Assembly (NCBI GenBank): GCA_030435675.1
Contig: CM059621.1
Location: 12,152,001 to 12,216,000 of the forward strand
Direction: 5' to 3'
Length of the DNA stretch: 64,000 bases
Source: Steinernema hermaphroditum
Taxonomy: Eukaryota; Nematoda; Chromadorea; Rhabditida; Steinernematidae
The position numbers and the translations under genes were made by a program. Positions 1 through 64,000 of this stretch are shown piece by piece; position 1 is the stretch's first letter, and the number at the start of each line of letters is the position of its first letter. The notes beneath the pieces were generated by a model. It made no database searches and was not told the DNA's origin. It was given only the letters and a program-made list of their open reading frames with translations.

Positions 1-45
1 GAAATTTCGAGATCGAGACCGAGAGTCTCGAAAATTTTGAATGAA
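1..45. repeat. Short array of GAGACCGAGACTCG-type repeat, left copy
   Basis: The window opens inside a run of partly palindromic units built from CGAGACCGAGA and its complement-like partner GTCTCG. A second, longer array of the same kind lies at 427-535, on the other side of a hAT transposase remnant. Both arrays contain GAAATTTCGAG in the same orientation. They may be subterminal repeats of the element or an independent satellite; the left edge is cut by the window. Confidence 0.6.
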
Positions 46-56
46 GATCGAAGAAA

Positions 57-347
57 TTGGGTCTCGTGTGGAGAACAACGAACAGTATCCAGCTCACTTC
101 ACCGTCATCTATATCGGAGTGTCGGAGTGCTCTGCAGAACTCTGCAGAACCGGAGCGAGTCTTTTCAAAACTAACGGACTTGCTATCCAACCCAAAGCGC
201 GCTCGGCTGAACGACACCACAGTCACACGTCTAGTGAACGTTCGTCAGAATATTGCAAGCAGGAAGCTGGAAGCAAGGGAAGTAGAGGACACAGAAGAAT
301 CGGATGACAGTGAAGATTCAGAAGGCGATTTAGACACTATTTGTTGA
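57..347 (+). pseudogene. hAT-family transposase, C-terminal dimerisation fragment
   Basis: The frame ending at the TGA near 347 contains residues NSAEPERVFSKLTDLLS followed by a basic stretch, a TRLVNV helix and QNI. This is the usual layout of the C-terminal dimerisation domain of hAT (hobo/Ac/Tam3) transposases, where an ERVFS motif precedes an Arg-rich turn and a V..L....N helix. After it comes an acidic tail rich in Asp, Glu and Ser. The catalytic RNase-H-like part is absent, and upstream sequence is simple repeat. I read it as a remnant, although the window edge could hide more of the element. Confidence 0.6.
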
Positions 348-426
348 TTGTTTGTTTGAAATTGTTCCCTTTTTGTTTGAACTGTTTGAAATTATTCCTT
401 TTTGCAAGTCATAAAGTAAAATTTTT

Positions 427-535
427 CGAGACCGAGACCGAGTCTCGATGGCTTCGAGACCGAGATCGAGACTCGAAAAGTTTCGAGACCGAGAACCGAA
501 ACCGAGACTCGGCGAAATTTCGAGCGAGACCCATC
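427..535. repeat. Array of GAGACCGAGACTCG-type repeat, right copy
   Basis: About seven imperfect units alternating CGAGACCGAGA and GAGACTCG fill this stretch directly after the hAT remnant. The array ends with GAAATTTCGAGCGAGACCC, close to the first 20 bases of the window. Confidence 0.65.
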
Positions 536-540
536 ACTGG

Positions 541-2281
541 TCATAACCAATGCATAACCATTTACGGGCTGTCCATAAGTGAAAATGACTGTTCATGAGG
601 ATGGTCATGATCAGGCTGATCCTGATCCATATCTGAAGCCATGAAATATGGCATTAGTCCTGAACTTATCGTTATGGCCACGTTTTACAAAAGTACAGTA
701 CGGTCAATAATTATTTCGTTACACTTCACACTCGATTTCGCAAGAGTGCGAACATTTCTCCCAAAAAGTGCTTTTCATTAAGCTCACTTAACTCTAATGT
801 TCCGGCCAACCAATGACCAAACTACACATAAAATCCATTTCGCAAATCCACTTCGCAAACAACGCCGAAGTTTTCCCAGTGATATCATAAAAACTCTCGA
901 CTTCTAAGAGCTCTCCGTTTATAGCCTCCGAGAAGTTCTCCGTTTTTCCCAACGCATCCTCTTGCAAGGCCTAATAGAAGTCGTTCGGCTCACGTCGATC
1001 AGCTGACGATCCGCTCGTCATCGTGTTTTTTGTCTTGCGACGCTGTTTTGTCTTCTCGCGTTGGGAGGAAATTGCCTTCCATGCCGTTCATTCTAGCTCA
1101 TTTTCCATTAAATCGCATCATCTGATGTCCTTTGAGCAGTGCGCCTTCCCTAATCTCTCAATCGGTGCTCCAGTCGCCGACTCCATAATTACAGCCCTTT
1201 CCCCGAAATATCCCCAACTTCTACCCGCAATTTTCTTGTCTCGCCGTCTTCCATCAAAACGCAACGGTCCACACACACAGAAACGCCCTCGCCATGGGGC
1301 AGAAGTCGTCGGAAACGTTCGCCTAGTAGCGATAAGTGTTTCCAATTAATTCATCTCCCACGTCGCTGCATGACAACTCCGCATAATTCTACGTCGGGAC
1401 TACTTCCTCATTTCGGACGAGGTGTTCCGAAACGTTTCTATGAATGATGATGGGAGGCGAAAAAGTGATAATTAACATCGTATCGAAAAAACATCTTATT
1501 TGGGAGATTTATGTTGGAAACGAAAGACGCCGAGGGAAATCGCTTCATTTGGCCATGTAGTCGATTCCATTTCACAGGCTGGACTTGGATGCACTTGCAC
1601 TTTGCGTGAGACTTTTCTAGAACGGAGATTACTTGCCATGGAGCTTGAAGTTACCCATGCCCAAAGTGACTATCATGATGTCGATAGAATGGTGGTGGGT
1701 ATCCATTTTCTTTGATAAGTAAGCGCCGTTTTTGATGATATAAATGAGACGTTTCATATGGACGTCCTGTTTAATACTATGATATGTATACAAGATAATG
1801 GACCTTTAATCACCTTTGCAGTTAGGATGTGCACTTTATACACTTTATAGGCAGTTAGGCACTTTATAAGTATACGTCAGGTGTTTCTTGATTGAATAAC
1901 CACGTTTCCAAAGTTCAGTCGCACGGGATCACCTGCCCGTTAATAATTTCGCACATTGGGGTATCGGAGAAGGCGACAGTAGGCGAAACCGATTTATGGT
2001 TCGTTTAAAAGCGGCGCAGGAAATTGGTTCGTTTGAGTAGAGATATGGTTAGGGCTCTGCGTTCTTTGACCTGTTTTTGACTAGAGCGAAGTGGTTGTTT
2101 TGAGTGCCTTCTGTGACTTCTTATGTTTTGTGTTTTCTTACAAAGGAGGAACCTAATTTATCGAAAAGGACAGCCGCGTGCATTATTTGAACTTATGAAA
2201 TGAACCGATGCTTGGAAAGAAGTTTCTCGAATGAATTTTTTATCGTATCTGCCAAACTTGCAACGTTAAGAAATGGAACAG
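541..2281. other. Intergenic DNA, nothing recognised
   Basis: Only short open frames without convincing splice sites or family motifs are present. No RNA gene or clear repeat was found here. Confidence 0.5.
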
Positions 2282-2743
2282 TCAACAAAATTTTGCAGAT
2301 GTTACTTGGCACGCCTGATCACCTCTCTTGGATAACTTAACCGCTTCCTCCTTTGACGAAATGAATCTTCCCAAGTAAACATTGAATAATCTTCCTGCTT
2401 GATATCTAAAAAGGCATTTGTTCTGCATACGTTCTGCAAAATGCTTAGCGCAAAACAAGCAAATCTCACATAATTTGCCTATTCCTCCATTATCAAGTGC
2501 ATCGAGGTGGACAGTGTTGACACCCTCCAGGGCGATGAATGCCGGAAACTGAGCCTCCATAACTGATATGCACTTCCGTTTTGGCGAGATATTTACGAGT
2601 TTGTTTTGTGAGTTGTCGGATTTCGGAGATGGAACGCTTGCTGTGCTCAGAGTGCACTGGTGTGATTGATGCTTTTCTCTGCTTAATTCGCTTTCTTTTG
2701 GGAATTTCTCGCCTAAATGAAGTGCAACTTGGCGCCATCCCAA
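2282..2743 (-). CDS. Possible hypothetical protein or exon, unrecognised
   Basis: A 153-codon frame is open on the minus strand and ends in TGA at 2282. Its C-terminal half reads like protein: a segment beginning MEAQFPAFIALEGVN, a CEICLFC cysteine cluster, then a mixed charged helix-like stretch ending in KFC. There is no ATG at the left end of the frame; the first in-frame ATG is at residue ~62, so it may be an exon rather than a full gene. No family is recognised. Chance openness cannot be excluded. Confidence 0.3.
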   Translation of the reverse strand: MGWRQVALHLGEKFPKESELSREKHQSHQCTLSTASVPSPKSDNSQNKLVNISPKRKCISVMEAQFPAFIALEGVNTVHLDALDNGGIGKLCEICLFCAKHFAERMQNKCLFRYQAGRLFNVYLGRFISSKEEAVKLSKRGDQACQVTSAKFC

Positions 2744-5739
2744 AAAGAAACAACGGTGCAGTAATTGTCCTCTGGAAATTAGCCCTTCTGAAGGTCTCTT
2801 TTAGGGATGAGCTTGATGGAGTTGCACTGGTAAGTTAACGCGTCTAGGAATTACTGGTTTTGGTTGTGATTTTTACAGTCACATATTGATCAGTTGTGTA
2901 TTGTGGAAAAAATAAGCCTAAAAAATAAAGGAATTCATCTTTTTTAGTGCATAAAATTGATTACGGTTCGTTTGCGCAATGTCATCAATTTCGCGGTGCA
3001 TAAATTTCGGATTTTTCAAAGGCTTGGGATTTCTATTCTAGGTCGTTATAGATGGACCACAAGTGGTCTCTGTGGAAACTAGAAGATAGTACATTTTTGT
3101 TTTGTATTTTTTTGTGGTAAAATACTCGCAATCTTAAAGCTGAACAAACAAATAGGCAAATTCGGCCAAATTCTCTATTGGCCATTTTTTTCGATCCAAG
3201 CTATCAACGCTATCATCGCAAGGGCACTTTTTTCGAACCCACATATGCCTTTCAATTTTATGGTGCATAGATCGTAGATCCTTTTACGAGCCCTTCTTTG
3301 CTATCTTGACGTCTACGGCCACGTCACTGATAGCTTCCAGTTAGCATGGATTATGTTTTTTGATGAACTGCCCGTTCCTTATTCGTTATTAATACCGTAT
3401 TTTTGGTTAAAACGCAGAATTTGATGGCGTCGTATTCTTTACAAAGATGGGAAAGAAAACGAGAGGTCATTTAACATTGATACGGAAAGTAGTTTCTATG
3501 TTCAGTTTCTTTGGTCATGTCGCTTTTCTGGAATTAGGTCACCCCAGTTCGAACCCTTTGAAGCCTAATCGATAAGCGGCAGAGAAAGGCGAAACTAAGT
3601 CCAAGCAAACAACATAAACGATCTTCCGTTCATGCACAAATGGGGCAATAAAGTTTTGAAACGAAAAATGAGGCGCGTTGTTTGTTATCTCGGTGCTCTC
3701 GGTCTGCTGAGTGTGAGTGTTCGCGGTGATTTAGTGTGTTTTCCTCTGCGAACTCCGTCTCGTTTTTGTCCTCTCGCCGCGTGATCGACGACGCCGGATA
3801 ATCAAGGAGAACCCGCGATGATAATGTGCTCTTGACGAGCGGTGGTTAACGAGATTCGGCATGTTTGGAAGATTGATGACTTAAGCGATTATTGAATTCC
3901 TCCCCCTGACCGAGTCGTTTCCCGCATTAGCTCATTTCCCGGTCTCGAACGGATGCGAACACACGCGGCGACCTCGGAAAGCCCTCCTCGGCGCACTTCG
4001 CGTGTACTTTCAATTTCTGATATGAAAGTTGCTCTATTTGTTTGACGACGCAGGAAGCAATTAGGGGCGGCGAGATTTCGATAATCTCCGCTCTGACGAC
4101 GCCTTCCTGGCGACGGATTTGACGCGCAGATGTACAGAATCTCTGCAACACTTTTGCGGTCACCTCTTATGTTTTCGCCACTCCCGAGGGGCGATTCCAT
4201 TCGAGCAGTTCGCTTCATTCAGTTCCCTTTACTCGAGTGGTGCACGCCTAAACGCTCTAATGGAAATGTTTCACTTGGCTGGATTCTGTTGGTCGCGAGG
4301 ATTATGTGGGCCGTGGATTTTGCAAAAAGTGGGTGGGCCGCAGGCGGATATGAATCGCACGTCCGCGCCAATTAAGTCGCCCTTCCTTGTTTACTTTTTA
4401 ATTGCGCATTTAGGCGCGTGTGGCGCGCAATTATTTATAGTGACTCGGAGGAAGTGCATCATCCCGAGGTGTAAGTAGTGCCTCTGAAGTCCGAAGCCAT
4501 AATTTGCGGGTGGAACATCTGGTAGCCTAGGTGCTAGACGCTCGGTGACCTCACTCTGTAGTCATGGAAAATTCGCAGACACTTAAGGTTTCATTTCGTA
4601 AAGTACAGACGTTCGGGCGGTGAACCCACGTAATAATTTTTGTATATCTTGTCTGTGAGTTAATCCTGAGAAGGTTCACATGGTGCCGGCATTTAGAAAC
4701 TTTGTCTTAGAAAAGGAGGCTGTTTGAACTAACTGAGATTACCGATCTGACCACTTCCCTAGAAGAGTTTTTCGTGAAATTCGAAATATATCAAACCATA
4801 TTTTTGTCCATTACTTTATGTAGCATTTCACAAGCCACTCACAAATTGGATAGCTCATTTATTTAAAAATTTGTATCGGATCGGAAATGAACCGGAAATC
4901 ATTTCCAGTGTTTTTTATTTTTTTCTTATTTGATTTTTTATTTATTTTTTATTTTTGTTAGCACGTGTGTTATTACATGTGTTATTACTTTTTTATTTTT
5001 ATTCTACTATTTTCTGGCTCTTTCCCAACATTTCCTTTGAGAATCGAGCATCAAAAAGAGCACCTGAGTGGAATGTGGAGAGATAGAATTATAGGAATCT
5101 TGCCATAGGCATAGAAATTTGCCCAGTATTTTAAGTTTCTCAATCAGGTGGGTGGTTTTTCTCGATTTTCATTTCTTTTCGTCTAATATTTCTTCGAAAT
5201 TATTGCGGAACACCATCTGTTTTCCTTTCTATAACTACACCTGCTCAGATATTGGTTGCAGGCTGAATCAAGAAAATCGTCTCCTAGACTGGATGATGTG
5301 AATAATTTATATTTTGTGGAGAAAAAGCCTTCCACCTATGATGTTCTGCGCAATTCGTTGGCGTTTCGTTTTCCGAGAATCGCCCCTTGCACGACGAAAC
5401 GTACAAATCTGTTTTCGCTCGCAACTTTCGTGATGTGCCCTTCATCACTATGTGGAATTAGCGCTGTCTTAGCTCCGAATTAATTGGGTCCAACCCTTAC
5501 TCTCCCACTTGAGGTCCTCATTCCATGAATCACATCGCTTCCTGGCTACACGTTCACTCCGAGGCGGTCAGCCGCGGGGGTCGCCACACGATATCCTCCA
5601 ATTATCACAGATCCTCTTTTGCGTACTTTGCTCAAGCGAGGGGAGGCGCTTCCTCTGGACGCTTCCAGCGCATGCGCAGCCGTTCCTCTAGGGTCTTTTC
5701 TTTCGTCAGTTTGGCGCGCGGCTGTCGACGGCGGTTCTA
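2744..5739. other. Intergenic DNA with an AT-rich low-complexity tract
   Basis: No supportable gene is seen. About 4,900-5,010 is a T-rich tract made of short TTTTTATT units. The remainder holds only scattered short frames on both strands. Confidence 0.5.
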
Positions 5740-6909
5740 ATGATTCGCGACAAGATTGCCAAGATCTGGAGGTATGCCCGAGCCCTCAATGCGCCATTCC
5801 CATTTATATCCTCTCCCTCGAGGGCCATTCGCCCAGAGCGGTCAATGATTCGACGAATTGTTTCAGGTCGACAATGGGTAAACTGCTCTCGAAGAAGAAG
5901 CCAGATTGCGAGCTGACTCCCGAGGAGGTCGCCGCCATCAGGGAGGTGTGGATCAAGTGAGTTTCTGTGGATACGGTAGTCGCAAATGAGTGGGACATGA
6001 GAAAAGAACGAGGGAAATTCGCTGTTAATGAGGGAAAATTGAGCCTTCGGACATGAACTTTGCATAGGGTAATGTCAGACTTCCTCTTCTTTCTATGGGG
6101 GCGACGCTTATGGGCTTCGGAATTCTCCTGAATATGACTACCTCTTGTTTTCCCAATGGCCCCAGTCCATTCGGGCTTTCATCTATAGGATTTCAACTGA
6201 CTCATTCCATTTGATTGCATCATTTATCGCCAAATCTCTTATCTGTCTCCGTAATCTCACACAATGAAGGCAAATCTGCCGTTCAGGGCGAAAAACGACG
6301 ACGTCGGCAAAAAGATCCTCGCCGCTCTCATCGAACGGCGTCCGAAATTCGCCGAATATTTCGGAATCGCCAGCGAAACTATCAACGTCAAAGAGCTCTA
6401 CACGAATCGTCAGTTCCAGCTGCAGGCGCACCGTATCCAAGGGTTCCTGGACACGGCAGTTGGCTCTCTGGGCTACTGCCCCCTCACTTCGATCTATGAC
6501 ATGGCACATCGCATCGGACAGATACATTTCTATAGGTATTTGGCCAAAAACCTACCACGGCAAACTCGTGATTAGGGGTGTGAACTTCGGCGCCGACAAC
6601 TGGCTCGTCTTCAAGAAGGTCGCCGTCGACCAAGTGACTCTAGCGCGATCACAGTCCAAGTCGGCCAGCTCGGTCGACATGGATGACAGGCAGAGTCAAA
6701 GTGTGGAGGTAGGTCTTCTCCAGAGGGGCTTTCATTTGGTAACGTCGTTTCAGGACCCGGCTAACCCATTCACGTCGGAGAACTGTATCGCCAGGGTCGG
6801 CTGGAACAAGCTGATGGGAGTGATTGTACGAGAGATGAAGAGAGGATTCCTGGAGGAGGCGATGCGAAACTGCAAGGAGGAGGACGTGGAGAACCCTCTC
6901 TCTGCATGA
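5740..6909 (+). CDS. Globin-family protein
   Basis: Heme-binding globin fold, probably intracellular. Exons: 5740-5771 (optional), 5867-5956, 6287-6535, 6576-6708 and 6754-6909, with GT-AG junctions that keep frame; introns are 95, 330, 40 and 45 nt. Counting from ATG 5874 the protein has 206 residues; from ATG 5740 it has 219, starting MIRDKIAKIWRST. Globin marks are LTPEEVAAIREVW (helix A), VGKKIL and ERRPKFAEYFGI (helices B-C), HRIQGFLDTAVGSL (helix E with a candidate distal His) and RIGQIHFYRGVNF (candidate proximal His in IGQIH). The segment after the G-helix is Ser-rich and charged. The shorter form begins MGKLLSKKK, so Gly2 plus nearby lysines could allow N-myristoylation and membrane attachment, a feature reported for several nematode globins. 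The AATAAA at 6994-6999 fits as its poly(A) signal. Confidence 0.85.
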
Positions 6910-8973
6910 CCACAGGCGGCCTTCTGCTCTGAGGATGATCTCTTGCCATTTATACGCGTTTCTTTTTCACTATCAGTTTATTTGTCTCCACTCAATAAAA
7001 CATTTCTCGCACACATCGTGTACGATCACAAATCTTAATTGCAGTGCAGGTGAAGCCATTCACGTGAACTTTGAAGTTGTGAACTGATGGCCGACGAAAT
7101 CTGATCAGGAAGAACACCTGGACACTTATAATTGCAAACTCCTATTGCCTTCGAGGTCGTTTGTGCTTTGCGGAGGAGACTTAAGCCATAAAGCACAGAT
7201 GTATTACACGACGACAATCCCACGCAGCTTCTACGTAGACCCTCGGACTGCCTGCTCCTTCTAAATTAGTATCTTTAGTTCCACTTCCTCTTCGATAATC
7301 CCAAAACGGTTCTTCTAGAAGTGAGTCGACGCAAACGTCGACGCAATTTCCTCCAAAACTAATGAATTTATTCGCCTGTAAGCGATGTTCCCGGAATAAC
7401 GGCAGTGGGCGAATACCAGTAAACAACGCGCCCCCTTTGAGAACGTTGATGTTCTCGGAGAACGTAAACAGCGGACGTGACTCGTTTGGAAGACACCAAC
7501 GATTATGCACGAAACGTGGGTTTTAGGCAGACACATCAAAGAGCATCAGGCGGTAGACATTAATCTTCCAGGCGGCAATTTCCCAATTTGACGCTTTAGG
7601 ATGCCAGAGACACGCCGCGGTCCCGGTCGACTTCAAAGTCGTCGAATTTAGGCAAAGACAGAAAAAGCGGAGTTTGTAGTAGGAAATAAAAGTGGAAACG
7701 AGTGGAAAATACCTTACAATTATTTCGTTGTAAAAACTGAGAACTATTGGTTCCGCAGTTTGATGACAGAACCTCTCCAAAAACGGTAACAGATCTTGTC
7801 GAGGTGGTTTGGATGATAAAGTGATGGTGTTGTGGATGCGAAGATCAGGTTTCGTTTCTTAGAACACGATGGAGTAGACTTTAACCTGTGGGTGATACTG
7901 TTGGTGTGAGTAAAAACTAAGCAGATCACCAAATTGTGCTTTGCTTCTGACTTTTTTTATTTCTACCAGTAATCATAGTATAGATAGAATGAGACAAAGG
8001 GGTGTAATACTTCTATTGAGTGACACACAAACACGAATTAGTGTTTCTTGTTGATGCTCTTTTCTAGGACGAGGAATTCAGTCGTCGTTCCTGAGAGCAC
8101 TTCACTTTGCAGCTGTCAGCACTGGAGCACTCTTCTCGCTGAAATTAGATCCTCTATCAGCAGTTACTTTGCCACTCATAACTGCTAGAGGAATTTGTTG
8201 GTGCATGAAAGAAACTTAAAAAATTTCGTTCATGTGTCATTCTCATGTCACACCCAGTGCGGTCTAATAAGCGATCACATCTGTACAGAAGCAATTGGGA
8301 TGCAATCGTGATTTCGACAGAGATAATCGGTGAAAAGGTGACAACACCCCATAAAGCAATGAAGGGAAGTTATATACGACAAAAATGTACGGCATGGACA
8401 GCAAAAGAGTTTAGCAATGTCGTAAAATTAACCAATAACAATTTTACACTATTTATGCATCATGCTGTTTACTGAGCTTAAATTTATCCTTCCTGGTTAC
8501 GTCTTTCAGCGAATGTCGATGTCATTTCCATATAAGGACATTGTATTGCGGGGATTAAGGAAATGAAAATTCGCAATCAGCGCAAGCAAAGCTTTGTGGG
8601 CTGAATCGCACAAGGAACTGGAAGACACCAACGGATCTCCTTACAGGGAAGTGGAAAAGACGAGCGGAAGGAACTTCTTGCTAATGTTGTGAAGTCATCT
8701 GAAGTGATCTTCGTCAAATATAAAAACGGAATGAATCCATGTATACGGTATCGGCAAGATATTGACGCACATTCTCGAAAAAAACGTGTTTTATACGACC
8801 CACATTGATCTTATGGACTATGACGAATCGAAGCATCGAAGACCAGTGTATCTGGCTAAGTTTATTAAAGTCATGGGCTTGACACATGTTATTAACTGCA
8901 CTCATAGAACGCTGGCAATCCATTTGAACACGTTTTGTACACTGAACTCGTATCAATATTTAGCACCTAATGA
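6910..8973. other. Intergenic DNA between convergent genes
   Basis: Holds the globin 3' end with AATAAA at 6994-6999 and the 3' side of the complement-like gene. Other open frames are short and lack splice support. Nothing else recognised. Confidence 0.5.
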
Positions 8974-11900
8974 TCAGACGAAGTCGCACTTATTTCCCCA
9001 CAGCAGTAGCGTCGACGCGTTGCTACAAGTCATTTGGCCCCTCTCGAAGTAGTCCGAGTTGCCGAGAACGTAGTGCCGTCTAAAACCAGTTGGCCTCTTT
9101 GGGCGCTGTGCAAGAAAGATACCTTTGCTGTGAATCGACGACGGATCCATGCTTGTTTCCCAACAGAAGGAGCCACTGTCCCTTCGCAAAATAATTGAGG
9201 ACGTTGTTGCTGTCGTCCTGGCACTGGTAGTTGCATGCCCTGAGCCAGAGGGTGACGTTTTTGGCACCGCTATTGTATGAGGTAGGAATGACTATGTAGT
9301 TACTGCTCGTAGTAAGGCTCGTGTTGTGCCAGTAGGGATCGTCGGTCACTTTCAGATTGCATCCTGGAAAGAGTAACGTGAAAGGTTTGGGACCCTTTTT
9401 AAGGCACGACAAAGTGGAGACTCACCGATGGTATCGTCGGAACGGAGAAGCTGTTCAACCTTCGTGTTAGGTAGATTATTACAATCTGAACACTTCACAT
9501 TGCAGTTGGCCTCCGCACAGGAACATTCTCCACCCTCAAAGCAGATCTTGTCAATGGCATCGTTGATGGCCGGCATCTGGCGCTTTCTTCGCTTTCTCAA
9601 ATCGTTCACATCAGGATGAGTGATGAACAGTTTGCCTACGTCACCTAAACGACTTTTCATCAAGAATCTCAAGCGTCGATTACCCCTGTCAGCGCTTTTC
9701 GCCATGATGTGCACAGATGCAAGATTGTTGGGTTCGCTGATGGAGCTCCTTAGTCCGATTTGGTAACAGGTTGGCACGTCCGGGCTTAGCTAAAGTGGTC
9801 TTCTAGTTAATCTTCTGATAAGTGCAAAAAGTACGTTTGTGATGATGACGTGCGCTTCAGATTCACTGAATTCTACTTTGCCGACTATTTCTGCTCCGTT
9901 TCTTTTCGACTCCTAAACACATTACTAGGATTATCTTCCGATGAAGACCATCTACCGGCATGAGATCCAGTTTATCAGGTTCTGATTTGAAGCCTGTGTA
10001 GAACGCGTGATCGATTTGAAGAGTTTTTAACATCCTTGATTTTACTCTAAATTCCACGTCGTTCATTCGAAGGAGATCATGAGTGTGAACCCACTGGATG
10101 CACACTTCCTGTCTCAGGTAGTCGTGCTCGATCTTCTCTTGTTCGCACGTTATCTTGACAGGATAGAACTCGTCCGAAGTGTGACGTTTCGATCGTTGTC
10201 GCTTGGTGGTCACCAGCTGCACTCCGAGCTTCACTTTTCCTTCGCCGTTGGAGATGATGCTGATTCGGCTGACATTCGTGGGCAGCTGAAAGATTTCTGC
10301 GTCTGAATGAGACAGGACTACTGTGGACCATACAGGGATGAGAAGAGGGTTGTCATCCAAAACGAGTTCCTCCTCGAGAACCGTGTCATTCAACATGTAG
10401 CGGATGTTTAACTGCGGATTTCCGAAGAAAGCCGCACTACTGTGTTTCTTACGGTACTCGTAGAGGGACCTGGAGGCAAAGAACGTGTCCAAAACGCCGT
10501 AGTAGGCCTCGTCGCTTCTCTTCTGCTCGTAGATCCAATCGGCGAGGTGATCAAGATTGGTATTTCCCCCGGTTTTGCCGAGAATTCCTTTCACTGTGTA
10601 GGTAAGCAATCCAAGGGAGTTCAGCAGAACCTCGTTTCTCTGTAATCACACGGATGGGTCATTCGAACTGGCAGCGTATTTACCTTTTCATCATGATACT
10701 TTATGAACTGCTTCACATCGTTCGGCAAATTCTCTTCACATTTTCCACTCTGACAGGTGGAGTTGAAATCCCAGAAGGGTAGCTGGTTTCCTAAAACGAT
10801 CAGATTACAGTTGTAAGAAATGGACTTCTACAACTACTGCGAATGCTTTTATTGAGCTGTAGCCGAGCTGTATCGTGGACTCCTTCCAGGCCCATAAGGG
10901 CAAGACCGGCAACGACTCGAGGGTCGTATCTGTTGTGCTCCATGAAGAACAGCTCCGTCTGCAGCTCCATCAGACTGTGTTCCAGGTTAGTGTCGGTTTT
11001 AAAGTTTTCGGGGCAGTCGTGGAAGACCTGGTAGATAAGCGCTTTTAAGAAGGCGGCTCTTTGAGCGGCTGTCGGAAGGTCATGGAAGAGGTCGTCGACA
11101 TCTCTGTCCTTTCGGAGAACTCCCTTCACGGCGTCGAAGAGAAGCCGAAGGGGTCCTTTCACGGTAGAAGGTTCCATTCCGCGTTGGCAGAGCAGAATCG
11201 TAGAGACGGCAGTCAGGGGGATGGATACATCGTTGTTAGGCGCTCCGTACTCCGCGAATCCACATGGTTCACCAGAGCCTGTGCAGTTCGAGAACGTGCT
11301 TATTTCGGAGACCACTGAAAAGGCAAAAAGCAGTGAGCAGTCTCCTAATTGAAATACATACAAGATCCAATTTCTCCCTCGAGGATTTCGATTTCCTCTA
11401 GATCCGCAATTGACAATTTTTGGTTCAAACGGATAGCCTTCTGTTTGTAAACCTTCACACTGAGTTCTTTCAGGACGTCCGAGAGGAAGAGATTCTTCAT
11501 AGGCAATACTCCGAGCTTTTGCTTTTGGTCACGGAACGCTTTGGGAACGTTGAATGGAGCTGTGGAAAGGAACTCTAAAGTGTATGCTTCAAAAGCTATC
11601 CAAAAGAGACGTTATTCTACTTGAAACTTCGAGGGCCAAGTCCTGGACCACCGATTCCAACAGATTTAGATGAATATTCGTGGTGACTTGGTTTCCGTTC
11701 CTTATCTGATCGTAGTCAATTCTCTCGATTGATCGAACTGATGATTGCTCTTTCAGTGGCTTGTCGGGACTGATGATGATCCCCTTGTAGAACAGTTCTG
11801 TATCGGCTCTTTTCTTCAATTTCTCCCTATTATGAATAAGCAACAGCCTCTACCTACCTCGACATTGACGACGATCTTCACCTGGTCCTCCATTTTCCCC

Positions 11901-14900
11901 TCCATACAGTGGTTGACCTGGACGTTGCTCTGTCTTCTTAGGCTGAACACCAGTTCGACTGGTCCGGGCTTTGTAAAGAAAATAGGAGTTTTCCTCACTC
12001 CCGAACGTGTGTTTCTTGTGAGACGCACCTGATCGTACACCTCCTTGCCGAGCTCTCCAAAATGGCCTTGGTCAATGCAGGCTTTGTAAGATAGTCCGCT
12101 GATGCAGACGGACAAATCGAGCTGAAAGTCGGCCTGTGCTCTTTGAATTACGAGATTAGCTTACGTAGTCATCGTGAAACTCCTTCTCTGTGGTGACGAT
12201 GATCTCGGTAGCAATCGTTTCGTTCACGTAGATGTGCTTGGGCAGTTCAACGATCATGTAGAAGTCTTTCTTGCTAATAACAGCCGTTGGGCTAGGCCGG
12301 CACACACCGAAGTGTCCAGGTCCCCAGAAGGTCGACGCGATGGACCAGTTGGCGATTGAATCGGGGGCTGTCAGCTGAACACGTCCTTTTCCAGATGTGC
12401 TAAACATTGCGCTATGGGCCTTTTTACTGAACATCGGACCAACTCGAGGGGAACATCGTTGAAGAGCCAAACTTCCTTGAAATCTTGCCGGACCTTGACT
12501 TGCTCGGCCGAGTGTCCCCCGATGACCGGATCATCGTTTGTCTCCATTGCCTGCGGAACATCATCAACAGGTAGTGTTCGGCTACGATGAGGATTCTCGG
12601 CAGCCCTGTCGGAAGCCCTGTCAGGCGAAGCGGCTACTGTAATCTACTGCATTGGCTTTGAAATCGGAAAGAGTCCTCACAATAACCTATGTTAAAGATC
12701 GACGATACACGCACATTCAGGTCAGGACTAAATTGAGGGGAAACAGGACTGAGATTGGCGTCGGGGTGTGCTGCAAACGGCACACGGACAAGAGCTCTGT
12801 TAGGGCATGCTGGCAATCACTTACTTGCACCTTGCCTCAAGAAGACAGGATTACGAATCTCGCTGGGAACGTATTGGCAAGCCTTTCGCAATTGCTGCTG
12901 ACAGAAGTTAGAGATCCCGGAGGAGGAACGGCCGAAAAAGGGACACGTGAGTGTGGTGGAGAGGTAGCTTCGGTATGAGTGACCAGCTTCTTTACATACG
13001 CCACCTAAGTGACAACGTTTGTGGTAGGAGAGAGGAAGGACCCCTACTTAGAATGTCCTTGAAATTTGCGTCGTCAAAGAAGTTGGCCATTCGAAGGCTG
13101 GTTGTTTTATTGCCGCCGAAAGAGTCTATTTCCCAGTATGTGGACGGAGCGTACATGAGCGATCGCTAAAACTCCCAGAATTTAGAAATTTCGTAGGCTA
13201 TCTACCTGTAGTAGGCCAAACATCCTTGAGTCTAAGACATGAAGAAGGGCGAGACCTCTTTCGGGTCCGTTGATGTTGATGCTGAGCTTGTCACTTGGAC
13301 TGATCTCACTGGCGTTGGGTGTAGCTGTGAACTGAAGGAGACGTCTTATACTCGATTTAAAGAGACCACCTACCGGACAGTTATTCTCCACGAAGAACAT
13401 CCACATGTCTGTGTAGGGTTTCCCGTCCTTGTAGGCGGCCGTCTTTTGGAAGGAGTACACGTAGAGGACACACTGGGAGACCATCTTTTCGGTGATCTCG
13501 AAGCGAATCCGCTGATGTTCCACTTGACCAGAGGCGGCAATCTCGCGCTTATTACAAACAACCTAAGGAGAATCGTCAAGGATCTTGTAGACCCTAAGGT
13601 ACCATGTACTCAGAAGCAACTCCCAACACAGTCGCTCTGAACTCCTCTCCAACTCGGTAACTCGTTTTTGTGGGTTCTTCTGGACTGATGAGGTTGAAGT
13701 TGGTAGATTCTGCAGAGGACATATTGGCCACGATGAGAGTGACATTCCGCGAAAACATTGCATTCGATATTTCTCTTTGAGCCTAAAGAAATCGTCAGAT
13801 TTCCCTGAGCTGAAGACCTACAAAGATGACGATGGCCGAACAGTGATAGAAGTCGTTCCTTGCCGCGCTAATTCCGATGATCTCTCCGATCTTTGTTTGA
13901 TACGTGGACTGCTTTGTGTAACCTTCTCGGGTCGACAAACAAGTGACGTTCATGTGGACGACGTCCGGCAAATCTTCGAAAGGCGATCCAGTGGGCTTGA
14001 CGAAGACAAAGAAGCTCATGGATCGATCGGAGAAGGCCGGTCTCAGCGGGACAAGGTCGAAGCCGGCGACTCGGAGGTCGAGCTGGTAGCGGGTCTCGGC
14101 CGTCGCCGAAGTCGAGGTGTCCCGAACCTTGGCTATGATTGTGGCAGATTGTGTATGCTTGTCGGGGAAGCACTGAGACACTTTAACTTGACTTGACACG
14201 AATCCATTCATCATCTGAAGTTGGGTGTTGCGGTTCATTCCACTGATAATCTCACAGTGATACCGTAAGAGAGGTCAAGTAGTGGGTGTCAGTGCTGTTT
14301 TCGCTCTTGCACTCTATCCTAACAGTGCCGTTCAGGAGAGTTCCATGGGAATATCGCGCGGAAACAGTGAACAACGGTGTGTCAGAGTCCCTGGTCACTT
14401 TGGCGTCCAGCAGGACCTGGATGAGCGGCAAGGCTAAATTGATCGTTCCGCTATTGCGTCACATGTGCTTGGTGCCTACCGTAATCTTGCACTTCAAAGG
14501 TGGCGACATAGCTCATTGCGGAATTCTCCACGGCGCGTCCCCCGTAGTCGTTTGGAATTGCGACGATCCTCCACTCGCCATACTGTAAGTTCTCTGGGAG
14601 CGTGAATTCCAGATGGATGTATCTGTCTTCGGCGGTCTCATTCTTCGTGATCAGTTTAAAGTTGTTGGGGTTCCACAAACTAAAGGAGACCTCTTCTTTG
14701 TAAAGTTCGCCCTCTTCCGTGATAGGAAGTGCGCGGACTTTTACTAAAAGTGCAACATGAGTCATGTGTTGTCACAGCTGGGAACCGACCCTTTTCTCCC
14801 TTCTTGTAGAAGACCTTGTCAGTTTGAACTTCGATGGTCCGTATATTGGGGTTTCCGTGGACATTTGCCACGTAGGAAGAGTGCTTATCGACCTTCACCG

Positions 14901-16020
14901 TCACGGAGTAAAAGTCGGAATAAGTGTCCTTCTTGTCCAACTGGAACTTGACCACATTTGGACGGTCTAAACAGAGTGTTGCACGACGACAACAATACAG
15001 AAAACAAACTCGTTTTAGAGGTTAGAATACTCCGTCGGTACACAATTCTGTTCTTTTCATTCTGGCCGGAAGTTTTGATCTCCACGTCTAACTGCACGTT
15101 GATCGTTCGGGATGTTTGAAGTGGGATGACGACGATCTCGTTTTCGGTTCCCCATCGGAAGCTCGGAGGCAGCAAAACGATCGGCTCTCTAAAACGGCGT
15201 TTAAGAAGGAAGTGATTCCGATTTCGGTTGTCTATCTTTTCTAAAGGCAACATTGCTCAATGAATAAGCAAATAGAAAATTTCTAAACTAACAAGGGAAC
15301 AATTTGAAGGGTCTGACTTAGATCGGGCTGAAAATTGGAACACAGGTAGGCATTATTCGACGTTTACCTCACAAGCTCGTAGGTTTATATGAACATTTCA
15401 AACCGTACATACCGTTCAAATGATTATGGTTAACATTGCCGGCATAGCAAACTGGGGGTGTGTTGGCTGCCGTTCAAGCCCCTTTTGTTTTTTCCCATTA
15501 AGCACCCTTTGATGATTAATAAAAGTCGGCTCCGGACATACTTTTCGTTTTTTTGTACGTGTCTACATGGCCACATATGCGCAAGGTTAACTTTCGGAAA
15601 AATTGGAATTTTTTGCTCTTAATAGAAAGGTCCTTGCAACATTTATCACAAAGAGCGAACAACCCGAACGGCGTATTTTTTGAACTTTATCGAAGTCTAC
15701 ATAATCCATTTTATCGATATTTTATCAATGTTATCGGTCTTTATGCAAGTAATTCCACCAAAATGATTACGGCGACAGACCTTAGAGGCGACAGAACCGT
15801 GACTCTCATGAAGAGATCAGTTTCTATTTCTGGAAGTTTCTTATCAAATTGGTGTGTTAAGTTGAACCCTTACTTGACATTTTTTACACTTGGAAAATAT
15901 TACAAAGTTCGTAATCTGTTTTTCCCTTATTTCCGAAGATAACGGTACTCACAGTTCTGAGCGGACACTCTGGAGGCTGAAGAACGAGAAGAAGGCGAAA
16001 TAAAGCAACAATCTGGACAT
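8974..16020 (-). CDS. Complement C3/C4/C5-like thioester-superfamily protein, thioester lost
   Basis: Twenty-four exons (high to low): 16020-15953, 15188-15031, 14966-14790, 14743-14480, 14433-14264, 14214-13822, 13782-13603, 13562-13374, 13331-13206, 13165-13048, 13004-12825, 12770-12687, 12636-12444, 12399-12165, 12121-11858, 11813-11621, 11574-11362, 11314-10838, 10790-10684, 10639-9956, 9912-9835, 9789-9426, 9363-9123, 9079-8974; 5,262 nt, 1,753 residues (human C3 is 1,663). Order seen: signal peptide; macroglobulin domains (TDKVFYKKGEKVKVRALP is the MG2 mark); a four-Cys anaphylatoxin-like segment ~618-657; RQDFKEVWLF and APDSIANWSI (MG7 entry); CUB-like part; helical TED ending in DTFFASRSLYEYRKK; receptor-binding MG8; C345C/NTR with CSCAEANC. 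At the thioester position stands GSGEP (~1081-1085) instead of GCGEQ, so no thioester can form. Likely secreted. The C345C end argues against CD109, A2M or insect TEPs. Least certain are the exon 12/13 junction and the start of exon 16. Confidence 0.87.
15189..15952 (-). other. Long first intron of the complement-like gene
   Basis: This 764-nt intron separates the signal-peptide exon from the first macroglobulin exon. All other introns of the gene are about 39-62 nt, so it is the obvious place for regulatory sequence. No specific element was recognised. Confidence 0.6.
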
Positions 16021-16623
16021 TTCTCGACGAGCTGATCACATTGGAACAACAATGGCAACTGAAACAACGATCGCAAATCGATTCGCGTTTCGAACGGGTG
16101 CGACAAGACAGCCGCTCGTTAATCGTCGTTTAGCCGACGGCGCTCTTCGCCGCCTTCGACACCGCTCGGAGAAACCGATCTTATCGAGCGAGGTGGCGCC
16201 CTGTTCGCGCACCGAGAGGACAAAAGATGGGCATGTACGCGTCGAAAATGGGGCGGTCGAGACGCTCAGATCGTGCGGTCAAGAACGACGATGTTGTGGC
16301 TAGGTGCACGCCTGTTGCATAAACAATTGCGCGAGCGCTGGATGCACATGGAAATGGGTGCTGGTGGACGGCGGAAACGAACTAGTTTCGCGCAGTGCAG
16401 TGAGTGTTTATGTTGATCGGAGCCTTGGAGTTCAGCGAACGCATCATCTTTTTTTTCGTTTTCCGATGGCGTCTTTAAAATAGTGAAAGATTAAAGAGAG
16501 ATTATCAGTCAATATTTCTGAAAAATGTGGGGTCTCCACTGTTGAGCGATCTCTCACTTCTTAGCATCCATTATCGCGGAATTCGAACAATGTCGTGATT
16601 CAGCGAAAGATGTGCGACCAGAC

Positions 16624-16690
16624 GGAAAACACAACACTTGATTTATGGGAGTGATCTGCGAAATCCGTGCGAATTTCGCTGTCGCATGCT
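16624..16690 (+). repeat. Dispersed repeat, copy 1 of 2
   Basis: A ~65-bp segment including GATCTGCGAAATCCGTGCGA is repeated with few changes at 17,200-17,262 in the same orientation. Both copies follow an ACAACAC/ACAACCC stretch and a CTTGATT.ATGGGAG core. Nature unknown; possibly ends of an old mobile element. Confidence 0.65.
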
Positions 16691-17199
16691 GGTCTGTTCG
16701 TTGAGCCACGCGACAGGACCACGGAAAAAGAGCGTCCTAGCATTCATCAAGAACTTCATTAACTCCAAGAGGAGCTTCCAAATTTGAACCCTAGAAGCTT
16801 CTATGTGTCTAGACATGCCCGAAAAAAAGGCCAACTAAATTCGGCATCATATGGTGCTAACTACGTGGCTCGCCCTTAGTGTTCACATAAAATGCAGCTT
16901 AAGCCGGAGGCTAAACCAAACCTGGATTTTAAGCCCCATCCTTTTTTTTATTTTTTTTTATTTTTTTATTTTTTTTTATTTAAGCCCCAAAAGTCAATAC
17001 GGAGCTTGCTTCTCTCGCCCGCACCTCTTATACATATCTAGGCATAAGCCTGTGTCTGAGCCTAAGTGAACCCTAGATCTCGAACATATGCAATGTGAAT
17101 ATAAGTTCGTTTAGCTCGCTATAATCTGAGATATCTAGGCATGTGCTTAGAACTCGAACGTGCTCTACGCTCTTTTTTCGCGGTCCTATCACAACACCC

Positions 17200-17262
17200 T
17201 GAAAATACAACCCTTGATTGATGGGAGCGATCTGCGAAATCCGTCCGAATTTCGCTGTCGCA
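17200..17262 (+). repeat. Dispersed repeat, copy 2 of 2
   Basis: Partner of the copy at 16,624-16,690, sharing GATCTGCGAAATCCGTCCGA and TTTCGCTGTCGCAT. The ~570 bp between the copies includes the T-rich tract. Confidence 0.65.
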
Positions 17263-18802
17263 TTCTGTTAAGTGAACCGCTGCGCCCCACAGTCGGACTC
17301 ATAGAAGAGGGAAAGTGAACAAATAATGACTAGTTTATATCATAGACGTGAAAAATTACTTTTATACTCTTTGCTCGGACTACTTCGTAAGCAATTTTTC
17401 CGAAGTCGAAAAAATCTTTCTTTTATTTGACCAGTGTTAAATCTGAAATTAAGTTTAAAACAGTTCCTTTCTCCCGATGGTGTAAGTGGAAAATTCGAAA
17501 TTTGGATTATTGCACTGTTCACAGTTCCATCATTTTCATAATTTGCTTCCTTTCTCTTTGTTAAAGAGAAGATAGAACCTTTATGAAATACTTTTCTATC
17601 TTCCATTGATCATTGGACATCTCATGAGCAAGGTTAAAAATAACGCCGAGAAGCAATGCAATGCAAAAAGAAGATGCACGAGGTAGTCAGCTGATCTTCG
17701 AGCAAATGGTGGCGCTGGAACTGCAATAATCCAGTTAGGAACAGCCGTCGTTTGAAAGATTAACGCATCGTGGAGAGAGCGTCGTAACAATCGAAGGTCA
17801 CTCAAGCTGCTCGATCCATTTCGAACTTTCGAGAGGTCAGAGAGGGAGGACGAAAGTGAAATTATAGAGGGCAAACGAAGGAACGACATTGTGAAACCTT
17901 GAGATTTCGAAAATCACAGCAGATCAGCTCTGCTCCAAAATACAAGCATTGCAAAAAAAAAGGTGGAGGAAGAGCAAATAATCCCGCGGCAGCAGGTGTA
18001 CCCCGACCACTCCCGGCGAGTCACAATTCAAACAGTGGCACGAATGGGAAAAATTCCATGGAACGTATCTCATCTGTTTATTTAATTGGTTCTCAAGTTA
18101 CGGTCAACCGAAGTTCGGATTCGAGAAGGCATCCAAAGTGGGAGCTGCACAGCGCAACTGTTTACCGCCACCGGAGATGCGCATGGACGAGGGAGCGAAG
18201 TGGAACGAGTTCGTCGCAATCGGTGTCGTCGCCACTGTGTATCGATGACTCACCGAGCGGAGGAAATGATTGAAGGGAGGTTGGGACCGCACAAACGGCG
18301 GGCAGCTGTCCGCAGGAGACCTCGTTGTCCCCTTGATGAGTTGACGAAGAGGACGATCGCCACATGTGATAAGAAACAAAGGCAACGTGAGATCTGAGTC
18401 ATACGATCTGATTCGCAGTGTGCACTTTGAAATTGGAAGTTAATTATATCGACGGTCATCATAACACAACACATGGACGTGGATTGGGACAATTTTTGTA
18501 GAAGTCTTCTTTCCGATTTGCATCAAACTGACTCATAAAAAATTGTTTTGTCGTTTTGACGCTATTTTTAAAGTTATATTGTTCTGGGAACACTGTAAGC
18601 AAGGACAACGCTTTGTAACTGTAAAGTTTTATTTCCTGTGTAAATTTTATTTTTGACTGATGTCATTCTCTGTCGAGGTAGTTCAAGATGATTTGAGCGA
18701 CTTTGTCAAGTATTTCTGAGATCCGTAATTTCCTTCGCGTTAAAATCGTTATCAATATGCCAGGTTCTTCGGTCCCATCGTTTTAAAATCATTCGAAAGC
18801 TG

Positions 18803-19406
18803 TACAGGGTGTCAAGTAAATACTGTCACGCGTTCGGAACTCTTGAATTTTTCGTGCTTTTCTGCACTTTCCTCTCCGGCATTTGTTTTATTCGTGTTCT
18901 GCATGCTTTTCTGATCTAGAACTGCTATTTGCTTTGTTATTTTATGCGCTGCTATTCAGAAGAATGGTCTCAAAAAAAACCATTTTTCCATCGTCGCCTA
19001 CCACAAGCGTGGAATGCCAATACCCAAGATTTCGAAGACGTTGAATCCTCATTTAATGCAAGTTCATCGCGTGATTAAACGTTACCAGGAGACTGCTGGA
19101 GTCAAGGACCATCAGTGACGTGGAAGGCCGCGCTCCGCCAGGACTCCCAGAACCAGAGAAAGCATCAGGAAGAAAAGTAACCAGAATCCAGCATGGTACA
19201 TGAGAAAGCTGGCCAGGGAACACCAATCAGTGCCTCATCGGTTACAAGACTGGTGGAACAAGATCTAGGGGTCCATCCCTACAAACTGGTGCGCGGACAG
19301 CTTTTGAGCGATCGAATGAAGTGATATATAAATTGCTTTGTTTTGTTCGTCCTGCGAAAAATTATGGCGTTTTTTGCGCGTGACAGTATTTAGTTGACAC
19401 CCTGTA
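18803..19406. mobile_element. Internally deleted Tc1/mariner-type element
   Basis: The ends are 30-bp inverted repeats with a single mismatch: TACAGGGTGTCAAGTAAATA at 18,803 and the complement ending CCCTGTA at 19,406. TA at both ends fits the TA target duplication of Tc1/mariner elements. The ~545-bp interior keeps a broken N-terminal helix-turn-helix part of a transposase on the plus strand: a YHKRGMPIPKISK-like first helix set, then an ISASSVTRLVEQDLG and HPYKL segment near 19,226-19,290, with frame breaks between. The catalytic domain is missing, so it cannot move on its own. Confidence 0.8.
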
Positions 19407-20305
19407 TACTACCTATCCAAAGAGGTGAATGACTGTGTTTCCTTAGTATCGTCGTCATAAGCGTTGTGAAATTTACAGCTGAAAACTAAAGTGCTTTGCT
19501 ATTAAGAGATTTTTCAAGAATTTGAGAGGGGGAGAATTGAAGTATTTTACGCTTAGCTACGGTGTTCCTTCATTCACGAATATTCACTGCAGTCACTTCT
19601 GAACTCTAGTTCACACACCCTTATCCATTGATTAATAGTTACCATTGTTTTTACCATTTATCTTCCCGAATGAATGGCACTTCACCGTGTAGGACATTTC
19701 CGTTTGACTCATGCGGATTCAACCTCTTCGCCACTTGAACGAGTACACTGATGAGACCGCTGATCGCTCTTCTCGGATACCGTCTCCAGCCGAAGTTGGA
19801 AGAAGATCACCGTCAACTGTGTGATTTTTGCTTTCTACTGCATATATGAGACCTCTCGCAAGGCGGAAGACGTTCATACGAGAAGATAAATCAAAATCAT
19901 TCGGACTCATTTTCCAATTTATCATTTTTGGATTACAAAGGAAGGTACCTATTTTCTTCCAGGATCAATATGGCACCATCGTTTTGAAATCATTGTTGGG
20001 ATATCTGTCGTCTGTCCAACCAATTTCAGCCAACAGCTAAGCTAAAACGTCTTTTTTGAGACGTTTTGAGATGCAAAGAGTTTTTAGAGGTGTCGATGAA
20101 CGTCTGATCGACGTTGATTGGTCGTAGTCATTAATCTAAATCCGAATCGGGAGTTCTTGAAACAAGGCATCTGTTCGTTGCGTTGCTTTGGGAAAAATAG
20201 TCTTCAAATTCTTCAAAAAAAAAAATAGTCAAATTCTTTTTTAGTATATCATTCTTATCGTTTGGACGGCCTGCTACGGGCTTAGAACCGACTGACGCTA
20301 TATTG

Positions 20306-20395
20306 TATCCTCCAATCCAATGCAGCAACCCTAATGCCTGTCCTTAATGGCATAAACACGTATTTATTTTTATGCTTTATTTTTAGAAATCTGAG
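20306..20395 (+). repeat. Dispersed repeat, copy 1 of 2
   Basis: Shares the core CCCTAATGCCTGTC and TGGCATAAA with 20,497-20,572 in the same orientation, each followed by a T-rich run. Nature unknown. Confidence 0.55.
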
Positions 20396-20496
20396 AAGGT
20401 GATAAATGCAGCGGGCTTGTAAGAAGTCGATAGTTCACTACGAGTAGGTATCCCTAAAACTCGCAACTTCTATGGGGATTATCAACTTTATCTTCG

Positions 20497-20572
20497 TATC
20501 CAATCCAGCAGCCCTAATGCCTGTCTCTAGTGGCATAAATACGCATTAATTTTTTTTGCTGTATTCACAGAA
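20497..20572 (+). repeat. Dispersed repeat, copy 2 of 2
   Basis: Partner of the copy at 20,306-20,395, with AGCAGCCCTAATGCCTGTC and TGGCATAAATACGCATT. The two copies lie within 200 bp, so local duplication is likely. Confidence 0.55.
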
Positions 20573-21492
20573 CACAAAACTAATGGATATTTACGCAATT
20601 CGTCATTTTCGTTACGAACTCTAACGCCTATATTTGCCATACGGCTGCCTGCACTGGGAACACATGCTTAGAAAACGGAAGTTGTGAGTCACAGAGTGTT
20701 GCCGAGTCTTGTGTATTCTTAGACTCTTCCGCTGACTAAGATGTAAACATGTGCAAAATATTTTGAGCACATTTTCCAAGAACAATGTGCCCTTGGGTAA
20801 ACAGAATGCATTAGCTGGCTTCCTTTCTAGAATAGCTGAAGACCGATACGACAGGAGAACGTTTAAAATAACTTCCTGCAACATTTCATTGCACTTTCTT
20901 TTGAGAGATCACTATCACTGGAGGCACAAAGAAGACATGTGATGCGATTTGACATATGATAAGAAGGCAAGGACACCTGAGTCATACTAAGCTCTTCACA
21001 GTTTCAGTTTACTTTAAATCCCAGGATTTAATGTTTATCTTTTCATCAGATCTTCATCATCGGTTTTAATCGCAAATTCTGACGAAGTGTGTCTTAAAAG
21101 TCTGACTTCGAACGTTTTAAACGTTGAGATGTATGCATGCAGACGCTTCCAAAGATACGCATTCTAAGAACACCCTCCTTCGACTTCATCGTTGCAGGGC
21201 GTCTTTAATATTCATTGCGTATTTTATGAGCAGAGCAAGTAATTGGCATTGCAGACGCTATAAACATCGAGCGACACATTCGCACAGTCTTAATAGTGGT
21301 CATTAGTGCTAACAATGTGGATGCACTCTGCGGAACGTCCGAAGGTACTTTTCTAGAAGTGCCGCTTTGGTACAGATCTGTTCCGTCAACGTCGCGTTGA
21401 ATTAGTTCTATTCACAACAGCTTGATACTCGAGGAGGAACTAAAATCTCTCGGAATATTTGGGCGAGCCATCAGTGGGCGCTATGCCCTTTT

Positions 21493-21707
21493 TCAATCGT
21501 TCTTCTTCGGACTTTTGGGGTTGGGGATGAACGTTTCAAAGCCAGGATGGTGCACTTGGAATCGTTTGAACCTTTTGCTTTGGCTATGCGGCCGAGCTAA
21601 TGTTTTTTGGAATGATTTTTCGCCAGAGGGAGACGGCCCTGATTCGTTTGTTTCTGATGCGATGTTCGCGAGTCCCACGTCGAAAGTGTGTGTTTTGATA
21701 GGAGGTT
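21493..21707 (-). CDS. Possible orphan terminal exon, unrecognised
   Basis: On the minus strand a TTATTTTTAG acceptor is followed by an open frame of 71 codons ending in TGA. It reads PPIKTHTFDVGLANIASETN, then a Ser/Pro/Lys-rich basic tail ending NPKSPKKND. The composition fits a cytoplasmic or disordered tail. No upstream exon could be joined, and an overlapping plus-strand frame is also open, so support is weak. Confidence 0.25.
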
Positions 21708-22253
21708 CTAAAAATAAAGTGACGTTTTGATACTTATTTTGTTTGACATTTGAGTGCCACGAACACTGAATGCAGTCTTTTCATATCCATGTGCTTCTCC
21801 TTTCTCCTCGACATAAATCTCACACGTCGCCCACAGTATTAGCGTCTCGACGTCATGTACCTCTTTTTTCGGAATTTTTGTTCTTTCTTCGCTAGACTAG
21901 TGTAATATCTGGAAAACACAGAAAGTGAGTCGCGAACACTCGCCCACACGCGTCATAACTGGTAGAGTGATCCTTTAATTCTTCACAGGGTGATCTTATT
22001 GCGACGATCACCTATGATAATGAGACGATTGAAAAACTTTTAAAATAAGAAAAATAAGTTCAAATTTGTGGACTATTTGTGTATATTCCTTCTCAATACT
22101 CTCGACTTCTCGAATTAGAACGCTGCTGCCTTGTTTTTGTATCAGCGTCTAATTCATCCAGCACCCAAAGATGATGATTTAGTGCCCTGATTTTGCAAAA
22201 CCGTCGGAAATAACAAAATTTTACATAAGAATTTCTGCGACTAGCTGTGTCCG

Positions 22254-22449
22254 TGATGCTAATCGTGTCGGGATCTTGTCCTGGACTTCGCCAAGTCCGA
22301 ATCCAGTAGAAGGACTTGAGTAAGTTGACTCGGGAAATTCTGAGGATACCAATTAGTTGAGGACTCCAGGACTGGACTCGAACTTGGCAATTCCAGGTCC
22401 AGTGGACTCGAATTGGACTCGGACTCGGGTTTCGACACGATTAGCATCA
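22254..22449. mobile_element. MITE-like element
   Basis: A 196-bp unit bounded by a perfect 17-bp inverted repeat, TGATGCTAATCGTGTCG at 22,254-22,270 and its complement at 22,433-22,449. The interior is rich in GGACTCG/CGAGTCC motifs, so the single strand could fold extensively, and it encodes nothing. Size and structure fit a non-autonomous DNA element. A target-site duplication is not clear. Confidence 0.6.
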
Positions 22450-25400
22450 TTGAGCTATGCCTTTGTAAAATAGACCAATTTTACTGAAATCTTGGAGAAA
22501 ATCGATGCGACAAGGCACGGAACACAATGGGTCTTCTCCTTATAGTGCTTTCAGCTGAAACGTTTCCCAAACCAATCTTTAAAAGTACATTTTTGTGAAT
22601 TTTTGTGAAAAAAAAGAAAAATGTAAACAATTGTTTAGTCGCTTTCTGGTCAAATCCACTTGCGGTAAACCGAGAATTATCTACAAACGGCTTTCTGCAC
22701 GTCATTCAAAAGTAGTTCAGCTCATAATTAATTAACTATGTTTTGTACACTTTTCTTTGTCACAAATGCAATTCTAAGAACCACATTATTGCGCTGTCCT
22801 TCGGCCAACGGCGACGCATATTTTAGTACGGAATGAAGAATGTAGTTTGTCTGCGGTTATAAAAAACATACATCTCGGCGGCAGTGCGATCAGGCAGGTG
22901 TAACAAGAAGGTGTCGATGCCAAATATTTGCGAGAACTTCTCAAACAGTACAATGTCTCTACTTTGGTACAAAACCGTCGATTGAACCCGTCTAGTCCAT
23001 TTCGGTGTCTCCGACATCTGTTCCTGAGCCATAGCTACATTAGTGGTGCACTTCGTTAGCTGCGGACCTACATAATCCAACCATTCCTTGGGCAGTGACG
23101 GACTACAGTTACTTCGTTTCCATAGCAAATACAACAACAATTACCCCCCTTCCCCCGGAGGTATCATAAATTAATCATTCTTCACGGCTGCAGTGCATAG
23201 AATACCCAACTCTATTAACTCTGATATGGTCCAAGAGGCGAAAACAACGCCAAAGGCGATGTTCGCGACATTTCCACGGAATCACGAGCCTCTCTTCATT
23301 CACTTTACTCAATTTAGACTCAAGTGTGAGTAATCCACTTGTACTCTTGATTAAGAAATTTAATTTTGAGAGGGCGGCTGAGAAGAGGGATCAGAACAAC
23401 ACTCTCGTTACGTGACGATTTTGACAGATGCGCGCCGAATTCATGGTTGTGAGATGTTGTCATTCCTTAAAGTATGAGTATTTTTGATCTTGCACTCTGA
23501 TGGTGATTGGCACTAGCGCTTTGAGAGAACTAGACATCTTGCTAATAAGAACATGCTAGCCGATCTTTTTGAGGCCTTCTTTTTCCATCGTCTTTTGCCC
23601 ATGCCGAGAAAACCTCGCACTGACTAAACACTGTTTTATTTTGGCGACAATCTTTTATGGCTTTAGAATTATGGTGTATTCCGCGTTTTTTATTTTTCTA
23701 CTGTCGAAGGCTTAGATTTTCCTGTTGTAACAAAGCGCAGAAAGCCAGCTTCGTTTTCGTATTTAGTTGCCGCTCGATTTCCATTTGTATTTGTTGTTTA
23801 CCGTTTTAAGGTATCCGTCTTAGGAATGGACAGTACGTAGATGACGTGAGTTGTGTTATTAAGATTGGGTCTAGTGAATCACTAGGACAATGGAAACCCA
23901 CGATGGAAGACGATGTGAGGGTGTCTCCACGGCAGACGGGAACTACAACAGAATCCTTTTGATTGGAAATAAATCTTCATTAAACCCATAGAAGTTGTGT
24001 AATTACTGGCTGTAAGAACACAATTTCGCAAAAACAATGAGCGGAATGAAGTCGGGCCTCTCTTTTCCTCTGACCTCCTTGTAGATTATTTTTTTTGATT
24101 AGATCGTTTTTGAGTATATTGAACAGTTTATAGACAGAGGAAGCTTCAGGTAGGCTGCTTCAGGTTCTCTCCGGGTACTTATATTGCCACCTAAATATGA
24201 ATGGCTAATGCCAGCCGATATTGCTTCCATATTATGTGTGCCTGTTCCGTGATAAACTCAAAATCCGGCACAAAAACCAAAGTAGTATTCCCAGCGGCAC
24301 TTGTCAGGTTTGCGCTTCCCAAATTAAATTCATCAAGTGCAAACATTTTTGTCTTATTCGATTGCACTGTGAAGAAGAGGAAGAGAGCCGTTTTGTGGTC
24401 TCGACAGGAAGTGAGTGGATCATTTGTGGCACTGACCCAGAATTGTGTTATTAATTTCTGTGCATCCCACCCAGAATTCGTTCCCAACAGCACCCCCAGT
24501 CAGTCCTCAGGTCCTTTCTGTGCGGCCGCGCTCCAGCTAGAGCACAACTTCCGGAACTAATTAACTCTCGGATTTGAGTGAGCGGCGGATGTTTTGCCAA
24601 TTCATTCACCCCCTCTATTAGGTTCGTTTGTTTTAATGCTGTTTTCGGTTTTGTGTTGCTTTTTTGTTCTTCGATCTTCCAACTCTTTCAGCGTTTCCGT
24701 TTCCTTCTAACTATAGTCAGTGAGTCAGCTAGTACTGTGCGTCAGTGACAAGGACAAGGACACTTTGTCTGGACACTTAGTCTAGAGGAAATGTCATATC
24801 TTCTAAATCCTGCATGTACTGTGTGAGTGAAAACATCCGGTGTTGCAGATAATGCTTAAAATACGCATGTGTCTGGGAGGAGCTTCCAAGTTGATGCTAA
24901 GATCACCAAAAATATGCCCTTGTCTTTGCATAGAGTTTCGTTTTTCTGCTAAAATAGTGATGTATCCGGCTACGGCAGAGTCTCATCCGATTTTAAGGTC
25001 TGACTTTGTTGTATCATATGTTGTCACTTGCAGGCTGCAACAAAACTTTTGCAATTGTTTTATGGACGCGAATGTTTGAATACATTGTGACTATAATTAA
25101 ATAGGAAGATTTCTTGTGACTATTTCATGTCTTCCTACGAAGACTCGATTTGCTATTTCATACCTTCATAGAACGGCTTAAAATAGCCGCACGACTCTGG
25201 TAATCTCTCCGATATTTAATAGAAGAATCATAATGATGATTCGCATAGAAAAAGTGAACTTTGTAATTCCACCGAATCCTTCAAAAAATTGTTATTTTCT
25301 TATGTTATCAAACATTCCACTGAACTAAATCGAGCCTCGACTGTCACAAGCCAAGGTCTTCTGAGCGAAACCACCAAGAGCGCACTAAACAAAAAATACG

Positions 25401-27553
25401 TGCTTGTGTACCGGAATCTGTTGTTTCTCGCCCACAAAATATCTGAACAGGTGCTTATTTTTCACTTTATGAATAGAGAACCTCCTCAAAGTCTGACACG
25501 GTTGTTTTGACGGCTGGACACTTGAGATGGAGATCAGCCGATTGGGAGCTTCCTCATTCGACCCACATCATTTGAACTAAATCCATCAAAATTGAAAAAT
25601 AATAGGCTTTTGTATTTATTATATTACCATTTATTATTATTATTAGAATTAACGGTTCAGGTAAATAATATCAGCGTGATCCGATGCTATTTACAAATTA
25701 CCCAAGGAGTCGTTCTAAACAGGGTCATGCATAGCTTCATATAAAAGAAAAGATATTTCGTTTGTGTATTCAATATTTAGTAAATCAGCAACCTCACATT
25801 ATTGCAACACATGTAACAACATCGCTTAATCTAACAGTTTAGCGTTCCCTGAGTTGTCGCGCCGCGCCCCCCCCCCCACATATCAATCACGATCAGCTGT
25901 TTCCACTTAGCATCAACCGTCCATCTGCAATAGTGTTTAGAACCAGTTGGACTAATGGCCGTGACCGAGTTTTTAGAGCCTCAACTCTACAAGCAATAAC
26001 AATAAATTTTCAACTTCCCTCGTATTTGTATGTCATTGTTTGACTGTGTATTTGACAGCTCTTCGCGTCAGGCTCAGAGGGGCCTATTCACTGCCCACTC
26101 CGTTCTTCACAGATCGTCGGTTTACTCTATTTGTTCCCCGGTTGTTTTCCATCGACCTAAGAAGTCAAAGTCCCTAGATTTGCTGGGCAAGTTTCGAGCA
26201 TTTAGGTACACAGCGACACGTCATGAATGTGGCGATGGCCGAAAACAACGTTTGCTCAAATCCGACGTGATTGTTCCGAAGCGTCGAAAGCACAACCGGT
26301 TTTTGTGTGATTCCCCTTAAATCTTCTTTTCGCCAATATGCGAGATGTGCGGAGGCACAAAGAAGAACTGACATAAATAATTAACCTCTTCGCTAAAAGC
26401 GCCGTGGCCGGAAATAGACGTTTAAGAGCATCTCATCATCCCAGTAATAGACGTACATCTCAATAATACACGAGGAGATCGAATAAGTTATGCGTGCTTT
26501 AATTGTGTTGAAAATAACTAATTTCTCTTCAAATTTAATCTCCACTTTCGGGCACTTTCGAAGTCAAACAGGGTTCTTGATTTGTCCACACCAAAACAAA
26601 AATCTTTGCCACCTGGTTTCCGTGAATATCGCGAAATTAGAAATTCTGTTGTAGTTGACCTTTTATTATTGGTGGAACTTAAACGTGGCCAAACGGTGAA
26701 ATGTATGTTGTGACGCTCAAAACAGGGAAGTACACTTGAAGCGAGCCAGTTCGAAAGTTTTTGTTTGTACAGCTTAACTTGTCAGTTTTCGAAAACAAAA
26801 GGTGCAAAGCCGGAGTTGATTTATTCATTAGTTTATTATGTGATCGGGAAGACGATAAGTTCTCCTATACTATAGCTAATTTGTAAAAGTCCCTATCTTT
26901 GAAAAATCCGTGCTGAACCAGCTAAGCAAAGTGCGTTTGAACTCACGAAAGATAAACATAGATGAATGACCTTTGCGAGAAATTTGAGATAGTGTAAGAG
27001 TATAAGAGTGCCTGGGGATATTTTGGAGGAGTAGCAAGGAAGGACAACTATCTTTGAACCTGACATTCTTACAGACATAGCTGTTGCATACCGAATTCAT
27101 GTTACGTAATATCCTTACTGAGAACTTCATTTGCATAGTTCAGCGATCAAAAGTGATGCTATAAATTGAAATGCCGATGAATGAGTGGTTTTTGATCATT
27201 GTATTCTGGGTCGCCGCTTTCTGCTACTTTCCTTTTGGTATGAGTGACATTTCAGTACTAGTTCCTTTGGTTTGTAGGAACATGCTCGGAAATGAGTTAC
27301 CTGGAAATCCGGGACATTTTAAAAGATGTCATCCCCATCATTACCATAAAGCTATCAGCCAAGTATCTCTCTCGTTACAAGCGTACTCAAAACCCAAAAT
27401 AAAAAAAAAACATTTCATTCACAAGTTTTTTTCGTGCGAGCGCAGACGGAAAGTACTGATGATGAATAGAATGTTTTTGAAATTATTAGTCCTGCAATGA
27501 CTGACGTCTGTCATTGGTAGTCACCCAACATGTAGTTGATGGTATATCTCCGT

Positions 27554-27613
27554 TCGCGTGTGCTATGTTTCAGCGTGTTCCGCAGAGATGCTAATGTGTT
27601 TAAATTCTCACTG
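27554..27613 (+). repeat. Local repeat, copy 1
   Basis: Contains GCTATGTTTCAGCG and AAATTCTCACTGTA, matched at 27,867-27,912 with small changes. A linked 24-bp motif, TGTAGTGCAAC.GTTGTTATT, occurs at 27,822 and 27,909. Local duplication of an unknown sequence. Confidence 0.5.
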
Positions 27614-27866
27614 TACAAGATGGCCACACAAAAATGGCCACTTAGAGTGATATTATACCTATACGTATGTAGTTTTGCGCGCTGAATAAAAAAGTTTGTT
27701 TCCCGATTTAGATGCGTTTTCTTAAAATAAGTATTTATTCTCCGTAAATATAGTCCTCCTTGATGATGCCACTCAAGCCTTCCTTCAAATCTTTGGCGTT
27801 TCATAGAACCTTCTGAGCATCCTGTAGTGCAACAGTTGTTATTCGTGTAGTTAATGATATATTCCT

Positions 27867-27912
27867 ACTGGCTATGTTGCAGCGATTTTGATGTGTTCAA
27901 ATTCTCACTGTA
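27867..27912 (+). repeat. Local repeat, copy 2
   Basis: Partner of 27,554-27,613, with GGCTATGTTGCAGCG and AAATTCTCACTGTA, embedded between two copies of the TGTAGTGCAAC motif. Confidence 0.5.
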
Positions 27913-30900
27913 GTGCAACGGTTGTTATTCGTCGTAATTATAAGTGCATTGTTTATTTTTTGCTATAGTGCATCAGTACGGTATTCAACTGGTTGTTCGA
28001 TTATGTTCACTTAGGTCGGACCGTAAACACGACAAAAATCGTTCGAAATAGCTCCGCATATTATTTATTAAAAATTGATAAAATGACTTTTGGACAGAAC
28101 GCAAAGCTTGCTACAGTTATAACTGCTAGAGTCAGCCAGAAAGGGGACCAAAGGGAAGGGAAGAGCGAACAACATGTTCCATGTCCACGCACAGTATCAC
28201 ACCGGTCTTCTTCCGGCTTTGGCGCGGGGTGTAGAACCAATGTCGAAGGCGATGATCCCACTAGATTGCTTTCTGGACAATCAGTGCATCCAAAAGGACG
28301 GCAAAAAGCGACCGTTTTCAACGAAAGACTTTCTGCAGTCACCATCAGCATGATTTTTGTGGTACTTACAAAACAAAACCGTTGACGTCCCCCGTTCATG
28401 CGACATTTGCCTATTTCTTTAAAAACAACAGCGTCTGCCCTAAACAAATGTTCTCGCCACGATTTCCTCGTCTCGATTTATTTTCTCACACTTGAAAGAC
28501 AATACACTTGTTTTTTAAGCTCTTTCCCAGACATACAAAATTACTTTCAGAGTTTCATACTTGTCCGCAGTTCGTGTGACCGTAAAGTAAAGACGATTAA
28601 ATTTAGGTTTGCCTCCAAAATCAAGAATTGCTCCCCCGGCATGACGAGAGACCTCGTGATGTCGCACAGTGACATGAGAGCGTGCAAATTGTTTTTCCCA
28701 CACCTTTCCTGTCTCCTCTTGAACTTTTAATCTACCATTATTGCATATGTCTGAGGACTATCGTAGTTGTTATCCTTCAGGATGGCTTTTGAAGGGCCTC
28801 CTTTGGATGAAGTCCGTGCGGCGGCGCAGCAAACAAGAGATTCGGCAAAACAAGTCAGCCTCTACGCTCAGACTAATCCGCCGGAAGGCAGTGGAACGTG
28901 ACCCCTCGGGGTACTCAAGGCTTTCCCTGGCATCGTCACATGGAGTCAAATCCAATTCTCATTTCCGAGCACCTGTTCACGAGAAATTCCATGTCAGGCG
29001 AAGTTCCGTGCTGCGACCGTTGCGAATTGGGGTGGTATTCCGGGAAATATTGTGATGGGAAGGCTGAAAATTCGGGGATCAAAATCCACTGTTTCTATTT
29101 CTGTTCTATCCATAAAGGAGAGAACCTCTTTACCATTTGTTATTTTATGCTTTGGCGTTCTTAAACAAACGACAGCGGCTCCCTAAAATACGTTAGTTTT
29201 GAGATCTCTGTATAGTTTATCTTAAGTAAATACCATATATAAACAACTTTTATGCGTATTTTATTTATGAGTGTAGGCTTTCTCAAGACTAATCGAATAA
29301 CAGTGCAGCAGACGTGGTAAAAACAAACAGGTACTTCTCGAAAGACGTCCTTCTGGAGACATCTGCTGTTTAGATGTTTGTCTGCACTCGCGCTGAATTC
29401 GAGATTCTTCCGAGTGAAGTCGAGACGGCGCTTCCTTAAATAAAAGTCCGACTGAAGAGGCTACTTGTAGATGTTGATTCTAGCCTCGTGCGCCACCCAC
29501 ATTGTGCACTTCGATGTCTGTCGACATCCGATAGCGCGTTTGTTTCCAGGATCGGTTGTCCTTTTATCGTTCGTTCAGGGTGGGCAGAGGATGTGTTGCG
29601 TGCAGATAGGTGTTCCTGAAGTGTGCTCTGCTGGTCGTCTCCAAGGAGCGGACCCTCGTGAATGCCATTTTAATGTGTGATGAGGTCGTCCGTTCACCTT
29701 CGGTGTCCTTTTGACTTCTTTTCTTTTGTGCATGTTACAAGCAATGGCGCCAACTCCATTCTGGCCATGACACATGCCCTTTCGACACCCTAATCCACGG
29801 GTTTTCTATTTTCGACGCAACCTCGCCTCATTTCACATGTTTATATGTGAGTAGAACTTTCGGCCAGACTCCCCTGCGACTATGACCTCACCCGCGTCTC
29901 CCGCATTCAATGTATTCTGAAGTGTTTTGGCCATTAGAAACGTTCCCGCTGGGCGACGTCATTTGTTCAGTCATTACTTTTCCAAGGCACAGACTAGTAC
30001 CGATTATTCTAGCGCTACAAGTCGAATTAAAATTTCGGAATTTGCGTGATTTTTAAATCGCGAAATTTATTTTTACATTTTGTACGACGATGTTTGGCCA
30101 CTGGCCACTAACACATTCTGCAGAACGTGCTTTTTCGCCCCATTTTCCGGCGTTCTGCTTCCCCAAACTGGTGGGCGAAGTAGCCGACGCGTGACTCAGT
30201 TCAGCGAATTACCCAAGGAGTGAAGCGGAAAATTCGCTTTCTGATGTTCGGCTTTTCGGCGGATTTGGCGTCGTCGCCTTTGTCTTATTTTGAATAGGAC
30301 GCGCCTACCTCGCCCCGTCTCAAGTGACCAATCCGCTTAAGCTCTTCGCAAACATTTCCCTCCATAAACACGTTGGGTGAAATGGAAAAAAACGTTGGTT
30401 CCCTTTTGACTGCTTTGAATTCATCAATTTTCCTTTGAATTCGAATGAAATGTGTGTCTCGTTCTATGAGTTATTGCGAATAGGATGTGCAGCAAATTCT
30501 CAGTCAACTTCCCGATGAAATGAGCTTAGTTGGTCCATGTTCTCTCGGAGTAGATTAGGTGTGCGAAATCGGCTTACTGATCGGATTTCTTTGAGATGTG
30601 TGGGCAAGAGTCATACCCTGATGTGTCTTGTAAGTGGATCTGTTGCCGACTCCAGAAATCTCGTTTGTGCCTCTCTTTTTTGACTTCTTGCATATCGTTC
30701 TGGATCGAATTACCACAATGTTAACAAAGCGTATTTGTCTTCGGATCATATGTGTGCATGTGGGTGCAATTTTTGGTGGTTTTCGAGTGCATTTGTGAGC
30801 GTAGTTTGACGCCTATAGGACCAGATGGTCATACTATGTGGCGGTCTTCTTTTTACCAATCGGCTCATTCCGAGTTATGGACTCTTGTCGAGAAAGATCA

Positions 30901-33900
30901 TTTCTTCCGTCGAAGCGTTCGGTGGCCTTCCATATAATTTCAGCTACTTAGTCTAAGGATAGTAGTTCAGAGGAATTTTATTTGTCTTAGCAGTCATGTT
31001 GGACTGAAAAGATGTTTGTGATAATGAACTAAAGAAAAATATTTCTGAACACTTTCAAACACTTCAGGACCTTTGGGATTTAGCCCCTTTTAGCTACAAC
31101 CTGTTTTTTTCCGATGGCATCATGACCTAAAAACAAGAAAAGATACGGTAAGCCACCGTTTATTTTCGCCTTCTTTTGCTTTGGGTTTGCAGAACGTGCA
31201 AAAGACTGCAAAATTCCAACAGAAACGGGCCTCGTAACGATCACATAGGAACGCCATAAACAACGTCCTCTGCGTTTCCGCGACAAGGCAATGAAGCCTA
31301 AATCTTTCCGCTCGAAGCAGCATTAACCGACATTTCGCGAATCGCCCTAATGCCACTTATGACTTTTGGCCTTTTTTGCTTCCCTTCCCTTTTTCCTGTG
31401 TGGTCACCGCTGCAATCACGATCACATCTCATTGCGCCTTGTTTGGAAATCATATTTGGGATTCACGGGTTTTTGGAGATCTCCATTTGTGTTCGTTGGC
31501 ACCTTTCTACCTCTAACCATGAAACTCTGATCATGATTTCACTTCTTTTTAAGCTCTCTGTTTTCTATGTGCTACGCCCTAAGCGGCTCTTCCTTATCTC
31601 TTCACAATCTGATTAATCGTGCGTTCCGGAGAATTACTTAAATTCGGCGTAATGGGAAAATCCTCTCGAGAGTAGAAATCTTCGGCGCTTTCTTCATTGG
31701 TCATTCGATAGGTCTCCGAGGGACGTCTAAAAAAAACAAAAGGCGTAGTGCTCCCTTATCTTATTTTTCCGATTTCCGAGTAGATTAGATTTGAGAATAA
31801 AGCTATTATATTGCAGAAAACAAACCACATTTTCTAGCAATTCCAGTAAATGTGGCTTTCGTCATGATGTCAAACTTGGAGATTAATCTCGTGCATTCCT
31901 GAAATAGAATATTAGGCGCACTTTGGGATGTCCGCAGATCCGTCCCCAATAGCAGCGAGAGATTAATATCAACTCTGTTAGATTAAAGAACGTGTGCACT
32001 CGCTGAATTTGGCAAAAAATACGTATTCGCACGCGCCTATTTTGGATTTTCCGAAGCTTTGGACTCTGACTAATTCCATTACGACCTCGTTTGTACATTT
32101 CGCGTTTTAGGAATGTACAAGGTGCATTAAAGTTTTCTCCTCTGCATCAAACTAATAACACCGTTAAACGCTGGTGTTCGTGGTGCAGAGCGTGTCCCTA
32201 AATTTGTAATTTTCCTAGAAGTTTCGATCGTTCTCGGTGGTCCATTTCTCAAAACAAGTTAGGTAAACTGCACTTACTGTTCACTTTGAAGTGCGTGGGT
32301 CCTATGACCCAGAAAAATTTGCTAGTGCATCTTACAAAAAGTAGCTTTGACTCATTCACGGCTTTGACTCTGCACTTGATACAGTAGGTGACTATCCCTC
32401 TGGGTGCAGTTTCGAGAACTTTTGAAGGTTCTCCGAAACGCGACACCCGTGATTAACTTATAGTCGTTAACTCTTCCTCCTACACTAGAATTCCAAGTTT
32501 TGTTGGCCTCGCTCTGCTCCCTAATTCGCACTTTGCAAACGTCGCCGTTCTCAATTACAAACAGAGCCACGAAGTTTGAACTTCTTCGCAGCTGTGTCGA
32601 GGAACTTAGAGTAATTGTATTTTGCGTTCCTTGACTGCAATGCATCAAACACTAACTAACCTGTTTGGTTCCGACGTCTTATCAAGAAGGAACCATCTCA
32701 GATGCCAAAAAATTAGTCGATTTTCCCTGTTTTCCCTCATCCACCGCCGTCTCTCTAATTCGTCCTCAGCCCTCCTCACGTCGCCCGCCAAAACATTGCG
32801 GCGACTGGAAATTCCCCCAATTGTGATCGGTTCCACGGAAGGGAGGTCCTCCCTCCGGAGAGCACCCAAATGCTGAGCACGTGTGCATAAATTACTCACT
32901 CCGTGGCGTCATCTTGCGTGCACTCGGAAAAGTTTCTATCCGCGCCTTTGTCCCCTATCCTATAGGATGAACCCTCGTGCAAGAGTCCAATGAATCACTC
33001 TGCGTGTGGGTTCTTAAGTGTTCATTGCAGCATCTGTCCTCTTTTACATCTGTTTTGATAAGCTCCTCTCATTCGCAATGAAAGAGAGGTACTTGGAAAA
33101 CGTTTTATAAGTAACGTCATGTTATCCAGAAAGTGTCCGAATAACAAATTGCCGTTTAAGGAGCCACGAGTCCAAGGGCAAAAATTATTCTTGCGGAAGT
33201 TTGTGACATATAGAATTCATTTTGAGGTGAATGTCATTTGTGTGACAGATGTGTGAAAGATGAAAAGACGAAGAATAGTCTCTTCTCTTTCTGCTATGCA
33301 ATATTTTTTGTTTATTTGAAGGTAAGCCCTTTATGGTTTTCGATAGGTTTGCGCCTTTCAATGGAGCGAGATCGCGTTCCCCCATCCAATAGGAAACTAC
33401 AAAGCAATCTCTTCGAATGAGTCCAAAGTTTTTGAACGACAGGCAGCATGGTGTTTTCGCCGAAAAGGGCGAAAGAGTTACAAATGGTCGTTTGAGGTGG
33501 CCACTAGGCAAGTGCAGAAACTATTCTTGTGGAAATTTGGTCGGATGCCCTTGCCGTGTCAACAGAACCTTGGCACTTAAATGCGTCCGCCTCCCTCCTG
33601 GCGGTCCGCTCCGATGGTTTCCATGTTGTGCTTTTCGTGTCCAGTACAACAAGTGATTCGTTTGAAACGTTCACGATCCTTGTCTGCCTCCGAAACTAAC
33701 GTCATAGTGTCTTTGAAGAAAATTGGACTCATTTGTTCAGATTCATTGCCACGGGAAAGAGATTGTACTCTTATGACAAAAAGAGATGCATGATTTGGAA
33801 TCTTTTCGTCGTCTGATGTCAAATTGTCTCTTAAATGGCAAGAATTTTTCGGATGATTTTTGATTTAGATCGAGTTAACTATAGATGCAAACTTGGTGAG

Positions 33901-35866
33901 GCCTAAAATAGACCTTAATCTTGAGCTTGGGAAGCTTGAGAAGACATGCCCTACAAGCGCCTTATCAGAGGCTTGGCACAATCAACTTAATAATGTGGTC
34001 TCGATTTCGCGGTTCGTCATACCATCCTGATAAGACAAAGACGCTCAGGGCTCGCCATGTAAGAAGACGCATGCCCTACATGCGTCTTATTTTGGTTTTT
34101 TTCGTCGTTTTTGCTTGAATCGCGACTGATGAACGTAAATTACATGTCCACCGAATGATGTAAGCGTCGGTAATCGCTATCCTAGAAACTGTCGGCTTCC
34201 GAGTATTTCTCAGCCTTCCATGAACGCGATCGGCCGCTTTTGATATTAGTTTCATGCAAAGAGTTACCCTATCCTAATAGAGCTCTGGACCTCGGATGCT
34301 GGAGTGCCCGATGTTGAGTGGTGTTCCATTGATGCTTCCGTCATAAATGTTATTTCCTTCACAGTCGGAGACAGCAACGATTAACTCCCTTCGCTACATC
34401 TTGATGTGCCCACGAAAACAAGACCACGCGCGGGTTTTGTGCCATTTGGCCAGGCCAGGCGCCTTCCTGATCATTCCGGAAACACCGCCTCCGTCACGAA
34501 CATCTGCAAATCCGGCTTCTCAATCTGCTGCCATAGTAATCGCTTTGAATATTCCACGAGGTCATCTCGTATGCATCCGAATTCATCACCTGTGCTGCTC
34601 TCTACAACTAGTAGTATCACAACGTCGCCTTCCAGACACACTTTTTGCCCCCCAAAAAAGTTAACTCTCATTTGGGTAATGGTGACAGAGGGTGTCAGTG
34701 GAGTGCCACACACGTCACGTAATTCTTCGCCACAACGATGATTGAATTGCCCCTTTTCATTATTCATTACTTTGTAAGGCTCCCACGAAACTTAATCATG
34801 ACAAGACCCTTCCCCCAATTACAGAGGAAGCCTTGCCTTGAACAGTCGGTGACCTTTCGGCCAAAATGCATTTGGATCATGCGTCTTTGATCTCGTGAGG
34901 ACTACGCCCATCTTCTTCACGCTCGAGTGCCCAACTCTTGGCCTCAGGGCCAGTGTGTCCTCTCTCCTCTCACTGGTGGTCCCGCACGCCTTGCGCACCA
35001 CTTAGGTCCGCCAATCTCTTCCCCCACTTAATGCATTCCATCTCAGCACAAAACGAGAGTCTCTTCGTTGTTCCACTTTTGTTTCCTAATGTGTCTTTCA
35101 CACGTATCGCCTTTCCACGTTGCAAGCCCCCGCGATGGGAATGTCACACAGTGGCATCATTTCCTTCTTGCAGCATTACTTGATTTGCCCAGGACATCCA
35201 TTTATCTAATTCATAGTCGTTAGTCGTTCCGCGTGCCACTTGGAGTGGACTCTGAACTCTCCTTGCTCGATTTGTCGTCCTCGTCGCAGATGTTTTGACC
35301 CTATATTCTAGATCCAAAACTTCGTTAGTTTTAATTGTTTTCCCCGAATTACGAGAAACAAACAAAATACAATTTTGTTTTCGGCTAAAGTTTCCATTGT
35401 TAATTAGGTTACGGTGTATTATATGGCGTTTGCCGAGGTCTTAATGATGTTTTCCCATAGGACTTCTGCTAGCAAACCCTACGTTTATGCTGTTCTGCGT
35501 TTGTCGGCTGGCCGAGGTACGGTACTGGATGTTAGCCGTCACTCACTCGCGGTGTTACTTTAATGTTGTTTTTGATACAAATTAGTCTGCTCCGTCAGAC
35601 GACGTCCCAACTCGGCTCGCTCTCTTGTGACATCTGCAGGTCAGCTCACTCTCGTCAGCCACACGACACCCACTCCTTGTCGTTTTGTTTCATTAGCCGC
35701 TTCCTCCAGTAGCGTTTCGCGGCGCGTTAATTACTCGATCGCATCGGCTCAACTTCAACAGATGTTGCGCGAATTAAGGGTGCACCAGCATGGCGCGACG
35801 CGTGTTCTCATCATCGTTCCACGCGCACAAACGCCACTTGATCCAATTCGGGCTTAATTTAGACAA

Positions 35867-38800
35867 ATGCACGCGATGAACTCGACGACGTATAGTACGG
35901 TAATCGAGGAGACAACGTATGTGGAGGAGACGCCGCCGGCGCATCTCCTCAACGACTACATCGAGATGATCTTCCTGGGACTGGTGGTGATCGTCGGAAT
36001 GCCGCTGAACGTGTTCGTGCTTAAGAAGTTGCTAGAGGAGAAGAAAAGAACTCCAAAGGATTGCGTGAAGGTACTTGTGCCCGCAAAAAACTCCTCGAAC
36101 GGCCACTTCAGGGGTGCTTCATTCTGCTCAAGATCCACTTGAACATCAGCGACATTCTCATCCTTCTCACGCAGGCTCTTGGCAAGTTCACGTGGATTGC
36201 CACCTACCAGTGGATCTTCGGGGACCTCCTATGTCGTTTCTTCAACTTCTCCAACATGTTCTCCCTGTATCTCAGCTCCAACATCGTCATCTGCATCGCA
36301 TTTGACCGTCTCCGAAATGTCATCTTCGCTAATAAGCTGAGAAGAGGAAAGCATACGGTAAGATACAATGTCAAAGACGCAGCTGAAGGTTCACTAGGTC
36401 ACAACGATGCGTATCGTCATCTCCATCGCCTGGGCCCTCGCAGCCATGTGGAGTCTTCCTCAGCTCTACGTGTGGAATACGATCGACGTGTACCCGAACT
36501 ATCCAGGCGGCTGGGTCCAGTGTACCGATATGTGGACGATCGATCGCTTCTTGCACGGAATTGATGTGGCCAAGCACAGGAAGAACTTACTGTCGGAGAC
36601 GACTCAAAATGTATACAACATTTCACACTTGGTAGGAGACATTCCAAATGAATGATGTGAAGGTTGTCTTCTAGGTGCTTGTGTTCTTCGGCCCTGTCGC
36701 CCTCCTCGCTCTCAGCTACGCCATCATTCTGGGACGACTGATGCACTACTCCTACAAAATGCCTCAAAAGCTCCAGGTATGCGACGTTTTGAGTCTAGTG
36801 TTATCGTCCTGTTCAGCCTAATCTGACCCATACAAGCATCGCCGTGCCGTCGACGGTCATCAGAGACGCCACGAGCGTTCAATGGAGCAGTGAAGCGCCT
36901 CTCAGTTCACGCAGAGGTCAGTTTTTAGCTTGAATTTGCACGAAGAAAGCGCTGATTCCTTTTTTCAACGTTCGGAGACCGATGTTCGCGATTCTGATCT
37001 GGAAAATATGACGAAAAACATCCCTTAAATTGGCTAAATTTTCGTTTTTTCTGAATAGTTTTTTTCCTAACACTCCATGAATTGCGTCATGGCCAAGTCT
37101 GAGTCAGAATCCACTCTGTGGAAAATCGCATAATTTCTACGTAATATAATTCTTTCCATCGACATGTTTCTAATCTCATTTAGTCGAAATAATGCCAAAG
37201 ATTGAGCAACTACGTTTATTGTCGCCTTTTAAGATGATTTCTTCGTTTTTTGTGTTAGCTTGTTCAGAGTTCTTCCTGCATTTTGCACTCAAAACGTTCT
37301 AATCAAGCCAGTCCCCATCTATGGCGGCTAAAGGAGAAATATAGTCTTGTGTTATCAAGTAAATGCGTCAGTCATTGGCAGGTGTCCTTGATTCGATTGG
37401 CCGAAAAATACCAGCAGCTGATTCCCCGTGACTACGATGAAAATATGAATATATATTAGCCCTAATGTGGTCGAGGCATGATGTTCTCAAATATAGGACC
37501 AGATTCAAGCACACTTATTTTCTGTAGTGCACAGCTGATCATGGATCATCCATCATCTGACGCTGTCGCCTATTAACCGCCCCAAATAACTCAATAATCC
37601 AAATACAATTTCGTCAGAAAACATAAATATGCACTCAATTAAACTGAGTGCTCGCTAAAGATCGGTGGACGGACCCGATTCTGGGAAAATCTTGTATTTT
37701 TACGCACTCTAACTTTTACGGTATTATTTTGAAATGTCTCACGTCCTTTTTTTCGTTTGACATTGATGAACTACGAAAAATAATAATAGTGATATTTTAG
37801 GGCTGATATTTAAATGTTCTCAAAAACAAAATCAGATCAAACATCGGCCCTTTTTTTCTCTGCCCTCACAAAACTTTGTGTTAGTCCTCTCATTTGTTGT
37901 TTATGGAAATGTTTTTAATAACTCTCGAGGTCTCGAGGAATCGAAATGGGGTAAACAGGGAAGCGTAGTTTCCCTTTCATAATTAAAATGGATCTCGCGC
38001 GAAAGCGCTTTTGCCACGTATGGTCCCCTCTATGTCAAATGATCACGTTTGATTCTTCATGTATGACCTTTGAGCCCCTTTTTCGGATTCTACATTTCGC
38101 TAAATGAGCCGAAAACAAGGCCCGAATTCCCATCAGCGACCCTTCAAGCAGCGTCAGCACATGACTAAATACGGAAAATGAGTATTTTCCGCATTTCTTG
38201 AAAGCTGAATTGACGTCGGGCGGTGCGATTGAATGCGTTTTGATCGCAATATATAATTAAAAAGCGGCAAAAGCCAGGATAACGACTGAAGTCGTTTTTT
38301 TTTCTAGAAGTGTGTGATAAGCCGAATCCTCACAAGAGACACTACGACGCGAAGATCAGCGTGGACTCCGCTTCGGCCACTTCTACCGTAACCTGCGACC
38401 CACCATCGGGCAGCAGCAACGAGATTGTAGCGCACGCCCGGCTTCTGCCTCGCCAGATCCAAGTTCGGGTAAGTGTTCCTAGGGGTAAAAACATCTGAAC
38501 ACCGTACTTCAGCTCACCAACTGCTTCTGTCCCCGTCGCGAGTCGATTGTACAGATCGACTTCGACACGCAGACGACTCCACTCGCCTCGGGACGACCTC
38601 TGCTGCGGAAAGAATCCGATCAGAACGCCAAGACTCCACGCATCTCGATCACAAGTGAGTGCGGAGAGAAGTTTAAGAAGTTGCGAAAAGGTTAGATCTT
38701 GCCGAAATTAGCTTCTGTTTTTCTTCCGGTCACGTGTTTTCGCTTAGTCACCGCACAAACATTACAATCATTGCGAAGATCCTGTTTTTGGACGCCTAGT

Positions 38801-41800
38801 TAGACGGCATGGTCTTTCAGTTTGTGACGCCGGTCTTACATCAACAGTTCCTAAGTGACTTCCGGTGCAGCGATATATAACTCTCCAAAACGTGCCTTCC
38901 AAACCGTTCCAGGAATGTGTACTTTGGCCGGAAAACACAATTTCCGCTGAACTTTAGCCGATCGTAGTCACATAATTAACTCCCAGGGGGGCCTACTCAA
39001 CGGCCGCTCCTTCGGAAGTTTTGCATTACGGTTTTTGTGTCCAGGACTCATAAAATTCATAAAACTGCGTCTCCTTGTGTTCTCCACTAATTACCCGCTC
39101 CAGCTCCTCCATATAGTCACGTCTCGTGGCAAAGAAGAGCATCGCCACCATTAAGCGAACCGAAATTACGTTTCTCTTTGCGTGCCCTCGCGCTCTCTCA
39201 TTACACTTAATATGTGGAGGGCGCCAAAGAACGACGCCTCCAACAAACAATTATTATTTCTGCGCGACTCTCTCCCCCACTTCCTTCGCCGCGACGATTG
39301 TTTTCGCGGTTCCACAATGCCCATGAAAAATTCAAGAACGCCTGTTTTGTAATTAAGAGCGGGAATAGGCGATGATATGGACTTGGGCTTAAGGCTACCG
39401 TAACAACTTAATTGTTTTCGTGTTCTCGTTTACTCATCACTCCGGTATGTGAGAGAAATTAGAGGAAAGGAAGATCCCCCGCTCTGCAGATAAACAAGGC
39501 TGAGAGAAAACTCTTCATTTTAAACGATCCTCTCATGCATTAAATTTGCATGGTGAGATGTCTCCGTAGATTAGACCATCGCTGTCCTGTCCCATTGAGG
39601 CTAATGTGCTCAATGTGAAAGAACCCTTTAATTCAGCCAATATCGCCCTCACACATCGAAATTTAATCCGCAGTAGCAGGATGTTTTTCTGTGACTGCCT
39701 CGCCACTTCCTCCTTTCTGATTGTAAAGGGCCACCCTGGAACACGGCCACCCTAAAAACAACGCCTCTGTTTTTGGATCTTCGGCCCTCCAACGTTCATG
39801 AACCTGTTTATCAAAACGGCTCATCACTTATCCCCTCCCGAGATGCGTGTCTTGCCTCTCCGATGGCGCCGAAGAAGAATTTGATTGCGTTTTTTGTTCT
39901 ACAATCCGAATCCCACGAGTGCGCCTCTGCGACAAAAACACCGCAAACCGCTCCAACCTTGAATTCGCTAATCAAATTTCTTGTGACGTTTCCGGAAGAT
40001 TCTTTAGACTCTCCAATCTTCTCCAAAAACATCGGATTGGATGATGTTGGAAACAGGAAAACTCGGTGCTTTCGGATTATCTCGCCACAATCACGTCACT
40101 CCCACTACATAGACCCTGATGTATAGCGTCTAGACTTAAGGCTACCTTTCGCGCTTTTACCTCAAACTACTAATCAGTGCATCTGCAGGTCATTAACGAA
40201 AATATTGTGTAGTCGTGAACAATGCGTACAAAACTGTTTGTAAGTTCACAGCCACTCACAGGGACTTGTAGCCGGGTTAATTACTTCGCATTTGTAGCAG
40301 GAAAGGAGTGACAGCTACCGTATGCCCACGTCGCTAAGATGCGTGAATTGCATGTCCAGCCCACTCAGTTTTTGCGTTTCGCTGATGTTCGAGCAAAAGA
40401 GTATCTCGCCGAATTAGCGATTAGCCCTCTCTTTTTGTATCCATCCCAAAGACGAGGAAGTGAACGAGTCCTCCCTTAGCCATCGCCTCTTCTTTGCTAC
40501 TGTAAATGGGGATACATTTAATGAAGCAGTAGTTCATCTAATCCCCTCAGGTGACAAAGAGCATTGCTTAGTGCCCATGCCCTTGGCCTCCCAATCGGCG
40601 ACAGTTTCAATTTCCTTTGACACACTCTAACCTCCACTTCCTCGAGACTCTCCGTAATGCTTCGAAGATCGAACGCCCTTCCGGTCGTTATTTCAAGTTG
40701 TGCGAAAAAAACGGAAATGGAGGTTAAAGACATTTGTTCTTCGCCTTCCTCGAGAGCGTCTACACCGGCGACGCTCTAGAACATGTCCGCGCCTATTCCG
40801 GTGGATTTCGAACTATTGCGTCGATCTCCTGCGGGAGCGGACGTCATCTTGGAAGACAAAAAAATATTTGCGCAGATTGCTTCTGCTTTTCTTCCATTTG
40901 CCCAAAAAGTCCAAAAGTGCACTTGGAAACCTCGACAAGGATGTTTTCCGGAATTCGTTTCACAAACGTGACTGCTTGATCTTTTCAGCTTAGAATGTGA
41001 GATTTTGTTTTGAAAAGTGCCCGCGAAGACCTTGGCCACATATATATCATATTCATGAGGGCACCGGAGGCCAGACATAACAAAACTCCTACTTGCGGGG
41101 TGTCTTCCACCCGAGAACAAAACCACCTCCATGTCCTAACAATAAGTGTGCCAATCTGTCCGCATAAGTGCACATCACAGAACTCCATCCTTTTCCATCC
41201 AGATTAGGCCCAGTTAGCCCTGTGTTACGTCAAAAACGCTTCGCAGGATGCACTTTGCCCGTTCCCCCCAATGCACTCCAATAATTACTCATTAAGATGC
41301 GGTTTCCGGCTCAACTCTTTCGAACCTCGGAGCCTGCGTCGCAGAACAACAGATTGTTTACCTCCGAATGCTGTTTTGCTTTCGGCAGACAGGTGTTGTG
41401 CGTGGCCCAAGCCAAAACAACTCTTTTTCGGGAATTTGCGTGGTAAACTTTGGCCAAAAATTAGCGCCGCCGCCAGCGTACCGCCGCCAAAGTGGCTTAG
41501 TTGGGATGAAAGAAGAAGAATAAAAGCGAACTAGATGCAAAAAGTGGGCAAGGAACATTCGACGATCACGATTCTTTCGGCTCTCAGAACACAGAGTCTG
41601 CTAATGCCTATTAGTCGGAAAGTAATCGCGTGACTTGAAAGAGATTGTAGCGCAGGAGGCTACAAATCTTGCTCCAAATTGAATTTTCTTATTTCTGGAA
41701 CTCCTATCGGCTCGTCGAGATGTTTTTGTCTTTCTGCACTGCTTCGACACAAAACAAAAGAAACGCTCTCTGACATGTGCCTCCGTTTCAGGTGCTTCCA

Positions 41801-42030
41801 CGCGTCTACCCGTTTGGCGCCGCCAGCTCCGTAGCAAGGTGTTCCGGACTACGATCCTCGTCGTACTCACCCACATCCTCTTCTGGTTCCCCTACAACTT
41901 CTTCGCATTGATGAAATATTTCGACCCGGAACGCTACTCATACTTCAGTGAGCACGTCAACGTCCTCAAAGACTTGCAGTTCCTCATCACTCTCGTCAAT
42001 CCGTTCCTCTACGGTCTCGGCGGTCAGTAG
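35867..42030 (+). CDS. GnRH/AKH-receptor-like peptide GPCR, copy A
   Basis: Exons 35867-36070, 36112-36357, 36398-36631, 36675-36776, 36817-36916, 38308-38468, 38513-38654 and 41792-42030 join in frame to 475 residues. Plasma-membrane class A receptor. Seen: short N-terminus; TM1 IFLGLVVIVGMPLNVFVLKK; TM2 with LNISDILILL; TM3 ending IAFDRLR (DRY-type); TM4 followed by SLPQLYVWNT and a WVQC that supplies the ECL2 cysteine; TM5; a third cytoplasmic loop of about 150 residues; LPVWRRQLRS before TM6; TM6 HILFWFPYN; TM7 NPFLYG. Translation stops six residues after that Tyr, so there is no cytoplasmic tail. Family assignment (nematode GnRH-receptor-related) rests on overall pattern; a vasopressin-like receptor is the main alternative. 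Introns 5 and 7 are long (1.4 and 3.1 kb), the others 40-44 nt. A paralogue lies 1.1 kb downstream. Confidence 0.85.
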
Positions 42031-43116
42031 TGCCTCGCCGCTACCGTAGTCGCCAACATCATCCTCTTCTCTCAGTAAGTCAATTGCTCCATTTTTTGCA
42101 ATTTCTCCATTTCCACGTTCCCTCATTTGCATAATTGTCGTTCTCATAAACAGAATGCACTGGGGTGTAAACAAAGGTCCCCACTCCGTAATCCTTCCTC
42201 TCCTTCCGCGGCGAGACCACGCCCCTCGCCTCTCAAGGCGAAGCAAAGGAGGAACGCCAGTCGTGCTCGCGACACCTCGCCAAGTTTAATCCAAAGAACG
42301 TGGCCATCTTCGGCTCCCCTTTGGTTGCCCCGGCGCTGAGTCACGCGACATTTAACCAAAATCGGAAGCAAGCCGCCGCTTAGAGATGTTTAGCGATGCT
42401 CGTTATCCCCCCGTGGTATCATTCCCCACCGTATACCTCAACGACCTGTTTTGCTGAATAACCGAGAATTCAATTGGGCATTTAGCGGTGGTTCTAGTGC
42501 AAATTCTCAGTAACCGGATCCTGTATGCGTGATCGATGTGAATTTAATTAAAAATGCGTCATTTGAGGCAAGAAGTACCCTGTGACACACAAGGGAGCAG
42601 GTGTAAGATTGAGTCTCCATAGGTTGCACTTGAAGTTCCCTATAATTCCATGAGCAAAAACTATGTTAGCCAATGTACCACCCACAGATGCAACATCACC
42701 GCCTTGTCCAAGCCCTCGTTCTCCCCGAAAACGTTTTAGTGGCCGGGGAGTGGCGCCAAATCTCAAAAACACGCTTATTGCATCAACTCATGCAGTTAAT
42801 TGGCGCGTTCCGGCGGTTGTTATGGGCCGTGAAAAGCGGACTTTTATTATGGCCATATCAAAACACTCACCACTTTCACCTGTCCTCTTTGATTGGGTCC
42901 GAATTGTTCGTTTTCCACGGCGCCGCCAACGGTGACAGCGCCGTGTTGCTAACGTCAAAACAAAGTGCCCGTGGACTCTGCCTCCGGTCTATCTTTCGTA
43001 TTTTCCCCCCAAAGTTCCCACGTTGTCACGCGACCGCCCATGCCCCGCCTCGGGATATTTCTAGTTTACGCATTCACCTTGCTGGCTTCAGGTAACCCCC
43101 TCTCTGTCTTCTCGAC
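42031..43116. other. Spacer between the two peptide GPCR genes
   Basis: About 1.1 kb with no recognised gene. It is expected to hold the 3' UTR of copy A and the promoter of copy B; a TTCAG acceptor-like site at 43,087-43,091 lies 25 nt before the start codon of copy B. Confidence 0.5.
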
Positions 43117-44504
43117 ATGGAGAATCTCACTCTTATCGTCACGCCCGAAAAACGGCCGCTCATAGATACGGTCGAGATCATCGGCCTCAGCCTGAGCATC
43201 GTCATCGGAACTTTGCTCAACATGATGGTGTTCTGCCAGCTCGTTAGGACCTCCAGGTACATCTATTCGAGTCGTTTCCTGGCTAACTAGATCATTTCCA
43301 GGGCCCCGACCGCCTCGACTAGTTTCCTCACGGGTCCCTATCAGATCAACTCCTTCACTCTCTTCAAAGTCAATCTCATGATCACCGATTTTGCGATTCT
43401 TCTGCTCCACGCCTTGGGAAAAGTGGTCTGGCTGACGACGTTCGAGTGGAAGCTGGGCAATAGCGGCTGCAAAATCTATCAGTTCCTTTCGGCGTTCACT
43501 TACTACTCCAACTCAAACATGGTCGTCGCCATCGGACTCGACCGTCTGAAAGTGGTCTACACAAGTCACATCCAAGGCGCCACCTCTGTCCGCCGCGTCC
43601 GCTTTATGATCTCCGTCGCCTGGATCCTCGCTGCCATCTGCTCCCTCCCGCAGCTCTACGTGTGGCAGACGGTCAATCCTGAGCCCCATTGGATCCAGTG
43701 CTCCACCGTCTGGGAGATCGCCGCTTTTGCCGGGAAGTCAACGCCCGAGTTCGAAAGTGCCAAACTCGCCTACGAGATGTTCCACCAGGCGATGGTGTTC
43801 TTCTTGCCCTTCCTTATTCTCCTCTCCTCCTATTTGCTCATCGTCATACGTCTTCTTCACTACACCCTGCGACCGGTTAGCTCCCTGCTGGAGGTGAGAA
43901 ACAGCACCGCGGGACAGCACACCTGCCTACGGTAATTCGCTCTCCTCGCAGAATGGAAAATAATTTCCTGTTTTTCCAGAATGACCAACGTTCCCTCGAG
44001 CGACCAGTACCTCCTCTCCTCGACGGAAACTCTGCAGGCCGAGCTCTGTGGTGTGGGCAAGCCGATCAAAAAGTTCAAGATTCCCGGGTCAAAGCACGTC
44101 AAGCAGCTGAAGTGTCTTCTTATGGGCACCTCGTTCTCTTCGCGAATCATGCAGAAACGAGGAACAGCCTGTCTTGGATCCATTAGGTACGGACATTCCA
44201 CTATGGCTCAGAGTTCAATGATCTTGTCTTCAGATCGTGCTGCCGAAACGCGGACGTTTCCGTCGTCGACAAGAGTCTTCCTGTGTGGCGGCGCCAACTC
44301 CGGTCGCGAATCTTCCTCACATCCCTGGCAGTCGTCATCGCACACGTTGCGCTGTGGCTACCGTATAACCTGCTGAACACCTGGCGGTTCGTCGACATCA
44401 ACAACTACGAGTGGGCGATGGACAACGGCGGGCGCCTTCTCGAAGACCTCATCGTCTTCAACTCGCTGATCAATCCCATCCTCTACATGTACGAAACTAA
44501 ATGA
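43117..44504 (+). CDS. GnRH/AKH-receptor-like peptide GPCR, copy B
   Basis: Exons 43117-43256, 43302-43931, 43980-44186 and 44234-44504 give 415 residues. It shares with copy A the patterns ALGK(V/F)(V/T)W in TM2-ECL1, SNMVVAIGLDRLKVV (IGLDRL in place of DRY), the run SLPQLYVW after TM4, W.QC in ECL2, LPVWRRQLRS before TM6 and NP(I/F)LY in TM7. TM6 reads VALWLPYN. The third cytoplasmic loop is about 110 residues, basic and Ser-rich. The stop codon comes five residues after the NPILY tyrosine, so this copy also lacks a tail. An earlier possible donor at 43,894 would change the reading frame of the loop; the donor at 43,932 keeps frame. Same orientation and common motifs point to tandem duplication. 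Ligand unknown. Confidence 0.87.
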
Positions 44505-47263
44505 CGGGTTCCTCAATGACGTATCTTTTGTACATATGCATCTCCCTTCCTTGTGATGTTCACATATTTATTGTTATCATTGAATCTCAGATGACGTGTA
44601 TTATGCCGTGCGTAGTAAATTTGCATATACCAAATTACCGGGTCTTAAACAGGATGTTGTGGGAAAACACAATTAATTCGAGGAAGTTCTGCGAACGTTG
44701 GCTCCAAACGGATTTGTATTCGAGATCTATAACAAACGGAGGCAAGAACATCAGCGTTTTGGGTACAAAAACAATTCTAGGAAGTTCGTGCGCAAACAAC
44801 AAATTCTGAAAGGGAAATTGATGCTCAGTGGCGGGGGCCCATCGATGGGATTAGTATTGCACTCTTTCTTGAAGAGGCCTTTGTTGGAATTGTGTACATT
44901 GAAGGCTAGAAAGGGTAATTTAGCACAGAGCTCTAAAAATATCGTGAAACATCAGAGTGCGTAGGGTGCCACCGCTAATGCAAATTCGTTAGTTCAAAGA
45001 AGTAGGCCGTTGTGCACTAATTTGAGAGTCCAATTCGACCTGCTTGGTGCAGCGGTTGTTTCGCACAACGCTCGAGAGTGCGTCACTCGATTTTGTGTGA
45101 ACCGACTAGTCGCGAGTTCACAGTACATGGTAGCCACGGATTTCCGGTTGTCTAACATGTTGAATAAATGTTTGCGTGGGCATAATACGATCATTGTCAA
45201 AGGTCGAAGTTGAAGGGAAAGTCCGGAATAGGGGTCAAAATAAATTTCCTATCGAACACACGTCAAACCAGCTCGATCTGTGGTGTTTCGTGTAGGCATC
45301 GGCCCACGTAATAATCTATTAATGAGATAGATTGGGACATATGACAAATAAATCAGCTGCACTGATATTCAAATGTGGCCACCGATGAATTCGGACAGAA
45401 TAAATTCCCTGCTCTATGTACGTAAGTAAAGCACTTGGCTTGTTATTGGCAGCTAAGTGCTCGCGTGACAGATGAAAAAATCTGGTGAAATCTACACTTT
45501 CGATCCTTGCTCGTTCAAAGTGTAACAGAGTGTACTTTAAAGGAGATTCTGGAGTGGGTTTTTATTATTTATGCACTACGAGTGCTTGAGAAACGAAATC
45601 AGATCTGCAAAGGTTGATGTGCGCAGAATGGCGATTTTTGAGCTAGCCTGCTTGAGATAGCCGCAAAGTAAAAAACCTTGTGTTTTTCGTTCTGAAATTC
45701 TTAATATGTTGTAACATTTTCTGGCTCGGAAACGCCACAAGCATTTGAGAAGAACTGAAGCGTTATGGCTTTCTTTAGTCTCCTAAAACCTAGACCAGTA
45801 TTCTAGCCTATTCCAATCATTCTTCTTTACCTATTAAATGTCTCCCTTGGCAAATGCACCTATCCTTTAAATTCATGGGAAGGCACTCGATTACTTTTTC
45901 TCGCTGTTGTTATTGTTGTTTTCTTTTAATTGATTCATCTTTCCTTAATGTCATGGGATAGAGAAAACTTTTCATGACAAGTGATTCATATTGACTTCGA
46001 CATTTCAGTGTCAGGCTACGGTATGTTACAAGCAAATCTAATTACTTACCTTTAGAAACTTTGATTCGAAAAATTTAATTCCGGCCACACAGATTGAAAT
46101 TAGATGAATTTCAGCGCGGCGTTTTGCAATTAAAAGTTCGTTCATCGTCTAGACGCTTAATTAGTTCAGCGGTGGACACAGAACTCGGCACAAAACCTGA
46201 GCCATTTTTAGCGCGTTCTGTTCTTCGACAAAATATGTTCTATGTATAACTCATTCAATAAAAGCAATTTCCCTGTTTCTTTTCTCTTCTTCCAAGACTG
46301 TTAAGTCGAAACGTGGTAATGCGAAAAGATGGACATGATGTTCCTTCTTTTTCCAAAAGAAGATCGTTCGAAGGGTAAATGTGCGCATTTCTGTGAAGGA
46401 TTGATGGAATGTCGTTTGCAGAGAGAACATGTTTGACGAGCCCATAAAGAGGGAATTGTAATGATCATCTCGGCGTGCAAACCCGAAATTGTAGTCTTAG
46501 CGTTGTCGAGACCGAAAAATGATTGAATATGTCATGGGCATGTCATGTGATCGTGTAATCGAATTGCTCTTGCCCATGCTAAGCCCTTTCCTAGGGGAAG
46601 ATTCTTCTAATGTCCTTGACGCTCGATTCCCTTCTTGAAATGGTAATCGGACCATGACGGCTCTAAGCCAAACGGTGCTCTTAAGCGAGGGCGGCAGAGC
46701 GAACAAGCCGAGGACATTTGCGGAAAGGTTTTAATCGACCGAATCGACCGAAGCGATGAACCGTGAAATCGAGCAAAAAAACCTAATAATATACATTGAT
46801 ATCTCTTGCATCGTTGCATCTCAACGAGAATTGGGTCACGGACACATGCTCTTCTCACATTGCAATTGAACTGAACAGGAAGTGATCCGGGTCACCATGT
46901 GGGGACCGCAGACACTTCATTGCTTTTCCCACTTTCACTTCAAAACAGTCAAATTGGATTGAGAGTTTGTGAGAAACAGGGGTTTGTAACGACGAGAGCT
47001 GTGTGAAACGGATTGTTTATGCAATTATGATAGACTGAGTCACTAAATGTTTTAGGTGTGGACTTTAGAGACTGTTTTCCACGGTTGTTTTCATCGAAAT
47101 TCCCAAGCAGGAAACAGTGGAATTTCCCCTAGGATGTTGGGAACATATATGTAAAATGTTGTACCATGCGAAAGTGGGATACTTGAAGGGATGAAGTAAC
47201 GTTTCAGTTGTTGTTTATTTAGAAATTGCTCATTATATTCACATTTGAATGAGCAAGCGAGGC
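44505..47263. other. Intergenic DNA, nothing recognised
   Basis: No coding region, RNA gene or clear repeat could be supported. Frames are short and AT-rich. Confidence 0.5.
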
Positions 47264-47617
47264 TTACTTTACGATTGGGACATGGACGCCTAGCTTCACT
47301 GATATGAGACGTGTTTCTTTAGTGACCCCGTGTGCATAGTCAGATAAAGCTATACTCCCATGGACAGTAACCTGGAAGATGCTCTATAATTTCCCGTTAT
47401 ATGGCTCTTGCTCTCACATTAAAGAGACATTGAAGCAATCAACTTCAAATTGTGTCGATGCAAAACTTACAAGATTTTCCCAAGGTGTTCCGACTGGCAC
47501 GGGAACTAAAAATTTCAGATCGACTTGCACGATTCTATTCCCGCTGCAGCAAAATGAGATGCAAATCGTGGGAATGTCTGGAACCGATTTAGACGTCTGC
47601 GACCGCGCAGACCACCC
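47264..47617 (-). CDS. Two likely exons of an unrecognised gene (3' end)
   Basis: Minus-strand exons 47617-47471 and 47371-47264 are joined by a phase-0 intron with a GTAAGT donor and a CTTCCAG acceptor. Together they encode 84 residues ending in a stop. The first exon follows a T-rich GACATCACAG acceptor and contains CISFCCSGNR, then IVQVDLKFLVPVPVG; the second reads VTVHGSIALSDYAHG and ends KLGVHVPIVK. Alternating hydrophobic residues suggest a beta-sandwich, perhaps a secreted lipid-binding type, but I do not recognise a family. A possible upstream exon ends at an ACG|GTGTTT donor near 47,658. The antisense 170-codon frame here is treated as a shadow. Confidence 0.4.
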
Positions 47618-50275
47618 CTGTGATGTCAAAAAAACTTGGAAATTATTCAAAACACCGTCTCATTATGCAAGAGTCGACTCTTTGAAGATGACGCACGACT
47701 TGACATCTGGCCATCCGACACCGATGATTGTAAACACACGAACTGACAGTCGTATCACAGGGACAAAATGTCCAAAAGACGAAATGGACAAAACATTTTT
47801 CTATTTAGCGGTTCACTTTTTATGGGATTCGTACCCTGCACGCTGGGTGAGCTCTTGCCGGTACTCCAAGTCCTTAGTGAAGAGTGCTTGATAATGAACA
47901 ATCCCCTTCAGAAACGGGCTTTTGTAACGTTCAACTTAATAACAAACGATCGGTAGCTAAAGCAACATCATTTTGTGCACTTTTTGAACAAAACAATTAG
48001 ACAAATGGAATGGCATGATTGGATTCCTGCATATTACTGAAAATCATAACTCATAAAGAACTGATTTGATTGTAGGAACATTGATTAACCAAACGTGTAG
48101 CGGTACAGTGTTTTCTGTGAGACTCAGGTTTCGAGTTTGTGCTCTTAAATCAACCGTACACCGCAAGACGTTTCATAAAGAACAGTAGTGTTTCACCGTA
48201 GTCGTGAAGAAAAATGACGTTAGCAACGTTTAAGCAACGTTTATACAATATACAAATATGCAGTCATACAATTACAATGCTACTTGCTAATTTATGTTAA
48301 TTTTGAGGTCCAATTAGGCTACAACATATAGAGGAAACAGATTTGCGACGCTGTTCCAAGTATAGTTCCGTTTCTTGTTTTTGCATGTTGTCATCTGAAG
48401 GGCTTTCCTGAAATCCGTGCACTGTTTACGGTTCCATCTTCCTAGTGTGAGCTTCATCTTCGATAAATTTAGGATCTGACGAAAGTTGCCATCTCCGAGC
48501 AAACAGGAAGGGCACCGTGTCTATCTCACGTCCGACTTCCGGATAATTTCTGACGACCCAAAACTTCAGATATTTTGGATAATCAGTCTCTTGACGCACG
48601 CGCGAGCGCACAAACAACTTGAGCGTAGACCAAGGGCAAACTCTGACTCAACACCGCCGTGGACAACACCTTTTCCATCTGTCGACGGCCGATGCTGATG
48701 TCACGCGGAAATAACAATACAGAAGTCGAAAACACTTTCCTTTGTGTGTATTCAACAAAGTGCACCATTGAAACTGTTGCGCTTGAACTCTCTGGAAAAC
48801 AAATGACTGCATAGTAAGCGCTTCCGAATGATGTTAGCTTTCGTTTTGTGGACAGAAACTACATCGATTATCGTCGGAGTGCATATAACCATCTGGGAAT
48901 TCCCTGCAGAAGTGAGTGCACTACAAAGGAGTGCGCTGCCCGATGATGCACAAATTAATCATGTTTGCGCAGGGCAACACTGAGCCGTCTCCGAGAACTG
49001 CCATTGCGTCACTTCTACCGTAGCACAAGCATAACACGATGATCTGATTCGTGGGATTTATGCGTTGTTTTGGTGTTGTTTCCGGTGTTGATCTGCAATT
49101 TCTAGAAACGCGCATCACTTTGACGCACTGCAAAGAAGCGGATTTGCGTGTGCCGAGTTAAATCTATTTCTGTACAAGGAACGAGGAAATCATGCACTTT
49201 GGAAGAAGCCTGTTCTAGCTTTTTCTGCTCCATCTGCAAGATCGAACCGAGAGAATTTTTAAGGAAGTTCCTTGATCAGCGGACAACTTCGAATGATCCA
49301 ATTGAATAGTCATCGAATCACAAAAATTTGGATTTAGAATAGTCTTATCGAATCTTAGCAACAAGGACAATGGCAGAAAAACGAACTGTTATATTGAATC
49401 TTATCTTCTTTGAAAGTAAACGAAGCTTGAAGTGAATCTACGATTGCCACCGTAGCCAAAGACTTCCATCGAAATCTTTCGTTCTTCTCTGCTCATAGAT
49501 ACGAATGTGCTTCGCTACTCAAAATAGAACTTTAGCCCAAATGTTGAACGAGAAGATTTCCGTGATTAATGAACTTGACATGAAGACTCAACTATTGTGA
49601 GCATATGCATCTCTGTATTCAAAGGGCAGAGGAAAACTTTCTATTTGCCGAATCCTTACGATTTTCTTTTGCAAGAGTTCTTCCAAGCTTTACTGAGAGT
49701 TAGTGAGAGTTCGGACCACTTTTGTGGCATCGAGACAGTGGGTTACGACAAACGAGATTTAGAGACTTTAGAGTTCCAACGATGCGTTGGCTTCAATCAT
49801 TTCTCTATAATTCTTTATACACTCCGTATCTGATCTTTTACAAGCTTGTTCTGCTCGGAAATAATCCGAAATAGCTCTTAAAGTGATCACATATGAATCA
49901 CCTTTTCACTTTTTCAGTTTGCATGCTAGAGGTCACATGTACTCTTATTCTTTGTATACCCTTTATTCTAAAGTTTTCATTTCCCATTTGCTCTACTAAC
50001 AATCGTAGAACCCTCTCATTGTATTAAATAATCCGACACCTTAAAGTACAGATGTGCCCTTTATGTCCAAGAGTGCAAGAGAAGGGGCTTCCTAATCATT
50101 CATTAAGTTTGCACACAAGGGACTTGCTGGACACTTGATATCTCATAGTGATTCATAGTTCGAAGAAAAATGAGGAGAATCACTGATAAGTAGTTGATTC
50201 GCGAGGGAGAGTAGGGATCTTCAAAGCAGATTTATCGTTATTTTCAAAAAACCAGATACACACACAATGTAATAT
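47618..50275. other. Intergenic DNA, no supported gene
   Basis: Scattered frames on both strands (for example near 48.4-48.7 and 49.6-49.8 kb) lack motifs and splice partners. Possible 5' exons of the fragment at 47.3-47.6 kb would lie here. Confidence 0.45.
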
Positions 50276-51550
50276 TCAGAGCTGCGTCGGCATCTGTTTG
50301 TTTTCAAGCATGCGGTCGAACCACTTGAAGTGCTGATCGAACTCCCCTTCGCTCTTCTGGATTCGGACGTCCAAATTCCGGAACTTCCTTTTGCACACCT
50401 TCTCGGCCATGTCCCAAAAAAGAGAACGATGCTTTCGGAAGAAAAGAAGAGGCATGACGACGGAATAGATCGGGAAGAGAGAGGAGGACTCAGCGACAAG
50501 GATGGCCAAAATGATATTTCTTTGAAGAGCCTGAAATGAGCTGTGAAGCAGTGGATACAGATATCACGCTGTTACCACCATGACCACCGATATGATCAGA
50601 GCGGAGCAGGCCGTGAAGAAGAAGTGAATGGCGACTATGGGCATCAACGTGTGACTCAGGGCGATGTTCTCCCGTATCTGAAGCTTTGAGGAGAGCTGGT
50701 TCTGAAGGAAGTTCCGCCTGAGGAAGAAAGTGCCGTTCACGAACTTTTCTCTTGTTCGTGTGTTCACTACATCGACCACTTTGCAGATAACTACGGTAAC
50801 CAGGTCCAGGCAGAATTGAAGAAAGATATAGCCCTAAAATTAAAGTGTATGATTTGGCTAGATGCGTGTGTTTACTATTGCATAGTAGAAGTTGGCTCCA
50901 TCTTTAAAGGAGAGGTAAAAGAGCTTGACGTTCCAGTTGGCTGTGGTGGCGATGGAGAAGTAGGAGGCCACTACTACGGCGCCGGTCTAAATCAGTCAGC
51001 TATAAATCATTAAGGAGCGTTCTACTCACCATCAAGATCAGTGCAAATCTAATCTTGTTCTCATGGTTAATATTCTCGTAAGTGCGTATTTTAAAAGTGC
51101 AGATGAGTCTTTCGACGGTCATCATAAAGCAGCTGAGAATCTGACAGTATATGAGGTTTCCAGTGATGAAGTGAGGGAAGAAGGAGAGCCATCGGGGCAT
51201 CAAGTAGTCACAAGATGGAACGTTTCGACTGTAACGCACGATCTCGAAGATGCTGACCCAGAGGTAGTTTGTGGCCAAAAGAAACGTGATGACTATGTGA
51301 TACTTTATAAGAACTCTTGCATGGACGTGAAGGATCACCGTGTTGAGCTGAAAGAGGATGAGTAGTAAAGGCGATAGAAGGCTGCAACTACCTTGCTTAA
51401 AAGCAGAACTCCACACAGTAGAATACCAAAGAAACAGACGATCATTCTGAAGACCATGATGAGTCGAAAATGGATGCTGTTGGACATCTGCTCTCCGAGG
51501 TCGCAAAAGTCAAAGTGACCAACAAAGACGTGATCATTAGATGGCGACAT
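50276..51550 (-). CDS. 7TM chemoreceptor, Sra superfamily (Srab/Srb-like)
   Basis: Five exons, 51550-51392, 51347-51030, 50986-50876, 50833-50576 and 50530-50276, encode 366 residues; introns are 42-45 nt. These receptors are nematode-specific and usually act in ciliated chemosensory neurons. Seen: short N-terminus, TM1 near FRMIVCFFGILLCGVLLLSK, TM2 from IKYHIVITFLL, SCDYLMPRW at the start of TM3, then TVERLICTF at its end (ER in place of DRY), TM4-TM5, and the LSSKLQIRENIALS segment before TM6, equivalent to the kyQ..EN motif of Sra/Srab/Srb/Sre. TM7 ends LLFFRKHRSLFW, followed by a basic tail. TTTCAG ends two bases before the start codon, a probable trans-splice site. I favour Srab but cannot exclude Srb or Sra. 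Confidence 0.85.
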
Positions 51551-51610
51551 ATCTGAAATGTACAGTGTGTAGTGGGTAGTCGGATCGTGTACGAGTCGCG
51601 TACTGAATGG

Positions 51611-52145
51611 TGAGGCCGAAATAGAGCCACTACATCGGTTATGTAGTCACGCATGTACGTCACCCTACCTAAAGCGAGAATTCCTCAAGGTGCGCGAGGT
51701 GCAAACTAAAATTCCAAGTAGTCTAGACCACAATAGTTCATCGTTCACCCCTTCAATAACAATCTCTTTTTTGCACAAAGTATATAAACAGAGATACAAC
51801 ATTCAGCCAAAGGAGAGTTCATCCAGCTTGGGCGTAATCGTTGCAATTCAACTTTCCACTATTTCGTTATTTAGAAACATTGCATAAAAGGTTGGCAGTG
51901 GTGACATTCTTTGTGTTCACAGCGAATTAGATTTGACGATGTCTGGAACATTTCAGCGTATAGATCGTGTTCCACCACTCAAGCGCCCAATCATTCCGAA
52001 CAGAACCATATACAACTTCTTTGCAATGAAAACAAAAGGAAAAGCTATTATAATAAGTTATTATTCAAACTCCACTCTTTAATCACTTCAGAACTTCTGT
52101 TAGTACTATACTACTAAAACTGAATCAAAAACCCAATCTGATTTA
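51611..52145 (+). repeat. Tandem duplication, unit 1
   Basis: Aligns along its length with 52,210-52,848 at roughly 75-80% identity by eye, with indels. Shared landmarks are TAAAGCGAGAATTCC, GTCTAGACCAC, GACATTCTTTGTGTTCA or GGCATTCTTTGTGTTCA, and AACTTCTTTGCAATGAAA. Neither strand keeps a common open frame in both copies, so it is probably non-coding. Confidence 0.75.
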
Positions 52146-52209
52146 AACGTTTTACTTTAGGAGTGGCCAGTTGAGTGGCCAAATGGACCAAATGGAAAAA
52201 GTTGTGGAC

Positions 52210-52848
52210 GGTGTGGCCAAAACAGTGCCACTACACCCGTGATATAGTCATGTATGTACGTCACATTGACTAAAGCGAGAATTCCACACGGAGCTTGAGG
52301 TGCATACTGAAATTCCAAGAAGTCTAGACCACCACAACAGTTCATTGTGTATGTGTACTAAAAAGTAACACACTTCGTTCAACGTTCAATAACAATATAT
52401 TTTGCTCGTGAGAAATTCAGTGTATAAACAAGAATACAGTATTCTGTAAATGGACAATTCATTCAGCTGGGGCGTATCGCTGCAATTCAACTTCACACTT
52501 TGCCCATTCTCGATATTAAATTGCAAAAAAAGTAATATGATAGGATAATAGGAATAATATAATATGATAGGAAGAAAGTTAAGATTGGTGGTGGTGGCAT
52601 TCTTTGTGTTCATAGTGAACGACTTTTACGAACTGTGGAACATTTCTGCGTACGGATCGTATGGAACACCACTCGCGCGTCCGACCATTTGTTCCGAACA
52701 GAAGCATAGAGAACTTCTTTGCAATGAAACCAAAGACAAAAGTTGTTCGTGAATTCAAACTCCAGCTGTCACTCTTCAATCATTACAGCACTTCAGATTA
52801 TGACTAGGACTAGCAGTACTAAAACTTAATCTAAAAACCAATCTGATT
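52210..52848 (+). repeat. Tandem duplication, unit 2
   Basis: Second copy of the unit at 51,611-52,145, about 100 bp longer through insertions in AT-rich parts. It contains a 62-codon plus-strand frame (52,564-52,752) with a hydrophobic start, but the matching stretch of unit 1 is frame-shifted, so coding is unlikely. Confidence 0.75.
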
Positions 52849-53879
52849 CTGAATTTCATTGAATGGCCTTTGTTGGGATCGATCCAAAGTGCGCCAACGT
52901 TGTTGTTCGTGTCCATTTCATCTACTTTTGTAATTTTATATGTACTTTTCTCCTAGCCGTAAATATTGAAAATGGTTTTAGAAAAAAGGGCTCAGACCCG
53001 AATAGTGATGATTTCCTAAAATATCATACAAGGAATTGCTATCCAGTACTATGCGCCGATCGAGAAGTGGATGAAACTCGGGTTGGGGAGATACAGAGTG
53101 TGCCCTCCATCGCGTTTCACCGTTTAAAACTCGACTCCGCATGCCGCAAAATATGAGTTCTTCGTGGTTTCATTACCAAAATAGATATAAGACAGGCAGT
53201 ATTCAGTACTTTTTAGTTCAGTTCTTAGCCCTTGATGGATATCCATTGTTTTCCTTAAACGGAAATCTCGTCCGTTAAGACGTAAAGGAGACTGGGAATT
53301 AGCTTTCAAGTCTAGGTACATAATTACAAATACCTGTTTTTCTCAAAGAGAAATTCACGCGCACTGGGAAATGACAGCATACTTGGAAAACACACCTTTG
53401 AATCGCCCGTAAGAGCTTGAAGAAGACCACAACAACCAGTGGCCTAAAGAGAACATCGTCTTTGAGTGACGACATTCCTTCGCGAGATGTTGGCGAATTT
53501 AGATTAAACTTTTAGTTCACGAGATAATTCTTCAATGGCCCTTGGGCCATGCACAGCCACGCTTAGCGTATGGAACAACGGAAAGTGCAAGGGGCTCCAG
53601 AAACATTGTACTTCCTCATGGACGGAGCGGACATTGTATGCGGTCTGAAGACCGATGCTGTCGAACCGAGCATCTGAAGGAACTGAGAACGCAACGTATA
53701 TTTAGTCTAACGGCATTACTTAATAGTCGTGTAAATGGATTTTCTCCTTATCTTTTAAATGCTATTTTCGCGCAAGTTTTGCGTAGATAGTCTGGTGTTT
53801 TTAGCTAAAAATCGCGCCGACATTCTAAATATGGATGGTAAGATATCTTAGAGCATTAACATCCGGAAATATTTCAAAG

Positions 53880-54963
53880 ATCTATCCAACGTAAATCTGG
53901 ACAAACACTGACCACAGAACAAAGCCAATCGCCGTGATTTTGGCGGATAGAGTTAAAGATGATCGGAAAATGTGGGAATTGGCGACGCACAGCTGTGAGA
54001 TGAGTCAATAGAGGAGAGCGAAACGCTGTCGGTGGTAAATATTATTCTTTGGTTTGAAGTACAGGAAGTGAAGAGCAGCAAGCGCCAAGTGCAAATTAAC
54101 GAGAGCGTAAGGTGTGATATAACTGAATGTAGGCGTCTCCACAATTGGACGGAACTAAATTTTACATCTGCGAATTTTCGCGAAAGTCTCAGCTAATGGC
54201 GTTGTTCTGGTTCAGACCTCCTAGCTTAGCAATTAAAGAAATAGGCCTGACAACAATAAACTTCCCAGTGACCCGATTTGACACGCATATTGCATAAAAT
54301 GAAATAAGTCCAGCCAGCGACTAGTAGATGGAGAAAGAGGTAACACCCTTCTATTACCCATGATTTAATTGTTTTTGCTTTGACCTTTTGCTTTTTGAGA
54401 AACACCATTGATTTAAAATAACTCTAACTTCATATTCTCCACGAAGTCTATGTGCCTGTCGTATGCACATGCCAAAAAACTACGAAAGTGGCTTCGAAAG
54501 AAAACAACTGATGATGTGCTCCATCCCAATATCATAGAGTGATCAAAAAACACACATTTTGATTAGCCTGCGCAACAACAATTCCGCTTGTTGCGATCAG
54601 AAGAAAATTTGGAAATTAAGGAAATGCCCAGTTCCAATATAAAACTGTAAGTTAGGTTACCGTGGAGTGAAAAGGCTAGGGAATTGGTTGACTGACCACA
54701 ATTCGGATAGAGCGTTCGACACAGGATAAAAAGAAACTACAAAGTGCAGACGAAAAAGTTGTACAAAATCTTTTGAAATTGGCACTTTGGACAAGTACGA
54801 CCCAGAATACGGAGCATTTTCGTCGAAACGTTCGCCCCTAGAATGACTTTTGAAGGAGAAGAGTCGGCCTGACCACGCATAACACGTTAGCAGTGAAGCG
54901 TTTATGTTCGATTTCGGAGCAGAGGAGAAAATGTGCTGTCTTGATGTGGGCGTGTGTCGCCAT
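53880..54963 (-). pseudogene. Decaying second chemoreceptor (Sra superfamily)
   Basis: Pieces of a seven-helix receptor lie in order on the minus strand. Exons 54963-54886 and 54837-54697 join in frame across a 48-nt intron; the second spans a cysteine to a CVERSIRIV motif. The spacing from that Cys to the Glu of ER is 33 residues, identical to the intact receptor at 50.3-51.6 kb. Further on come LLIATSGIVVAQAN (TM4-like, ~54.6 kb), EGCYLFLHLLVAGWTYFIL (TM5-like, ~54.35 kb) and PYALVNLHLALAALHFLYF (TM6-like, ~54.1 kb), with stop codons between or inside them. No TM1 exon was found. Some breaks might be missed introns, so a functional gene is not fully excluded. Confidence 0.5.
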
Positions 54964-55267
54964 CTGGCAAGTACCATAAAAAATAAAATACACGCTAATA
55001 TGAACGGCGTGGGAAGTCATATAATCCAAATATTAAAGACATATACGTTAAAAATTAATGCCAATGACGAAAAACAACAGCTGTGAAGACTGCTCTGTGG
55101 ACGCAATTTCCATTGATGCACTTAACAGAACAGCTGTTGAACATATGTCGCTTATCAGAATGTAGTTGTAAAGAGAAATGCTCTATGTGTTACGGTATGC
55201 GGAGCAGGACGTTTGGGGGTTGAAGTCAAATACAGGCTTCAAGGCTGTGACAATGTACATAGGTACG

Positions 55268-55340
55268 TAGGCTTCGCTTGGGACTGTGCCTAGTTATTTA
55301 AGGCTACGGGCGAGCCGCAGGCGAGCCCCGTATTCATTTT
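55268..55340 (+). repeat. GC-rich direct repeat, copy 1
   Basis: TAGGCTTCGCTTGGGACTGT leads into GGGCGAGCCGCAGGCGAGCC. The second copy is at 55,361-55,425. The GCGAGC...GCGAGC core recalls the GCCCG.AGGGC motifs near 62.6 kb. Confidence 0.55.
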
Positions 55341-55360
55341 TGCGCATGGGCTAACATACA

Positions 55361-55425
55361 GGCTTGGCTTCGGCTTAGGACTATGTCAAGTTACTTAAAG
55401 CGAGCCCGAAGGCGAGCTCTGTTGT
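55361..55425 (+). repeat. GC-rich direct repeat, copy 2
   Basis: AGGCTTGGCTTCGGCTTAGG leads into GCGAGCCCGAAGGCGAGCTC, matching copy 1 with several substitutions. Confidence 0.55.
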
Positions 55426-56126
55426 CGTGATGGTTCCAGCGAACCCTGGTTTGGCTTAGGCCGCAAGGCTGTATTTGGTTGTCCCCGCGGCGAAACGTCG
55501 TAGACAGAGATAAGAGCAACTCTGTTATCCGTTTTATAAGCTTTTGGGCAGCTAGGACAGGGCATTTGAAGCCGAGGATCCAGACGTTGCGCTAACGAAG
55601 TTGGGTCGGGAAGGCACACCACCAGTGTAAACACTTATGGAGACACTAAATATCACTGTTCATCTGAAATGTCAAACCACTTGGATTAGTCACTCTTTTC
55701 AATAATTGAAGAGATCTTCGAATCGGAAATAATGTAACAAATACAAAAACATAAAAGCACCTGGATGGATGGTCGAGTAAAATGAAGGTGTCAACTCGTT
55801 TAGCCAATATATTGCTGCGAAAAGCTGCCGTTCGGAATCGTTCACAACACCGTCTTAAGTATGGATAGGCAACTTGAAATAACATCATGACGCAAAATGA
55901 ATACAGGTTTAGGCTGTGCATCCACCGTCAATCGAAACGTTCATGGCTGGCCTTCTTAAGGCGCGCGATGTGATGTCAACTTCATAAGTGGCAATCGTCT
56001 ACAACGTAATTAGCATATACACAGTAGATAAGAAGAGAGACATAGATGACGTAGTCGTTGCTTCTCTTCCTTCTTCGCAGGGCACGACATCGGAGTTGAA
56101 GGCAGCGATTCGAAATTGGAGCGGCT

Positions 56127-56311
56127 TCACATAGAGGCGCGAGTGGTCGGGCGGTGCTGACGATCTTCATGGCGAGACGTGGTTCGGCATAGGCAAGCTA
56201 CAATGGATTGGAAAGGGACGATCATTGCACCAAGAACGGCGGCCAGGAACGCCGCTCCGACCTGATAGATAATGACACCATAGCACAGTCGTGTTTCATC
56301 AATTTTTTTGC
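56127..56311 (-). CDS. Possible C-terminal exon of a membrane protein
   Basis: After a GATACAG acceptor the minus strand is open for 61 codons to a TGA at 56,127. It encodes DETRLCYGVIIYQ, then a hydrophobic helix GAAFLAAVLGAMIVPF, a CLCR cysteine pair and a short polar tail ending TTRASM. Codon choice (GTC, GCC, CTG) resembles that of real exons here. No upstream exon is found in the 100 bp before the first saposin-like gene, so it may be a stranded gene fragment or the end of a gene with a very long intron. Confidence 0.35.
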
Positions 56312-56417
56312 CTGTATCTTTTTAAAATCAAAATAAGTTCATTACAAAACAGAGATATGGAACAATCTTGTCTCTTCTTCTAAGTTTCTGGCAGTCGACC
56401 ACGAGTGGCAAAAGCGG

Positions 56418-56755
56418 CTAACAGAAAAGAATGAATCTGCAAATGTATCCCTCGTCCTGACCCTCCTTGAGGAGCTTCTCGATCTCGTCGAGGCTGCCGT
56501 CCAAAATCTTATGGCAAATGCCATTGAAGAATGGAATCTTCAAGGTCACGAGACTGCACATTTTGTTCGAGTCCTACATCGGGGTGACGTTATAAAATTT
56601 TCCAAATATCCCAGTGATACCGTCTGAATCCATCCATCCTTCTTGAACTCCTTGGCAAGGAATCGAACGAGCTCAAGGCAGCTCTCGCAGAAGATGCCTC
56701 CTTCGGCGACAGTGACGAAACCGAGAACGAGCAGAAGGGCGAAGAGAAGCTTCAT
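56418..56755 (-). CDS. Saposin-like (caenopore-type) secreted peptide 1
   Basis: Exons 56755-56621 and 56573-56418, with a 47-nt phase-0 intron, encode 96 residues. A signal peptide MKLLFALLLVLGFVTVAEG is followed by one saposin-B domain with six cysteines (CESC, then MC, GIC, YIC and a final FC). In nematodes such proteins permeabilise bacterial membranes, usually in the gut. It is the most diverged of the four clustered copies at the 3' side and one residue shorter in exon 1. The C-terminus ends directly at the last cysteine. Upstream control sites are listed separately. Function is inferred from family. Confidence 0.85.
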
Positions 56756-56944
56756 GGTCTGAAAGAAGGCGAAACGTGACGGAACACATGTTAACAGGAA
56801 TGATGGAACACAGGAGGAATTATCTGCTTATATGCTTAACTCAGGGACGATAAAAGTACAAAGGGCGCGAGAGCGGATCTGCTACAGGACGAGAAGCGGG
56901 CCGAACGAAGTCCGTATGTGCAGAAGAGTCGCTATCAGCACGTG
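56756..56944 (-). promoter_or_regulatory. Promoter region of saposin-like gene 1
   Basis: Reading away from the start codon: a TTTCAG acceptor three bases upstream of ATG, a TATA-like CATATAAG at 56,828-56,834, AGATAA at 56,820-56,825, and a CACGTG E-box joined to CTGATA at 56,933-56,944. The E-box/GATA pair sits 178 bp before ATG, close to its place in copies 2-4. Confidence 0.6.
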
Positions 56945-57217
56945 TGTGTCGCGTGATAATTGTGTGTTCAAAGGGAGTCGGCGTTCTTTGAGAGCGCCAC
57001 TGAGTAAGCCTCTTTGGGTTACTTGCAGAGCAGCACAGAATCGGACGATAATTTCAAAAGACAGCCACATCTAAGTAGACAGTGAACGGTTTCTTTTGAA
57101 GAAACAATACGCTTCATAAGTTTTAACTAAAAGAAGGCCTATCGAGTGATGCTCAAAATGAAAGAAAAAAAATTTTATTCGATTTCGATGAAAGACATGG
57201 GAATTCCAGTTTCAAAA

Positions 57218-57572
57218 TTAACAGAAGTGGAAGTTCTTAATTCCGAGAGTCTTGCAGATGTGTTCGGCGTCCTTGCCGTCCTTAAGGAACTGCTCAATCT
57301 TCTCAATTTGGCCGTCAAGGATCTCGTGGCAGACAGAGTCGACTCCTACGTCACCAAGGGTAATCTTGTCGCAAACCTTGTTGGCATCCTGAATCCGACC
57401 TTACTATAAGCATGCAGGGGCCGCACAACTCAACCTTCTCAATGACTCCACCGTGTTCCTTAAACTCCTTCTCGAGCAGTCCAACGGTCTTGAGGCAAAT
57501 GTTGCAAAGGAAGCCGGCTTCAGAGGAGGCGACAAGGGCGGAAACGAAGAGGAGGGCGAAAAGAAGCTTCAT
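57218..57572 (-). CDS. Saposin-like (caenopore-type) secreted peptide 2
   Basis: Exons 57572-57435 and 57388-57218 (46-nt intron) encode 102 residues. Signal peptide MKLLFALLFVSALVASSEAG, then six cysteines in saposin-B order: CNIC, VC, VC, IC and a C-terminal FC. The intron falls in phase 0 after residue 46, the same place as in the other four copies. It is nearly a twin of copy 3 (exon 1 differs at a few residues). AATAAA lies about 40 bp after the stop (57,174-57,179). Likely role: membrane-active antimicrobial or digestive peptide, inferred from family. Confidence 0.88.
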
Positions 57573-57756
57573 GATCTGAAAGAGCTAGTTACTAGGAGCA
57601 CGTTCTGTGTTCACTTGTGGGATCACTGGGACCTGCCTACTTTTATAACCGACTCGAGTCCGAAGGTTCAACGCGATAAGACGCCAAAGGGCGTCTTCTC
57701 CCACACAGAAAAAAGTCGAAGTCCGGCTTGCTTAGAACCTCCGTTATCAGCACGTG
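57573..57756 (-). promoter_or_regulatory. Promoter region of saposin-like gene 2
   Basis: TTTCAG acceptor three bases before ATG; TATA box TTATAAAA at 57,641-57,648; GATA site at 57,675-57,680 (CTTATC on the coding strand); CACGTG joined to CTGATAA at 57,744-57,756, 172 bp before ATG. Confidence 0.7.
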
Positions 57757-58170
57757 CAAAATATTCGATGATGCGTCGCACTACAAGCCGTTCAAAGTGC
57801 CATCTTGAGAGGCAACAGTTCGCACGGCTTTTGGTACAGTCAGCCGAAGTTCTTCACGCATTCAGTAGTGACGTATGTTCTTGTTCATGACACGCTTATG
57901 AGGAAACTGTGAACACGGATTGATGTATGGATGCTCGGATACATTCTAGTGAATGACATACTGCATCGTCACTAACATTTCACAGGGCGCTTAGCAAGTT
58001 ATCCGAAGAGAACACCCATGTGATAATTAGAGATGTACAGAATAATGAAGATGTTTGTTTCAAGAGGAATGTCTGTAGAAATCATTTTGACCAATTAGCC
58101 AATACCATGTTGAAGGACGTTCAAAATGGGGAAATAAAGTTTTATTTTATTTCAACAAAAAAAAGTAAGA

Positions 58171-58525
58171 TTAAGAGCAGGGGTGGAATTTTCCAACGCC
58201 AATGGTTTTGCAGATGTGTTCGGCGTCCTTTCCGTCCTTGAGGAACTGCTCGATCTTCTCGATTTGGCCATCAAGGATCTGGTGGCAGATGGAGTCAAGG
58301 GCCTCCTCCTTGAATGTGATCTTGTCGCAGATCTTGTTGGCGTCCTAAATGCGTCCTTGACAAGCGTGTCGGGACCTAATAGCTTACCTTCTCAATGACT
58401 CCTCCGTTTTCCTTGAACTCCTTCTCGAGCAGTCCAACGGCCTGGAGGCAGATGTTGCAAAAGAAGCCGGCTTCCGAGGAGGCGACGAGGGCGGAGACGA
58501 AGAGGAGAGCGAAAAGAAGCTTCAT
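58171..58525 (-). CDS. Saposin-like (caenopore-type) secreted peptide 3
   Basis: Exons 58525-58388 and 58344-58171 (43-nt intron) encode 103 residues, closest to copy 2. Signal peptide MKLLFALLFVSALVASSEAG, then CNIC, IC, IC, IC and a terminal PCS. Exon 2 carries the DGQIEKIEQFLKDGKDAEH helix also found in copy 2. Overlapping AATAAA signals follow at 58,141-58,149. The 3' exon has drifted more than exon 1, which may reflect gene conversion of the first exons or selection on the signal peptide. Confidence 0.88.
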
Positions 58526-58716
58526 GATCTGAAATAACTAGCCACTAGGAGCACGTTCTTTGTTGAATTGTGGCATCAGTACCACGTTGCTGCTTTTATA
58601 ATCGACTCGAGTCCGAAGGTTCAACGTGATAAGACGTTAAAGGGCGCGCCGGAAGAGGTCTGCCACACAGAAAAACCGAAGTCCGGCCCGCTTAGAACCT
58701 CCGTTATCAGCACGTG
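58526..58716 (-). promoter_or_regulatory. Promoter region of saposin-like gene 3
   Basis: TTTCAG acceptor three bases before ATG; TATA box at 58,594-58,601; GATA site at 58,628-58,633; CACGTG joined to CTGATAA at 58,704-58,716, 179 bp before ATG. The block around the last site is nearly identical to that of gene 2. Confidence 0.7.
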
Positions 58717-59319
58717 TGCAACATGCGATGATACGTCGCACCAAAGTTCCTTTAAAGTACCTTTTTGTATAACAGTAGTTCAGGTGGTTTTTGGTACAAC
58801 GGAGCACGGTTCGCTACACATGGAGTGACGATGCGTGTGATTTTTTACATTTTTGATTCTTGTGTGCCCATTATACCAAGGATTTGGCAGATTCATACTT
58901 AATGGGGACAGCACAACGATCTCAAAGGTGCGTCCATGGAGCACTTGGATGTCCGTTTCTTGGATATCCATTTTGTAGGCCATTATATATGTTACATCTT
59001 TTTCTTTATCGTATTTTATCGTGTGGCTTTGGAAATATAGTCTACTTATAGGCCATAGCTACAGACACCATCTTTCGCAGTCTGACCGAAACACACAAAC
59101 ATGCCTTTTCAACACTTTCTCATAGATTATTTTAACTTTGGATCAATAAGTTTATGTTCCTATTATTTTACCACCACATTTTTGCTACCATTCAGTTGAT
59201 ACTCCACATTGAACCGTATGACACCGTATAGGTTTTAGATGAAGGTAGCCATCGAAGAAACACATTCCGCACAATATTTTATTTTTCAAGTGTTTTACAG
59301 CTTAGAGCTAACAAAGAAA

Positions 59320-59661
59320 TCAACAGAAATGGATGTCCTTGCAGATATGCGCGGCGTCTTTGCCTTCCTTGAGAAGCTTCTCAATGGTTGTGAGTTGTCC
59401 GTCGACGATGGCGATGCAGATGTTGTCAGCAAGCTTGTTCTTCAAAGTGATGACAGAGCAGACCTTCTGGGCGTCCTGAAAAAAAAACACTCCACAATTT
59501 GCAGTTTGCTTAGCTTTTATTACCTGGGTGATGACTCCTCCGTTCTGCTGGAATTCCTCCTCGAGGAAGCCGACAACCTTTTCGCATGGCTTGCACAGGA
59601 AACCAGCCTGGGTGGTGGCGACGAAACCGACAACGACGAGAAGGGCGAAAAGAAGCTTCAT
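59320..59661 (-). CDS. Saposin-like (caenopore-type) secreted peptide 4
   Basis: Exons 59661-59524 and 59475-59320 encode 97 residues. Signal peptide MKLLFALLVVVGFVATTQAG, then CKPC, VC, IC, IC and a final FC directly before TGA. The 48-nt intron is a multiple of three and has no stop, so the unspliced frame runs through as a 113-codon frame; its GT-AG ends, T-run acceptor and position match the other copies, so splicing is the better model. AATAAA at 59,278-59,283. Confidence 0.88.
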   Translation of the reverse strand: MKLLFALLVVVGFVATTQAGFLCKPCEKVVGFLEEEFQQNGGVITQVIKAKQTANCGVFFFQDAQKVCSVITLKNKLADNICIAIVDGQLTTIEKLLKEGKDAAHICKDIHFC

Positions 59662-59845
59662 GATCTGAAAGGAAGGGAGAGTAGAAGGTTCTCTGGAAGT
59701 GAGACTGTGTGGAATCGGAACGTGGTGCTCGTTTATATCGTAGCGGAAAGGGCGAAGGGTGGTTTGATAAGAACAGAGAGATCGCCCCTGAAGCGTCTCT
59801 CACGGAGTGGGCGAAGTCCAAATTACTTTGCTATCAGCACACGTG
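59662..59845 (-). promoter_or_regulatory. Promoter region of saposin-like gene 4
   Basis: TTTCAG acceptor three bases before ATG; TATA box ATATAAA at 59,732-59,738; GATA site at 59,766-59,771; CACGTG and CTGATA separated by two bases at 59,832-59,845, 171 bp before ATG. Confidence 0.65.
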
Positions 59846-61556
59846 ATGCAACACTTAGTATCCTAATGATGAGAGAAGCTAGGAGATGGAGCAGATCTAT
59901 ATCACTCTTGAATAATGCCACTGATAGCAGTTCTCCTCGAAAGTTCTTTATGTTCTGTGTCTGTTTGTCTGTATTCATTTTTCTAGCACTATACAACATA
60001 TTTTTCACATTTTTTCGATTACTTCTAGCTAATCTGCACAGTGCGTTCATCCGCCCCGGTGGCGGGCAGCAAAATAAGGCGAAAATGGTCACGAAATTCA
60101 TATTGAAATTTTTTCTTCTTTTTATTTCCGCTGAAGAGCGTTGAGACTTCCCTTTCGTTTTTATAGACAGAAACGTACAAGATAGCGCGAAAGGATGGTG
60201 GTAAAAGGTTATTTTGGAGAACATCAAGACCGAACGAAAAACAGATGGAAAGTAAGGGTACCAAAGGGAAGCTGGCCCAATAGATAGACGGCCCGGTGTT
60301 TGAGAGACATACAGACAATGGCAATCGGAAAGTGGTTCTGTGCAACATCGGCCAGCTTCTCTCCGCTTTACGCAAAAAAAACGGCCCCCATTTTCTGCAG
60401 TTGTTATCTTCCACACAATGAAGTGGAAACAGAAAAAAAAATAAAAATACCATAAATTCCACTTTGTTAATATTTTGTTGTATACCGCGACGCCGTGGAA
60501 CTTGTGATCGGGCAAAGTACGCACACACCAAACGACGCTTATCGATGGCGTGATGCTTCTTGGGAATGCGGTTCTTCTGATCCAGGATTTTCCGCTTTTT
60601 GCCCTATCATATCACTGTGGTCCGGTTTGTCTTATAAGCCTCTATAAATAATCACATGATGTGATGCTAAGGGTATCTGCTTAAACTATCTAACGTTCGG
60701 GGTTTTTAAGGAAAGGTGAAATTCACGTGAAATCGACGACCGTTCGGATTAGCTGCTAGAGTGTGCTCGTTGTGTGCAAATGTGATCGTGTGAAGCACTG
60801 CGGCCGAAGTAAGGTGTCTTGTTGAGGGCCACATGACATTTGCGCAAATTGCAAAAAAAAAACAACAAGCGCATTTTTTAAAAATTATACAAAAAAAAAC
60901 AGCGATTTTAAGTTTAAATAAGCAATAAGAGCGAAGCAAAAACGTCTTCTATTCGAGTTTCAGCCTTCCATTGATTTACATTTCAGCTGCGAAGACTATG
61001 AATTGTGTGCGAAAGGCCGTGTTGCATAACGATGAGCAATTGATAAATTCATTATTTTATAAATTCGAGATACGGAAAATATTATAGGAAATAAATCACA
61101 AACTGTTACCGAAACCGGTTTTTAAAATCGGGCTCGACTGACTGGAGTCGGAATCGAGTGCCAACCTAGAAGTATAAAGATAACCTTTTGGGGTAACCTA
61201 TCAAAGAACCATTCCGAAGTGTCAGACGCCGATCGAGCTGATACATTACCAGTTCCCATAGTTTTAGCTCGATCGGCGTATGACCTTTTATATGGTCGCC
61301 ACCGTACGACGGGAACATGAAGCCGAAGAGTGTCAGAAGAGAATTGAAATAGTGAAATGCATTGAACGATCCTTCTTGAACAAACATTTTCAGTTTCAGC
61401 CAACATGTTTGGGTTTTAAGCCGAATCGGGAAATGCTGACTCATCGCCACAAAAACATAAAAAACGGCGCGAAAGAAGGCGCGGAAAGAAGGCACCGACT
61501 TTCGATCGTAGATAGAGCCGGACAAACGAAATACGTCACATAGAAATCTTTTTATT
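59846..61556. other. Intergenic DNA between saposin-like genes 4 and 5
   Basis: Long overlapping frames at 59.8-60.5 and 61.1-61.5 kb exist on the minus strand but show no domain and no consistent splice sites. A-rich runs occur at 60.8-60.9 kb. Nothing else recognised. Confidence 0.45.
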
Positions 61557-63289
61557 ATATTGGGTTGTTACATTGAAAATGGCGCTTTTTTTTCAGAGCA
61601 TGTTTCTAAGCATTAAGATGTATATTTCACTGCAGTATGCAACATTTAACTACACTGCCTCAGAGCTTTTCCTGGGGAGAAGCCAAGCCACTCCACCGCA
61701 GAACAAGTGAGGTTCCGGGTCGAAAAACTCCATTTCGTCCGCTTTTGACCTGATTGTAAACTTTTGGTTCAATTTCTTTGTTGATGTTTCCAACAGTACC
61801 GGACAAGTAGGTACCAGATAGAGCTGTGGGAGGCCTACATACCCAAAAAGTAACTGAACCCCAGCTGAGGATGAGCAGCAGTTTTCAGGGTAATATAAAA
61901 TATCTAATGTTGCGTGCTCCCGTCGGGCCTAGTGAAATCCCGAAACCGTTTCCTAGTTCTTGTCTTGTTTTGAATAAGAAGGAGACATTTTTCTAGATGT
62001 TGGCCGCAAACTGTAGATGGGAGGTTGCTCTATCCCACCAATACGTTTTATCCCCTTGCTTCTATAATATCCCATACAACACAGTGGAATATCACTTTTT
62101 CGACCTGGTTCAGACCACAACTCAATCTTCGGTTTTTTTCCTGATCCGTATTCTTGAGTTGTCCAATGTTGTCAGTTGTCAAACACACAGCTAGAGCCCT
62201 CTTGAACTCAGCAGTCACGAAAATAAAGAAAAAGATTTTCATTTCGAAATCCCCTATATATAAATGGAGAACCGACGGGTCCGTTGGTCTGTGTGTGTGT
62301 GTTTTTTTTTCCGTGCGCACGGCGGAAACACCCACACAAAATAAGGACCCCGAGGGGAACAGAACCCGACACCGCCCGCTTACAAACAGAGAACGTTCGC
62401 AATGAGCCATACAGACAGTTGAGATGGTAGTGCTCTACTTCCATAATGTCTCTGGCGATGCTAGGCTTTTAGTTTTTTTTCTTTTTTTGAGTGATTTTTT
62501 GCCTATTTTGTAACCAGCAGAGTTTTCGGTTCGAGTTTCCTGAAACTTTACAGTTTTTTCGCCCACTTTAGCCATTTACATGAGCGCCAATCTTGCCGCC
62601 CGCAGGGCTATTGTTGTCTTGCCGCCCGTAGGGCTACAGGCTAATTGGCTTTTAGTACCTGGAGGGCGCGAATTCGCGCGCAGCCGGGTTTATAAAGATA
62701 AAAGCAGGGGTCAATGAGTTGCGCTGACGGATCAAGGGGTCGGAGAAGCCATGAGAAATCGGAGCATCCAATTTCTGCATGTAGGCTAGGGTGTCGGGGC
62801 AATAGTCATTACGGTATTCGAGCGCAGTAGCTGGCCGTCCATTTAGCCCGTACATCCCTAGTTAAAGTTAACTAAATCAGCAAGAAAGTTTAGTTATTTT
62901 GCAGATAACTCTTTTTTGACCAAATTTTTCATCTTCTTGGAATTTCACCTGACTGTGGCATTAGAAGAAAAAAGAGGTATGTGCGCTTGAAAGCTAAGCT
63001 CCTGTTGTAAGCGCACCTAAGACAGCATACCGCCTATCGAGTAAATATTCCCTCGGAGAGGTCGTTGAAGGTTCGGTGTTTCGGATCTCCAGGTGGTGCT
63101 TTACGGGTCATGAACATAAAATGGTTTAAGGAAAGCGGAGCACATGCAGGAGAGGCACCAGAACGGACAGTCTGGGGACAGAATATATCGCCCATACGAA
63201 CGCACTAACCCATCTTGTCCCAGGTTAACATAGTGCGAAAATAGACTAAAAACAAAGAAGGCGCCATTTTCAATGTAACAACCCAATAT
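61557..63289. mobile_element. Mariner-type element of about 1.7 kb
   Basis: Bounded by perfect 29-bp inverted repeats: ATATTGGGTTGTTACATTGA at 61,557 and its complement ending at 63,289. Inside each is TTGGGTTGTTACAT, like the TTRGGT..TTACAT ends of mariner elements (cecropia type), and a TA flanks both sides. The interior has no intact transposase. It contains a GTCTGTGTGTGTGTG tract after TATATAAATGG (62.25-62.31 kb) and GC-rich GCCCG.AGGGC repeats (62.59-62.64 kb), which may be nested insertions. Size exceeds a usual 1.3-kb mariner by about 0.4 kb. Confidence 0.75.
62595..62635 (+). repeat. Tandem CTTGCCGCCCG.AGGGCTA motif
   Basis: Two copies of CTTGCCGCCCG(C/T)AGGGCTA lie back to back inside the mariner-type element; each contains a GCCCG.AGGGC near-palindrome. 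Confidence 0.6.
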
Positions 63290-63313
63290 CAATATGTGAA
63301 ACAAGAAAACAAA

Positions 63314-63670
63314 TTAGTTGCCGTCGGCAGCGGTGCACATCTTGATCTTCTGGCAGATCTGGTCGGTGGTCTGTCCGTTCTTGAGGCCATCAATGATGTC
63401 ATCGATGGATTGGTCGACAATTTGCTGGCAAATGGGATCCAAAACCGGGTTATTGTGAGTGATCTCGTCGCAAAGCTTGTCGCCGTTCTAAAGAATAACA
63501 ATTATCGGAGTCTCCGGCTGGTTGTCTGTTACGTTGTTGATCTGTCCTTCGTCGCTCGTCAGCTTCTTCTCGACGGCCGAAACCACAAGTTTGCAGATGA
63601 AGCACTCGAATCCGGCTTCGTTGACGGCGACAAGACTGGCGACAAGGAAGAGGGCAAATAAAAGCTTCAT
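63314..63670 (-). CDS. Saposin-like (caenopore-type) secreted peptide 5
   Basis: Exons 63670-63533 and 63487-63314 (45-nt intron) encode 103 residues. Signal peptide MKLLFALFLVASLVAVNEAG, six cysteines (CFIC, LC, IC, IC, MC), then a short TAADGN tail. The core differs clearly from copies 1-4 and is acidic (DQSIDDIIDG), so it may target different membranes. Its stop codon is only 25 bp from the end of the mariner-type element, and no AATAAA is visible between them. Confidence 0.87.
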
Positions 63671-63863
63671 GATCTGAAAGTGGAGCGGTTCAAAAAGTGG
63701 TCCTCACGAAGTGATTGTCAAACAGAAGCGTCATCTGTTTTAAATAGGGCTACTTGCAGCGGTCATGTGACACTTCTCTCATGGCTAGATACGTGCGATA
63801 AGGCTTCTGCACTTGGGCAGCTGGTGGAAAGTGGCACAAATTGCCCAACGGTGACCTGATAAG
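63671..63863 (-). promoter_or_regulatory. Promoter region of saposin-like gene 5
   Basis: TTTCAG acceptor three bases before ATG; a TATA-like CTATTTAAAA at 63,738-63,747; GATAAG at 63,797-63,802 and again within CTGATAAG at 63,856-63,863. The CACGTG E-box of copies 1-4 is absent. Confidence 0.55.
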
Positions 63864-64000
63864 CTCCTGACACTATGAAGAATGTATGTAACTGCATCTG
63901 AATGCAGATCACAGATTAGCAAAAATATACGTTTCAACAAGATCCAGAAAGACTGAAAGGCAACAAAAACGTTGACATTCAAGGAATATATAACTGTATA

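Follow-up and report, generated by a model that had tools for sequence, protein, structure and literature searches.

A probable C3/C4/C5-branch gene, duplicated and lacking the thioester motif, in the nematode Steinernema hermaphroditum

Do genes on the complement C3/C4/C5 side of the macroglobulin family persist in any nematode? This question is raised by a gene in a 64,000-nt stretch of Steinernema hermaphroditum DNA (GCA_030435675.1, CM059621.1, positions 12,152,001-12,216,000 of the forward strand), all of which was analysed and which we call the window. A 2022 survey lists Nematoda among the phyla that lost C3-like genes, although its 56 species, in the part of the article available, include no nematode (PMC8960428). 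In the literature searched, as far as the accessible text goes, no nematode C3, C4 or C5 is described as such, apart from the name of one S. carpocapsae protein. A first-pass annotation described the gene as C3/C4/C5-like, and proposed either that such genes persist in some nematodes or that the nematode gene is annotated too simply.

The gene and its nematode origin

The gene lies on the minus strand at 8974..16020, as do all features given below. A restricted gene-finder run (8960-16100, ends unforced) placed the start codon at 16020 and the end of the stop codon at 8974, and the deposited protein QR680_017984 (P0001; "hypothetical protein", 1,702 aa) maps exactly to the window in 28 exons, from 16020 to 8977. 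When the whole window was run, the results were less tidy: one model started at 16020 and another at 19877, and both extended to 5706, so we took the gene ends from the restricted run and the deposited protein. The gene proposed at this place is thus borne out, and is real rather than a product of chance. The size first given for it, about 1,753 residues with 23 introns, is not that of either current model: the deposited one has 28 exons and 27 introns, and our preferred reading, which treats 9533-9486 as exon, has 27 exons and 26 introns and encodes 1,718 aa. Exon 1 (15953..16020, from the gene-finder and the P0001 mapping) carries the start codon and a stretch, MSRLLLYFAFFSFFSLQSVRS, that by eye resembles a signal peptide. 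The least certain splicing is at 12825-12560.

Contaminant DNA was considered as the source and rejected. Exact SL1 sequences number 265 in the genome and 0 in the control, which marks the genome as that of a nematode, the contig is chromosome-sized (18.2 Mb), and relatives of the gene occur in S. glaseri. The attribution to a nematode therefore held up.

Macroglobulin core and thioester region

Three Pfam domains clear their cut-offs in the window protein, in the order correct for the AMCOM family, and are also found in P0001: MG2 (PF01835; 36.4 bits, cut-off 32.8), A2M_BRD (PF07703; 29.6 bits, cut-off 22.7) and A2M (PF00207; 34.9 bits, cut-off 21). The macroglobulin domains claimed earlier are thus secure. 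MG2 and the MG3 region occupy 14264..14966 (exons 14966-14790, 14743-14480 and 14433-14264), where there is a profile match to complement C3. The A2M_BRD region follows at 13206..13782 (exons 13782-13603, 13562-13374 and 13331-13206), and the second half of MG6 with the A2M region at 12165..12636 (exons 12636-12444 and 12399-12165). The same Pfam search, which the first-pass annotation had proposed, returned no match to C345C/NTR (PF01759), ANATO or A2M_recep in the proteins scanned, and the receptor-binding domain expected earlier was thus not recovered. An NCBIfam search gave chance matches only. In MG7 (11858..12121), a cysteine (YKAC) falls close to the place of what we take to be Cys873 of C3, with the disulfide presumed for it; in the MAFFT alignment the two cysteines occupy different columns.

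The TED region (10334..11314; exons 11314-10835, 10790-10684 and 10639-10334) has no GCGEQ. The TED that had been assigned is supported in two paralogues, P0002 and P0003, which alone exceed the Pfam cut-off for TED_complement, but the window protein itself stays below it. GCGEQ was not found in any of the four TED-reaching proteins checked, namely the window protein, P0002, P0003 and S. glaseri P0005. These four proteins keep both cysteines of an NC-x6-CG pair (NCTGSGEPCG, 11259..11288); as to a replacement for the thioester, the alignments do not put this pair at the thioester position.

C-terminal domain, anaphylatoxin-like exon and furin-type sites

The C-terminal end is probably a C345C domain, an assignment drawn from a linker motif and its position rather than from a domain profile. 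The linker CFEGGECSCAEANC (9502..9543), which aligns with LCRDELCRCAEENC of C3, was recognized by pattern, profile comparison and alignment. The pattern C.{3,6}C.C.E..C has four matches, one per family member, in the 246,748 residues obtained by six-frame translation of the window and eight loci, and in 4/4 S. hermaphroditum members a CxC[AV]ExxC linker stands between MG8 and the C-terminal domain. It is carried by 119 of the 120 proteins found in the C3 search, and absent from the single A2M row and the single CD109 row. Within the worm family it is known from S. hermaphroditum only, the two S. glaseri proteins stopping short of it or lacking it. The putative C345C/NTR domain itself (8974..9501; the rest of exon 9644-9426, with exons 9363-9123 and 9079-8974) is delimited by position and cysteine order.

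In a profile comparison of the C-terminal part with C3/C4/C5, 0 of 100 column shuffles scored as high, and the two C-terminal segments took ranks 1 and 2 of the 16 along the protein. The hhalign match there (probability 24.5%) covers 32 columns, which are the linker, and the core without it did no better than shuffles (28 of 60 as high). Thus CSCAEANC, the two further cysteine-bearing exons and the place of the linker stand as first described, but the core scores like shuffles, and the lack of a C345C match, named beforehand as one half of a refuting condition, is what was found for PF01759. The genome's single PF01759 match, at C5:9.08 Mb, was considered as a second C345C and rejected; the predicted protein there, with a laminin-type N terminus, EGF-like repeats and NTR, looks by eye like netrin.

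Most of the linker is missing from the deposited model, in which 48 bases (9486..9533) are an intron. Comparison with paralogues indicates that they are coding: exon 9644-9426 is 219 bases long in both the window and the paralogous locus L016, and the 18 codons holding the 48 bases have dN 0.21 and dS 1.36-2.33. The suspicion of an over-simple annotation was therefore justified, as the deposited model drops the most diagnostic piece of the gene; 48 skipped bases can conceal a family assignment.

The anaphylatoxin-like exon CKEAGHSYRSYLSTTLTCPFFGRSSSGISNFCQQQLRKAC (12825..13004) has the cysteine pattern C-x16-C-x13-C-x7-C, with four of the six C3a-frame cysteines in place, and HMMER aligns it weakly to C3a. 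A profile-profile comparison with ANATO was not significant (probability 1.2%; 4 of 100 shuffles as high), and MAFFT sets the cysteines off the C3 columns. Exons of this kind also occur in P0002, with more cysteines, differently placed, and in S. glaseri P0006; the four-cysteine spacing is similar in the window and S. glaseri. The anaphylatoxin module reported earlier thus survives as a four-cysteine exon, but not as the six-cysteine ANATO in the C3a frame that marks the C3/C4/C5 branch. This shortfall is compatible with the branch, because gastropod type I C3-like proteins are also without ANATO. According to the available part of the survey, the alpha-beta site is lost in type I as well, and there is a gastropod C3-like type without alpha-beta site, ANATO and thioester (PMC8960428).

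Ahead of the anaphylatoxin-like exon, the window protein has no R-x-[KR]-R and, by eye, no RXXR as an alpha-beta site, and P0002 carries RVLR↓P at that place (by eye). Two furin-type sites lie further downstream. RSKR↓H (10184..10195, a sequence match positioned by eye) is upstream of MG8, at a place that presumably corresponds to the alpha-gamma site of C4. An RXXR site expected there is thus seen, by eye as to position, in the window protein and S. glaseri P0005, both with RSKR, and P0002 and P0003 carry the weaker HVKR. The second, RKRRKR↓Q (9580..9597, a sequence match), directly precedes the linker, where P0002 and P0003 have RKKR↓S.

Placement, relatives and possible role

Against solved structures, a four-row profile of the family found C3 at the top (E 7.6e-13), followed by A2ML1 (2.2e-10) and CD109 (4e-8). 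The phylogeny groups the worm family with C3 against A2M, CD109 and worm TEP (98/97), also after removal of the anaphylatoxin and C-terminal parts from the alignment, and with support of 87/87 or 94/91 when A2M or TEP is left out. AU tests favour the C3 grouping as well, but the tree has few rows, long branches that meet and C3 from mammals only.

These results bear on two other placements. The family could be of CD109/TEP type, its thioester lost and a cysteine-rich tail of unrelated origin acquired, with convergence accounting for the likeness to C345C and ANATO. Such an origin, which we consider unlikely, would fit the missing profile support for the C345C core and ANATO, and CD109 was the top PDB match of an earlier single-sequence model (1,519 aa). 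However, the linker agrees with C3/C4/C5 at the same place in the chain, the tree comparison disfavours placing the family next to CD109/TEP (p-AU 0.04), and the same genome holds a separate gene (locus L019) with GCGEQ and a GPI-like tail. The latter is likely the S. hermaphroditum counterpart of TEP-1, and the reading of the window gene as a mere C. elegans-type TEP-1 was rejected on this ground. TEP-1, which is of CD109 type and shares with the window protein a macroglobulin core and a nematode source, differs from it in belonging to the GCGEQ proteins; the accessible text describes a GPI-anchored splice form and no anaphylatoxin or netrin domains (PMC12633222). The second placement, a protease inhibitor of the A2M kind in which the bait is cleaved and the protease trapped by the closing ring, is highly improbable. 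The window protein does share MG2, A2M_BRD and A2M with A2M and A2ML1, and an exon-wise search of the genome gave 159 trypsin-type matches, but the thioester is absent, the cysteine-rich module sits about where A2M has its bait, the A2M row checked lacks the ANATO pattern and the linker, and grouping with A2M is disfavoured by the tree (p-AU 0.0115).

The window gene has three paralogues on another S. hermaphroditum contig, making four genes in total, and these three resemble each other along the whole chain. They are under purifying selection, with 0 stops in 1,578 aligned codons and dN/dS of about 0.32 between loci L016 and L017, and 0 stops in 1,566 and about 0.27 between L016 and L018. A locus at C1:13.89 Mb, which scored 17.8 bits and so fell under the cut-off, was considered as a fifth member and rejected, because tblastn at E 0.1 gave no match between it and the family. 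Among the relatives in S. glaseri, one is 66% identical across 733 columns. Absence of the family from other nematodes is weakly founded, because the protein search missed P0002 and P0003 even though pieces of them were in the query. Two S. carpocapsae proteins, named in the available part of a proteome report 'Alpha-2-macroglobulin family protein' (L596_009048) and 'a-Macroglobulin complement component' (L596_009045; PMC10090647), could be of TEP-1 type or be related to the present family.

We therefore favour, with a probability of roughly 0.7, a secreted protein of the C3/C4/C5 branch that Steinernema has retained and duplicated; it lost its thioester and so would work more like C5 than C3. 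The wider proposal that C3-like genes persist in nematodes is partly supported: 'C3/C4/C5-like' holds, but 'C3' itself fails, in view of the missing GCGEQ and alpha-beta site and the four of six cysteines. C5 has no GCGEQ thioester. The window protein resembles vertebrate C5 in this respect, in its probable C345C branch and in an anaphylatoxin module before MG6/MG7; it differs from C5 in that no furin-type alpha-beta site was found, in having four ANATO cysteines where C5 has six, in its furin-type sites, one upstream of MG8 and the other ahead of the C345C linker, and in sequence, the identity being very low. It likewise resembles protostome and cnidarian C3-like proteins, a branch with ANATO and C345C; the available part of the survey reports many thioester losses after duplication among C3-like proteins, as it does the missing thioester of C5 (PMC8960428).

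With somewhat less assurance, though still on balance, we suggest that Steinernema kept the branch, dropped the thioester, shifted furin cuts so that the C345C arm is loosened or freed, and increased the number of gene copies; the outcome would be a complement-like system in which an anaphylatoxin-like fragment and a C345C arm act through binding only. Once the chain is in the secretory pathway, furin would cut it twice, upstream of MG8 and directly ahead of the C-terminal domain, and disulfides, one of them between MG7 and the CxC linker, would keep the parts joined. An exposed stretch after the anaphylatoxin-like module could then be cleaved by a trypsin-like protease, and the ring, by changing shape, would expose new surfaces that non-covalent partners could bind, the C345C domain acting as a docking arm; covalent tagging of targets would not be possible. 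Such a protein might serve in defence of the worm, or in the handling of insect host and symbionts. The same ancestry with a structural or developmental matrix role instead of an immune one is possible, though we hold it to be the less probable use. C. elegans TEP-1, in the text available, acts at glia and cilia (PMC12633222), and the exon-wise search, whose counts are lower bounds with distances judged by eye, showed no convertase gene of factor B type (CCP, VWA, serine protease), there being no CCP within 200 kb of a VWA among the matches listed; four copies, on the other hand, would better suit a defensive or host-facing role.

If our placement is right, not all nematodes lost the C3/C4/C5 branch. 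With four such genes in an insect-parasitic nematode for which, according to the accessible text, forward and reverse genetics exist, a thioester-free function, perhaps without factor B, would be directly testable.

Gene model, genome origin and relatives

One long gene occupies 8974-16020 on the minus strand of the window. Restricted to 8960-16100 with neither end forced, a simple gene finder that models splicing and had learned from the window and five further loci placed the start at 16020 and the stop at 8974; whole-window runs extended the model downstream to 5706, or moved the start further upstream as well. A protein search returned P0001, the hypothetical protein QR680_017984 of Steinernema hermaphroditum (1,702 aa), which matches the window exactly in 28 exons. 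The long spliced gene proposed in the first-pass annotation is thus borne out by both the restricted run and the exact mapping. Exact SL1 sequences are present 177 times forward and 88 times in reverse, compared with 0 for a reversed-pattern control, so the genome is that of a nematode and a non-nematode contaminant is ruled out.

The A2M profile scores above cut-off at five places in this genome, the window gene among them. On contig C3 lie three paralogue loci, L016, L017 and L018, whose alignment to the window gene runs from N-terminal region to last domain. L016 has 0 stops against L017 in 1,578 aligned codons (dN/dS about 0.32) and 0 against L018 in 1,566 (about 0.27). The deposited L018 protein, QR680_011857 (P0003), joins the complement-like paralogue to 7TM-receptor-like stretches at both ends (named by eye) and lacks the anaphylatoxin-like exon; fusion and exon skip are likely annotation errors. 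The fifth place is a GCGEQ-bearing TEP/CD109-like gene on contig C2 (L019, G000:C2:890500-900499, plus strand, about 509-4320). It has a GPI-like tail. Upstream of the A2M exon stand nine short stretches in tandem, homologous to one another and built around an RxxFPETW-type motif; they resemble alternative exons such as Drosophila Tep2 has.

S. glaseri has two related proteins: P0005 shares 66% identity with P0001 across 733 columns, and P0006 spans the N-terminal half and is 58% identical to the window protein in a multiple alignment. Outside these two species, two protein searches gave two weak matches only, to insect CD109 (E 0.54) and rodent A2M (E 0.0059); because the second search missed P0003 and P0002, the deposited L016 protein, this absence is weak evidence. 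Two macroglobulin-family proteins of S. carpocapsae are named in a proteome paper (PMC10090647), and may belong either with TEP-1 or with this family.

On the downstream side the gene adjoins a globin-like model (about 1638-8535, plus strand; PF00042, 23 bits, cut-off 22). Two adjacent rhodopsin-type 7TM receptor models (PF00001) lie at 35867-44504 on the plus strand. Several small secreted saposin-like proteins are modelled in a row at 50276-63670 on the minus strand, and a Srab-class 7TM receptor model lies within the same interval; Pfam scans of two saposin-like proteins gave a SapB_2 pass for one and no match for the second.

The C-terminal linker

Ahead of the last domain, the window gene and its paralogues carry KICFEGGECSCAEANC or KICFDGGVCACAEASC (NICFDGG is the L018 variant). 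The human C3 counterpart is KLCRDELCRCAEENC, and its cysteine frame is common to C4 and C5. Across the window and eight loci, 246,748 residues in six frames, the pattern C.{3,6}C.C.E..C has four occurrences, one for each family member; these counts concern S. hermaphroditum members, as the S. glaseri proteins end short of the linker. The pattern is carried by 119 of 120 proteins from a C3 search, and is not in the A2M row or the CD109 row checked.

The deposited window model takes 9533-9486 as an intron and so loses 16 residues, including CSCAEANC. Keeping these 48 bases gives an exon of 219 bases, the very length found in L016, where the deposited protein retains the equivalent bases. The 18 codons holding them show 5-6 synonymous and 6 non-synonymous codon differences from the paralogues (dN 0.21 vs dS 1.36-2.33). 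Judged by sequence, 9533-9486 reads as coding; an optional intron is possible.

When the whole C-terminal stretch was compared with C3/C4/C5 profiles, it scored 28.2 (probability 24.5%, 32 columns), which 0 of 100 shuffles reached (mean 13.1, maximum 20.5), and the two C-terminal windows ranked 1 and 2 of 16 along the protein. With the linker removed, 28 of 60 shuffles matched or exceeded the score of the remaining core. The C-terminal signal is therefore the linker, and we infer a putative C345C fold from position, linker and cysteine order. Of the C345C end claimed in the first-pass annotation, the CSCAEANC linker in the C3/C4/C5 frame stands, but the core scores like shuffles and no NTR profile matches.

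Domains, thioester region and cleavage sites

Our model of the window protein passes Pfam for MG2 (36.4 bits), A2M (34.9) and A2M_BRD (29.6), P0001 scores similarly, and TED_complement passes in P0002 and P0003. The scan gave no NTR, ANATO or A2M_recep match in the proteins scanned, and so no profile support for the C345C end, anaphylatoxin-like module and receptor-binding domain first assigned to the spliced product. The only NTR profile match in the genome falls in a gene whose predicted protein resembles netrin.

The anaphylatoxin-like exon of the window gene reads C-x16-C-x13-C-x7-C; the S. glaseri exon is a close variant, and the paralogues have a variant with additional cysteines. Human C3a has the pattern C-C-x12-C-x12-C-x6-C-C, which that of rat C3 resembles. 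Since the spacing is near that of C3a, the frame fits a module retaining four of six cysteines. HMMER places the last three in the C3a frame, whereas MAFFT aligns the exon differently and the ANATO profile comparison fell short of significance, with 4 of 100 shuffles reaching its score. The module noted earlier is retained as a four-cysteine frame with a putative ANATO fold. By eye, the window and S. glaseri proteins have arginines after the module, with none before the next domain in P0002, so that a trypsin-like protease would be more likely to release a fragment from the window type than from the P0002 type.

GCGEQ is absent from the window protein, P0002, P0003 and P0005. The TED region has a conserved cysteine pair, NC-x6-CG, and alignments are ambiguous on whether it occupies the thioester place. 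Furin-type sites are found upstream of MG8 (RSKR; window and S. glaseri) and immediately before the linker (RKRRKR or RKKR; window, P0002 and P0003). In P0002 and P0003, but not in the window gene, an extra RLKR lies between MG7 and TED. Unlike C3, the window protein has no alpha-beta furin site that we could find.

Placement in the complement branch

Against solved structures, a four-row family profile matched complement C3 best (E 7.6e-13), followed by A2ML1 (2.2e-10) and CD109 (4e-8); an earlier single-sequence model had ranked CD109 first. The profile is collinear with C3 over MG2-MG3, from the latter half of the anaphylatoxin-like exon through MG6, and from the end of TED into MG8, the alignment being weak in the last two of these.

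In an 11-row tree, a branch with 98/97 support parted the worm family and C3 from A2M, CD109 and the TEP of the worm itself, with p-AU values of 0.016 for the family with CD109/TEP and 0.0035 with A2M. A 10-row tree with the anaphylatoxin and C-terminal parts removed again gave 98/97 (p-AU 0.04 and 0.0115), and support became 100/99 on dropping CD109, 87/87 on dropping A2M and 94/91 on dropping TEP. The phylogenetic comparison called for at first thus favours C3, but the program warns of long branches meeting and the C3 rows are mammals only, so the tree is support, short of proof.

Profile matches in the genome number at least 159 for trypsin, 48 for VWA and 32 for CCP, lower bounds from an exon-by-exon search that could miss a factor B-type gene. 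By eye, no CCP match among those listed lies within 200 kb of a VWA match, and thus no factor B-type gene was seen. Trypsin-type matches are densely clustered on contig C3 at 9.27-9.53 Mb and 13.03-13.11 Mb.

A survey of C3-like genes in 56 non-vertebrate species counts Nematoda with the phyla in which C3-like was lost from the representative species, and reports that secondary thioester loss occurred repeatedly outside nematodes (PMC8960428). The S. carpocapsae protein name (PMC10090647) aside, we found no description of a nematode C3, C4 or C5 in the literature as partly accessible. The suggestion that C3-like genes survive in some nematodes holds in altered form, with GCGEQ absent: complement-branch membership rests on linker, profile ranking and tree, and the reading that best fits the window gene is a C5-like complement-branch variant, free of the thioester and persisting in Steinernema.
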